A stretch of 64,000 bases of DNA, from assembly GCA_037576195.1 (NCBI GenBank), contig CM075102.1, forward strand, positions 15,868,745 to 15,932,744, written 5' to 3'. The stretch comes from Phytoseiulus persimilis. Taxonomy: Eukaryota; Arthropoda; Arachnida; Mesostigmata; Phytoseiidae. Positions within the stretch are counted from its first letter, which is position 1. Each line of letters starts with the position of its first letter. This document shows positions 1 to 64,000 of the stretch, piece after piece. The position numbers and the translations under genes are program-made. The notes under the pieces were generated by a model. That model worked only from the letters and a program-made list of their open reading frames with translations. It ran no database searches and was not told the DNA's origin.

Positions 1-1079
1 TTCAGTCGGAGATCCATGGGACATCGGATGTGAACCGGTTCATCCCTAGATTGTCCGCTGCTTGCAACGGCTCCGGAAGTACAGCTAAGAGGAGTAAATG
101 TCGCGGATAGTTCCAGTACTCGTTTAATTTATATCAGAATTAAATCTGAACCATCTTAAGACCCAAGCCCACCGCCCGCAATGGGATTTGCGAGGCGATA
201 GGGAGTGTTACTGAAGCAATACCGAAAAGGTGAATCCGGGACACTCCTGAGGGCTGGCTGAGAGGTTCAGCCGAAAACAGAGTTCCAGTACTCGTGATTT
301 TTCGTTTGTCGGATCACTTATCTTACAACAATGAGCGCCATCTTGTACGGATTCAATTTGTTCACAATCGGGAGATGCTTTGTGATTATTCTCCGATCGA
401 TAGGAGTCACCGCTCCAAACTCGACATCAACCCGCCGCGCCGCCCAGGATGACGCTCGCTCATCAATATCGGCTCAGTGGTTGGAGGACGTTTCGCAGTT
501 GCTGTGTGTGTGTCTGTCTGTCTGTCTGTTTGAATCCGTGTGCTATATCACATTGCAATAAGAGAGAAGCTTGTCGAAGCGAGTTCAGGCTGTGAACCTT
601 CCGTTCAATGTTCCGAAATCCACTCTAGTGTATTCTGCATTTCTCCTTCCCCGATTCCCTGGGGAGGGTGAACAGAATGAGCAAGGTGCCCACGGGGCCA
701 TCGAGCTATGGACGCCCTATAACGGCGTCAGCGATATGGTTAACGTCCTCGTTAGACCACCACGACATGTGATCGGTTCAGACTTCGGAGGGCTTCAATT
801 AAACACCCTGTTATGATTCAATCATCTGCCGTTTCGATCATCATGTTAGCCTAGAAATAGTTTGACTATGTTCAACGATGACGCTTCAAATCGCAAGAGC
901 CTGTTTCGCCAGGAGAAGAACGCCAAGCGCCACGCAAACTGAGGAGGCGTTTGAGCGTACCGAATATCTGGCATCTGAAACGAGAATCGAAACTTGAGAA
1001 CTCAGAGCCGAATCTGGCGTCGAGGATCGCGACGGATATTCTTGTCACGATTCATGGGTAACTCGACCCCCAGGCTTAC
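1..1079. other. Unassigned edge region
   Basis: I see no gene here. On the minus strand it lies downstream of the last recognised Beat-type exon, which ends in phase 1 at 1080, so a further 3' exon is expected here or beyond the window edge. I could not identify one. A short TGTC/TG microsatellite is listed separately. Confidence 0.4.
511..528. repeat. TGTC microsatellite
   Basis: About four to five tandem TGTC units directly follow a short TG run starting near 503. It is a simple sequence repeat with no coding role evident. Confidence 0.8.
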
Positions 1080-2392
1080 CGTTCAAGAAAAAGTACCCTG
1101 CGCTACGCACTTGAAGCTTGGGTGTGCGCACATTGCCGCCGTTCCATAGCAAATGGGACTGTATTGCTACACAACGAAGTTTAGGTCGATGGCGATCTTG
1201 CCGTGGCAACTGCATCAAGAGTTCACTGCAGACGCTGACCATCGGAGTCGTGAGCGTGTACGGACGCAAGCGACGGGTCATGTCGAGTTCAACCTTGAAT
1301 AGAGCCATACCGAGATGTTAGTTATCCCTTCTGAGACATCCGGTTGCGTCCGCATCCATTGAGCACGATGACATCGGTCCCAACGGCAAGGAGTGCGAAC
1401 CCGGACCTCTTCTCTGTTTCATAGGTGTACCTGTCTCTCGAACGGAAAAGTTATCCTTATTGCGCTCAAGAACTCTCTTAGCATCATTGTGACCGATGTT
1501 CCGTTCCAGCAACCAAGAAAGTTGGAGACGCGGAAAGAACGGAGGATACTCGGTAGATGCCGCTTCTGTCCTCTCTGGTGGTACGCGATCTTTATTTTAT
1601 GAGAGTACGCGGAGCTACATAAATTGCATGAATTGAACCAGTCCGAGCGTCAGTCCGCTGCCGAAGAGGACAGATGAGCTCAAGAGTCCGAAAAAATAAT
1701 ACGTTCGGAAACAGTCCTCGACGATCTCCGAGATCCGGTTTCGTGAGCGCCTTCAATCACGCGTTGACCTTCCTCGTCGGCGGCTCGCAGACGAACCACC
1801 CGTCAAGGACTTTGGAAGCGGACCTTGCTGACTTCGGGCCCAGTGCCAGATATTCACATTTATCTATTTCCAAGCACATTCGCTTCGGTGATGTACATAT
1901 GTTTCCGAACCGCATCTCGTAGTGTGCCTAAAAACCTTCCAGCAGTTTTTTCTTCAGGGAAAACCGCAGGCTAGCGATTGCGCCATTCGGCCATCGGAGT
2001 GATCAAGGAGGGCAGGAAGGGAACCTCGATTTCGAAGCAGCCATGAGTCATCGAGGGCCTTCCCGTTTGGCGACGAGAAACTGAGGAGCTCACTCTGTCG
2101 CAGGTCTCGCGAAGCGTCGTTTGGAAGTTTGGCTCTCATCCGGAGCTTTATCGGACTAAGGTGATCGGAAGAGTGGGATGCACAGCTTCTTTCACTGCCA
2201 TGTTGGCTGTGAACAATAGATCTTTCGGTGGAACAAACCGTGATACGGCTCTCGAGGTGATCAGGATATAACCCACCTTCCTGTTGTTGATGTACCACAT
2301 AACTTGGTTGGCGTCGCTGCTGTTCCGTACAGTGCACGTCGCATTGAGCAAGTCGCCCTGCAGTATGAACCCTATGAAGGGGTTGGAGTCCG
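1080..2392 (-). CDS. Beat-like second Ig-domain module, two exons (partial)
   Basis: Two minus-strand exons, 2392-2277 and 1293-1080, together encode an Ig domain like the second Ig of Beaten path proteins, which are secreted or cell-surface axon-guidance ligands of Sidestep receptors. The first exon has an excellent acceptor (tttgccttgcag), the Ig Cys in NATC and the Trp in WYINN, and a gtgggt donor. The second, with a weaker acceptor (ctattcaag), continues with RRLRPY, a SELLM strand and the partner Cys in KLRCVA, and ends at gtaagc. The first exon starts in phase 1, the exon-exon junction is phase 0, and the second exon ends in phase 1, exactly as in the Ig2 module of the upstream Beat gene. 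No Ig1 exons were found between 2393 and 5940. It may be a third Ig or an alternative Ig2 of that gene, or part of a separate paralogue. The reading frame is also open without a stop from 2837 into the first exon, so an alternative first exon is conceivable. Confidence 0.65.
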
Positions 2393-5300
2393 CTGCAAGG
2401 CAAAGTTCAGCACGTTGAGAAGCCGGCTTGAATTTTTGGGAACCGCCTCTCAAATTCCAGTTTTCTCCATCATGAAATGGCAGGGGCGCCACCTCTCCGT
2501 GACGTGACGACGGTGGTGCAGATGGGTACCCACGGCGTCTGCAGTTGGCAAATGGATGATTAGCATGCCAATGGTTGTCAGTCAGTGGGGCGGCCCGGTT
2601 GGCTTGTCGCCGGGGTAATCCATGAAAGCGCAAGACCCTCCGTCTTCGTTCTCTGCCAATGTTTACAACCGGCAGCGAACAACAACAACCTGCCCCGACC
2701 AAACAGAAAACCCTGGGGCCAACTTTTTCCTCCGAAGCTGTGGCTGGTTTTTCTTCCGCCGCCCGCCCCACTCTACAATTCCAGAGCGGCACTCGAAGAG
2801 CGGCGAGATTCCGTCGAAAAATATCAAAGACTTCCAAGTGAGATAAGAATGTATTTTATCCTGAGCGAGATATCGTGCGCTCGACATCGGTGTCGTGAAC
2901 GGCGACGGCTGAAGAAACGACGACAAGGGCAGCGGGAAACACGGCGGCGACAACACGGGCAGGAAAACCCGCGGGGACCCACCACCGAGCCACAGGGCAG
3001 GTACAGAAGCGGCAGGCGGGCAGAAGTGCACGCTTGCTCCGCCCGCTTGTTCGGGGCAAGTTGAGCTACGACAGCCGGCCGGCCGGCTTCGCCGGCACCC
3101 GCTCGTTCTCTCACTCTTCCGCTCGCTCGTTTGCTTTGAATAAGGAAAGGTTGAAAAACGGCAACGCTTCGCATTTGTCCAGCCGCCGTCCGTCACGACT
3201 GCTCTTGCCGCCGCAACTTTTCGAGATGGTGGTGTGGGAGCGCCGCTCGGGGTTTGTGGAGAACGCGAGAGTTCGTCGAGAAATTCGTCGAGATTCCCTT
3301 GTCGACGACCGCTCTGGCCATATGCCAATACCAACCGTCGATGCCGTTGTCGCAGTTTGTTGTAACTTCACTCTGATCATGGGTGGCGCCGGCGCTCGGG
3401 TCGTCCGGGGTAAATATTTGACATCCGTGGGTGCGACATGAATACATGAAGCCTCTGCCCATTACCGCAATGACTTTCATCCATCGGACAACAGTGGTTG
3501 CTATACATGCTCGCGCAGCCAGACGCGTAGCTGTCAACAGGCTAAGTTTCGTGCTAAAAGTAGAGACAATGTGTCGCCGGAGACCAACAAACAGTGTACG
3601 AACTCCCAGAGCCAACCCATCCTTGGACGCCCGAGCCAGGATCCATGCCGAGTGCTCTAGCACCCTAAGCTTCATCAAATGGACTTGGTCATGAACGAGC
3701 GCGGAATCATGGAACGGCCGACGGCAGCATCCATCATTGTAGTCGTCTTGACGTCGTTTACGGATACGTCAGAGCTCCGCCCCGGCGGCATAATACAGCA
3801 GAGGCGGCGGCGGTAGCAGCAGCAGAGAGCCAATTCGATTTGAGAACGATTCTCGATTAAATCTAATCCACAGCGCTACACGTCATTAACACATTAATCA
3901 GCCTCTCAGCCGTACGTCCGAGCGTCTCTTTATTTCATCTATCGCCCGTCCAGTCAGTCCCTCCGTCATCCTTTCTCCCCACGGTCTACAGATGCTGTCG
4001 GAGCCGCGTTGCAGCAGGTCCCCAAGGCACGGGCAGCCGACTTTCTCCCTATACGGAAGAACACAACTTGCCCCGAATACTGCTTCCTTCTAGGCTCTCG
4101 GAACGATGTCGGCAACGTTGGTCTCAGAGACGCATTCAAGGAGCTCAGTCTGGTTTCGCGAGCCCTGCGTAGCTCCTCATTCGTGCTCGTGTGGGAGGAC
4201 TCGGCGAGTAACCGCCGCGGGTCCACTCATTGACCTTGAGTAATATTTGCAACTCAATCATTGGAACCCCTCGAAACTTGGTGATAGAGCGGATTCTATC
4301 GGGAGGTGATTTGTAAGACCACGACAGTTTTAGCTCCTGGCTTCGCCCTTGGTGGCGAGTCGAATTCTGATACCATCGTCAGCGACCCCCTTGTTGCGGA
4401 TGTGCGGACGAGCCCTGGACTCAACGGAATCAAAGTATAAACCAAGTGCAGATCGAGTACACACCACAAGACTCGCAGTTCTCGGACGTTCTCTGGGCTA
4501 TGAGCAGACATTTCAGTTCGGTTTTCCATTTTAGTGGAACAAATGTTGGGGGCGTCGACGAAAAACCCCTGCTCGTTCGCTAGCCCAGGATGATGACTCA
4601 ACAGAGTTCGAAAGTGGGCCTGTAGTGCAACAGAGCTGCATGCTCGCCAGTAGCAGTCTCCTCGCCAGAAAGGAACAGACGGTCACCCCCAAGATCCCCG
4701 GAAGCCTCCCCGGAAGTGCGACGATGAAGCCATAGGCCCACTGCACCAGGCCGCACATGGAGTTTGCTCACGGTTTTTAATGGGAAGCCCTTCTGTGGTG
4801 TTCTAAGAAGTCCTTCCCCTCTTCGTTTCCGCTTCTTCATTATAAACGATGGCACTGCGTCGTTGTCCCTTTTCAACGATTACAGTCAACTCAGATCCGA
4901 AGACGTCCGAGCAGGGGTCAAGGAAATCGCGCTGGGATGAGTGTCGCGGGTTACTCATCGCCTGGAGCCAAGCTCATTCGGTCGCTGTTTCCCCCTTGGT
5001 CGGAGACTGTCTTGAAGGTGGAAGAGCCGAAAGCGCCCTGTCTTCAAAAGAAGGAAAAGATCTTGATTTCACAATCAGTGTCCTCGGGTCAGCGTTTGGC
5101 TGCGTGTCCAGACTGCATCTCGAAGGCGAAAGTCCATCTGGCGAACGGGCTCTTCCAGCACTCAAACTCTCTTCCTCTCTCACGCGCAGACCACCGCGCC
5201 GCTATCTTTGAAACACGCGCATCGGGCGCTGCCGGCCGTGAAGGGACCCACAGCGTACACCAGAGCAAGCGTGAATTCCTGCCCTCAACCAACGATGGAT

Positions 5301-5940
5301 AAACTGGGCCGCTGGCTGTGGAGGCCCGCGTCACGAGAGCTACCGCTGGAATATTTTACGAATCATTCGGTACGGCTGCGAAAAGTATCCTGAGACCCGG
5401 AGGTCTTCGTTTTTTTCGTTCAATGACCGCGAGAGCGATGAGCTTCGCTCGGTCGGGGCCCTTAGTTGAAAGAATGCATCGCAACACGTCTGATTGTCCG
5501 AGAAAAGCTCTCGGTTGGGGCGGAAAGGAGCTCGCGAGATGTCAGGAGTGCACTATCAAGGGCCCGGATTCGCCAGGCGCGGGCTCAGTGAGAGAAGTTC
5601 GAGTGCTCCCTGGAGGAAGAATGTCAGCACCATTGCGACGGGAAGACTCGATCGCTCTCTTGCTCGGCGGATAGTAGTGTAACTCGAACCAGCAAGTTGT
5701 TTATCTTGTTTAATGATTGAGCAAGTTCTTCGTGCGAAGTTCTTTGGGTCGCAGAGCGATATTCGTATCCGGCCGCGAGCTCAAGGGTAGAGGAGATTTA
5801 GGGGATGAAGAAGATGGAGATCCATTCCATCGAGCCGTCTTCCATCCGGTTTGGAAACCGAGCATCCGTTCGGCTGCCTTTTTTTTATTATGAAAATGTG
5901 GTACTGCGAGCAAACAGAAATCAGTGAGAGCTCCACGAAC
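2393..5940. other. Intron or intergenic region with GC-rich core
   Basis: It lies between the two Beat-type Ig2 modules on the minus strand. A scan for the conserved Ig pattern (codons for Tyr-x-Cys-Glu read on the minus strand) found nothing. Roughly 2600-3400 is GC-rich with long overlapping spurious open frames on both strands, which could be low-complexity DNA or a promoter/CpG-like region. No gene is supported. Confidence 0.4.
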
Positions 5941-8900
5941 CTGAACTTGAGCCCTTGCCTCGCGTTACTGTGACTTGCTGCTCCACCACGCGCTCTCGAC
6001 GAACTTCTCCTGTGCACGACAACTTGAAATGATTCGCTGTCGACTCGACGACGGGCGAGTCCAATCTAAAACGCAAGCCCAGCAACGAAGATTCCAAACC
6101 ATTGGAGCCAGGGATAAGCTCGTATGGAACCAAGGCCGACACCGGAGCCTGCAAAATATTCAAAACACAAGGTTAAATGAAATCTTCCAAGAGGCTCGTA
6201 ACGACGAGAGAGACCTTGCCTTGAGGAGTCTGGTTCATGTTTCAGACCATTTTCAGTAAATGAATCTCTGAACGAGTCTCTTGACAAGACTGTGTCCTCT
6301 CTGGAGTTCCTATTCCCACACGTCCCGATGACATCCCACGAGTCGAAAGTTTCGAAACATCCGAACAGCTAACGCGTACCCAATCAATTAATGATCATTT
6401 CAAACCCCTGAGCTGACTCAGACAAACCGCGAAAGAATTCGTTCGGACAGTCGGTTCGGATCCCACCGCGCAAACCGAGGGCCTTCGCCCGCGTGGAATG
6501 AACAATGAAAGAGCTTCCCTTCAAGAAATTTCGAGATCCTTCCAGAACCTGCCGGAATAGAGACGTCTGCCGGCGGTCCGTCCAGGAATCACTCCCCGAA
6601 TGCGTTTCTCGAAAGTGAACCTGGATCAGATAGGCCCAAAGTGATTCGGTTTCTGCGGACAAATCTTTCGTGAAGGTGGAAAGCGCACGCACTGAAAACT
6701 GAAGATTCTCGTTCCAGGGCCCAAAATGCGAAGCTCAAGCGCAACTACGTGCTCGGGAGAGAGGGTAAGTAGTGCTAGAATTCTCAACAACAGTCCACAC
6801 ACACACACACACTCGAAACGATCCTATCTCGTCACGTCCCGATTTAAGCCTCGACTCTGATAGGATGTAGACGCGCCCAGACTGGAATCTGTCATAATTT
6901 TTTTCAGGCCCAACAGTTGTACCTAACCCGAAGGTTGCAGGACTGAGCGGACTGGGAAAAAATGCGAGAATGTCGCGGATTTCCCCTCTATGTTGGAGGC
7001 TCTGAACGCGGCGTTCTCGGGTTCTCTCTCAGTTTTCGTTTTTCCTTTCTCGCCAGAATAGAAGTTCGTTCCAACGAGCTGGGCCGCTGCGAGCTCCTCG
7101 GTCCAGCGAAGCGTTCCTTCCCGCCAGGTGAGTCCGCGAAAACCATGAGTATATACCAGAATGGAACGGCTTCGCTAGCTCGCGTGAAGGGATGCCCATG
7201 AGGAACACATTTAGATCAAACCCCGACGTGGACTCGAAACGAAATTGTTGAAACACATCGACGTTCTCCACAAGATCCGAATCGGGAAGGAATACATTCG
7301 CTCTCAGTACTGACGGGAAAGCGCTACACGCAGCACCTGCAGACCGCTGGCCGTTATCTGGCATCGAGTTGAACACCTGACGCGAGACACGGGCGGGAGC
7401 CCCAACTCCTAGGTCATTAAACTAAATGTGTATAAATATTCAGCTGCAATATCTAGTGGCCACTCTCCGGCGGCTCTTCAAGCGGGGCGACTGGAGGAAC
7501 TGGCCCCCCAACGGGCCAATGAAAGTGGACATCCTAATTGAGACCATTCAAAACCACGCGTTCCCAGTTTCCAGTGGATCAATTGATCTGTCTATCGTTC
7601 GTGGCGGTGGTGGATCCGTTTCGAGGAGATTTAAACCTCAGCAATCGATTATGCCGATCGAGGTTCGAGTCGTATCGTCTTTGATTTTGTAGAGCCCGAT
7701 TGAGTCAAGGACGGATCTGTCGTAATTCTAGGCGGGTGATCGGGCAGCCAACAGAGATATCGATCCCCGGGTAGGGTTTAAGCCTCGAGTCGGAACTCGA
7801 TACTTCAAGCGCACTTACCGGTTTGTCGTTGATGTACCACGAAAGTCTGGTGGCCGGTTTAGACGGTGCAGATTCACACGTTACGTTGACGATGTCTCCA
7901 ATCTGGTATTTCGGTCTGACCCCCGCGATCGCTGGGTCGCTCAATGGCTTCACTGTGGTGTGAATGGATGGACATCCTGAGCAACTCGATCTTTTGAAAC
8001 TGATCTCTTATCCATAACTCTCGAATCAAGAAGTATGTGTCGCTCCAGCACCAACTTAACGCCCTGGCAAGGGGAGCTTTGGGTGGGCAGTCCGGTGTAT
8101 CTGATGTACTTTGCGGAGTTGCCGAGTGCGGAAATATGAAAAGCGAAGGATTCCGAGCGAGACTTCCCGTGCTCCTCAAGTGCGCGCTCTGCTTTAGATT
8201 CGATGCTCACAATTTAAAGCTCGCGCTGTCTCCCAGGAGCGGTGTTGGCAGAAATGAGATGAGAGAATGCATCACACTCGAGGATCGTTTTAGAGGCGCA
8301 ATCGGTGAATAGGGGGTGGACGTTTTCCTCGATTTTTCAAACTTCCGAAGCCACGAAGCAGGAAATCCAACTACGCTGAAGTGAGCTTTTCTGGGATACA
8401 TTTGAGAAGTTCTCCAGAGCGCCGAACATGGAAACGACGATGGATCGAACTCTGAGGTCCCACCTATCCGAATATGTCTCCATCATCCAATCGAGACTAT
8501 GGTGGGCTGGGTCAGATAGTCGGTTTCAAACATGCAACGAGGTCAGAGGGGATCTGGGAAGATTCTCTGAAGCGGCTCCTGACTCCGATCGGAGCGAAGG
8601 CGAACCAGGGAACATCACGGTTTTCAAACTCCACGACAATTCTCGTTGCTCTTTCGAAATGCTGCGTCATTCAAGAAAACTCTGGTGAATTCGCTCTGGG
8701 GGGCGACCTACTCGAGGCATCGCTCTAAAATTCAGGATGGCATTCTCCTCGAAGCTGCTCGTCACAGTCCCTCAAGATTCGAGCCAGTCGTGAGAGCGCG
8801 TGAAACATCGTTTAGATTTACAGCATCGCTCACGCAAAGGCATATTTTACGTAACAAGTGCCAATGAGCACACTAATGAAGCACTGAAACAGGTCATTGT

Positions 8901-11900
8901 TGCGGGGGAAGCACTGACACTAGAAGCCCCATTCACACAAACAGAGCCCACCCTCGGGTCCCGCGCAGGTTTCGAACAAAAAAAAGCGGTTACTCTCTAA
9001 AACGGCCATTCCGATTGGTCGGGTTCTCCGAAAGCATTAGTTCCTTTGTGGCAAGCGGCTGAAAATTCCTTACTGTAGACTTCGAGGTACTGCTCCATAT
9101 AGACCGTCTGAAAGGTGGGGATTCCAGCCGTTGCCTCACATTTGTAGATCCCTTCGCCTTGGAGATTGACGTTGTGCAGATACACGTTCCCTCCCAGTGA
9201 TATGTGACGCTGCAAAGCGGGAGACCAATTGAGAATCGAAGGGGTCATGGTTCAAATCAAAATTGCCAACTTCGCCGCACCGACGCCCTTTTTTGGCGTA
9301 TCTCATCTCTTTCGTCATTTTTTTTTCTACTACTGTTCCTGTTCCGCTCTACGTCGCTGTTTCTCTCGAAGTAAAGCTACCTTGGCTTGCCGTCTGGTTT
9401 TGTCGATTCCAAATTGATTTCCGAACCACAGGGAAACACTTGCCACCCACGAGGATTTGGTCTGTTGTACAGGAGCGGTAACGACGAGAGCGTCGACGTA
9501 GAGTGGCTCTTTATTAGTTTGACATTTCTCATCGGAGGAGAGCCAAGAGATCGATTGATTCGAGTCGATATGACAGGTGTCTCCTGCAGCGCTTCTGGCA
9601 ATGCCATGGTTTCCACCAGACCGCTCTGCTCGGAATAAGAAGGCGTAACACTAATGTTTTAGAACTGAAAAAACTCCCAAGCTGATTCGAATACCCGAAC
9701 CTCCTTATTGCCGATGGTTTTCTCATCTTGATGTTTGTTCTAAAGTCGTAGCTTTCGACAGACACGGTTCGAAACACTGGTCGCGGATTTCTGACGTCGG
9801 TCTACGCTGGCAGGCCGACGATGTGCCGTCAGGCCACTCGATCCACGCCGGGAGCAGGCATCCAGCTAGCGAGCCGCAGAGGACGAATCGGGGACCGAGA
9901 AGAGAGCTGTGCCCGCACAGGACATGTATGGGGAGGACACATATGAGGAGCGTCGGCGGAATAGGGAGCGGGGGAGGGCTTCTCTCTTTAGTATGCGTTG
10001 TGGCCGTTTTGGAGCCACCCTTTGGGCAGCCAGGTTTCGGCCCACTAAGCTCGTAATCAATCTGTGATTAAAACACCCCGGCCCCGTGATACTATACATG
10101 GACCGACGTGGGACGACTGCAAAGCGGACGGAGAGACAGCGGCTCGAGCCACATTGAAGACTTAGATCCAGAAGCGATTAGCTCCTGCGTCCTACACACG
10201 CCAGCCACCTGGTCGCCAGCATTCAACTTCCCGATTTGACAAGCGTTCTTGAAGCTCTTCCCACGCTCCATTTGCGATAGCTGGCTCTTCAGTCTTCTCG
10301 AAGCGAGAACTCATAGAAACGGCGGAGTCCCAGCTCCGAGTAGCGTCACATCAGATAGTCAACGTTCAGCGGGAGGAGCTGGTCTCCCAGTCAGCTGTTA
10401 CATCGCCTCTTGTTGATACGGCTTGTTGGATTTGACCCTTCCTCGTTCGACTCATACTGGAACGGTGCCGTTCTGAGACCAGGACGCTTCGAGATCGCGA
10501 ATGCTTCCGGCGATCCTACAACCGATCCCGTCCGGTTTCGATCGCATGGAAAAAAATCCCCACACGATGTACGCCAACGCTCGCGTTTTCGTAACTTGGC
10601 CCTCTCAGCAAGTCTCAGCAGCGGAAACTTTTTCTCCTATCGGAGAGCGAGCAGATCGCAGACGGAACCAAGTTTCAGCTTTCAAACGGTGTGATGACGG
10701 TCGCTCTGTATGTAGCACTTCCTTCACTGAAGGTGGGGAAAGTTTGAGGTTCACACCCAACCGACATTCAATCATTAGGCCTCATGGGCTCCTTCGTTCG
10801 CTCGCTGATTCAACCAGCGCCTACTTCCATAGAGCCCATTAAGAGAAGAGTCGAGCGTTTTCATTAGTAGGCCAGTTTGCTTCAGCGGTAAACGTTGAGG
10901 TAAGATCGACTCCTTCCGAAGGGTTCTTCGAAGGACCGTGCTCGCAAAAAGGTCCGAGCTGACGGCCCCAATGCTCGGCCTCGGCGAACAGGTCGCTATG
11001 TTCCTCGAGTCCGTGTTTGAGTTCGAGGAATCTCCGAAGAAAGTACAAGTTAGGCCACAGAGTGCACTAACGTTATATCGACTTTCTCGGAATGCTTTTT
11101 GAGTTGGAACTCCTGCGTTCTCAGTCAATTTTCGAGGCGGCGAGGAGCTGAACTTGATTCAGCGATGAGCCAAGAACTGTACAACTAGCCCCCGACAAAA
11201 TCGCTCGAAGACGTCGTCCGTAGAAGTCTATAAGCGTGGGTGTGTTGCGAGCACGGGGTGAGGACACTTGCCTTAGGCGGAGCCAGAGCCCTCCTCCTTT
11301 ACGTTTACGGCTCCGCCCTGACAGAATCCAGAACAAAGTGCTCTCGCTGGAGGGAAACGCGTGACGAAAAAACTCGCATCATCTCATGTCAGATATCTCA
11401 TGTGCTCCGGATGAGCGGATACGCCCGAGAGAAAGCTGCCCATGGATGACAAGCTCCCGATGACGACTTCCATGCTCAGCTCTTCTCATAACCTGCAAAG
11501 TATGTGATGAGCTGGTGCGCGTTTCCTCCGGAGACAGGGTCTCGCTCAGTGACAGACTCTTGTCTCGGAACCGATAGATCGAGGATCTCCCCAATGGCAT
11601 CCATCTAATTGTCTAAGGATGGAGATCGACTCGAATCAACTGCATACTTGACGAGAATTTTACTTCGGTCTGATCGATACTCTTCGTTTGTGGGGAGAGA
11701 TTCTCCCTGAAACGCCGTTCCGGTCGTCTTCTCATTTTGAACAAGCGAATGAGACTTGCTAATCCCCAACTCATGAATTTCGCAGCAGAATATTTGGTCT
11801 AGTAAGACTTTGTATCCAGAATTGATCTGGTTCGATATCAGTCCATGTTTGCCGAGATGACTTCGCGAATCAGCTGCTCGAGTACAAGTCGCCGATTTCA

Positions 11901-12512
11901 TTTCCGCTCGGTCTTCGTTCACCAGGAACACGTTGTCGTCGTCAATGGATTTGTTGCGAGCATGAATGGCTCATCGATCTATGCGGTTCCGAATGTCCAA
12001 AAATCCAGATCTCCCAAGATATCCCGACGAATCACTGCTCATAGCGAGCCTAGAGAGGAGCCCGCCGGAAGGATCTCTGGGTGCTGGAGCGACGGGGTCT
12101 AGGTACAGGGTGTCCTGATATCACAGGGGCTCGCCCGAACCCGACCGAAGCAATACATCCCGGGCTCCTCGAAGCCCGGCCAGAACCACGTCTGACCCAG
12201 AGTTTGCGATCCATTTCCTTCTCCAAATCGTCCGGAATCGGTGGCTCCAAAGTTCAAACAACAAAATCGTCAGTGGAAATGGGAAAGAGAGGAAGCGTCC
12301 ATTCCTACTTACGTCAGCGGTTATCCCGGGAACTTCGAAGTAGTCGGCTTTGTTATTCGAGTAGCGATAGAACTCGGTGTTGTTGAAGTACCATTTGACC
12401 GCGTAGAGATCATCCGTCTCGAGGTCGTAACTGCAGTTGAGCCACACCGAGTCGCCCACCTGTGCACTGCGTGGAACGTCAATATGGTGCAACCGGAGGC
12501 AGCTGGTCGGAC
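5941..12512 (-). CDS. beat-like: Beaten path-like immunoglobulin protein (partial, four exons)
   Basis: Four minus-strand exons join in frame: 12512-12313, 9209-9074, 7952-7819 and 6148 to about 5941. The first two form Ig1: the motif LRLHHIDVP, NCSYDLE, an AVKWY Trp strand and EFYRY, then GIYKCEA and the PTFQTV strand. The last two form Ig2: YQIGDIVNVTC, LSWYIND, VPYELIP, LLGLRFRL and KLSCTG. This order and these motifs are typical of the Beat family, secreted or membrane-linked ligands for Sidestep receptors in axon guidance. Donors are gtaagt/gtaagg/gtaagt and acceptors end in cag. The 5' exon with the signal peptide enters in phase 1 and was not found upstream. The last donor is uncertain: gttcgt after 5941, or a GC donor (gcaagg) after 5959; both give phase 1. 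Introns are 3.1, 1.1 and 1.7 kb. The next downstream exon may be the 2392-2277 Ig exon. Confidence 0.8.
6796..6812. repeat. CA microsatellite
   Basis: About eight CA units, lying within the Beat intron between the exons ending at 7819 and starting at 6148. Confidence 0.85.
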
Positions 12513-15500
12513 CTGTAATTCCGCACGTAGCCAATCAGTATGCTGAATTTTTAGAACACCAATCCCGATGTTACTGGGCCACCATACAAGACAGCCGATG
12601 AGAGCGGAGCTATCAAATCATCGTTGGCGTCAACGCGCTCGAGGCCGACTGGGACAGCTTTCCCGTGAGGAAGAGACCCACACGGATCCGCGCTCCTCCG
12701 AACGACGGGGTCGCGATTCCGCTGGTGCACAGGCCAGACTCTCTAAAGGTAACGTTTCTGAAAACTCGGGCCGATATCCTGATTACTTATTCGTCACAAA
12801 ATGCGAATCGCGGACCGAACCCCTGATGAATGAGTTTGAGTTTCAAATCGTCCGCCTCAATCCAGGAATCGATGGCTGTAATGTTAAAGCTCGGAACCAA
12901 TTTCGTTTATTGGTGGACCACGCTCGTTATTCCTCTTATATTTATTCTTCACTCGGTCTGTCGCTCCGAATGTGTGTGCGAAGTGTTGCCGTCCCCTGAC
13001 GAGTCGGCTGTGGCACGAAATTCTGTTGACATTCAAGTCCTCAATCAGACGGTATCGACATCTGTGTGAACTCCTCCCCTCTTTCTTCAAGGTGCAGGAC
13101 TGTTTTATTCATGTCAAAGCTCCTGCTGAGACTTCACTCATTTTCCGAAACGCCGCGACATGCACCCACAACACACATGCTGGCACGAACTTCGAGTTCA
13201 TTTCAGCTGTCATTAGTCCAATCGATTGGAATAAATTGATAAACACGAGAAGGTACCGTGTCGGAGGTCCTCGATAGATACCAGAGAGGGACGGATCGCT
13301 GGCTCTTCGATCGGAGGTCTAGTGTCGACTTCAAGGAACTCAAAGCTTTATCGCCGATGCATCAACGACAGTCAACCTAATGGGAATAAATTTGTTTATC
13401 TCTTCGAGAAATTCCGTGAGAGCATTACCCTTCGACATCGCTGCGTCCGTGCACTGATGGCTTCAATCAAAATCAATTTCGGAGCCACATGCAGCCCTCG
13501 ATTTCTAACCCGTCCCTCCGGATGAACGTGCAGTCCGCTGGTACCCGAAACCCGGGACCGAAGCCTAGAACTCGAACTCAGGAGCTCCAAAACCACGCGG
13601 TCGCTCACAACCACACTATGGACTCGCTCTGTGAAGCTTCTAGGCGCTCATCCGCGGAACTATCTTCGGGATTCCTCCCACGATCTACGCTACGTCTGCG
13701 GAAACTCACGCTGCGGAATCGCAACTCCACGCAGCTAGACATTTCACTCTTCTAAATCCTTTTGTCCACTCGGGGAGGAACTCGCGAAGGGGGACACGAG
13801 TTCGCCTCCATCAAATATGACGCATTTATCCGCACCGGCGTGGTCGAAGGTGCCCAAACCGCGGCCAGACTTCCTCAACACTGATCTCAGAAATAGGTTC
13901 ACTTTATCACGAGCAGCAACGTGCTCCTTTTCTCGACCTCGGTGAGGTGCAGGCCGTCGCACTGATATCGTTGCGAGGGGACACTGCTCAAACCGCCTGG
14001 ATGTGAGAAGCTGCAGACAATTCCGATTTAGGGTTGGCTAGATCCTGCGACACCTGCCCCCAGCAAGTTTTTTCCGAGCTCCTCGGAACCAGTGGAGTCG
14101 CTGAACATTTATGAGCTTCCCGATTATGCCTATAAACGGACCGGAGCTTGTTTCCGGAGCCTCCGCACGGTTTGGAGTTCGTTCTCGTTCATAAGGCACA
14201 AAGAGGTCGAGCACATCGAGAGGGGCGAAACGATGGAATATTTATCTCAGAAAAGAGCCCATTGTTTGCTCGTTAAGTTGACGAGAAGAGATGTGGGTAG
14301 GGATCATCGAGCTCGGAGTTGTGGCAATTCAAAGGAGGGGTTCCACGATGGTGGTCGCGCTAGTGGTCATACCCCTAAGCCCTCTCGTTCGCTAATGAAG
14401 TGTTTACTGCGGACTGGGGAGGAGAGTTTGCTGTTAGAAACGGGGAATCGCTCTCACGAAACAAGCGCTCCGTGGCTTCGACATCAGTTTGCCAAAACGA
14501 GCAAGGAACAGAATGGAAAAAACGATCTATTTTTCATCGATATTAATTGTCTGAAAAGACTCCTGCTGCCCTTGCTTCTGCACCTCCGCCACCACTAAAT
14601 GACTCGCACTTATTGAACCCGCGGCACCACCATCAGCCGCCCACGGCTCACACATACCGAGCGGAGTGCGATTGGGAAAGCTTATTAATTTCGGAGGATT
14701 TGTGTTTGACTTGACTCTGGGAATTAGTCCGACCCGAAACAGCCGCTGGATTCGCGGTTCAGAAGCTCCTTTTCAATCAGTCGGCGGGGACCATCGACTG
14801 ACTTGATGACTGACTCTCGGGATGATGTCAGATCAGAACTCCTTCTTGAACTCCTGGTCAAAGGGGTCATTCCCGGTCATTCCAGCGATGAATCGGCGAA
14901 ACAGCGCTGGTCATAGGGGATGTGGATTCGATCGAGCGCCCTCCGAGAAGAGAAACTGTACTGACTCTGAGATTTTTCGCACATAGTCGACACATTCGTC
15001 CATTTTTAACTTGTAGCATCAATTCAGCTCAAGGGGAGCGAGCTGTTTTCCCGTCACGAAAGACAGCGAACTGTTAAATCGGTCTGATCGGGGGAAGAAC
15101 TGCCTCCCTGAGCTCGCGACTTCGGGCGGATGCCCGCTGCCAACGGGGCATTGCCTGAACACGGAACCCACTTGATTTTTCTCAGAGGGAAGTCAAGGTC
15201 TGCACTCATTTCTGAACAACGAAAAGATCGAGTCGTTCGTCGCTGCCTGCGAGGGAGGGTGGATAACATCCGGATGCAAGGAACAGATTTCAACACGCGT
15301 CAAAGGCGGGTCGACGGAGCTTGGACTCGATGTTCAGAGCGGGGATACCGAATCCGCGATGGGGACAAGTTCTGACCACAGCTTATGACAAACACTTGGT
15401 AAGATACTCGACTCCCCGGCGTTTCGAGTTTCAAAGGGGTCGCAGTCTGCTTCTCCGACTTGCGTGGTATGTGCCCGAGGAATCTCAATGGAGGAAACGA

Positions 15501-15761
15501 CTCCCACCCGGGGTGCTGTTTCAGCGCGAAGCCCGAACAAAAGAACGAGCACCGTTCGGCTCGCAGGCAGTCTAGGTGCCAAGTCTGGATTCGGCTCAGT
15601 TTGGCGACTTTGTCTATTTCTCGATTTTTTGCTCCCCTCTCTCGGCGCTCTCGGCGGAGACTGAGATGGATTGGTTTTTCGGCTCCGCCACCGCCGATGG
15701 CATCACCAATTGAAGAGGCAGCAGAGACTACCGATGCAGCGGCACGCGGTGGAGTGAAGCC

Positions 15762-15808
15762 TGGCCGTCCGCCCGTCCGCCCGCCCGCCCGCTCGGCCGG
15801 CCGGCCGG
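15762..15808. repeat. GC-rich CCGCC/GGCC low-complexity tract
   Basis: Tandem-like runs of cccg/cgcc units are followed by three ggcc units. A similar CCCG-rich tract with ggctggctgg recurs near 31.37-31.41 kb. Confidence 0.75.
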
Positions 15809-17424
15809 ATCGTCTGACTGACTAGCTGTTGATCATCTGTTATTACGCGGCCATTGGCTCTAACTGGAGAGTAGCAGCAGCAATGACAGATCGTCTCAGC
15901 AGCGTCATCGACTATGAACGAGAAGGAATGGAGGGAAGCGACGGCTGCAACGATGCTGCATTCTCCACGCTAAAATCCTCTCTAAAGTAGAAGGCGTCGA
16001 CCAAGCTCCACGCCGTATCCTGACTCCGAGCCGCATGGTACAATGACATTTGTGACGCAATCAGCCGCTCAATCTAGTTTTCCGGAGTTGTTCTGTGGTG
16101 TTCCATGCTCCCAGAAAGCCGAGGACTCGTCGTGGATCGAGAGTACCGCTCCCGAATAGACACTCAATAATCCTCCGACTCGGATTGTCACGAACCACGC
16201 GGACGAAAAATTTCTCTCAATGAAGACGCTTTGCGCACATTCGAAGGTGTCGCCCCGAAGGTCAAAACACGCTATTCCGCGTTCTGGATCCTGATCTCGG
16301 GCCTCGCATGATTGTGTTTGGATTGAGAGAGCAGTGTTCCTGCGAGGAGGGGTCTCGGCTGACTCTTCACACCTCTCGTCTCAGTCGGAGACTTCCCGTA
16401 GCTTTCCTCGGAGATTCCTCGTTTTGAACGAAGAATGAACGCTGAGACGGAGAGAATAGCTCCAGCTGGTCACGTGGCTTCGTTCACTGACTGATCGACG
16501 ATTCTCGTTCGTCCGTGGCGGCTCGAATGCTTCTCACAGAGCGGTCTTCTCTCACCGCGATTCCAAATTCAACTCGATGATGAGCTTGGAATTAGCTCTC
16601 GTTTCAGAGCCCCCGCAAAGTAGGATAGCCGCTGCTGTCGTATTTGTCCGAGTCGTGATCGCTGTCGTTGCGGCAGCTGCCGTCAGAATAAATAATCAGG
16701 GAGACAGACGCGAGTTAATTTGGCATGAATTGATGGAGGTGTCATTGTCGAGTGTTCGGGACGGTCGCAAGTTTTTCTGCGAAGTCGGATCAAGTGGCTG
16801 TTCGAGCAAGGCTCATCTTCCCGCAGAAGCGATACGTAATTTCCGCATCATATTCTCTTTCTGCGATGAGATAACGCAGTGCGAGACGATTCCGGAGCGG
16901 AACGAGCGTGAGTAAATGTGCCGCTTCTCGGGCGGTGTCAAGCGATCGGGGCTGCTTGAGCATGCATTGGCTATGCATACGACGAGCTCCCTGGGCCGCG
17001 GGACAAAGGGCCGGGAACCCCGGCCGGTAGCCCCTGGCCAGACGGGGTGACCAAGGAGAGGTGGCAGCTAGGCAGCCGAGAAAGATCATACCGTGACAGG
17101 CTTTTGGTCGAGAGTCGCAGGGGTGATTGGCATCCATTCAGAGGAGTCCTTGTCGCCCAAAAAGCTCGGCAACTCGCACGAGATGTCGGCTACGAATCAT
17201 GGAACCGTCCGTCGAAGCCTAGATGAGGTCACTTGATTGTTATAAGCAGCTGAATGATCTATCCATATGCATAGACGATAGTCTGCTGGACGGGCAGTTG
17301 AGCAGAATCAGATCAAGTTTGGGAGAGCATTCGAAAGAGTGGCCGGGTGTTCAGCGCGAGCCGCACATGATTTCAGTTGCCACTAGGATCCACTCCTCGG
17401 GGGGCACACGGGGTGTCAGCCATG

Positions 17425-17435
17425 GGTTCGATGCC
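17425..17435 (+). other. Possible RNA polymerase III B-box match
   Basis: An exact match to the B-box consensus GGTTCGANNCC (GGTTCGATGCC). No foldable tRNA cloverleaf or clear A box was seen around it, so this could be a tRNA-derived SINE fragment or chance. Confidence 0.2.
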
Positions 17436-18512
17436 GACCCGGGACGGAATTGCCCAGACAATAACTCGACAACAACTTATGCTGCTAGTCTTCCATGAGA
17501 CGAGTCCTTGAGCGATGCTAATTAAACTCTCTTGCGAATCACCTCTCCGCATGAGTGGGAACAGCACGTAGAACGCGTACAGAAACGGAAAGTGGTAACG
17601 AGGCGGTGATGCAATTGATAAGGAGATGAGGCGATTCTTTTTTTAGCGAAGCTCGTTTGCGAGACAATCGTAGAGCTGATACCCGCTTTTCCGCGCTCTT
17701 GGCCCCGTGATCCATTGCGAAAATATTCAATCCCTGACAATGATCTGAAGTTTTAAGGAACATATACGGCGGCAGCAGAAGTTCTTCAGGTCTGCGCCTC
17801 GGAACGGAGTTCCACTTCCGACTCTGATCATAGGGACCTCGGAGATCACTCTCAGGAATCAATCCGTTGCCAGAGAGCGCGAACCGTGGGTACGGTTCCT
17901 GAGACTCTACAACGTCAATGCCGAGCCCACGATTCGGATCTGAGACATAGCTCAACCTGGTGACGTGCTTCAAGAGAAAGAGTCTCTCACAGCGACATCT
18001 CTTTCGGGGGTTCCTGACACATTTTCAGCGTCGTATCTGGCGTTGCAGGTGAAAGATAAACGAACAAGTCGGAGTGTGCCGATGTTTTAAGGCTTCCGAA
18101 GCCCGGGCCGCCAGTGCACGTCTCCTGCTTAAATAGACTCAATAAATACCCGTCATCGCCACCCAAACGGCTGTGACTCCCGAAACGACCGACAGACAGG
18201 ATGACTCGCTTGAGAGTTGCTACCCTGAAATATGTTTCGCCCACCCGCGACGACATCTGTTGGTTTTCGGTTAACACGTATTCGGTGTCTTGTTCAGTCC
18301 ACGGTGACGTGTCCACTCTCTGTGGATTGCTTTTCAAACTTGACGCTGTCGACGTATTCAGCGATCTTGTTCACACTCGGCGACGATCGCAGCTTGTGCT
18401 GCATGCCACGAGAATCCCTCGGTGACCTCCGTTTCCTCACTTCGGATACAAAAAACTCTGTATTTTTACTCGCGGGTCACGTGTGTGGCTCCAGCTGAAA
18501 ATTCTTCTCCCC

Positions 18513-18534
18513 CTCTCTCTCTCTCTCTCTCTCT
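18513..18534. repeat. CT microsatellite
   Basis: Eleven uninterrupted CT units. Confidence 0.9.
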
Positions 18535-21500
18535 CGCTCAGGAGACTGGAAGGATGCCAGAGAAGCTCGCGGTGGAAAGCTTCCACTCTCAAGAGACTCA
18601 TCGGGATACATGGACTTAGAATGAGTCCCGATTTTCCGAATCCAGAGAGCCCTTTTCGCAACCTGCGAACCTGAGGCGATTGTTGAATTCCTCTATTCGG
18701 CGAATCCAGCCTCGCTCTTGCGCGTGCGATGCATACGATACTGATGATACCTGCGACCTAAACTAAACAGAAACTATACAGCCCTCTGCACAGATAACGC
18801 CTGTAATACTTAAAGCGTGACTGACGAAACGCAGTGAAACTGTCAACTTGAACATTTTTAGCCAACCCGAGAGCCGCATAAGCTCATTTTTGTGCGCTCA
18901 ACTCTGGTCGCATTCAACTTCAAAACAAATCACTTCTCGCTCGCCCCAACTTCGAAGCGAGCAACCGCGAATCGGCCTTCGGGAGAAACAGGAATGTCGA
19001 TCCCAATGTTTGAGAGCTCCCGATCATTGACCCCGAAGTACTTGATCGACCCGACTCAGCTCCTTCTCTCAATGTGAGTTCAGGATGACAGTTGTTCTGT
19101 CCATTGACGGATGGGTCTTTCCAATGAAATAATCACCTGGTGGGCTTTTCGATTTGGGTTCGGTCGAGTGGGAACCCGTTCTCTCCTAAATTCGGGGAAG
19201 CATTCTTCCGGGGATTCCTGACCCAGGGGGCAAGACCCCTGTTAGAGGTGCTCTCACCAGACTATCTCAATTGTTATTCACGCTCTCAGGACTCAAGCCC
19301 ACGGCCGTATTCGGTGTAATTGCCAAGCAGGGGTCCCAAACCCAGGACCACCGGAATTGCAACGGCGAGCCGGATTGCAAGCTCTCCCGTGAGACAAATC
19401 ATGGACACAAGGAACGAGACAGCTACAGACAGAGTTTAGCAAGTCAGCATCTGCGGTAGGATTCGGAAGCGCATATGCCGGCAGTGAAATGGTTGGCAAT
19501 GTGTTAAACGCGCAAACGCGTTACTAATTGTAGCGCTGTCAGCGCTCTCAATGATAGAGTGGCACAAAATGGAAAAAACGCCCTCATGATCGCTGGAGCA
19601 ATGCCCACTCTGGGGGGACGTTTGATGTCAGCACACATACGCGCACAATACGGACACTGCAAGGACGTGCAAAATACGTGTCTCGCTCGCGGAACCGTTA
19701 GCGCATGCTCGTTCCACAGGTGACCATCAGTTGTCCTGATCCGAATGGAATGGCGAGCTGAATTGGCCATTATCTCGATTGTCAGACGCGTGTCCGGTAT
19801 CGCGGCGAGCCTCGCTTCTGGTTCTGTCGTTCGTTTGAGCGTTCTGTTTGGTAAACACAACCTCCCCGAAGAAGGGCCGCGCGTTCGACGACAAACGGGC
19901 TCGACCGCGGAATATGGAGGGACGTGTTTGTGAGCGCCTCGGTTTGTTAATAAACAGAGTCGTAAGAAGCTGGAGATGTCAGGCGTCACCAAGACCGCCG
20001 GAAGAGGGCACAATATAGATAATCCCGCGCAGTGCGAGCTTGCCAAATAGCATCGCTTGATTTGGTCGACCTTCACGAGTGCCACATTTTGTGGACAGCG
20101 GAAGATTTGCCTCATGATCTCTGCTTAATGGTGATGACGGATCTGAGCGGGTTGGAGACTCTGAGCGAGATCGCGGCAGAGCGAAGTGTTTTGTAGCGAA
20201 GTTTTCGTAGTGGACACTCCCGAAGCTCGGACCTAATTCAACACTTTTGTAAGCCAAAGGCTCGCTCCCGCCTGGATCGACCCTGAGACGCCTCGCAAAA
20301 CTTCGTCGAAGCGACTGAGTTTCATCGGGGGCCCATACAAACTTAAGGACCTAATAAGTTGAGACTCTTAAGAGGAGTCTCTGACGAAGAAGCCTTAGAG
20401 TATAAGGATTCCCAGTCGGCTGCTGGATCGAAAACTTTTCTCCGATGTCATTATCGGTTGAAGATCTGTTTTTCCCGGAATCCCAGCTTGACCTTGGTCC
20501 CTCAGCTCCAGGAATGGTCACGATATATGACGAGAAGCAATATAAAGTACCAGAGCCGCCAGCCCCACATCTATTTCCAGTACGTATTTAATTCCGCGGC
20601 CGTCTACGTCAGTGCGTATGGGGCTTGAACGTTTGATAGAAAACCTTCCTGAACCATGGAATCATCGTGAAACGCGGGACGGGTGAGTTTGAGAATTAGA
20701 TCGCTGTGATTCTATCTACTGTTCAAAGCACACAATCTCACCTATCAGGACCGAGCTGAAGAACAGTACCGCTACTGGACCGATTGTTCTGAGATCGAAG
20801 AAATCCATGATCGAGAGTCTCCGCAGCTCTAATATCAAGACTCTGTTCGGCGGGAATCACGCTGTACGACCTACATGCGAAGTTCAGAGGCTGGCGGCTC
20901 CATTGACCATGTCACGTGGCATGACGGATCCTCAAATCATGATCACGCTCGCATCTTCCGAACGCATCCACTGCGCGCCGAAAATTCAAACGTCGCGGGA
21001 GGCTTAATCCAATCGCAGAGTCAACAGCACCGAAACAACTCAGCGGAACATTGGCTCCGTGAGCATAAAATCTCGAACAGCGATAGAACCAACGTGAGGT
21101 TCGTTACACACTGGATCGCTCAGATCATTTTTAGTCGGGCAACCGAGTTGAAGTGCTGCCACGGGCTTGGTGGGGTATGGAGGCATGCCTTTGGGTGAGG
21201 ACTGAAATGAGGGAGGGATCACAACTTGCCCCGAATAGTCGAGGGCTCCCTCATTCACATATAAGTAACCCCATTCATCGTTTGAATGTGGAAATATTCT
21301 CGCACATGAACGAATTCTCGTTCGTACTCGGATTTCATTTCCTCGATCGATTGGGAAAATGGTGAAGAACTCGGAAAACTCATGAGCTCACAATTCCGCC
21401 CCACCGATTCCTCTCCCCCAATGAGTGTTCATGATCTTTCTACTGTCCTCCGCAAATTTTCTTCGGGAAATAAATCTGTGCTCCTCCTGATCGGATCCGG

Positions 21501-23111
21501 CTCCATCTGACTGGCGGAAATCTGCGATTCTGGAACCGAGCCTGAAAATATGGCTGGCTTTGGGATGATAGTTTCATCGGCACTATGCGAGAGCTATGAT
21601 AAAGTTCTGAAGGGTAGAGGGATCCCCCGAACGGAAGTAGAGCCGATCTGGGCTACTCTCAGACGGTGAGGAACGGGAGCGAGAGAACGTAAGTTCAAGG
21701 GGGAAGTAGGAGAAAAAAACGAAAAAAATCGGAAGGAATCTTCCACAGCAGAAAAATCAGCTCCAGTACTCTCACGGCCTCGGGAAACTGCAAGAAGCTT
21801 TGCGGCTCTGACAAGTATTCATGGGTATCCTACTCCGCGAGGTTTCGCTCCGTTTTCCCCGACAATGACACATTTCAATGCTCGAGTTCCGCTGAAGAGT
21901 GTTAGGAATTAATATGGGATGAGATGGAGGATGTTGGAATATTTCGCTCAAATCCATCGCTAAGAGGAGCTCAGATAGGTTCCTAGATCGACGCTGTTTT
22001 GAATTTCGTGAGTTCTAATGGTTGATAGGAGGCACGATTTACGTGCTGTACCCAGCCCAACCCTACCTGAAATGCTATTCGGAGCCGACCAGGCCAACCC
22101 CGTGAGATTTCTCCGGAGTTCCTCTCATCGAATGTACCAATACGAATGTGCAAGAGAGTGCTGTGTCGTCCAAAGTTTCCCGATCCCCCGAAAGCCGCTG
22201 ATGTTCGTGAACTATGTGACTTCGGACTCTTCAACCTACTGGGGGGAGTCAGAAGTGCTTGAAACTGCGTTGGAATTTTGAGAATCGTTTTCCGTCAGAA
22301 CACTGGGCCCACTGCAGTCATTCTAACAGGGAAACGTCTTCGTTGACGGGACGTGCACCACCGTGTGGTATCTCGCCCTTCACACAACTAGAATCCGATG
22401 GAAGTCGATGTTTGTTTGACCTGGAACTTTTTTGGCAATAGATCGATCCGGTCCCAGTTCTCTTTGGAAGTCTGGTGAATTCACGGGGCGTGTCTCGGGA
22501 TGCGAATGTACCGTATGGATCTCCAACAGCCCTAGTTGCCATAACCATCAGTTTTTTCCCGGTTGCGGAGTCACGCAGAGAAATAGGGATCCAATGGAAG
22601 TATGCCTTTATGGAAGCTGGTATCGGGATTCCTAACAGCACTGGATTGGATCTCAAGTTTCGTCTGGTATGAGAACAGCCCGTTTGAAGATTGGGACTCT
22701 TCGCAAGACAGAACATAGGTCATGGAGATCAGCGGAAGGGTCTCGGACGTCCCCCGAAGGTGGCTGAGTTGACAGGGCGCCTCCTGTGAGGAATCCGTTC
22801 GAAACCACGAGGTTCGCTCATCCGGAATCGGCCTGTGTGCGTAATAAATGTCGACAGGTTAGGATATCCACAACGTCGTTGAATTATCTGAAGGATGAAG
22901 CTTTTTCTTTATTTCCATGGAATTCGTTTCGCTTCATTTCAGGTCTCCTTGGGCAAGTATCTGAACGCGGTACTTTTCAGGTTCCTCCCAACGTGTTCGC
23001 ATAATGGCACAAAACTCTCAGTTCAGAGTGGCATATTTTGCGTAAACTACACGTCTACAGCCGAAGCTTTCGGGACATGTTTGACGCTTCTCGACTCCGG
23101 ATGACGTTTCG

Positions 23112-23122
23112 CCCCCCCCCCC
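23112..23122. repeat. Poly-C tract
   Basis: An uninterrupted run of 11 C bases, a possible sequencing or assembly length-error site. Confidence 0.85.
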
Positions 23123-26100
23123 TGCCTTCGCCCGATTCCTAATGACGAATTCACTCCCACGTTAGTCAGATTCGGGAATCTAACAGCCCGAGAAAGTGAA
23201 CGACGTTTAGCAGAAGTATAGTTTCAACAGGAGCAGCGCTAAGCTCCCTGATAGCGCGGAAGCCTAAGGGTGACGGAGTTTTTACAAAAAGGAGAAAACA
23301 ATCAGCTGAAAAATCGTCAAGTGTTTTCATCCAACTGAACATTGAGCTCCGGGCTCGTCCTCACAAACCCGATGTGATATCCCAAACGGTATAGCACGCA
23401 TTGCGCTCGGAATCTCTCGCTCCCCTGGAAAGAAAACTTCACCAGACATCGGTCTCATCGGCAGCTTGTGAAGGTGGTCATCGCTGAACGGATCCTCGAT
23501 CGATCGACGAATTGAGCGACGCATCCTGTTTCACCCCTTGCGCATCTGCTCGAAGCCCGTTTAGAGGGGACGGTTCGCAGTGTTTGTTAGAGACACCTCT
23601 GGTTTCAACTGCCGATCTGCTGGCGTGTAGCAATTCCCGGTTCGCCATCTTCCTTTGATCATCGTTTGGAAGATGATGCCTCGATCGCCTCGTGATTTCA
23701 TTTGATTGCTTTCTCAACCCAACGAGTAGTCAGGGAGATCGGGAACCGGAGTCGCCGAATTGACTCCCCTGAACCTTAAACCCGGGGTCGGAAGCATTCA
23801 TTTTCAACGAAGCTGATCTGAGCGCTGACCGAGGGGTGAAAAATGACATGAAAATAAAACTGCCTGGAATTCACGGTATTGCTGGCCCAATTTTCTCTCC
23901 ATCGGGAAGTTAGCTTGAAGTTCAAGGACTTCGTCGTGAGCCTTCTCAGACTCCGAGCCCGTCGATCGGGAGACCGATTCCTGATGAGTTAGCTTCATCA
24001 AATCTGAAGAGCATTGAGCTATAGCGGCGGCCTCTAGCACTCTCCCTCCATAACATCGGCAAAAAATTGATCCTGCCTCAGAGAGACCCTGGTTTACAGA
24101 TAACTTAGAAGTTCCAGGATTACCGATGATCGGATCGGGATCCCAATCCCTACGTGTTATGAAGCTTGCTCGCAAGTTTATCTGGACAACAGGACGCGGC
24201 GCTGGAACCGACCCTGGGCACTCAAGAACGTAATCCCTACGACTTTGGATAGGCTGGAATTGAAGTCCACACGCTTCTTGATCAATATATTTCTTCTCCG
24301 ATTCTATGCAGTCTTCTGGAGGTAAATGGACTCTCATTCTCTGTGGGCGATTTGGAGACTCTGGTCGACCCGAAATCAACAATAATGGAATTTGCTCGAT
24401 CGGAGCGCATCGGTGCAGGATCGTTGAACGCAAAATACGCGGATTATCCGATCATATGGGCCTCACTTCACGTCATGGAACTATGTTTCGGATCAGAATA
24501 AGAGTATGGTTGGATTATTTGCTCTATCATACTCTCCGAATCAAAGAGGCCGGATCAATGTCGAAGTTCACTTGAGCAGCACTTCCTGGTTTTCGAATAA
24601 CACAAGAAACGAGGGGTGTCGTTACCAATGACGCCGACTCCTCCAGTCTCAAATGTTTTCATTCAGTTTTCAGTTTGTTGGCAGAGTCGCGGGAGGTTTT
24701 TCGAGCTATCAAGCTTTTATCGTCCGCATGCGCCCGAACCAGGCAATCTATAGCTGAGCCGTGGCTGGAAAAGCTGGCCAATCGCGTAACCTGTGTCTTC
24801 GCGTGGTGGATTCTGTGAACAGGAAATGTTCATGGTCGATACGGATGAAACCAACAGAGACCGCCGAGTTGTTGACGCCGGTACCCGATGGACAAAGACG
24901 AGGATCTACTCTTGCATCCAATCATGCCGTATTGACGGAGCGCTCAGTCATTCCTTCCACCGGCTCACAGCGCGGAACATGCGTGGCGATTGGTAAACGC
25001 AAAACAGCACTGATCAAACACCGAGGCATGGTTTGGATTGCTAAGTCGACTTTCCTCAAACATAACGCGGCCCCATCCGTTCCTAGAAATGGAACATGCT
25101 GAGCAAGATGTCTCGGGAACTGGGGGGTTTCGTCGAATCATCTCGGGTCGCGGCCTGATTCTCGAATTTCCGAGTTGTTCCGAGGGGAGCTCCTCAGCAG
25201 CCTTGTCTAGAGGCGAACATCTTCGGAATTGTAACTCAGATCGTGGTCTCGACGCCGGCGCAGAGCAGCAATCGTGGAAAATAATTCCCTCGAATATCTT
25301 CATTGCAGGTCCGACGGTACGGCGGGGAATGGCGAGACGAGTGCCCCTGGATTGTTATCGCCGGAAATGCATGGCGCTCCCTCCGCAGGATGTGCTGCCG
25401 CGTAGTGCATAGAAGGTCGGCTTGCGAAAGTGAATATTTTCCAATGAAAATAAGCGTGTCATCCTACAACTCGAGCCTTGCTTATTCCGCACTGTTGATC
25501 TCGTACTCCAGCGCAAGTTGCCAAAACATTCTCCAAGATTTTCAGTGACTCGGATTTTTTTTTTGCATTCGTCTCTTACTGCCTCGCACCCGTCCTCCGC
25601 CGGAAGTTCATCCAGCGTACAGCCTGGGAGTGAGGCACCCGAGTTCGGTCAACCTGTGGCATAGGTCTTGTAGATTTACCCCCATTCGTACCACAAGCAT
25701 ATATGTAAACACAACGAGGTTATTAGGAACCGTTATCAGGAAGAGTGGTTTCACCAGAATGGGCAGAAGCAGCTTTTTTCTGAGGGGGCCTGGGAAGGCC
25801 GTGCTGAGACCTGTCCGAGTAGAGAGGGAACACCTCATGAAGTTGACCGTCAACGTAGCGCTCCACGCCACGAGCGGAAGGTTTGTGAACATGTTTTCAT
25901 GTAAAAATTTCCCCTACGATCCGTCCAAGACCCCAAATCCGTGCTATCGGCTATCACAGTGACTTCTCTGGTTCATTGAGGCCAGCATCGACAGTCCAGG
26001 GCCCTTTCGACACTGCCTCTGACCCCGATGCATTCAATGCATCCAGAGCCTTGGAGGCCTCGAGCCTCAGGTTTGAGCTCCTCGGTGCCAAACAAACCTT

Positions 26101-27948
26101 CCCATTCACCACACCGCTGACGCAACTCCCCGAACGTAATGTCCATGGTTCCCAACCCGTTCGGGCAGACCTACTCCGACCATTGCAGTTGACGAAGCGC
26201 AGCTGATAACTTCGAAACCTCTTCACCTGGGCTGACTCAGAGTCTGTATTCTTGTTGGGATCGAGAAGAGCTCGGCGTAGAGATACAAACTGGTGATCAT
26301 GCCGATATTCGAGTTGAAACCGCGATCACGAGGGCTGAACGTCCTGCCGCAGCTGAGCGGATCGAGAGTTGGCTTGTTGGTTCATTTGAACCAGTCGAGC
26401 CGACGACAGACTCATGGTTGGAAAACAAACGTTGGCTATCTGGTTTGATGCGGCCGGGGAGTGTGTTCGTTTAATATTTGCTTTGAGAGCAAATAGAAGA
26501 TACAGGACTATTCGTCCGTGGAACACTCGATGGGTTTCTGACCCTTTTGGTTCAGAACGTAATCCTTCCCGGGGACAAAGGAACACTCGCCAGCTTTGAC
26601 ATCTGACGGTTCGTTGAACTTGGCTGTTCGAACGCATGAGCTCAGATACGCAACTCTGTCCGAGGTCTGTGGAGTGCTTAAAAATGCCATTCGAAAACGC
26701 AACAGGAGTCGTGGGAGCGCTCCTTGCTCGAAAAAGGGAAAGCGGGACGGGGATCCGTTCCCTTCGAGAGTCGGGATGAGAGAACAGAGACGGGGTATCA
26801 TTTGAATATATCCCTCTTCTTTTGCCGGTTTCAAAACAAAAATACCCCTGCGGGCATTTTTGAATTTCGGTGATTAGCGATCGCCGACCCGTTCCGGGCG
26901 AAGGGGTCGCAACGTTCGGCGCTTTGCTGAATAAACTGAATAGCGCCGTCGCTGGCGAGATGATGAGTGCGTGGATGTGGGAGCGATCGCAGCAAGATAT
27001 CGTAATTGCATTCCTGCCCCAAACACGAACTGACGATGAATCCCAATTCTATTCTAGTGTTTATCCGTCTCCGGAGCGTGTCATCTCCGTGGGTTTTCGA
27101 ATGTCCCTGAGGGCGCCCATGAACACATGGCTTGCAAATGAACAGTACAGATCCGCTATGAAAGTAGGCGTGATTCCTCACTGATCGCAGCTCCGAGGAG
27201 CAGCGAACGTATTCCCAAAAACCGGTTCATGGCGACTTGAGCAGCTTCTGCGATGCGCGCTCCACGGGTTGAGCCGAGCCGCATCGGATGAGCGAAGCAT
27301 GTGATTATTCGAATTGATCACCCCATGATCCAGCGAATATCTTCCGCAGGTGCCGCTGCAGGAAGTGGGTGATTCTGTTGGTCCTGTTTCCCGGAAGGAC
27401 CGCATGAGCTCTGAACTTGAACGATTCGACCGTGCATCCTGCTCAAGCTTGCTCGGCCCAATAACAGCTTCGAGTGCGCGACCTCCGTTGACTCCGGAAT
27501 CCGGCAAACTTTCCAGACTTCCCGTCTTTTCTGCGACAAGACCTTCACATGAGTTTCCCAAGGTCCTTATATGCTCGAACAGTGTTTCTCGTTGGTATCT
27601 ATGAGTCACGTTCATTTTACAGACACCCATGATTGAATTATTGTTTGGTTCCACGGTGGAATGTACGAGGAGAGCCAGGTAGAGGAAATTGACGCGAGGA
27701 CTCGATGAAAAGAATTCGGAGTGGGTTATAAGAGGAATCGTCCGCTTCAAAACCTAGAACCGTCCCTTCTGGAAAGCTCTACGTGTCCTTCCCTCGAGAT
27801 GAGTTCACGGCACAGCCGAAGCCAGCGTTTTGCTGTTATGCGGCTGATTGCTTGAGCGCTGATAGGGTTTTTTTCTTTTCCTACCGTTGGCGGCAGCAGC
27901 TATATCCGCCCGTATGAGCGGGCAAGTGAGATCTATGAACACGTCGAG

Positions 27949-27972
27949 TGGATGGATAGATAGATAGGTAGC
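27949..27972. repeat. GATA/GGAT microsatellite
   Basis: A short run of imperfect GATG, GATA and GATAG units. Confidence 0.6.
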
Positions 27973-30900
27973 TACATAATACTTTAACGCATATCAGCCG
28001 GATTTTGGCGGGCGTCATCGCACTGTAGCAAACCTCGCTCCGCATATCTGTTCCAGCGTCGAAAATTATCAACGGGTATCGTTTTCTTTCTCTTTGGCCC
28101 GAGTGTTCGTTTCACGATATCCGCAATATTTTCTAGTCTCTGCCCGGAGGTCGACAAAGGATACGACGAGACACATGAGCTCCATCCAAGTCTTCCTGCG
28201 GAGGCAATGTCAAGCTCAGCCTCTACTGTGTCTCCCCAAGCGAGATGAGGAGCAGTCCGATTGCCACCGGACCCAAACCGAGGTTGAGACACCTGGAACC
28301 CTCCGGTTGTGGTCGATTCGACTCGATACGGGGATGGGTAGTGTAATTGTGGCTCGATAGACTGAGCGCTCGATTTCGAGGAACGAGACACAAGATAGGA
28401 GCACCCGCCGTACGGTGGGTGCTCTTCACATCACGCTTGTTGAACGATGGACTCGGAGATGTGCGCTTTGTTCACACATGACCTGCCGCAGTTTCGAGCC
28501 GACAAGTGTTTACCAATTGCTGTTTGTCAAGGGACATCGACGGCACCAGCTCGCCGTCAAATATCGAAGCTGACTGTCCATCCTCGGTTAGGTTATACGA
28601 GACTCAAGGAAGCTCAAAGATGCTGCCGGCAAGCGACCTTTGGTAGAGGTTTCGAGTGATTCGCTTTCCTGTGTTCTTTGCAGTCTCTGATGTTGCAAAA
28701 CAATTTTCCGGACGGTGCGTTGGAGCTGGAGAAAAACACCGACCTTTGTCCGCTGACGAGCAACATGGGCAGCCATGCGCAAGAGCGATTCTGACTGTGA
28801 TGCACGTCTGGAAATAGAGAAACAAATATACATACACTCCTAGGTGTGACGGAGGTTGGGCCCTTGAACCGCTGCCACAATAGTGATGCGGAACTTCGAG
28901 TTGGGGACGAGGAGCGCCCGAAAATATCAGAGTCTCAGAAACACGTGCGAAACCTCGGTGGATTTTCTCTCAGAAAACTCGTCCAGAAAAAGAAATCGGG
29001 ATAATGTGTCAGCATGTATAATTGTGAACATTGGGGTCAGAATAAGGAAAAGGGAGAGAATCTTATCGCGTCGTCGACGAGCAATGTAATCCAGTCGCTA
29101 CTGCGAACGAGAAACCAGTTGTGACACAAGGAGCCGTCGTGCATCACGAGAGATGTACATTCTAAGGAAGCAAACAGCAGAATACGACAAGAGTACGCAT
29201 CGAGCTCCTATGATACTGTTCGATGGATCAGCCCATTCTGTGGGGAACGGGGAATGATACTTCTCGTAACCATTCGGCGAGAACAGTTACTGGACAGTTG
29301 TGTCTTCCGAGTCATCTGAAATGCGATCGCTTGCGAACCAGAGCGCTTCCAAGAAGGCTCATCCTCGAGCTGCGTGCGCTCCAGAAACGTCAGGAGCTTC
29401 CCATGAGTTCTCCGGCCCGCTCTTTGGTCATGGGTCTTCCGAGTTGTATTCCATACCTTCTCTGCGCTAGAGAGCTTGTCACGCTCGAGCGGCTTCTCGC
29501 AGTGCGCCCATCGCAGGTATCGCTCGCTATCGCTCAGCAACAAGTAGCCATCGCACGCAATGGATCGACTACGAGAACGCATTTTTGTCAGGTCACCGAA
29601 CCGTGAGAGGAGATTCCCGGGCTCTCCTTGGGCCGATTCCCTCGATTGAGAAACATCGGACTATCTCTTGGCTTCTGGAAGATTCCTCAGAAGCAGCAAT
29701 AGGAGCTCCTCGAGAGATCACCTTCCCATCCTTCTGAACCCAGCAAAATAACACACCATGAGAGTTTTTAGTCTTTGGGTACAGGCAGAAGGTAAAACAA
29801 GGATTTCTTAGTAAAGCGCGTCATCTAGAAGCCTGTTTCGAAACTTGATAGGCTGTGATGTTGAGTTTGGCGAAGACCACGAAAGAGCAAGGCTCCCGCC
29901 TACTCAGATGACGCGAATCTCGTGGCTCCAACAACGGGAACACAGCAATGCGCACTTCCGGAACCGCGAAACGCTGTAGAGGAGATTCGCGGTGGAAACC
30001 TCGAAACATAACTCATCATCGCCCTCATCCGAGGCTGCGGATGTATCGTTCGCATGTTTCAAACCGATCGAACCGATGAATCGGAGGTACATGGCTCTCA
30101 GCGAAGACGACGAGAGCTGAGGAATATTTCCTCGAGAAGCGCTTCCACGGACTCGTCTCGTTTGCCTCCATCGCAGATCGTGTCCTTGCCGTGGTTGGAA
30201 CACAATGAGCAGCTCTTATCAAGTCGCGCTCGGCTGCCCAAGCAACATAGTGTTATGTTTCTTCCATAATTCTTCATGAACAAAGTCACACCTCAGGAAA
30301 TTTTCCTGAACCCGACTACAATCGAACTTGACTTCCCAAACTAGACCAGGTCCAGAATCGTCGGCTGAATGACTGTACTGATTCATGATTAACCGGAGCG
30401 ATAGGAATCCTCTACGCCAATCTCTGATTGAGGAGTACAGAAACAGCGGCAAGGGCTCACTGTGAATCGACGGGTGCGCCACCGAAGTCCGGGCTGGCCT
30501 TCACTACGATGGCGTACCCGAACGATAGGATGAACCTTGACGCGTCGGGCGGAACTCCTCTTTCGGAGATCGTTCCGTCATTTTCCGCGTGGGCGTCACG
30601 AGTCGTTCTTCTCTCTGATTTTGGAAGAATGCCACAGAGATACCCTCAGTACGACACGTTCGCATCTTGATTGAGTATCACTCAGGTTGGTCTCAGGAAT
30701 TAAGATTTCGACCAACCGGAATTATTTTTATTCTTATTCATTATAGCGGTCTCGCTTCCCTCCCCCGAGCGTTTTTCGATTCCGTCAATTGATTCCCGCG
30801 AGCGATTCCCCATCGAATCAGTAGTTAGTCAGGTGTCGACGCACGCGTGGTTGATGTCGACGCTGAGGCGGTAGTCTCCTCGAAGCACGAGTTCATCAAG

Positions 30901-33183
30901 TGTAACCACGATGATCAGGCGTGTTACGTACGAGTCTGGCTCGTATTCAGAACGACGACGACGGAGAGCGAGGTAGCTATCACAATAATGGCCGACAGAG
31001 AGAATCGTTCGGTCGGCCGATGGTGGTCCTCGGCTGTCCGGCCAGATTGAATGGAGTGGGAACGAACGGCTCGCATTCACGCGAGCGCGTCTCGGACGAG
31101 CGAGGGGTGTCAATGGCTGACTGACTTCCTGACCGACCGAAAGGTTGCTCGAAAGGCTGGCTTAAGTCTCCAGCCGTAATCCACAGGCGTAACAGGGCCT
31201 GCGGCAGGGTGAAGGCGTCTTCGCGTTGGCCGCCAAGCCGCTTGGCCGCCAGTCGGCCGCCGACCTGCCGGACCGGGGGAGTCATGCCTGTTGTGGGGTG
31301 GAGCTCGTGCCACTCGTGAAATATGCACGCTTACAGAGCCGCCCTTGTGGCTAAAAAGGAGAACACGATACCTCCTGCCCGCCCGCCCGCCTGGTTGGCT
31401 GGCTGGCCTCCTTGCTAGCGAGATGGCAGGCTGACCGGTCAGCGAGCTGACGGCTTGCTTGCCCGACTGCATCACCATTACCGATAAGTAACGAAAACAA
31501 CTTTGGCCAACGACGACGACGACAGAGAACATTAGTTCAAAGCAACAGCCGCGGCAACGAAATACACTGCATCAACGAACAGCAATAAATAACCAAAGCG
31601 AACAGCGCCGAGAGGATACTGAGAACATACTGTTCATATCTTATCATTCGACCCGCGCCGCCTCGTGTCGCAGATGTTGCCGCGGACAGTCGGAGTGATT
31701 GGCCGCGGACGGAGTAGAGAATCCTCGTGATTGCTAAGCATGGGGACGCGTTGAGTTTCGACGGGGAACCTTCTGAGCGGATGCCGCCATAAAGGCACAT
31801 GTTAGCTGTTTCGTGCAGAACTGCAGCCACCCCCTTCGCACAGCTGGCCGATAACTTGTTTAACCCACATCGGGTCGGGGGCCGAGTCGAGCGCTGGGCA
31901 CGCAAACCATCAAAGCATTGATTGATGCATCCGCGCATCATCTGTAACAAATCTCTTCTCCGAATAGATGAAGTGCCTCCCTCCAGATAGTTTCGGACCC
32001 CATTGAGGGATCTCTTCGATTCCGAACACGGGCGTGAGATCGGACCAAGAGTCTAACCTCAAAGGCCGACCGACAGCGATTGCCTCCGCACGTGATGAGC
32101 AGCCTTTGTTGCTCCGTTTCGCAGTGGAGCCAAAGCATCGACCTCAGAGCGGATCGATCTATCCTCTCTGAATCCCCGCCTGGAGAGATTCAGGAGTTGC
32201 GAAGCCGCGGTTCCGGAACCGGCGCTCCTGGGACTCGTGGATTCCAGCCGCGGCCAAACTCAAACGGACCTTTCGGGCGAGAATCGGTGCTCATATTGAA
32301 TTAAACGTCTTCTCGCAGCTAGTTGATCGCACGTACGGGAGCGCTCCGGACCAATTCCAAAGCACCCTCGAAGAACGTCTCGCGACGAGCGGCCGTTCGC
32401 CTGGACGCTCCGTCGTTCGCTCGTCATGATCAGTCGATGGAGCTGGAAGTGAATCGGCGCGCGTTCGCCTAATCCCGAGAGTGTCACAATTGTTTGCTTC
32501 GCCGGGAATAGATGCCAAAGATCTTTCGCGGGTGAATTCCGAGTGAGTCGATCAGCCGCTGCTGCTGCTGCCGGCATCGCCTCCAGACGCTGGGGCCCGG
32601 AATGGAGAGCACGAGTACAGATCCGAAATCGAGCCCAGATTTTCTGGAAGCAAATCACTCGGTTCACGAGTGTTTGTGAGTCAGTCCGTCGCCGCAGTCC
32701 ACACGCAGCGCGCTTTTGTACGATTGCCCTCTGACCGTGATAATAACGTGAGACGAACACCAAGCACCGATGGAAAAACCCCAAGTTCTTCGAGAGAGCT
32801 CCTTTGAAGTCCCTGGGGCGCACTGCGGCTGCAATCTTTCCGATGAGATTATCTTTTTAATCGCCCTCCTGTCCCAGGAGAGGAACCAGACTGGAAACCG
32901 GATGTTCGTCTCCTGCATCATCGGGTCCGATGAGGCGCGGGTGGGGCGAGGTGTGAGCGCGGGCTCGTTGGTGCCAGCCAACCTCCCAGCCAGCCAATCA
33001 ATTTGAGAGCGGATTTGTCTCCTCTTTCTTCGATAGCGGTTTCTGGCGGCTAGAGCGACGAGCTGAATATTGACACAACAAGCGACAATCAGAAGATACT
33101 TGAGAGCAAGATACGAGAGACTGACTGGCCGCCCGCTTGCCCGCCCGCCAGGCAAGGGAAGCGCTGGTACAAAAGGCGCGCTC

Positions 33184-33201
33184 CACACGGTATTCCGTGT
33201 G
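33184..33201. promoter_or_regulatory. Perfect inverted repeat just before the apolipophorin start codon
   Basis: CACACGG and CCGTGTG form a perfect 7-bp inverted repeat with a 4-bp TATT spacer, ending 8 bases before the ATG at 33210. If transcribed it would be a strong short hairpin in the 5' leader. As DNA it is a palindromic site. Function is unknown. The TSS was not located, and only a weak TATA-like TACAAAA lies just upstream near 33170. Confidence 0.45.
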
Positions 33202-33209
33202 CGACCAAT

Positions 33210-36200
33210 ATGGGACCTCCAATTTCAGTTGGGGTAGGCTTGTGCCTCCTCTTCATCGTCGGAGGATCTTTTGCTGGTAAGTAGCTGGAACCGTGCAACT
33301 GTGTGCAAGCGAGTTGTGTGCGACTTGGATTACGACCATGGTTTCTCCACTCCTTCAGGTCCTCTCCTGACAAAGGATGAGCCCGAGTGTTTCAAGGGAT
33401 TGCCTGTCGGCAAAACCTTCGTGTATCAGTACGCAGGAGTTAGCAAAATTGAGAACGATGACGTGACCCAGGAAGTGAATTTCTCGGCCGACGTGGTCGT
33501 TTCGGTTCCTCGAGAATGTGTCCTCGGCATCCAGCTGAGGAACGTGGTATCGCCTCACGAGAAGTTCGTGCATACCCTCCAGAACGACATCATCGAGGTA
33601 AGGAACCCGGTCTCCGCTCAGTTTGACCCTCACGACACGTCACCGTTGTCTTTCCGGCTACTTGCTTTGCCTGGTACCGGAACCGAGAGAAATTTCTCGC
33701 GCTGAGAACGATCTCGCGAAAATTTCCGATTCGAAAAAGGACGCCGAGACCGACTCGAATGCACGATCAACAGCCATCTCTGTCCCGGCGCATCCATGAC
33801 TAACTGACGCTGTTCATCAACTCCACAGGTCCGCATGGATAAAGGTGTCATCAAAGGAATCAAGCACAACCCCGACGAGCCCGTATGGGCCCTGAACGTG
33901 AAGCGAGCTATTGTTTCGATGCTTCAAACGCCGTTGGACGCCCGCGAAGGTCAAGTCGAGACCAACGAAAAGGATGTCCTCGGTATCTGCAAAACGACCT
34001 ACGTTCCGATCGAGGAGTCGGGAGGCGACGTCATCATCGGCAAATCGAAGGCCCTCTTGTCGTGCGAAGCCCGAACTCAGAGCACTCGAAGCATTTTCTT
34101 CACGCCCTACGATGCACCCCTCTCGGTGAGTCCGTGATTAACGTGCATTTCGTTCACGGCTTTTTAGCGATCGACGTTCGACCGACCAGGGACCGTGATT
34201 CTGTTCAGAACCACGATGCTCGATCAGACCTGATTTCTGAGAGCTTACTGGGGAGCCACGCGCTCGATCGGATGGATGGGATTACCTTCCGAACAGACCC
34301 GTTCCCTGAATCTCAGGCGCTTGTTCTCTGTGGGCCTCTTGAGGAAACTCGAAGACATCTTCGACTAACGACGCTAAATGTTTACTCGTCCATGCCGCTT
34401 TCGACCGGATCAAGCGACGACCGTTTCGCTGTTGCACGCCGCCGCCGTCGTCGACCATCGAGCGCGACGACGGTAGCGCAAATAATCAGCACGGCCGCAA
34501 CGGAGATCGTGGTGATGATAAAAGAGAACGACAACTGCCTGATGACTCAATAGCTAGGATAGGGAGAAACCGATGTCAGAGCATCGCTGTCATTCCTCGT
34601 CTTCTCCCGATTCTCCTCGCTCACTGAGACAGGAAGTCAGCCATTTGCACTCTCACGAGCTCATGAAAGACTTTTTCCTTTCCTGAAAGGCAGCGAGTTG
34701 ACTCGCAACCGACCCGCGGCCAACCCACATTCAATTCGAAGTCGACCCTGCACGTTCGTGTTTTTCTCCCCTTGTTCGCGACTCAGTAGCGCATAGCCTC
34801 ACAGGAAGCAAGACGCATTTGGTGCATTCTTTTTTTCAACTTCCACTCGGAGACTATCGCTCCGTTCCCCTGTCCGCTCACTCGCTCTTCGGTATCGACC
34901 CGATTTGAAGTTTTTCGTTCCGTTCCTAAATCACAAGGCCTCGATGCGATGAATAGTTTTCGCCGAGGGAGTCCGTTCCCTCCCACTGCTCCCGAAAGCG
35001 TCGCCTCAAGGAACATCCCAGGAGTCAATTTAATCCGCGTCGCTAAGCAGCGTTCATGGATCGCGAAGCTGCGATGCCACCGGAAAAAGGAGGGCGGCGG
35101 GCTGGTTCGCGCAGAAACTCCAGTTTCCGCGCGCTCGCCGCACGGCCAGAAATAGTCACGATTATCTCACCGCTCCCGGAGTCTCCCCGCTGTCTGTCAA
35201 GTGTCGGGACCGCGAGTACGTCAGCCCGATTGATTCAAGATCGCGGTCTATCCGATGCTTGCAACTTGACTCTTGGACTGCGCGGCGCCCTGAGACCGGC
35301 TTGTTGACTGGCGAGAAAGATAAACAGGAGAGTCCGAGTTACATCTTCAAGAGGATTTCAAGAGAGAAACTCGAGACGAGATCGAATCAGACTGTAGATA
35401 ACCGGTAGGGTCTAGAGCGCGAATCGGTATGGACGGATGTGGATTCGCTGATAACTTTCGGAAACGGCGGCAGGTTCCAGCACGTTGATTCCCGAAGTTT
35501 CGAGGAAGTCGGTCGATCGATCGATGCTGGACGGCGCATCGACCAGTAAACGATGAAGAATCGAGCGCCTCTGTGAATTATAGATGATCGTCTTCCTCCT
35601 CGTCGACGGCTTATTGGCGCGGATCACGCCTCGCCTCCATAGCCGGCCGGCTGGAGAGATCGTTTTTTTCTTTCTCGCGCCGAGGGATTACACTCGCATC
35701 GACGTTTTATCGGCGGATGAACGGCTCGTCTACTTAATAGACAGCATGCGTAAACGATGCCCAAATAACGGGGGTGATTTCGTAGGCGTGGGCGAACGCC
35801 TATGCAAACGACGCACTCCGTCCAGCCGGTCGGCTACGAGTTCGTGAGTTCTGCACTCTTCCACATGAGTCGTTCGTTCTAAGAGATGCCGTCTCTGTTC
35901 ACAGGACATCCGCACGACCCCACTCGCTGCCGGAGTCTACAACTGCCAGCATACCATCAACAAGGCCACCGGAGTCATCAAGAAGGCCTCCTGCCAACAG
36001 AAGGAGAAACTTCTCCTCTCCCAGCAGGCTTCTGCCACTCCCGGAGTCATTTCTCTCGTGACCTCCGAAACGTCCCTCGAGCTCCTGCGCGAGGAGGATG
36101 GAGCGCAGAACGTCCGATCTGCCACTTACCGGAGCTCGTGCCTCGTTTTCGATCACGATTTCGAGCACGAACACTCCCGAGAATCTCTCGTTGCCGCCAC

Positions 36201-39200
36201 CGACCGCTACTGCGATTCGATGAAACCCGACGTCCGCCCTGAGTCCGGCAAACTCTTCGGAGACCTGATCAAGGCGATGCGCTCCGCTTCGCAGGCCGAA
36301 ATCTCAAATGTTTACAGCTCGCTGGACAACAAGCCCTGCGACACCAAGAAGCTGAAGTCCGCCTTCATGGACGTCCTCGGCATGGCTGGAACCACCGGAT
36401 CCGTCGAAATGATCGCCAAGTTCATCCAGAACGGCGAGCACAAGGAGCACCACCAGAAATGGCTCAAGTCGCTGGCCTACCTCGCGAACCCCACCCACGA
36501 GATGGTTTCCGCGATGATCCCGGCCGTGCAGGCGGCTGACGCCAAGTCTGCAAAGTCGATCCTCTTGCCCGTCTCCGCGATGGCGAACACCTTCTGCAAG
36601 CTGCAATACGACGAATGCGACCAGGTCGCTGCCATCAGGCAACTCCTGTCCGTTCTCGTCAAGAAACTCGAGAACGATTGCTCCGGCGATCGGGAAGTTG
36701 TCGTCGCCACCTTGAAAGCCCTCGGCAACTTGGGCGTCAGCGGAGGCTACCACAACAAGATCATGAAGTGCATGAACGACAAACCCACAGACATCCGCAC
36801 CTACACTCTCAGAGCTTTCCGTAAGGTTTGCGACAGCGAAGTCACCCAGCAGATGCTGAGTCTCTACGCCGACCAGAGCGAGGACGTCGAAGTGAGAATC
36901 GGCGCCTACCTGAACGCCATGCGTTGCGCTGATTCCGACACGATGGCCAGGATCGTCAGCGTCTACGAGACCGAGAAGGTTGTCCAAGGTACGCTGAGTT
37001 TCCTCTTCCGTCAAACAAACCCCTCCCGCCATGGTATCACCGACCGAGTGTCAAGCTTCGCTGGGGGAAATATCTCGTGACTGGATTCAGTTCTAATAGA
37101 TATCTCCTCATTCTAGTCGGATCTTTCGTGTACTCTCACATGAGAGTCATCCACGAGTCGGAATGCCCTCTCAAGGCTGAGCTCAAGCGTCTTCTCGCAT
37201 CGTTCCCTGTCTCCGCTAAGTTCTCCAGCGATCCGAGCAAATTCTCTCAGAATTTCGAGTACTCGAAGTTCCTGGACGCGATCAACTTCGGTGGAGTCGC
37301 CGATGCTTCCGTTGTGTTCAGCCCGAAATCCTTCCTCCCGCGGTCGGCTAGCCTCAATCTGTCCCTGGATCTCTTCTCCCAACAAATCAACCTTCTCGAG
37401 GTAAGTTCCATCCGGGCTCTCTCGACACGGAGAAGCTTCTCTCGCAATGCCGTCCCGAGTCGACGCCAGGGGCTAATCAGCGAGAAATCCCATTCCAGGT
37501 CGGAGGCCGTGCCGAAGGTCTTGAGAAGATCGTCGAGCAATTCCTCGGACGCAGCGGTCCTCGTCGCACGCGACGGGCCACCAAAGAGGACACCGACGTG
37601 GAACGATTCGACAGCGAGTTCAAGAACGAAATCGCTACCGGCGAGAAAATGTCCTTCTACGTGAACGTTTTCGGCAACGAAATCGACTTCGTCGAGTACA
37701 ACTCGCTCCGGGAGCTCACGAGCGAGCTCCTCACCTCCGCCATCAAAGTAGCCTCCCTCCACCCGTCCAATTTCCTGAATAACCTCGTCCTCGAAGGTGA
37801 GATCGACGTCGTCAAAAACGCGCTGCTGGTCGACAACACCGTCAGCACCGCAACGATCTCGGGTCTCGGCCTGGTCCTGGACATGCGCGCAGTTTCGAAC
37901 GTCGCCCTCAAGGCTTCCGCCCCGATGGCCACCGAGACCGGGGTCATGAAGGCTTCTCTCGCTCCCAGCGCCGTCGTCCAGGTCGACGGATCTCTGACGC
38001 TCAGCGCCGGAGTTTTCCGTCACGGTGCCCGCTTCACCTCCACCATCCACACGTCATCGATCGTCGACGTCGAAGTCACCCGACGTGAGGGCGAGTTCAA
38101 GTTCCGATTCAACACCCCCCGCGACAAGCTCGAGATCCTCAACGCCAAGTCCGAAGTCTACGCGATCCAGGGCGACTACGAGACCCCGATCACGGCCAAG
38201 GAGGTCCGCAACCTCGACGGATGCACGATCCAGCTGCCCGAAATCCTCGGAATGTCGGCTTGCATCTCAGGCACCGTGCCCAAGCCCTGGTACATGGCGG
38301 GACGCGGATTCGCCCGGCCCTACAACTACGCCCTCACCCTCGAGAAGACCGACACGACGATGGAAGGCATCGAGTTCACCGTTCTGAGCTCCCCGAGCAG
38401 CCTCAGCGTGGTCCTCGACACCCCGGGGGCCACCGTCGATCGTCGCAGGGAGATCCACTTCAAGAACACGAACTACAGCTACACCGTCCGGGGCCAGTGG
38501 CCGCAGAAGTCGTTCTACTTCGGAGTAACTTCCGACACCGAGGACTTCGTCGTCTTCAAGACCGTCGACAGGAAGAGCCAGAAGGAGACCGAGTACGCCG
38601 TCCGGGTCAAAAACGGCCTCGGCAGCATTTTCATCAGCCCCGAACTCCGGGTCGAGTTCGTGTGCCCCCATCTGCGGGAACCTCTCACGGTGGACATCAA
38701 GAGCGCAGCTGCCAAGACCGAGATCTTGAGCAACTATCCTAAATCCAATCCTCTCAACCTCACCTACGTTTTCGACAGCAGGAGTCTCAACATGACCGTC
38801 TCCGCCGGCGACTTCGAGGCGAGCAGCAGGTTCACCAACAGCTTCGACCCGTCGAACTGGCACACGATTCTCCACACCACCTACAGACTCGGCCAGCAGA
38901 AGACGCAGAAGTTCCACTACGAGTTCAAAATCAAGAGCGAACAGCTCGAGAACGGACGGCACAGGTCAGGAGTTTTCACTTGGACCTCCACCTGCCATCC
39001 CCAGTACAACCACAAGATCGCTTTCGACGCTCAGTGCCAGGGCGACAACCGGAAACACAAGATCCAGGCCTGGTGGGGCGAGAAGTTCACCGATGAGGAC
39101 AAGACCATCCGCATCGCTCTCGACTCGAAGAAGAAGGGAACTTTCGGGTACGGCAGCATGACGACCATCCAGATCCGCAGCCAGGTCTACTCGCCGGCGT

Positions 39201-42200
39201 GGGGTCTCAACTTCGATGCCAATTTCGACAACAAGATCGACCTCGAAAGGACGCCCCGCATCACCTCGGAGCTGTTCGTCGCGTCGGACAAGAAGACTCT
39301 GCTCAAGTTTGACTACACCTTCGACCGCCACAGCTCGAAGACGATCACCAGAGCCTCTCTGATCGCCCCGCACACCTCGCTCAAGTTCTCCGACGACTCC
39401 GAAGAGCTCACCAAGGGCAAATACAAGGGAACCGCTGATCTGGAGTGGGGCTTCGAGGGAAAGAAGCTCTCTGTCGACTACACCTGCGAAGTTCTCCAGG
39501 ACGGAAACCACGACATCAAGCTGAACATCCGCGCTCCCAACATGAAGCCGATCCAACACCACCACCTCGTGCGTATGGCTCGTGACGTTGAACTCAAGAC
39601 CGAAACTCTCATCGACGGGAAGGAGTACCTCGTCTTCGAGATCAAGAGGCAGGACAAGGACGTCGCGTTCAACTTCATCGGACAGAGACTCCAGGTCAAG
39701 TACTCCCGAAGCGTCAAGGACAAGGCGCTCGATGTCAAGCTCGATGTCCAGAGCAAGATCATCTACACCCGACCCATCAGCCTCGTCATTCACAAAGACT
39801 CGCCCGGAAGTGAGTATTCGTCGGTCGAGTCTGCCCAGAGTGCTGTCGCGCTGTGTATTCGAGTTATTCCGCCCCGTCCAGCGAGCTAATCCGTTTCCTC
39901 GTTTCCAGAGAAATCTCACGAGCTGAGCGTCAACTTCATGTGGGACGCCGTTGCCAACCCCGGCAAGAAGCTGACCATCGACATGAAAACCGATCGCGAA
40001 GACGGCGTCAAGACCCACGCCAAGGTCACGGTCGCCCAGTTCATCGACTTCGAGTACAAGGGTTCTTACGTGAAAGGTTTCTTCAAGGGCCCGAACCGCG
40101 CCGAATTCCGTCTGAGCGGAGCTAACATGGAGGCTCGCGAGCTCATCGTCGGCCACTCGCACAGCACTCCCAAGGGAGACGCTTACCTCCAGTACTCGCG
40201 GGGTGGCAAGTCCCTGGTCGATGCCAAGGCCGCACACGAATTCACCAGCGAGAAGAGGCTCTACACCTTCACGATGACTGGAGTCGTCAACAGGAAGCTG
40301 ACGGTCACCCGCGACCTGGTTTCTCGAACGCTGACGATCGATCTCGACCGCGACGGGAAGGTCTACCACATTTTCATCGACAGGAAGACCGATTACAGCA
40401 AGGGAGTCATCGATTGCAAGATCACGATGAACCTGCCCTACGAAAGCTACAAGTCGCAGCAGCTGACCGTCAAGGGAACTCTCGCCGACGGTAAAGTCGA
40501 CCTCACAGCCCACTATCTGTCCGGCAGGAACAAGAACTACCACTTCACGGTGAAGGGTTCTCGACCGGAGAAAATGGTCCTCGACGTCGAGATCGAGATC
40601 AAGTCCGACAACGAGAAGCTCAAAGAGGGCAAGGCTCATCTGAAGTACAACTTGGTACACGCGACAGACCGGGAGTTCCACCTAACCGTGGATCGCGAAG
40701 CCACACGCGTTTTCACTTTGGAAGTCCACCTGAAGAAGGGAGACACCTCGAAGGAAATAAGCTTCAAGCTCGCCTCCGAGTCCACTCCCTCCTACGAGGG
40801 CAGCATGAAGATGGACGGAACCCCTGACAAGTTCACCAGCAAGACTCTGATCAACAAGAACGGAGCCGTGTACTACACCGCCGAGAACGAATTCGAGAAC
40901 ACCGGAAGCAAGATGCACTACAAAGGAAAGTACCACGGCGGGCTCCTCGGTGGCGATACCGAGGTAGCCTTCGAGAAGAACTCCCTTCCCGGAGATAACC
41001 ACAGAACGTACAAACTGGACATCAAGCGCAACGACCGCGAGTTGAAGGCCGATGCTGAAACCCAGCGCGCTGACGGCTTCAAGATCACTTCAGTGAACGT
41101 TTGCAGAACCCCGCTCGACTCGAACTGCGTGAGCGTCACCGTGAAGAGGAACATCGTGAAGTTCAACTTCTTGCGCAACAACGCCATGAACGTCAAGATT
41201 CACCGCAAACCAGACGTCACCCTCGAGGTCGACAGCCAGGTTCATGTTCCCGACGATGTTCACAAGGCCCATGTGCGTCTTGTTGGCAACGTCAACGAGT
41301 TCAAACTCGGTTTCGACTACCACTGCGACCACTCCACCGCGCAAGTGTCCGAGCAGACCCTCCGGGGCTACGTTGTGGACAGGGAACTCCTCGCCACTCG
41401 CCGCCTTGAACAGACCGATAAAATCGTCGACCTCAAGTACACCGCCGCTCTCGATGCCAAGAGCGATGAGAAACTCGAATTCACCTACAGAGGAGACCAC
41501 GTGGACAAAGGTTACAACAGCGTTGCCAAGCTCAGCCATCCCAAGATGCGCACGGTAAGTCAGGAGCTCTGCTCTTCTGAAGACTTCTGTTCATCGTTCT
41601 CAACAATTTCGAAGCTTTCAAAATGACCGTCTAAAAACAATCCCCTGTTTCCCCACAGCCCGTCGTCTTGAAATCCAAGGTCAGCAGAGGGAAGGATCCG
41701 AACTCCCTGTACCGCCTCGAGACTGAACTCGAGTTCTTCAAACCGGAAGACACGATCTTCATGCACTACGAACGCAGAATCAATGACGAGACCGCCCGGA
41801 ACAGGTCCGTGCACCTCCATGTCCACAAGGCCGACAAAACCGACTACGATTTCCAGTTGACCATGTACCGAAGCGAAGATCTCCAGAAGCCTGTCTTCGC
41901 CGGCTACTACTGGTCGTACATCACCGCCAAGAAGGAGAATCGCGTGGGAACGCTGCGCGCGTACCTCGGAGAGGATCTCAAGGGCTCGATCGAGTTCACG
42001 TCTCCCTACCAGGACGACTTCAAGATCACCGGTGAAGCGAAGGTGATCAACGACGACGGCGACAAGGAAGCCGAGATCGTGCATTTGAAGAACACAGTCG
42101 AGACCAAGGGAAAGATCTCCTACAACCTCCAAAAGCTCTACATGAGGGCTGTTGTCCTCAACGCCGATGGCTCGACAGGTCGAGAGCTCGAGGTGGACGG

Positions 42201-45200
42201 AGGCCGCAAGGAGAAAGGACGCTACAAGCTTGTTCTGTCCAGTTTCCCCGAGGGCAAGAAAACCACGGATCTCGGAATCGAACACACCCGAACCAGCGAA
42301 ACTGTGAGTGCTCAGAGGGACGGGTTTCGCTGCTGCAGAACTTCTTCTCGTTACGCCCATTTCGGAATGAGGATTTGGGGGAGAGGAGGGCGTTTTTGAC
42401 GTCGAGGGGCTTCGCTCTGAAATATCTAAGAACACCATGTCGTCCTTTGCAGTCCTTCCATAGCCGAGTGTTCGCTCCGCCTGAGTACCTCAAGCGCGTC
42501 GCCGAACGCGCCAAGGAAATCGCTGCCTCGCGAGCCGGAAAGTACCCAATCGAAGACATGAAGGAAGAAATCAAAACTCGCTCCGAAGCCCTCACTTTCC
42601 GACTGAGGAAGACCTTCGAAGACGTTCCCGAGTACCTCCTCACGAAGATTTCGCAGATCTTCGTCGAAATCCAAGGATCCCTGACTCGGCTGATCAACAA
42701 CACTACGGTCGGACAACGACTCAAGGCGAAAATCGAGGCCAACCGCGAGCAGATCGCTCAGCTGATGCAGAGATTCCTCGAGTCTGTGAGGAAATGCTGC
42801 CCCGCTCTGGCTGAACGACTTGAAAAGGTCATGGAGAAGTACCTCCCGAAACGCACCCGTCGTTCTGTTGATGAGGAGAAGTTGAACCTCGTCGAGTACG
42901 TCGTCGAGCGCCTCGAAATGTTCCAGGAGTGGCTCAGTGAGCTTCCTGCGGTCCGTTTCGTTGCCAGTGTCTACGACAAGATCATCGATGGCATCACGAG
43001 CATCAGCGACCGCATGTGCAGAATGGCCGCCTCGATCAAGAGGAAGTTCCTCGAGATCCCGGATATCAAGCAGATCGCCGAGACCTGGGCGGAGCTTTAC
43101 GATTCTGTGAGTATGAGTCCACTGATGACTGTTCCTTGAATTTCGCGTGAGAACCACAAATCTCGACTCTTCGTCGCTGAGTACATATATGAGCGGAATC
43201 TATGCTCATGCGAGTTTCATTGAGGTCGAAAGGTAGAAGCGCTCAAGTCTTAGAAAACATGGCAGTGTCTGAGGGAAGCGTTTGGAATTTCAGAGCTCTG
43301 TGGGACACTTGCTGCCAAGGCAAGCTCTCGCGAAATACGTTCTCGAGCCTCGTCTCAATCGATACACTCCTCGAGTGCCAGTCCTGGAAATCGACCGCAA
43401 GGCCGGCCGATTCGTCGCCGATGTCGACGTTCCCGTGGACGCTTCGAAACTGGTTCAATACTGGGCATACGGCGTCGAACCGAAAGAACATCAGTCCACC
43501 TACGAGACGCACGACTTTAGAACGACGATGCACTTGGTCCGCCAAAGTCTGTACAAGGTCTACGACGGCCAGGCCTCCGTTATCGACGGCAAGCACTTCA
43601 TCACCTTCGACGGCAAACACTTCTCGGCTGCGGGATCCTGCTCCTACCTCTTGGCTCGAGACTTTGTCAACGGTACTTTCACCCTCATCCTGAAGAACGG
43701 CGACGTGCCATCGTACGTACTCCAGTTCGGGAACAAGTTCTTCGAGATCAGCAGCGCGGCTTCGAGCTTGAACCGAGTCACCCTCAACGGAGAGCCTCTC
43801 AGCACCCCGATGATGAAAGACGGAATCTTCGTCCTGAAAACCCACAGCATGGTCAGGATAACAAACGGCGACATCAAGTTCGTTCTGAACACCGACACCG
43901 GAGTCGCAACCATCGAGACTCGCATATGGTTCTTCGGCAGGACCGCCGGTCTGCTCGGCAACTACAACCGAGAGCCGAGTGACGATTTCAAGACCCCCAC
44001 TGGAGTCGTTGCCACCAGCGAGAAGGCTTTCTTGAGGTCCTGGGAAACCGAGACCTGTGAACCGAGTGAGCCTGTCCTGTACCGCGAGAGGAGCGAGGAC
44101 GTCGAAGCCGTCGAGTTCTGCGACAAGATCTTCAGGAACGAGCGTTCCTCGTTGTCGCTCGGCTTCGCTCTGCGCAGCGTCGACCAATACCACGACCTGT
44201 GTCTCCGCGCCGCCCAATCCGTTGAGAACAACGTTCACACGAGTTGCCAAGTTGCTTATGTTTACCTTATGGACATCGAGCGATACGCCAACCTCCCAGG
44301 CTACCTAGGAGCTCGGCTGCCCGACGAATGCCGTAAGTATAATTTCCGAGTTTATTAAATTCAACCAACACTGCGTTTCCACTGAATACATCTCTCGCAA
44401 CATGTGTTAATATTCTCAATCAAAACTGTGTGTGTCAATAAAGAAATTTCGTTTCTGTACTCTGTTGTTGTCTTCAGTACGCCAGCTGAACGGTCGACAC
44501 GTCGACGATACGCGCCGTTGTCGTTTGTAATCCGCATTCGGCCAAGTTTTACCCTCAATTCCACTGATCCAAACAAATCAATGATAGGGGGATATTTAGT
44601 AACGCAGACAGGTAACTTGCAGTGACCTGCGAGTTGCCGCTCGCGCCCGAAGCTACGATCGGCAATCGAACTTACGGACATTTCGAAACCGGTGAGAGTG
44701 CAGACGTGATCTTCGCGGTACAGGACAACGAATGTAACGCGAACTCCAGCGGCAACGTAAATGCGCTCGCCAGATCTCTTGACAAAGAGCTCTCAGCCAA
44801 GAACGTCCGGCACAATAGGTACCTTCCATGTTCACATTGCACGTTCCTGTCGTCGCTACTTCCTTTCGAGCTCGCATGTCGCGACTCCCGACCTCTTCTT
44901 CTGGGAGGGTTCGCGGGAATGAATCTTCTCTCTGCTTGGCATTGAAGGTTACGATGCTAATTTGAGGGGAGTTGCTTTCCGATCGGCCGAATGTCCAAAT
45001 TAGCGATTCAAGCGCAAAGTCAAATCTCTCGAAGACGACATAGAGCGTCTGTGCATGAGCATGAGGGAAGTACTTTCTCTGGGATGATCCTGAAGATCAC
45101 CAGCATGGTGCGGCTGCGGAATGCGGGACGGCAAAGCTCATCTTGGTTGAGCGCACCAAAAACAAATTGAATATTTCAGGTTCGGACTGATCGGCTTCGG

Positions 45201-45888
45201 TGGCAACGGAGAGCTGTACCAGGCGCACATGCGTACCGCAAGAGGCCGTGTTCTTTTCCCGGCACGGGACATGCCTTTAGCGTTAGAGAATATGGATATG
45301 ACGTCGACTGATCGGGCAGACATTTTTCTAGCGGTCCACGCGGCCATCACTCAGTATCGATTCCGACCGACAGCCGCAAAAATACTCGTCGTTTTCACCT
45401 GCCATCGATGTGCGGTACTGGATGAAACCGCTCCGGATTACGTCGATCTGCGAACAGCTCTCTTGAACCGCGGCATCGTTCTCCATCTCGTAAGTCGAGA
45501 CAGCGCGAAATCACGGGGAAGCCGCTCGAAGAAAGACCCGCTCGTACTCGGGCTCGACACCGACGCAGCCTACACCGCGAGGGACGTCAACCACAACCAA
45601 CTCATCGGGTCGTCTGAACTCAAATCGCAAATCAGAGCACCGAAAGATGTTTGTGTCCTGATGGCTCTTCAATCGTCCGGCAGCTGGTTTACGACCCCAA
45701 CTCAGAAGCACGAGCAGAGAGCTTGGAAGATCATTCTAGCCAAGAGAATAGCTCAAGATATCTCACAACAAGAGCAGTGTCTAACATGCGACTGCCAGGG
45801 TTTGGAAACATTCAGCACGCGAACCGTGTGCAGACCCTGCAGACCGCAAAGATCAGCTTACGTTGATTACGACGACGACGACGGTTAA
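33210..45888 (+). CDS. apolpp-like: Apolipophorin precursor (large lipid-transfer lipoprotein), 12 exons
   Basis: The exons are 33210-33276, 33359-33597, 33829-34125, 35905-36988, 37117-37400, 37499-39809, 39909-41554, 41659-42303, 42453-43106, 43294-44332, 44623-44818 and 45180-45888. All phases match, giving 9171 nt or 3056 residues, close to insect apolipophorins (about 3300). The protein carries lipids in haemolymph. Residues 1-22 are a signal peptide. About 25-650 is the vitellogenin-N/MTP lipid-transfer module (ECFKGLPVGK near the start, then helical repeats). RRTRR at 679-683 is the furin-type site expected between apoLp-II and apoLp-I. There follows a long beta-rich lipid-binding stretch to about 2200. 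A VWD domain lies at about 2500-2700 (GKHFITFDGKHF, GLLGNYN). The C-terminus from about 2782 is vWA-like, with its metal-site DxSxS not conserved, ending in an acidic tail. Length, domain order and the first cleavage site separate it from vitellogenin. Codon use is strongly C/G-ending, as in highly expressed genes. No canonical AATAAA was seen after the stop. Confidence 0.95.
37562..37576 (+). other. Furin-type cleavage site 1 (RRTRR, residues 679-683)
   Basis: A basic RRTRR motif followed by A-T-K-E-D lies early in exon 6. Position and sequence fit the known proprotein-convertase cleavage that splits insect apolipophorin precursors into apoLp-II (N-terminal) and apoLp-I. Confidence 0.8.
42849..42863 (+). 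other. Second furin-type site (KRTRR, residues 2324-2328)
   Basis: In exon 9 the same R-T-R-R core is followed by S-V-D-E-E. Cleavage would release a C-terminal fragment of about 728 residues carrying the VWD and vWA-like domains. Insect apolipophorins are known for a single cleavage, so this site is unusual. Whether it is accessible is inference. Confidence 0.55.
43588..44050 (+). other. von Willebrand factor type D domain of apolipophorin
   Basis: Within exon 10 the motif GKHFITFDGKHFSAAGSCSY and, about 120 residues on, GRTAGLLGNYN mark a VWD domain (about residues 2508-2660). VWD domains occur near the C-terminus of apolipophorins and vitellogenins. Confidence 0.85.
44437..44442 (+). promoter_or_regulatory. 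Intronic poly(A) signal AATAAA in apolipophorin intron 10
   Basis: If the exon 10 donor at 44333 is not used, the frame runs eight codons further to a stop at 44356-44358. A canonical AATAAA follows 79 nt later, then a GT/T-rich stretch at about 44456-44475. This is a credible alternative 3' end giving a 2763-residue form that lacks the vWA-like C-terminus. Confidence 0.5.
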
Positions 45889-46580
45889 GACCGCTCTCCC
45901 GGTTCGGAACGACGTCCAGCGGCGGAAAACGAATCGGTGATTTTTCAGTCATCGATGACCACGGATAGTTTATGTACATGAGTCAAATCAGTGGTATTAA
46001 TCTTATCTATGACATAGTTTGTATGGGAAAGGTGGCCGCTTGGTGATTCCTTAGGTCTTGGGATGAAAATGAAACTCCTCTGTTGAGACAGACTCTTGAG
46101 CGAATTTTTCCTGCTATCGGACACGCAACAAAATCGCCGCGAACGCGGGACTACATTGTTTGTTCTGGAAGCAAGAGGAAGTTGAGATATTTCGAAGACT
46201 ATAGATTCGACGCCTTTGTGTCCTCTAGCGGTGTTTTAGACGGGATGGCGTTCGCAACAATCTCATGATAGATTTTTCATTCCCAACATGGGCCAAGAGT
46301 CGGCTCGCTTCTCGCCGCGGACTGACGCAGGAAGGAGCGGGATGCTCAATGGCAGAACGGCCATCGATTTCAGCATGAATTCTCGGGCATTTGCGGATGA
46401 TGAACCTCAGATCAGAAATCCGCCTCGAGGAAGGCTTCCAACGACGCAACTTCTCGTGGAGATTAGAACGGACCGTCGAAGTATGAAGTCTTCGGCGTTC
46501 TACAGATGTTTCGACATTGGAAATTGGACATCGTACATTGGATTCGACATCGAAATTGGAATATATCGATAAGATGTTCA
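45889..46580. other. Spacer between apolipophorin and retrotransposon
   Basis: No gene is recognised. It should contain the apolipophorin 3' UTR, but no AATAAA or ATTAAA was found on the plus strand. Around 46515-46565 there is a short run of repeated gacat/ttgga-like words, a possible small tandem repeat. Confidence 0.4.
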
Positions 46581-46586
46581 TTTAAT
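46581..46586 (-). promoter_or_regulatory. ATTAAA poly(A) signal of the retrotransposon
   Basis: ATTAAA on the minus strand, about 70 nt after the ORF2 stop, is the likely 3'-end signal. No A-tail or 3' simple repeat is evident after it. Confidence 0.35.
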
Positions 46587-46657
46587 TGTGAACGTCCAGA
46601 GCTTAAGACACCCTATATTATCAAATTGACTAAGCTAATCGTCTCGCGCCTATATCT

Positions 46658-49594
46658 CTAAGACGAGAGCTCCAGATGTGGCCCGCGGTAGGATGCCATG
46701 GTCCCCATAACCGCGGCCGCGTTGCCTCGCTGTACATCGATTGACAGACGCTGCAAAAGGAACTCCCGCGCCCGCTTACAACCTGTTGCTTCTTCGATCA
46801 TCTGGCCGACCGTGTTCAGGAGCGTTCTCGTCTGCGGCCCGGGTCCGCCGAGCGTCTCGAAGGCCAGCGGTGCAACCAAGTACGCAGCGGCCAGTTCGCT
46901 GTACTTTTGGAGTTTTTTGGCCTCAGCCTTTGCGCTTGCAGCTCCCGGGGTGATGCTGCCGGCGTCGACATATGATGGGGCTAGAGTGTCGACAACCGTT
47001 GCATCCCATACGAGGGCTTTTCCCCTCTCGAATGGTATTAGCGTCATCCCGTCCGGTCGCCTCCCGTCGTTCCGGCACATTCCCTGCGGCTCTCTCAGGT
47101 TTGGCACCTGGGCGCTTCGGAGCGCGCGGCTGAATGTTTCGTTGATTTGAGAGTGGCGAGACCACCTCCCAGCGCTCATCCTGCAGCAGAGACCGTGCAC
47201 GCCGCTGGCGTCCACCGGCTGCCCGCACGAGCAGGTGTGGGGCGCGACGATAGTAGCTCCTAGCCGGAGACCCGCGCAGATGCGCACCGTGTTGTCATCG
47301 AGCAGGGTGCCGAGACTGGCCGACGGAAGACAATGAAGCCACTTGCTGGCACCGGGACTGTTGACTGCCAAGAATCTTGCTCTATCCGTGTTCGAGGTGA
47401 GGCTGTTCATGAGAGCGTCAGACTGTTCCAAGCATAGAACTGTGTCCCACTCTCTCTGCACATGCTTCTTCTCCGGGGATGTCCTCCCGTGGGAGCAGAA
47501 GTGGTCGACTAGAGCAGATTGGATTGAGGAGAAGGAACGAAAAACCTCCTCCCCGAGCAATTCTTTGACAATGTTCTCAGTAGCGTGTACTGAGGACAGA
47601 ATGCACGGCGCAGCGAGGTCGCGGACTGAGCGGACTCCTAGACCGCCCAGTCGAACGGGAAGTCTTGCCTGCTGTAGCTGCGAGTTGTTGAGATCGATGT
47701 TGAGAAGCTTCACAAGGGCTTCGTCGTACATACGGTCAATTCGCTGGAGCACCTCGCCCTCGCCCCGAACATCGGCACAACGCAACACGTGAAGGAATCG
47801 GGCGCTCGATAATGAGGACCTGAGGAGGAAGAGGGCCTCATGCGACCTGATCAGGGCCAGTCTGGCCACCATGTGCCGGATCTTGGCCAGTTTCCCCTCA
47901 AGAGCGGGCGATGTGGCCTCCGTGAAAATTGGGGCCCCAAGAAGCTCGAGAGCATTCCTCTGGACTACACGGCAGTCCGGCAGGAGACTGCGGACACTGA
48001 GAACGGCCCGCTCGCGGTCCCGCTCCTCCAGGAGGTCCACGAAGAGCTCGCATTTCTCCGTGTTCAAGCGGAGTCCACTCACCCCCTCGAAGTCGAGTAC
48101 CCTGCGGATATCAGACAGCACGCAGTCCAAGGTGCCAGCCAGTGTGCCATCGTCAAGGTACCACAGGTTCAGAGGTGAAGCAAGTGAGTCTACCAGGTCC
48201 TTGGTGCCGAGGCAAAAGGTGGCTGCGCCGAGAGGGTCGCCTTGCTGAACTCCAGTGGCCGAGAGAATCTCCGCTCCGTCGTAGAACAGGTGAGAGGGCG
48301 TCGCGTATGAGCTGTGAACCATGTGATGTAGATCGGGAACGAGCTCGGCTGTTCTCTGGATCATGTAATCACGGCGGAGTGTGTTGAAAGCGTTGGCAAA
48401 GTCGAGCTTGACCAGCACTGGACTGTTCGGAGCGCTTTCGAGAAAGGCGCGGCACGAGTGTACTGAGGCCTCGAGTCCGCCAGGGCAGCCGACTCCGAGC
48501 TGTCGCGGCCCAAGAGCTGAGCGGATCGTGTTCAGGTTCTGCTTGGCAGCGATCTTGGCGGCAAGGCGGCGGAGAGTGAGTGAACAAGCGATCGGCCGAA
48601 GAGACCCGTCCTTCTTCCGCAGAGCCAGGAGCGTGGCCCCGAAGACGACAGGGCGGATGCCCTCCGGAACTCTCCCTCCGCGCAGGAGGTCGACGAAGCG
48701 GGCGATGCTAGAGGTGAGTCGCGTTGCGGACTCGCCCAGCGCGGCCGCCGTGAGGTCCTTCAAGTGGCGCGGGCGAAGCCCATCAGGGCCCGCTGATGAA
48801 CTGTTCGGGAAGGAAGCTATTCCTGCCACGATGTCCTCGGCTGCTGTTCGGCCCTGCCAAGGCTCCGCCGGGCCGGGTGCATAAGAGACGTCGGCGGGCT
48901 CATCAGGATGTCTTTCCCTCATGCGACGAGTGGAGTCTGCGGATCTGGGCGCGAAGCAGTCCTGGGACAACAGGGCCATCACAGCTCCCGACACGTCTCC
49001 CTCCGCCAGCTTCCTCGAGCTACGCTGGGCAGCCAGCTCGTCCGTGGAAGGCAGATCCCTGGGTCGCCTGCGCGGACCGAGCGTGTACTCGAAACGAGCT
49101 CCGGCTCTGAATGCGGCGATGTTGCGGCGGATAATCTTCGGCCATGAATCGCCAAGCGCCTTCCTGGGGGGCATCTGGAGCACAACCGGGGCGAAAGATA
49201 ATAGGCTTCTCCAAGAGTCGTCGTCGTTCAGAACGCACACGGAGTGCAGCACGCCGCGGAGCTCGTCGGCGACGACCTGTCGGACGGCTTTGGGAATGAT
49301 GTTAACGATTCTGATTCTATCGCGGCACAAAAGCAGGTCGTCTCGTAAGCTAGAATGGGCGGGAGAATCCTCCCTCGACACATTTCCTTCGGGATGAGTG
49401 GGACCTTGTCCCGTTCGTAGGCGCGATTCGCGCTTCTCCACGGGATGTTTGTGACCAGTGTGAATTTCGAGGCCTCTCTTCGAAGGGAACGATCGATCGC
49501 ACCAAGAGCACCTGTGCGGCGATTGAGTTGACGATGAGCGCGGATCAACAGTGGTCTCAGCTTGGGATGGGGGTAGCGGGGGAAGACTAGACAT
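46658..49594 (-). CDS. Retrotransposon ORF2: reverse transcriptase with restriction-like endonuclease
   Basis: A 978-residue intact ORF. The N-terminus has a C2H2 zinc finger (C29, C32, H45, H50), as in RLE-type elements that use it for target DNA binding. The central reverse transcriptase has the KLDFANAFNT motif, GVQQGDPLG and the catalytic YLDD at 479-482. The C-terminus has a CCHC-like cluster (CSCG, HGLCC), then RPDG with D848 and VWDATVV with D864, and a downstream KLQKY. This is the layout of the PD-(D/E)XK restriction-like endonuclease of R2/R4/NeSL-type LINEs, which primes reverse transcription at the cut target. No APE domain is present. The start ATG overlaps the ORF1 stop (ATGTCTAG). 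The exact clade cannot be fixed by eye. Confidence 0.88.
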   Translation of the reverse strand: MSSLPPLPPSQAETTVDPRSSSTQSPHRCSWCDRSFPSKRGLEIHTGHKHPVEKRESRLRTGQGPTHPEGNVSREDSPAHSSLRDDLLLCRDRIRIVNIIPKAVRQVVADELRGVLHSVCVLNDDDSWRSLLSFAPVVLQMPPRKALGDSWPKIIRRNIAAFRAGARFEYTLGPRRRPRDLPSTDELAAQRSSRKLAEGDVSGAVMALLSQDCFAPRSADSTRRMRERHPDEPADVSYAPGPAEPWQGRTAAEDIVAGIASFPNSSSAGPDGLRPRHLKDLTAAALGESATRLTSSIARFVDLLRGGRVPEGIRPVVFGATLLALRKKDGSLRPIACSLTLRRLAAKIAAKQNLNTIRSALGPRQLGVGCPGGLEASVHSCRAFLESAPNSPVLVKLDFANAFNTLRRDYMIQRTAELVPDLHHMVHSSYATPSHLFYDGAEILSATGVQQGDPLGAATFCLGTKDLVDSLASPLNLWYLDDGTLAGTLDCVLSDIRRVLDFEGVSGLRLNTEKCELFVDLLEERDRERAVLSVRSLLPDCRVVQRNALELLGAPIFTEATSPALEGKLAKIRHMVARLALIRSHEALFLLRSSLSSARFLHVLRCADVRGEGEVLQRIDRMYDEALVKLLNIDLNNSQLQQARLPVRLGGLGVRSVRDLAAPCILSSVHATENIVKELLGEEVFRSFSSIQSALVDHFCSHGRTSPEKKHVQREWDTVLCLEQSDALMNSLTSNTDRARFLAVNSPGASKWLHCLPSASLGTLLDDNTVRICAGLRLGATIVAPHTCSCGQPVDASGVHGLCCRMSAGRWSRHSQINETFSRALRSAQVPNLREPQGMCRNDGRRPDGMTLIPFERGKALVWDATVVDTLAPSYVDAGSITPGAASAKAEAKKLQKYSELAAAYLVAPLAFETLGGPGPQTRTLLNTVGQMIEEATGCKRAREFLLQRLSIDVQRGNAAAVMGTMASYRGPHLELSS

Positions 49595-51137
49595 GATGAG
49601 ACGTGGAAGGAGCAGAGCTCGTCGTTGATTTCTTTATGAAATCGATGACCGCGTCTGACATGAGAATATCAACTACCTGAGCCAAGGCCGGGTGGTCGCT
49701 GAAGAGCGGCTCGACGAGAGGCTTGACAAAGGCCCAGATCTTCTTGATGAGTGCGAGGACATCGGGAAGGCCAGAAACCAGGACCGGCCCGCTCGACGGT
49801 GCCGGAGGCTTCGGCCTCCTTGCGGCAGCAACGGCCGAGCGTGACCGTTTCGGCTGAGTCGGCGTGAGGGGGATTCGACAGATAAGCTCTTCACCCTTAT
49901 CAGTTATCTTCACAATCTTCCGGTACGCGGGTGCGCCCAAGACCGCAGCGAAGGACGGCCTCTCAGGGGCGTCGGGGCTTGCTTCGACGGCACGAATTGG
50001 CGCCTCCACCGTAGCCGCGACTTCTTCAATGCGAGCGTGAGGAAACGATGCTGCGATACGATTCGTGTGGCGCTCGCTGGCTGCTTTCGCGTAGGTTGCG
50101 TAGACAGGGCAGCTGCGGTGGTTGGCTGCGTGAGACCCGCGGCAGTTGATGCAGCGAGCCGTTCCCTCACATGCCCACATTTCGTGACCAGGCTCCCCAC
50201 ATTTCCGGCATCGGGGTGTGCCCTGCTTCGGACAGTTCGCCGCTCGATGACCGAATTTGCAGCAGACCAGGCACTGCAAAGGAGCGGCCGGGCACAAGTT
50301 GACACGGTAGATTTCGAATGCTATCGTGACGACCTCCGGCAGCCGCTCGCTGAAGAGCAACCGGACGCGCTGCGAAGGTCTCTCTGCCCTCGTGAACTGA
50401 CCGTTCGACTCAATCTTGGTTGCGTACTTCTCGCGGACGACCTTTTCCACGCCCTGGGAGAGCAGGGCCTCGAGCAGGTCGGCCTCCCCAAACATAGGGT
50501 GAACTCCGCTGATTCTGCCCCACAACTGCATTGCTGCAGGAGTTGAGACGCGGACCGGGATCCCCAAGATGCTGTCCATTCTCTTGATCTTGTCTATGTC
50601 GTCTAGGTTCGGAACCTTGACAGATATGGAGCCTTTAGGCAGTACCCGCGCGTGTGCTCCCGCCGCCTTCGATCGGACTTCTTCGTATACTTTCAGAAGA
50701 TTGCATGCGAGAAAGGTGGCGCCGTCGCCGACTGGCTCCAACTCCACCTCAAAACCCTGCGGGCCGCGAAGGCCTGTAGAAAGCTTGGAGCTCTCTCCGG
50801 CTCTTCTCTGGCGCTCCACGTCCTTCTCCGCCCGCAAAATCGCTCGCGACTCCGCGGTGGAGATCGTACTCCATGGACCGCCCGCGTCGTGCTGCACGCA
50901 CATGTCCTCCTCGGCGTCGGAAACATCGCCTTCGGGATCACAAGCGTCGTCGGCGAGGCCGCTCATGCCTCTCAGCTGATGAAAGTCGCGGAAACGCTGT
51001 CTCTGTTCTCTCAGGATATCGGCCGTCTCCTCCTTGCGGTTCTTGCTGTCTCGCTTGAGAGAATCTCTTGCTGTGGACTTCTTTCTGGTCGAGGAAGATG
51101 AGCCCTCTCGGAGGCCAGAAGCGTTGGCGCTAAACAC
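49587..51137 (-). CDS. Retrotransposon ORF1: Gag-like zinc-knuckle protein
   Basis: A 516-residue intact ORF. It has a basic N-terminus and an acidic linker, then a region resembling the RNA-binding part of LINE Gag proteins. Next come two CX2CX4HX4C knuckles from about residue 289 (CLVCCKFGH, CRKCGEPGH) and a third variant CX2CX3HX6C (CINCRGSH). The C-terminus is Pro/Ser-rich with a hydrophobic helix. It probably coats the element RNA. Its stop overlaps the ORF2 start by 8 bases, implying coupled reinitiation or ribosome shunting. Such a Gag is more usual in APE-type LINEs, so its pairing with an RLE-type ORF2 is notable. Confidence 0.85.
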   Translation of the reverse strand: MFSANASGLREGSSSSTRKKSTARDSLKRDSKNRKEETADILREQRQRFRDFHQLRGMSGLADDACDPEGDVSDAEEDMCVQHDAGGPWSTISTAESRAILRAEKDVERQRRAGESSKLSTGLRGPQGFEVELEPVGDGATFLACNLLKVYEEVRSKAAGAHARVLPKGSISVKVPNLDDIDKIKRMDSILGIPVRVSTPAAMQLWGRISGVHPMFGEADLLEALLSQGVEKVVREKYATKIESNGQFTRAERPSQRVRLLFSERLPEVVTIAFEIYRVNLCPAAPLQCLVCCKFGHRAANCPKQGTPRCRKCGEPGHEMWACEGTARCINCRGSHAANHRSCPVYATYAKAASERHTNRIAASFPHARIEEVAATVEAPIRAVEASPDAPERPSFAAVLGAPAYRKIVKITDKGEELICRIPLTPTQPKRSRSAVAAARRPKPPAPSSGPVLVSGLPDVLALIKKIWAFVKPLVEPLFSDHPALAQVVDILMSDAVIDFIKKSTTSSAPSTSHHV

Positions 51138-51589
51138 GAAAACTGGTGTTTCGTTGCACTGTGGCTCCGAGGCCGCAGACGTCTCGTCGGTTGCCGTGCC
51201 TTGCGACGTCGTGGAAGGCGGCGGAATGATGTCAGGAGTGTGCGCTGAGTGATCCAGATCAAGATGGGTAGGGTGATAGCGGTGATAAGGGCGATAGCTT
51301 CCAGTAGTAGCGCAGAAACTAGGAGCGATAGGTCAGAGCACACAGCACGTAGACGGGCACGCGCACGTATCGATAATGGTTCTGGTTATAGTTATTTTCC
51401 TATCTTCCAACATGATCTTCACTAGCGCAGCATGAGCCTACGTCAACTCGGGCATCCCTTTGGCTCTCCAAAGGATTCTCGGGGTTTTGAATCAGTTGAA
51501 AGTCCACATGAGTCGGGCCTTTAGTTGTTGCAACTCCCCGGAAAGCATCTCTCAACGGTCAGCTCAACGGGAACGGCAGAGCACATAGA
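51138..51589. other. Probable 5' leader of the retrotransposon and spacer
   Basis: No gene. Directly upstream (on minus) of the Gag ORF, so some of it is likely the retrotransposon 5' UTR. The boundary with the adjoining gag relic is unclear. Confidence 0.35.
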
Positions 51590-52236
51590 AGGAGACCCGC
51601 AGGAGATCGTCCAAAGAACGATCGCCAACCTGAACCCTAATCCGCGGGACAGAGGGTCAAAAAGACTGCATGAAGCCAGGGAGGACTACAAACTCAGCAT
51701 CGGAAAGATCCTGGATCTAAAGTTCGACGCTGGAAACGACAATAGCTTCGGGAACTGCTTCGAACGATACCACTCCACGGTGGAACGACTTTGAAGCAGC
51801 GAATCGCGAGCCCACTTCATCGTCTCGAGGCTGGGCTTGGACGAATACAACCAATACTCCCGAAGAATGATGCCGAAAACAGTCCAGCAACTCGACTGAG
51901 GCATCGAGTCCCCCCTTCGACCCTCCAAAAACACGGACGTCGTCTCAAGTCCTTCGAAATCCTTATCGGTGCTTACAGCTATCGCAAGCTGCGGGCCGCC
52001 TAGAAGCTCAACCAGCCGTGAGCGAGCTGAATTTCTGCTTAACAGAAGACCTGCATTGGTTCGTCATAATCAACGCCGTAGAAAGACCAGAACACAAACT
52101 GGCAAGGATGCGAGCGTTGAACATCGTCGAAACTCAGGAAAACCCGACTTCCGATGAAATACTGGAGCAACGAACAAAACTACCTGTAGAACCCCGCGGT
52201 GGGGAGATGCACCAACTTTTGAGTTCCTGCAACTAA
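51590..52236 (+). pseudogene. Decayed LTR-retrotransposon gag fragment (plus strand)
   Basis: Short plus-strand frames add up to a pattern seen in Ty3/gypsy and BEL Gag: a LDLKFDAGNDNSFGNCFERY segment (ends 51762), then in another frame SRLGLDEYNQY and MMPKTVQQL (about 51820-51897), then SPSKSLSVL/SYRKLRAA and a RERAEF stretch, then LARMRALNI (about 52100). Several frame changes and stops break it. The assignment rests on pattern similarity only. It runs opposite to the pol relic further right. Confidence 0.4.
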
Positions 52237-52445
52237 CACTACGCATACGCGGGCCCAGGGAAATAAAGAGAATTTCGAGTGTCGTACTCGTGAGCAATTG
52301 TTTGTTTTTTCTCTCCTCCATTTCAACGTCACACATCTCCTCGCGGGCCAGCTCTCAGTTGACCAACCAACGCCAGGGTAACCAGATTTCCTGGGACGAA
52401 AAGTTCGAGTCACGCTCGCCTCGGCTGGACTTGGCTCGGCTGAAG

Positions 52446-52625
52446 ATCACGCTGAACGATGTTCCAGGATAATCTGAGGACACGATTTTTTCATTCGAAT
52501 CAACGCAAGACTGATTCATCCTGACGCAAACTCGACCGATCCTCTAGTTTGACCCTGTCAATCATGCTGAACGATGTTCCAGCGTTATCTGAATACATTG
52601 CTCTTTCATCCGAATCAACGTCAGT
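52446..52625. repeat. Two direct repeats of about 65 bp
   Basis: Copies at 52446-52510 and 52561-52625 share GCTGAACGATGTTCCAG, a central TTATCTGA-like word and TTTCATTCGAATCAACG-like ends. They are about 115 bp apart start to start. They lie beyond the 3' end of the minus-strand pol relic, so they may be UTR/LTR-internal or satellite-like. Confidence 0.7.
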
Positions 52626-52742
52626 TTGAACGAGTGTAACGTTCGATGACCACGGTTCCTCAGTAGGCACCAGCGTGGGAAAGTTCTCGATGTGATCACC
52701 CTCTCGACCCTCTGTTTTGCTGCCCTCTGTTCGGTCCGATGC

Positions 52743-53838
52743 TCAACTCGGCTCAGAGTCTACCGCTGCTGTCGAAGTGGCTTCTTTGCTCGGAGTTGGC
52801 TCCATGGAACGTCGGACCTCCCGGACAGTTCGGAGATCACGCGTTCCATTCGGCTCTCGAGCCGCTTGACGACCTTCGAGAGTTTTGGCTCGGTAGCCAA
52901 TTGAATCGTGATGTGGATCCGTCCCCTTTTCGTCCTCGCCGGCTTGGATCTCCGTTGGCTCCCAGTGTTTTCCTGATATGAGGTAGTTGGAGCACCAGTC
53001 CAATCTGGGAGTCTGGCCGCCGTAGCGGGGTCTCATCTGATTCGAATGCTTCCCTTCCAGTCTGCTGTCGTTCCGACTTCATCGTTGACGTTGCCTGTTC
53101 GCTTCAGAACGATGCCTGCCATCCAGCACGTCTTGCTGTTCTGGTGTTTGTTAACGTAGACGATGCCCTGTTGGGCGAACCTTTTTTCCGGAGCGCCGTG
53201 ATGCTTGTCGTAGTCGTTCTTCATCTTTCTCGAGTGAGGTGATGCCGCAGTTCACAGAGTTCACCGCCGTGGTCGGATTGATTAGGTCCATCTGGGAGCG
53301 GAACCGGCGCCTCAGGAAGAGTTCGGCTGGGCATTTCTCTTCGATTGCACGGTTGGGATGACTCCGATACTTTCTCGAGGAAACGCGTACTTTGTGTACC
53401 GTGCCTCCCTCTCTTCCTTGACCTTCTCCGATGAACGTTTGAATGTGTCCACGAACCGTTCTGCTGAAACCCGGACCGGTCGGGCGCTGTGAGAATCTGC
53501 TTGATGCCTCTCTGCTCACAGAAATCTTTCCTCGGCGTTCCGATGAACTGGTGTGGACCGTTGTCTGACACGACTTCTTCCGGATAGCCGTGTCCGGTGA
53601 CAGCATCTCCAATAGTTCGATCGTAGCTTCCGCTGCGATTATCTCTCCTTGAAGGTCTCCCGGCCATTTTGAGAACGAACCACAGCCAACGGGCAGTAGA
53701 ATCCGTCGATTGGGCCCGCTTAGTCCATGTGAACGCGATCTTCGAGCCATCGGCCATGGCTCCAATGGTGCTCCATGGGTCTTCTCCCCGCGCGTTCATA
53801 TTGACCACACCGGTGCACTGCTTTCTCAGTGTCTCCAT
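52743..53838 (-). pseudogene. Gypsy pol relic: integrase and C-terminal tail
   Basis: Frame 53838-53221 carries an integrase core with GYPEEVVSDNGPHQFIG and a GIKQIL-TAPD segment. A neighbouring frame overlaps it after a shift. The C-terminal part continues at 53224-53033 (DKHHGAPEKRF, GIVYVN, GIVLKRTGNV) and the tail at 53036-52743 begins MRPRYGGQ, like the NQLR-RY tail of gypsy integrases. Several frameshifts make it non-functional. Confidence 0.8.
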
Positions 53839-54295
53839 CCAGGCGCAACCAGAACACGTACTGACGTGCGAGACTTTTCATTTCTGCCATGCCAGGATGT
53901 CTTCCACGTAGAGTTCCCGGTATGCTCTTCTTCGAGGGGCAGGGACGATCGACCTGGATCCATAGACCAAATAGTTCCCCGCGATGCTGAGGTTTTCTTT
54001 CACTGGAGCAAGGCTGAACAGCTCGTTGTGACGATCTACAATATTGTTGTCCATTGGCCCAGAATAATGTATTTCATCGCTGCTTGGAGTAGCGGGCCTT
54101 CTTTGTTTCGGTTTTCATCACCTCGGCTTTGATTGGAACTCTCTTGATGCTTCCTTTGAAATCTTCCTTGAATCCAGTTTCGACGCATGCAATAACCGCG
54201 TCTCCCCCTTCAGCGTTCGTTGCCGCTCGTCGAGCAAACTGCCGCGCGTCGGCTTCTCCGAAGTCTTTTGAGTTGACGTAACGGATTTCGAAGTC

Positions 54296-54844
54296 CTAGT
54301 TGATCAGGATCAGGCCCCACCCGTGGACACGATATGCTCTGCGAGCCAAAATGCTTTCTAGTGGTTTGAAGATGGTGACCAACGACTTGTGATCGCCATT
54401 CAGAATGAACTTCCGGCCGTCAATGCGGTTGTGGAATTGACGAACCGCGAAGGCGATAGCGAACGCCTCTTTCTCTATTTGGACCGGCTTTCTCTGTGCT
54501 TTCGTCAGCGATCTCGTCGCGTGCTGGATTGCCTTGCGGGCGTCGTTCGGGAACTCGTGGAGGATCACGCAACCCAGTCCATATCCAGAGGCATCTGATG
54601 ATATCACCACTGGGAGGTTCGGGTAGAAATGCGTTCGCAACAGATCTGGCTGAAGGATGTTCTTCGCTTCCCTTGAGGCGTGTTCACACTGGGCATCCCA
54701 GTTGAACGGCGTATTCCTCTCCAGAAGCTCAGTGAGAGGTTCCCGTTGATTTGCCATATCCGGGACGAAATTGTTGTAGAAGTTGACCAAGCCCATAAAT
54801 GCCCCCAGCTGCGTGATATCCGATGGAGCGTGCATGCTCGTCAT
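54296..54844 (-). pseudogene. Gypsy pol relic: RNase H
   Basis: One open frame holds the RT-RNase H linker (LGAFMGLVNFYNNFVPDMA, TPFNWDAQCEHA) and the RNase H core (VVISSDASGYGLGCVI, IEKEAFAIAFAVRQFH, FILNGDHKSLV). It diverges at its end near 54300. Confidence 0.85.
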
Positions 54845-55510
54845 GGCCCTTGTCTGTCCTGGGTCTGGTTTTCTGCCTGGTTATCTCAGGTCTCATGAGG
54901 GTACACTCGTCAAGACGAACTTTGAGCCCGACATCAGTTAGAATTTGGAGGAGATTCATCAGCCTTTTCCCTTGTTTTTGCTTGTGACGACGATGTCGTC
55001 TAGGTAAGCCGCCGTACCTGGTAGGTCCGCAACGATTGTGTCCATCAATCGCTGAAAAATGCTAGGTTCCGCTTCGGTTCCAAATGGCAGTCTCTTCATC
55101 TCGAACAGGCCTTTCGGCGTGTTGACGTTAGACAAGTGTTTCCTCTCCTTTTCTACTGGTGTCTGTAGGTATTCGTCGCTGAGGTCGATTTCCGAGAATA
55201 ATCTCCCTCTATTGAGCATGTTGAAAATATCTTCAGTATTTGGTAGAACATAGTTGTCATCTTCGAGTCATCTGTTGAGTAATCCACTAGGAGGCGGATG
55301 GTGTCGCAGCTCGTTTAGGAATGTTTGGTCTCTCAGGTCGACCACGCATTGCATCATCGCGTGGGATTCCAACGCCAATCCATTTGCCGCCGTGAGTTTA
55401 CACGGGTACAGCCTCGGGCTTGCAAGCTGTACCCAGGCCTTCGAATAATCAGAGTCATTTCAGCTCCCGTATCGGTTGCCAACTTCACAGCTGATTTTCT
55501 GTTATCCTAA
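54729..55510 (-). pseudogene. Gypsy pol relic: protease and reverse transcriptase
   Basis: A retropepsin-like DTGAEM motif lies at 55473-55456 in a short frame. RT follows in 55219-54962 with FSEIDLSDEYLQ, LPFGTEAEPSIFQRLMD and the catalytic AYLDDIVV. The thumb/connection region continues in another frame at 54959-54860 (LLQILTDVGLKVRLDEC). Frame changes and stops separate the parts. Confidence 0.85.
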
Positions 55511-56919
55511 TGTATGTCCTCTATTCCCCCTGTCTAGAGAGAATATTTTTTCGGAAAATTCTGTTTGTGCGACACTCTGTTACCCGACACCCTAATTCAA
55601 CATGATGATCCACATAGTTTGACACACAGGGTGTCCTGCGAGTGAATATGGAAATGTTGGTGGCGGTGTTCATCATAGTATCAATACGGGTTGCAGATTC
55701 CATGACGGCACTGTAAGGAACTTCCAACTGCCCCATGATTCGGCCACCGCCCCTGCTGGACAAGTAGTGATCGAGCTTGAGTTGAGCTCCCACAGAGAGA
55801 GCCTTCGGAGTCGGTTCGAGGTAGTCATTCGAGTCTCTATCGTTTTCGGTTTCCTCCATTGCAGGAAGACGCACTCAAGCTGTCACCGAGCCCAGGCAGC
55901 TCTTCAGCGGGGGAGGGCATTTGCGAAACGCGACAGCGGGTTCCGGCCGTGGTTCTTCCTCTTCAATGTTCAAACCTCGGATGTCCAACGTTAACTGACA
56001 TTCGGTTTAACCACATAAAAAGACGAAGAAAAAACATTCACATCGGCATTTCCGAGACCGCACTTGACAACATAGCACTTCATCCACTAAGATTCATTCA
56101 CGTTCCGAAGTTTACGTGCATAGTTTGCACATACTCAGCTTCCCGAAAAACTCGAGTTCGCTTGAAGGTTCTCAAAGAACGTGGTCAGCCCAGTCGAGTC
56201 GCGAAACAGCTCCGATTTAGCTTCCGAGGAAAGTTTCATGTCGGCTCTGAGCTACGTAAAGGTTGGTAGTCCACTACTTGGACGAGAATACGATGAGAAA
56301 TAGCACGAGAAATAGGAAAGATTCAGAGAACAACGATTCAACCAATAGGTATCTCAGATTTTCACGTCCACGAGCCCAGTCGGAGCGAACCGAACAGCTC
56401 CTTGTTTCGCGTTCGCTTGTGATTTGATCAGATCGCTTATCGAATAACAGACGGCGCCGGAAGAGCTCCGAACCCGAGCATCAAATTCCATGGAAAACTT
56501 GAATTCACCCGCCAAAGGCGACAGTGAGAATTCGCCGCCATCATACCAACGCCGTTTAGCGCGGAGGAAGTAGCCTTGCTTATGTGTTTGTTAGTCTCCG
56601 TGACGAAACTGTGTCTGCGACGGCGTCCGTTTACGCCGGAGTTTGAGAACTCATTTTGAGGGAAGATCCTAGTTGTCCGTGGAGTTTCCTGATCTGTGAA
56701 TCTGCGTCGGAGGAGCGGCTTCCTGGAAACGAGACCAACCGCTCTCGTTCCGAATGGGTTTCCCCCCTGATTCCAAGGAATAAGAATCTTTGCGGTCCGC
56801 AACATTGTGACCGATACGCGATCCCCAACGAGCTCATCGAGTCCAGGGATTTCTTGGCGTTCTCGGTTGATACGTGCGCGTCTGGCTACGGAGTATAACA
56901 ATGCGAAATCCTTTTCAAG
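55511..56919. other. Spacer upstream of the Tudor gene
   Basis: No coding sequence is supported. It should hold the promoter, and possibly a 5' exon, of the Tudor gene. The bases before the ATG at 56920 (ccttttcaag) read like a splice acceptor. Confidence 0.4.
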
Positions 56920-59280
56920 ATGACCGCGATCAACAGAGTTCCCAACCCGAGCTTCGAGGAGAAGGAGACCGTGCAAGTCTTGTCCGAAGATTCCGGCACC
57001 ATCGGGGCCAGATTGACTCGGATCGATCAGAGCCATCGTCTGTTTTTGGAGTCGGCGATCAGCAACTATGTGAACAACCTTCGCGAAATTCCGCGATTAT
57101 TTCCACAGAGGGGTGATTACGTCTTGGCGCGTTCCGAGTTCTCTGAGCCTAAGTGGTGTAGGGCTCTCGTCTTGAGCGTGGCGCTCCCGCTCGTTCAGGT
57201 CGATCAGGTTGACTACGGATTGCTCGAGGACGTTCGCTCTACAGATATCATCGAGCTGCCGCCGGTGCTGTCGGTGGTTCCCGCGTTTTCGGTGCGGCTC
57301 CAAGTAGATGTGAGTCAGTTTGTGGTAGCGGGCAAGTACGAGGTCTACATAGGAAACTACGTTGATGAGTTGCAAAGAACGGTGGAAGCGTTCTCGGTCC
57401 CGGACGAGGCGCCCGAGAGCTCCGGGGAGGAGGGTGCAACTGTCGTGATCCCGGAAGACATCGGAGAAGTGGAGAACGGAGTCGTTCGAGGAATCTCTCC
57501 CTACAGCGTCACTGCCCCAACCTATGGGATACAGCATCGAGAAGGTTTCGAGATGATGGCTGAACAGCTCGCTCAGCTGGAGTTGCAGCCGAAGCTTGTG
57601 GTGCGGAAAGGTGATTTCGTCGTGGTGCCCTTCGATTCTTATTTTTGTCGCGCTCTGGTCATTGAGAGGGAAAGCGAATCGGCCAGGGTTTTCCACGTGG
57701 ATTTCGGCTCCTGGGATACAGTGAGCTTGTCGAACGTGTTCTGTATCCCAAGCGGACCGGTATCCGAAACGCCACAACAGTCGTTCCAATGCATCACTGA
57801 CGACGGGACTCCCCTCGAAGAAAACCGAGGGTACGAATTCGCGGTGAAATCCACACTCAACGACCACGGCTACCCGGTGCACATTTGCAAGGTATTGCTG
57901 CTCGGGCAGGAACTCCCCCCGGTGTACAAAGTCACAGACTTACCCGCTCCTTGTCTGCAAGAGGTCGAAACTGTGCAGCTCGTAGACAAGCCCTATCTGT
58001 GTGCGGGATCTTACGGAGCTGTCGTCCAGGAAAACAATGCCTCGCTTGCCGCCATAGAGCAGCTGTTGGAAGAATCCTTCGGTGACCCGGACTTCCTCAA
58101 CGAGCCACAGGTTGGCGATCTGGTGATTTCGTACATCGATGGGAGGTTCTACCGGAGCGTTGTCTGTGAGATATCCAACGCCGAAATCTGCGTTTTCCAA
58201 ATCGATGTCGGCAACTTCAGGAACTGCAGCATCACCGTTGTCATGACTCTTCCCGAGAAACTTCTCGCGTTCCCTCCCGTCGCCCTGCTATGCCTCCTTG
58301 ACGAGAACCAGGAGGCTATGGAGTTGATGACAACTTTCCAGGCGCGGAACTTCGCGCACCACAGCAACGTGTACGGCATAAACGTCTACACTTTTGAGAC
58401 CGTCGGTGCGAACTCCGATGCTTCGCCCGACCTCGGATACGCTACTCCCGATGAGATTACGTTATCTGAGGGGTACGAGTACTCCCCGGAAACAGTCCAA
58501 GAGACTCCGAAGTGCCGCAAAATTGTGCCTGAGCAGGAACTGGTCCCATCCGACGCGGTTGAAGTAAACTCCCTAGATTTTGGCGACCCGACAGCGGTCG
58601 GAAATCGCTCCCGAGCGACGACTCCGAGCAGCAAGGGTTCCGAAGCGGCGCCGAGGAAGCTACAGCATCGAACGTTCCCCCGCGCCCCGTCTCGATGGCA
58701 TACAATCATCGTTTTCGGATGTGAAGATAATCGACGTATCCACCTGCTCGGATGAACTCGTGGTTCTGTCAGTCGCTTTTGTGGACCGACAAGAACTGCT
58801 CGAGGAAGCTCTGAGTTTCATCGATCCCGATACTTTGAAACCTCTCTACTCATCCGACCTGCCGAGTAAGAACCCTGGTGTGATCAAAACCGGAGGAGCC
58901 TGGGTTCGAGTCGTGGTTAAAGAGAGACCCAGTCCGAGTTCCTACGTCGTGCAACTGGTCGATTACGGTGAGTTCAAGTTCGTGCTTGTTCTTCGCTTAG
59001 AATTCGACACAGAAGCAACCTTCATCCATAGACTTGACTTCAATTGGACAAATTTCGTTTTGCAGGCATTCAGACAACTTGCAGCGTTGGTGAGGTGTTC
59101 TGCTGTCCGCCAGAGTACGTTCCCATCGAGATGTGCGCGATGGATTATACTTTACCGAAGAGCAGTCCGAGCACTGAGACACACGAGCATCTCATCGGAC
59201 AGATAGTCGCGCTAGGGCATTCAATGTCGAACACGTCCGCTTTATATTCGCGGGAGACAGGAGAGTCTATAATTTTATGA
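56920..59280 (+). CDS. Multi-Tudor-domain protein (germline/piRNA-type), one frame break
   Basis: Tudor domains bind methyl-arginine tails of Piwi proteins. Here at least four are seen. The cores are near residues 63-105 (RGDYVLAR, WCRALVL, VDQVDYG), 229-275 (KGDFVVVPF, FCRALVIE, FHVDFGSWD), 397-445 (VGDLVISYIDGRFYRSVV, FQIDVGNF), and after the break (WVRVVVKE, YVVQLVDYG). The first frame runs 56920-58755. The homology continues in another frame from about 58640 to 58967, then across a gtgagt...gcag intron (58968-59065) to a last exon ending at 59280. Summed, the exons are one base over a multiple of three, so there is a 1-base shift between about 58600 and 58690 or a very short intron. AATAAA follows the stop by 20 nt. 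The ATG at 56920 follows a good acceptor, so 5' exons may exist. Confidence 0.85.
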
Positions 59281-59299
59281 AGATATTGAGCGAAAGTTG

Positions 59300-59305
59300 A
59301 ATAAA
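59300..59305 (+). promoter_or_regulatory. Poly(A) signal AATAAA of the Tudor gene
   Basis: A canonical AATAAA 20 nt after the stop codon at 59278-59280. Confidence 0.75.
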
Positions 59306-61326
59306 TGGGAACGCGCGGACGGACGACTGAAATCTTGAGGCCGATTACTCTCCGCGAACGAGTCTATCGAATGTGGTTCTCACTGAGTGCTCCAGGAAGC
59401 GTTCCCGAATCTGGAGATCGCTGTCCACCGAAGAACTTGACTTTATGAAGGGAAATCGAGACTTATGATTCGATGATTATCCCGGATCTACCGCTCGCTC
59501 GCGACCTGATTCGGGTCCTTTTGCGTACTCGGGGATCACTTTCCTCAGGCTCTAGACTTTAGTGAAGTTGGCCATATGTACATAGGCCGGTATGAATATG
59601 AAATACACTCAAGCCCAAATCGTTCTGCTCTTGCGGAAACTCGGTATCGACACAAAGAGGTAACTACCTCTCCTAATTGGAGCCTCCTCTGTACCATTCT
59701 CTGTATCCCGTGGAGCGTCCAAAACGGGGCCGTCAGAGCAATCGGCAGTTCCCTCAAGACTCTGACACACTCCGGAGCCGTTTCCCACATCTAGGGCACG
59801 GGTCGATAATCCCTCGCGCGAACAAGATGCCGGCCGTCGAGAGCTTCTCAATTCTTGCCGCTACCCCTGATACAGATTTACGAGTCGTGTCTGCGAGCTA
59901 CGTGTGTATTTCCGATGAATTTCGGGATCGACGTCTCCGAAATTTTGGCGCCAGGAGAGATCTTGTGCGAACCGCCTCTCTGAATGTTGATCAGATCCAA
60001 TATTCACCCGTTTCCTCAATCCGCGAATTCGAGTCCGGTCCAGGGGAGCCACGGACGACGAAGGAGATGGAATTTCAGTTCACTCATGAATTCAAGCTGT
60101 CGCCGGAAACTTTTCAAAAAAATCGGTTGTGAGAGCTGCCCGCGAGGACAGCCCGAGCTTCCAAGCACCACAAGCGCTGCTCAGGGATCCGGAGTCAGTG
60201 TACTCCTTTCATGAAGACATGGAACTTGTCCCTGACGACTGCCTCCATCCACCTTTTTTCTCCTATAGAAATATATCTACATGGAATAGAAAATAGGTTC
60301 ATTCGTTTATTTCTGTTGTCGCCGCACGCTCGCTGGCCTGCGTGTCACAGCCGCGAAATTCGGAGGATGAGCGAAAACGGCCCGTCTGAGCTATTTCTGC
60401 AGAAACATATAAGAGCGAGGTTAGGGGCATGCAGGATGCTCCACGCCGCCGTTAAGAGGGAAAGAGAACCATGGCCTGGGGCGTCGCTGGCCGGGACCTG
60501 GTCTGGAACATGGATTCCTGCGTGTTCATTTCGCAGGAAGTAAGAATGAGAAGCTTGATCAATGCACTTGATTCGACAGTGCTGTGGAGCGGTGACTCAT
60601 GGACAAACTCGAAGAGTTGCTTCATGCGCGCAACAGATCGGGATAGGGCTTCGGAATCGCGTCGCAGAGAATTTCAAAGGAGGATTGCTTGGCAGTAATC
60701 GAAGGTACTGAAGAGCCTGTCGAGCACCACGCAGGACGGTCAGAGCAGGGGTGGCTTCTTCGACGCGGCGTAGGAGCGAGACCTGCGAGTGTTCGGCATC
60801 GTTCCAGTCTCCTGCTCTTCCGGGCGCAGTTGCTTCTGCCTTGATATGAAATCCACTCCTTTGGACGCATTCTGTCCGGACTCATTCGGGTCTACGAAGC
60901 TATGAGCATTCCCTGATTTCGGTCCAGGGATTCGACTCTTTTGTGACCTCGGCCGCTAGATTCGCTCTCCGAGCTACGGCACCTTACGAGACTGCGGACA
61001 GACAGGCGGGAGTTCAAGCTCATCCAGAGACGACGGTGCCTCACCGAGGAATTCGTCTCACGTCGGCACAAAAAAAAAAAATCGGATTCGTCCAAAAGTC
61101 TGATCGGCACGACAGATTCCGTGCCAACACCGCACAATGTATGAATTTGGCGAGATTCCGCGCCCTCGCCTGGACTCGCGAGTCCTGGTCCGAGTCTGCG
61201 ACCCCTGGAACCGGAACAAGCCACGGTCGTCGTTTCAGCCTGCCGATGACGACTGATCTTCCGAATGAATCGACAGAGCTCTAAGTCACAATTGATATCA
61301 GTGGACTCCGAAATCTTCCAGGAGCC
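59306..61326. other. Spacer between the Tudor gene and the Tc1 element
   Basis: No gene recognised. It contains a poly-A tract at 61070-61081. Open frames on both strands are short and show no domain. Confidence 0.45.
61070..61081. repeat. Poly-A tract
   Basis: An uninterrupted run of 12 A bases. Confidence 0.85.
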
Positions 61327-61328
61327 TA

Positions 61329-61523
61329 CACTAGCATAGAAAATGATAGCACGAACAGCTTTTCCGCTGAGTTCCGAGAATCTTCTGGATAACTACGGTC
61401 AGCTCTCAAGGGCTGATTCATATCCCGATGCCGAGCTCGGAGTCCAAATTTCGAACTTTCAAGTTCGAGCGAGCGTTCTTGATTGAAAGAATATGGATTT
61501 CGAGGGCGCCCAAATGATAGCAC
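61329..61523 (+). repeat. Left terminal inverted repeat (195 bp)
   Basis: It starts CACTAGC. The direct-repeat core ATGATAGCAC occurs at 61343-61352 and 61514-61523. The internal part (CGGAGTCCAAA, TATGGATTT) matches the right end in reverse complement. Confidence 0.85.
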
Positions 61524-61639
61524 ACTTGTACAATCTGACTGATGGGCCTTGCTTACACGCGATGCGATGACGAAGTTTGGCCAGTTGCCAATACTTTCGT
61601 CAATGACCACTCCCACGTTGTATTCTCTCGGTATCCGCC

Positions 61640-62646
61640 ATGGGTCGAGGCAAATCTTTGAATGAAACTGAAAAAACCGTGATTTCGTGCCTTAGGGATA
61701 GAACTATGACGATCGGTGAAACTTCTGAGGCTGTAAGGCGGAGCAGGAAAGTTGTCATGAATTTTCTGGAGGATCTCGATGGTAACGGAAGAAAATAAGC
61801 ACAGAACGACCGCCGTAAATCACCGAGAGAGAGAAGAGTGCTTCTCCGAGTTGCCTCGAACAGTTCTTTGCCCGCCAGACTGATTGCAAAGGCTGCCGGC
61901 GTTACGGCTAGTGCCCGGAACGTGAGAAGAGTCCTCCGTAACGCACCCCACTTGCAATTGAAGAAGTTGAGAAAATGTCCGCGCCCGACACAAGCACACA
62001 AGAAAAACAGCGACTCGATTTCGCTAGGCGGCACATCCGATGGAGTGGCGAATGGTACGCTGTGTTGTTCTCAGTGGAGGAAAAATTCACTCTTGACGGT
62101 CCTGACGGTTACTCGAGTTATTTCCATGACTTAAGAAAAGAAGAGAGATGCTTCTACAAACGGCAAATGGGCGGCGGTAGCGTTATGGTCTGGGGCGCGA
62201 TCGTCTACAACGAGAAGACTGAGATTGTGTTCATTTCTGGAGAGATGACGGGGGCGAGCTACTTGGAACTGATCAGCGAGCACATTCAGAAGTTCAGAGA
62301 ACAAGAATCTGCGGACGGAGAAGCACCCTCATTCATTTTTCAACAAGATAACGCAGCCGTCCATACTGCCAGATGTGTGAAAGAGTACTTCTGGAGCTTG
62401 AATGTCGCCTGTATGGAGTGGCCAGCGAGGTCTCCAGGCCTGCACATCATCGACAACGTCTGGGGTCAACTCGCAAGAGCGGTTTACAGAGACAGCCATC
62501 ACTTTTTGACGGTTGAGGAGCTCGAAAATGTGGTCCAACAAGAATGGGCGGCAATTTCTCAAAATTATGTACAAACATTGTTCCGATCTCCCCCAAACAG
62601 GATGCTGGCGGTGGTGGAACACCAGGGCAATAGTACACATTACTGA
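61640..62646 (+). pseudogene. Tc1-like transposase, inactivated
   Basis: The N-terminal paired-like DNA-binding part starts at ATG 61640 (MGRGKSLNETEKT). A premature TAA sits at 61796-61798. The same frame resumes with RVLLRVASNSSLPARLI and VRRVLRNAPHL. A frame shift in an A-run near 61999-62005 moves the rest into another frame, ending at 62646. The catalytic core keeps only one residue of the DDE triad: the first Asp of FSDE is Val (62074-62076), the second is present in FQQDNAAVH (62347-62349), and the third Glu is Asp in IIDNVWG (62452-62454), 34 residues on. GGGSVMVWGA and the C-terminal STHY are conserved. Confidence 0.92.
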
Positions 62647-62697
62647 ATGAAATTGTACACCAATCTATTTGTTCTGTCTGAAGTTCTATACATCGAT

Positions 62698-62884
62698 GTG
62701 CTATCATTTCGCCGCGATCAAAATCCATCTATTTTTCATTGAAAACGTTTGACTGAACTTGAATTTTGGACTCCGGATGCAGAATCAGAATACAAATCAC
62801 CCTCGAAGAATACACCAAAATGATCCGAAGGATATCCGAAATTTTCGACCGAAACCGTTTGTGCTATCATTATGTCCGCCAGTG
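62698..62884 (-). repeat. Right terminal inverted repeat (187 bp)
   Basis: On the minus strand it begins CACTGGC. The core ATGATAGCAC occurs (as its complement) at 62861-62870 and 62698-62707. It is an imperfect match to the left repeat. Confidence 0.85.
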
Positions 62885-62886
62885 TA

Positions 62887-64000
62887 TCAACAGATAGAGC
62901 ATCTGAAAGTCCTTCCATGCATACACTCTTCTGACTACTCTACACACTTACAACGCGACGTCACGAAACGAATTTGCTGCGGACGGAAACGGAGGTTTCG
63001 CTTCGCTGGGATGCCGACTGCCGACAGAATTTTTCACCGCTCGAATCAGAAGGTTCGCTGATTTGTTCTGTCGTGTTTCCATTCCAACCCCCTTACCCCT
63101 TTCATTGGGTCACTGGCCGAGTCCTGCTCCTCCGACACTGGTTTTCCAGCTTTTTCCTCTGTCCCATCCGATAAGTGAAAATCGAGTCTGAAATACCCGG
63201 GGTCTTTCAGGTATCGACTGTGAGCATAATGCGAAGAAAGTCGGATCGCTTTCTTTACATCACTTCCAATCAACTCTCTTGGCGAATCTTCTCAGTGTGC
63301 GTCGTGAGCTTATGCACGCGCCCCGATCTGGCTACGACTGGGCACCATATTATGTCAAGTCTGTCAGGCAGTGCAGCATGTGGTGACAAACCAACACGCC
63401 GATCAGCCTTGGGGGAACACCTCTCATAGGAAAGAGCTCCAGACATCGCGTCATCTCTGGACCACAGCCAAAAGATTCCTGCCAGACGCCGCCGTCTGTT
63501 TTCGTGGAAACAATTCTATTGTGCACTCTGCCCGCCATCTATTTCTTTTCAGCATTCTCGTGTCTCCAGACTTCGAGGACGAGAAACTGTTGCACGTCAA
63601 CATTGATTCTAGGCTCAGCATCCCGATTGTTTCCCCGAGGGAATTTCACCCGTCTCGCTAGGCCAAACAGAAAGTTCTCGCGCGGGGAAAACCGAGACGT
63701 GAGTGATTGCTGCGGCACCAATATTCAATGAAGACTCGACCTCACGTCTTAACTCGTGCAGAGGCCTTCCGTCGATGAGGTTTCAGTCTTCGGGCGCCGT
63801 ACCGCCTTGATCGGCCGAACTCTGTCGCGAGACGGACGTTGGATTTCAACACGCATTCGACGATCCGTTCGACTAGTTTACGTGTTCAAGATCAGACCGC
63901 AATCAGATAGTGTCGCTCTGCAACGCAGCTTCTGTTGAAAATTGCGTAGAGCGTGTCTCTTATCTTGAGATTGCGAGCCCGAGACATTGGCATCTCGGCT
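62887..64000. other. Unassigned right edge
   Basis: No gene, RNA or repeat is recognised in this last kilobase. Confidence 0.4.

Follow-up and report, generated by a model that had tools for sequence, protein, structure and literature searches.

Within a 64,000-nucleotide stretch of the Phytoseiulus persimilis genome (the window), an independent 12-exon model of an apolipophorin-II/I precursor gene (Table 1) reproduced the 3056-residue product described earlier from the DNA letters alone (the sequence-only reading). All 11 introns are GT-AG in this model, and third-position GC ranges from 0.58 to 0.83 in exons 2–12 and is 0.45 in the short exon 1, whereas intron sequence as a whole has a GC of 0.52. 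Behind an N-terminus that looks signal-like by eye, Pfam searches located a Vitellogenin_N (LPD_N) domain (PF01347, residues 40–572, E 1.2e-63) and an open beta-sheet domain (DUF1943, Vit_open_b-sht, PF09172, residues 604–872, E 1.2e-46), followed by a VWD domain whose matches among PDB sequences are FCGBP, VWF and mucins. The best PDB sequence match of the precursor is apoB-100 (E 4.6e-28) and the next lipovitellin (E 5.1e-14), which on these E-values, rather than on a tree, puts it nearer to apoB than to vitellogenin. For DUF1081, a domain described as restricted to apoLp, apoB and apoCr (PMC1783640), there was no Pfam match in residues 684–1400 and exons 6 and 7 (E ≤10) or in residues 1–1500 (E ≤0.1), and the autocatalytic GDPH is absent from the precursor. 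On its domains and its apoB-100 match we read the gene, as had been proposed, as an apolipophorin-II/I of the APO family of LLTP. Insect apolipophorins-II/I (Locusta, Drosophila apoLpp and Anopheles Lp) are described with LPD_N, open beta-sheet and VWD in the same order as in the mite (PMC7360829, PMC3406001, PMC10786457, PMC1783640), and Bombyx apolipophorin likewise has a helical/coiled-coil segment near its VWD, the C-terminal part of apolipophorin-1 being given as coiled coil plus VWD (PMC7554946). The C-terminal end of the mite protein had also been called vWA-like, a putative label for residues ~2756–3056 that gains no support from sequence, since neither Pfam nor PDB sequences gave a match at E ≤10.

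Table 1 Features of the apolipophorin gene (window positions) and the second APO-type gene (contig C3).
Feature	Position	Strand	Details
Apolipophorin-II/I precursor gene	33210..45888	+	12 coding exons; product of 3056 aa; model agrees with splice signals and is free of internal stops
Coding exons 1–6	33210-33276, 33359-33597, 33829-34125, 35905-36988, 37117-37400, 37499-39809	+
Coding exons 7–12	39909-41554, 41659-42303, 42453-43106, 43294-44332, 44623-44818, 45180-45888	+
Site 1, RRTRR 679–683	37562..37576	+	Expected apoLp-II/I furin site; RTRR 680–683 at 37565-37576
Exon 9, residues 2192–2409 (218 aa)	42453..43106	+	Phase 0/0; amphipathic-helical domain, split by site 2
Cys 2306–Cys 2307	42795..42800	+	Upstream of the site 2 cut
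Site 2, KRTRR 2324–2328, then SVDEE	42849..42863	+	Candidate second furin site; RTRR 2325–2328 at 42852-42863
Predicted third chain, residues 2329–3056	42864..45885	+	728 aa, 81.8 kDa; predicted from site 2; intron-split
Cys 2380	43017..43019	+	Downstream of the cut; a Cys in the second APO-type gene aligns with it
VWD domain, residues 2505–2646	43579..44004	+	Pfam E 1.6e-18; exon 10 alone E 3e-19
C-terminal region, ~residues 2756–3056	44623..45888	+	Exons 11–12; "vWA-like" in the sequence-only reading
Second APO-type gene (L037, L038, L039)	about C3:8.962-8.972 Mb, within C3:8961000-8972000		LPD_N end, open beta-sheet, RFKR

A non-LTR-type retroelement lies directly downstream of the apolipophorin gene (window 46658–51332, − strand) and comprises two overlapping long ORFs. 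The first (581 aa) shows CCHC-like knuckles by eye and has no Pfam match; the second (991 aa) matches RVT_1 (E 2.8e-15), and a finger near its start and a Cys/His and PDG..D end suggest, again by eye, a restriction-like endonuclease; such a pairing with a Gag-like first ORF seems unusual. The + strand also carries a long ORF with three Tudor-domain stretches (56899–58755, E 3.4e-28) and a DDE_3 transposase ORF (61942–62646, E 3.5e-12) that we take to be Tc1/mariner-like. A 161-bp copy of window 45718–45878, in the last apolipophorin exon, occurs with 98.1% identity in L013 (C3:34475043–34475213), at about 1510–1670, near sequence that looks reverse-transcriptase-like by eye, and is read as a recently moved fragment.

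Only two RX[KR]R motifs occur in the 3056-residue precursor, and both are RTRR. The first follows LPD_N at the conserved apoLp-II/I junction, in line with its proposed role as the apoLp-II/I site, its position being judged from domain borders rather than from alignment to an insect protein. Insect apolipophorins and decapod apoCr are cut at this first place, with RTRR in Penaeus semisulcatus apoCr (PMC1783640), and an RX[KR]R after LPD_N is common to insect apolipophorin-II/I, which comes from a furin-cut precursor, and the mite. The second R-T-R-R core was likewise found where it had been placed, and the C-terminal remainder was recomputed at the same 728 residues; the distance from the cut to the VWD-bearing exon is 81 residues (exon 9 ends at 2409) instead of the 85 claimed, and that to the VWD domain 177. 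A second RX[KR]R before the VWD module sets the mite precursor apart from those of insects, for which one cut is described (PMC1783640, PMC3406001), as the sequence-only reading had it.

In a protein with 185 Arg and 229 Lys, two such motifs are statistically unsurprising. Composition shuffles of the precursor (10,000) yielded a mean of 1.52 RX[KR]R and at least two with P = 0.45, shuffled exon 9 alone contained one with P = 0.28, and five-residue windows with at least four basic residues numbered 2 against 4.6 expected (P(≤2) = 0.26). An identical pair of RX[KR]R tetrapeptides had P = 0.035 and, post hoc, two RTRR P = 0.001; for a DNA pattern fitted post hoc to site 2, the window held one occurrence where 0.15 would be expected. 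Elsewhere in the genome, six further LLTP regions held 6 RX[KR]R in the 19 listed ORFs of at least 180 aa against ~5.6 expected, a count in which some ORFs are not exons, two of the regions duplicate each other at 98.6% identity and one motif is an RFKR taken as real. As the motif count is at the level set by composition, the second motif alone proves nothing, and any significance must rest on position and conservation. We give some weight, short of even, to the reading that KRTRR 2324–2328 is a chance basic loop that stays uncut, leaving an ordinary two-chain lipophorin with an apoLp-I of 269 kDa, as would also fit the single insect cut.

Two convergent vitellogenin-type genes were also found in the genome (L034, L035; C2:13691949–13697018, +, and C2:13709102–13714180, −), 98.6% identical over 5582 bp, as was another pair at C2:16.59–16.60 Mb with 82.5% identity over 5757 bp.

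The position of the second motif speaks against a chance loop, as it presents a full RX[KR]R followed by Ser where a secreted protein is predicted to have a break between helices. At site 2, positions P1, P2 and P4 are Arg and P1' is Ser, with Leu-Pro before the motif and S-V-D-E-E after it, the latter reading by eye as a helix N-cap. Of six regions compared, exon 9 alone is strongly amphipathic, with amphipathic-helical 18-mers making up 21.8% of it and 0.4–5.5% of the five others. A low-confidence AlphaFold2 model of exon 9 from a two-row alignment (mean pLDDT 42, pTM 0.27), of which only the helix boundaries were used, has helices at 2277–2321 and 2330–2354 and coil at 2322–2329 (LPKRTRRS). 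It counts against a cut that the upstream flank is predicted to be helical, in place of the Gly/Ser/Pro tract found at site 1. Charge within exon 9 is +11 before the cut and −6 after it, and Cys 2306/2307 are possible partners of Cys 2380 across it. All 15 Pfam families listed for exon 9 scored below their cut-offs, led by CHASE6_C (E 0.0028) and IPK (E 0.01), with Apolipoprotein A1/A4/E third (E 0.014, 15.6 bits against a cut-off of 90) and, in fifth place, ApoLp-III (E 0.019); these apolipoprotein-like scores might be what any amphipathic helix would give. A search of the genome for an apoLp-III itself gave three matches, all below the cut-off (best E 0.12).

Members of the LDL-receptor family are bound by basic clusters in apoB and apoE, and lipoproteins are generally taken up via receptors. 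Site 2, a basic cluster with amphipathic helices on both sides, could by analogy be a receptor- or glycosaminoglycan-binding patch on the particle surface with no role as a protease site, which we consider improbable given the predicted break in place of a helix, the adjacent SVDEE and the exact convertase grammar; in addition, the PDB matches of exon 9 comprised four at chance level (E 0.43–2.2), none of them to apoB or another lipid-binding chain. Among the genes of the genome is a furin-type convertase, whose best PDB match is furin (E 3e-80); another locus with a P-domain looks PC2-like by eye. Cleavage at site 2 is plausible given its position in a predicted helix break of the amphipathic exon of a secreted protein and the presence of this furin-type enzyme.

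An internal comparison comes from the second APO-type gene, on contig C3. Its N-terminal part includes one ORF ending in RGRR, perhaps intronic, and RFKR stands at the place of site 1, as judged by eye from the flanking matches; DUF1081 reached 22.2 bits, short of the 25-bit cut-off. Neither its 2071-residue ORF nor its 210-residue last exon contains RX[KR]R. This helical last exon is preceded by a phase-0 intron, as is exon 9 of the apolipophorin, and AATAAA follows within ~45 bases of the stop codon. We take it as the homologue of exon 9 on its place and phase, on a VRFV..Y..I motif and a Cys shared after the cut position, and on a local score of 56 that was matched by 10 of 1000 shuffles, a control in which amphipathic helices of any two proteins would do well; overall identity is 20%. 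RTRRSVDEE is aligned with RVEKSIRNE, and the lack of the motif there favours an uncut site in the apolipophorin. None of the 13 VWD matches scored, the best candidates in the genome, provided a VWD tail at this gene. As the gene ends after its helical exon without VWD, the tail appears separable, and the helix-VWD tail looks optional in this family on the gene structures compared. The second gene is perhaps the arachnid counterpart of apoLTP or of an apoB-like protein.

A crustacean parallel of one shared precursor had been raised by the sequence-only reading; one precursor with three chains is indeed described (PMC8416765, PMC8545670), and the likeness is closer than was noted. The Scylla dLp/HDL-BGBP precursor (4831 residues) has sites predicted at 2990–2993 and 4096–4099, and a 3444-residue Portunus entry, matching Scylla 1387–4831 with 89% identity, has its second site at 2708–2712 (PMC8416765). 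Subtraction on these coordinates leaves a C-terminal remainder of 732 residues in both crabs against 728 in the mite, the two crab values not being independent in view of their 89% identity. In the same source the length of the crab C-terminal chain is printed as 739 residues, although its own coordinates (4831 − 4099) give the 732 used here. About 0.01 RX[KR]R would be expected within ±10 residues of the crab-site distance, a post hoc figure that assumes comparable tails, and this near-agreement in distance from the C-terminus is a further point against a chance loop. Peptides from all three chains are reported from Scylla haemolymph (PMC8416765), and crayfish dLp is described as formed by the N- and C-terminal chains, the latter an 80-kDa particle subunit (PMC8416765, PMC8545670). 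The decapod precursor thus resembles that of the mite in having two predicted sites, which would define three chains, with a C-terminal chain of ~80 kDa, a likeness that consists of motifs, cleavage in the mite being predicted. In contrast to the mite, where RTRR lies at 680–683 of 3056 residues, the first decapod site comes after ~3000 residues, with LPD_N kept on the ~3000-residue chain; the decapod middle chain is the beta-glucan-binding HDL protein (PMC8416765), and the precursor is reported without a VWD (PMC8545670), which the mite tail has. As the decapod precursor is described without VWD and has its first site elsewhere, homology of the mite and decapod tails is putative.

The salmon louse offers a different comparison, since LsLp1 and LsLp2 carry the LPD_N part and the VWD part on separate polypeptides, as in a three-chain mite scheme, but by way of two genes instead of two cuts, with predicted products of 75 and 120 kDa (LsLp1) and 37 and 208 kDa (LsLp2) (PMC8545670). 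Among relatives, pattern scans of genome and viral contigs, whose reach is close relatives, gave 22, 92, 9 and 52 stretches, none confirmed by tblastn. Our literature search brought up no chelicerate apolipophorin for which a C-terminal furin cut is reported, a weak negative in that subscription papers lay mostly outside its reach. Five N-terminal peptides of spider yolk proteins (PMC12028198), with uncertain residues taken as printed, were tried as evidence of cutting and rejected, as 129–443 of 500 shuffles fitted the precursor as well. Against the predicted new N-terminus a haemocyanin peptide ranked 45 of 3036 and the other four 665–2861, with no convincing fit.

For this animal we infer cutting at both sites, association of the chains and their function. 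A furin-type convertase would cut RRTRR 679–683 during secretion to release an apoLp-II of ~73 kDa, and the same enzyme would also cut KRTRR 2324–2328 in a predicted exposed break between two amphipathic helices, giving a 187-kDa middle chain that ends in helices and an 82-kDa C-terminal chain made up of helices, the VWD domain and a Cys-rich end. Whether the lipophorin has three chains through a cut at site 2 in the secretory pathway is, in our estimate, evenly balanced.

If site 2 is cut, the 82-kDa chain likely stays on the particle, held by helix packing, by opposite charge and perhaps by a bridge between Cys 2306/2307 and Cys 2380; as a third apolipoprotein it would then resemble the small subunit of crayfish dLp. 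The free, soluble fragment suggested by the sequence-only reading is less likely: its first 81 residues would be largely amphipathic-helical, with a charge of −6 facing +11, cysteines flank the cut, and the crayfish C-terminal chain is a particle subunit. The cut could also allow a module with the VWD domain to detach and act in clotting or immunity. Since a secreted protein with RX[KR]R meets furin first, we regard as improbable a later, conditional cut by another trypsin-like or convertase enzyme, in yolk, clot or wound, that truly releases the tail; such a cut would accord with the clotting and multimerization roles proposed for VWD domains of the superfamily (PMC1783640) and with reports of arachnid yolk proteins as many chains (PMC12028198). 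In an engineered mosquito lipophorin, a foreign antibody chain freed at a duplicated furin site was 10–20 times scarcer in haemolymph than the two apolipophorins (PMC10786457), so a released chain need not stay in circulation.

A broader hypothesis, which we hold to be doubtful, is that site 2 functions and shares its origin with the C-terminal furin site in decapod dLp/HDL-BGBP, and that the ancestral arthropod apolipophorin was three-chain with the helix-VWD tail as a separate subunit; insects would then have kept the first cut only, which in crustaceans changed its place, while the gene was split in copepods and the second arachnid gene dropped the tail. More narrowly, the three-chain scheme is already known from crustaceans, and the mite case is plausibly a variant with the second site before the VWD module. 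Few arachnid lipoproteins have been characterised, spider yolk lipoproteins being described in two species (PMC12028198). If site 2 is cut, the predicted new N-terminus, SVDEEKLN, would be a simple proteomics target, and the arachnid lipophorin particle would contain three apolipoproteins, one of them a detachable VWD subunit, linking the two-chain scheme of insects with the three-chain scheme of crustaceans.
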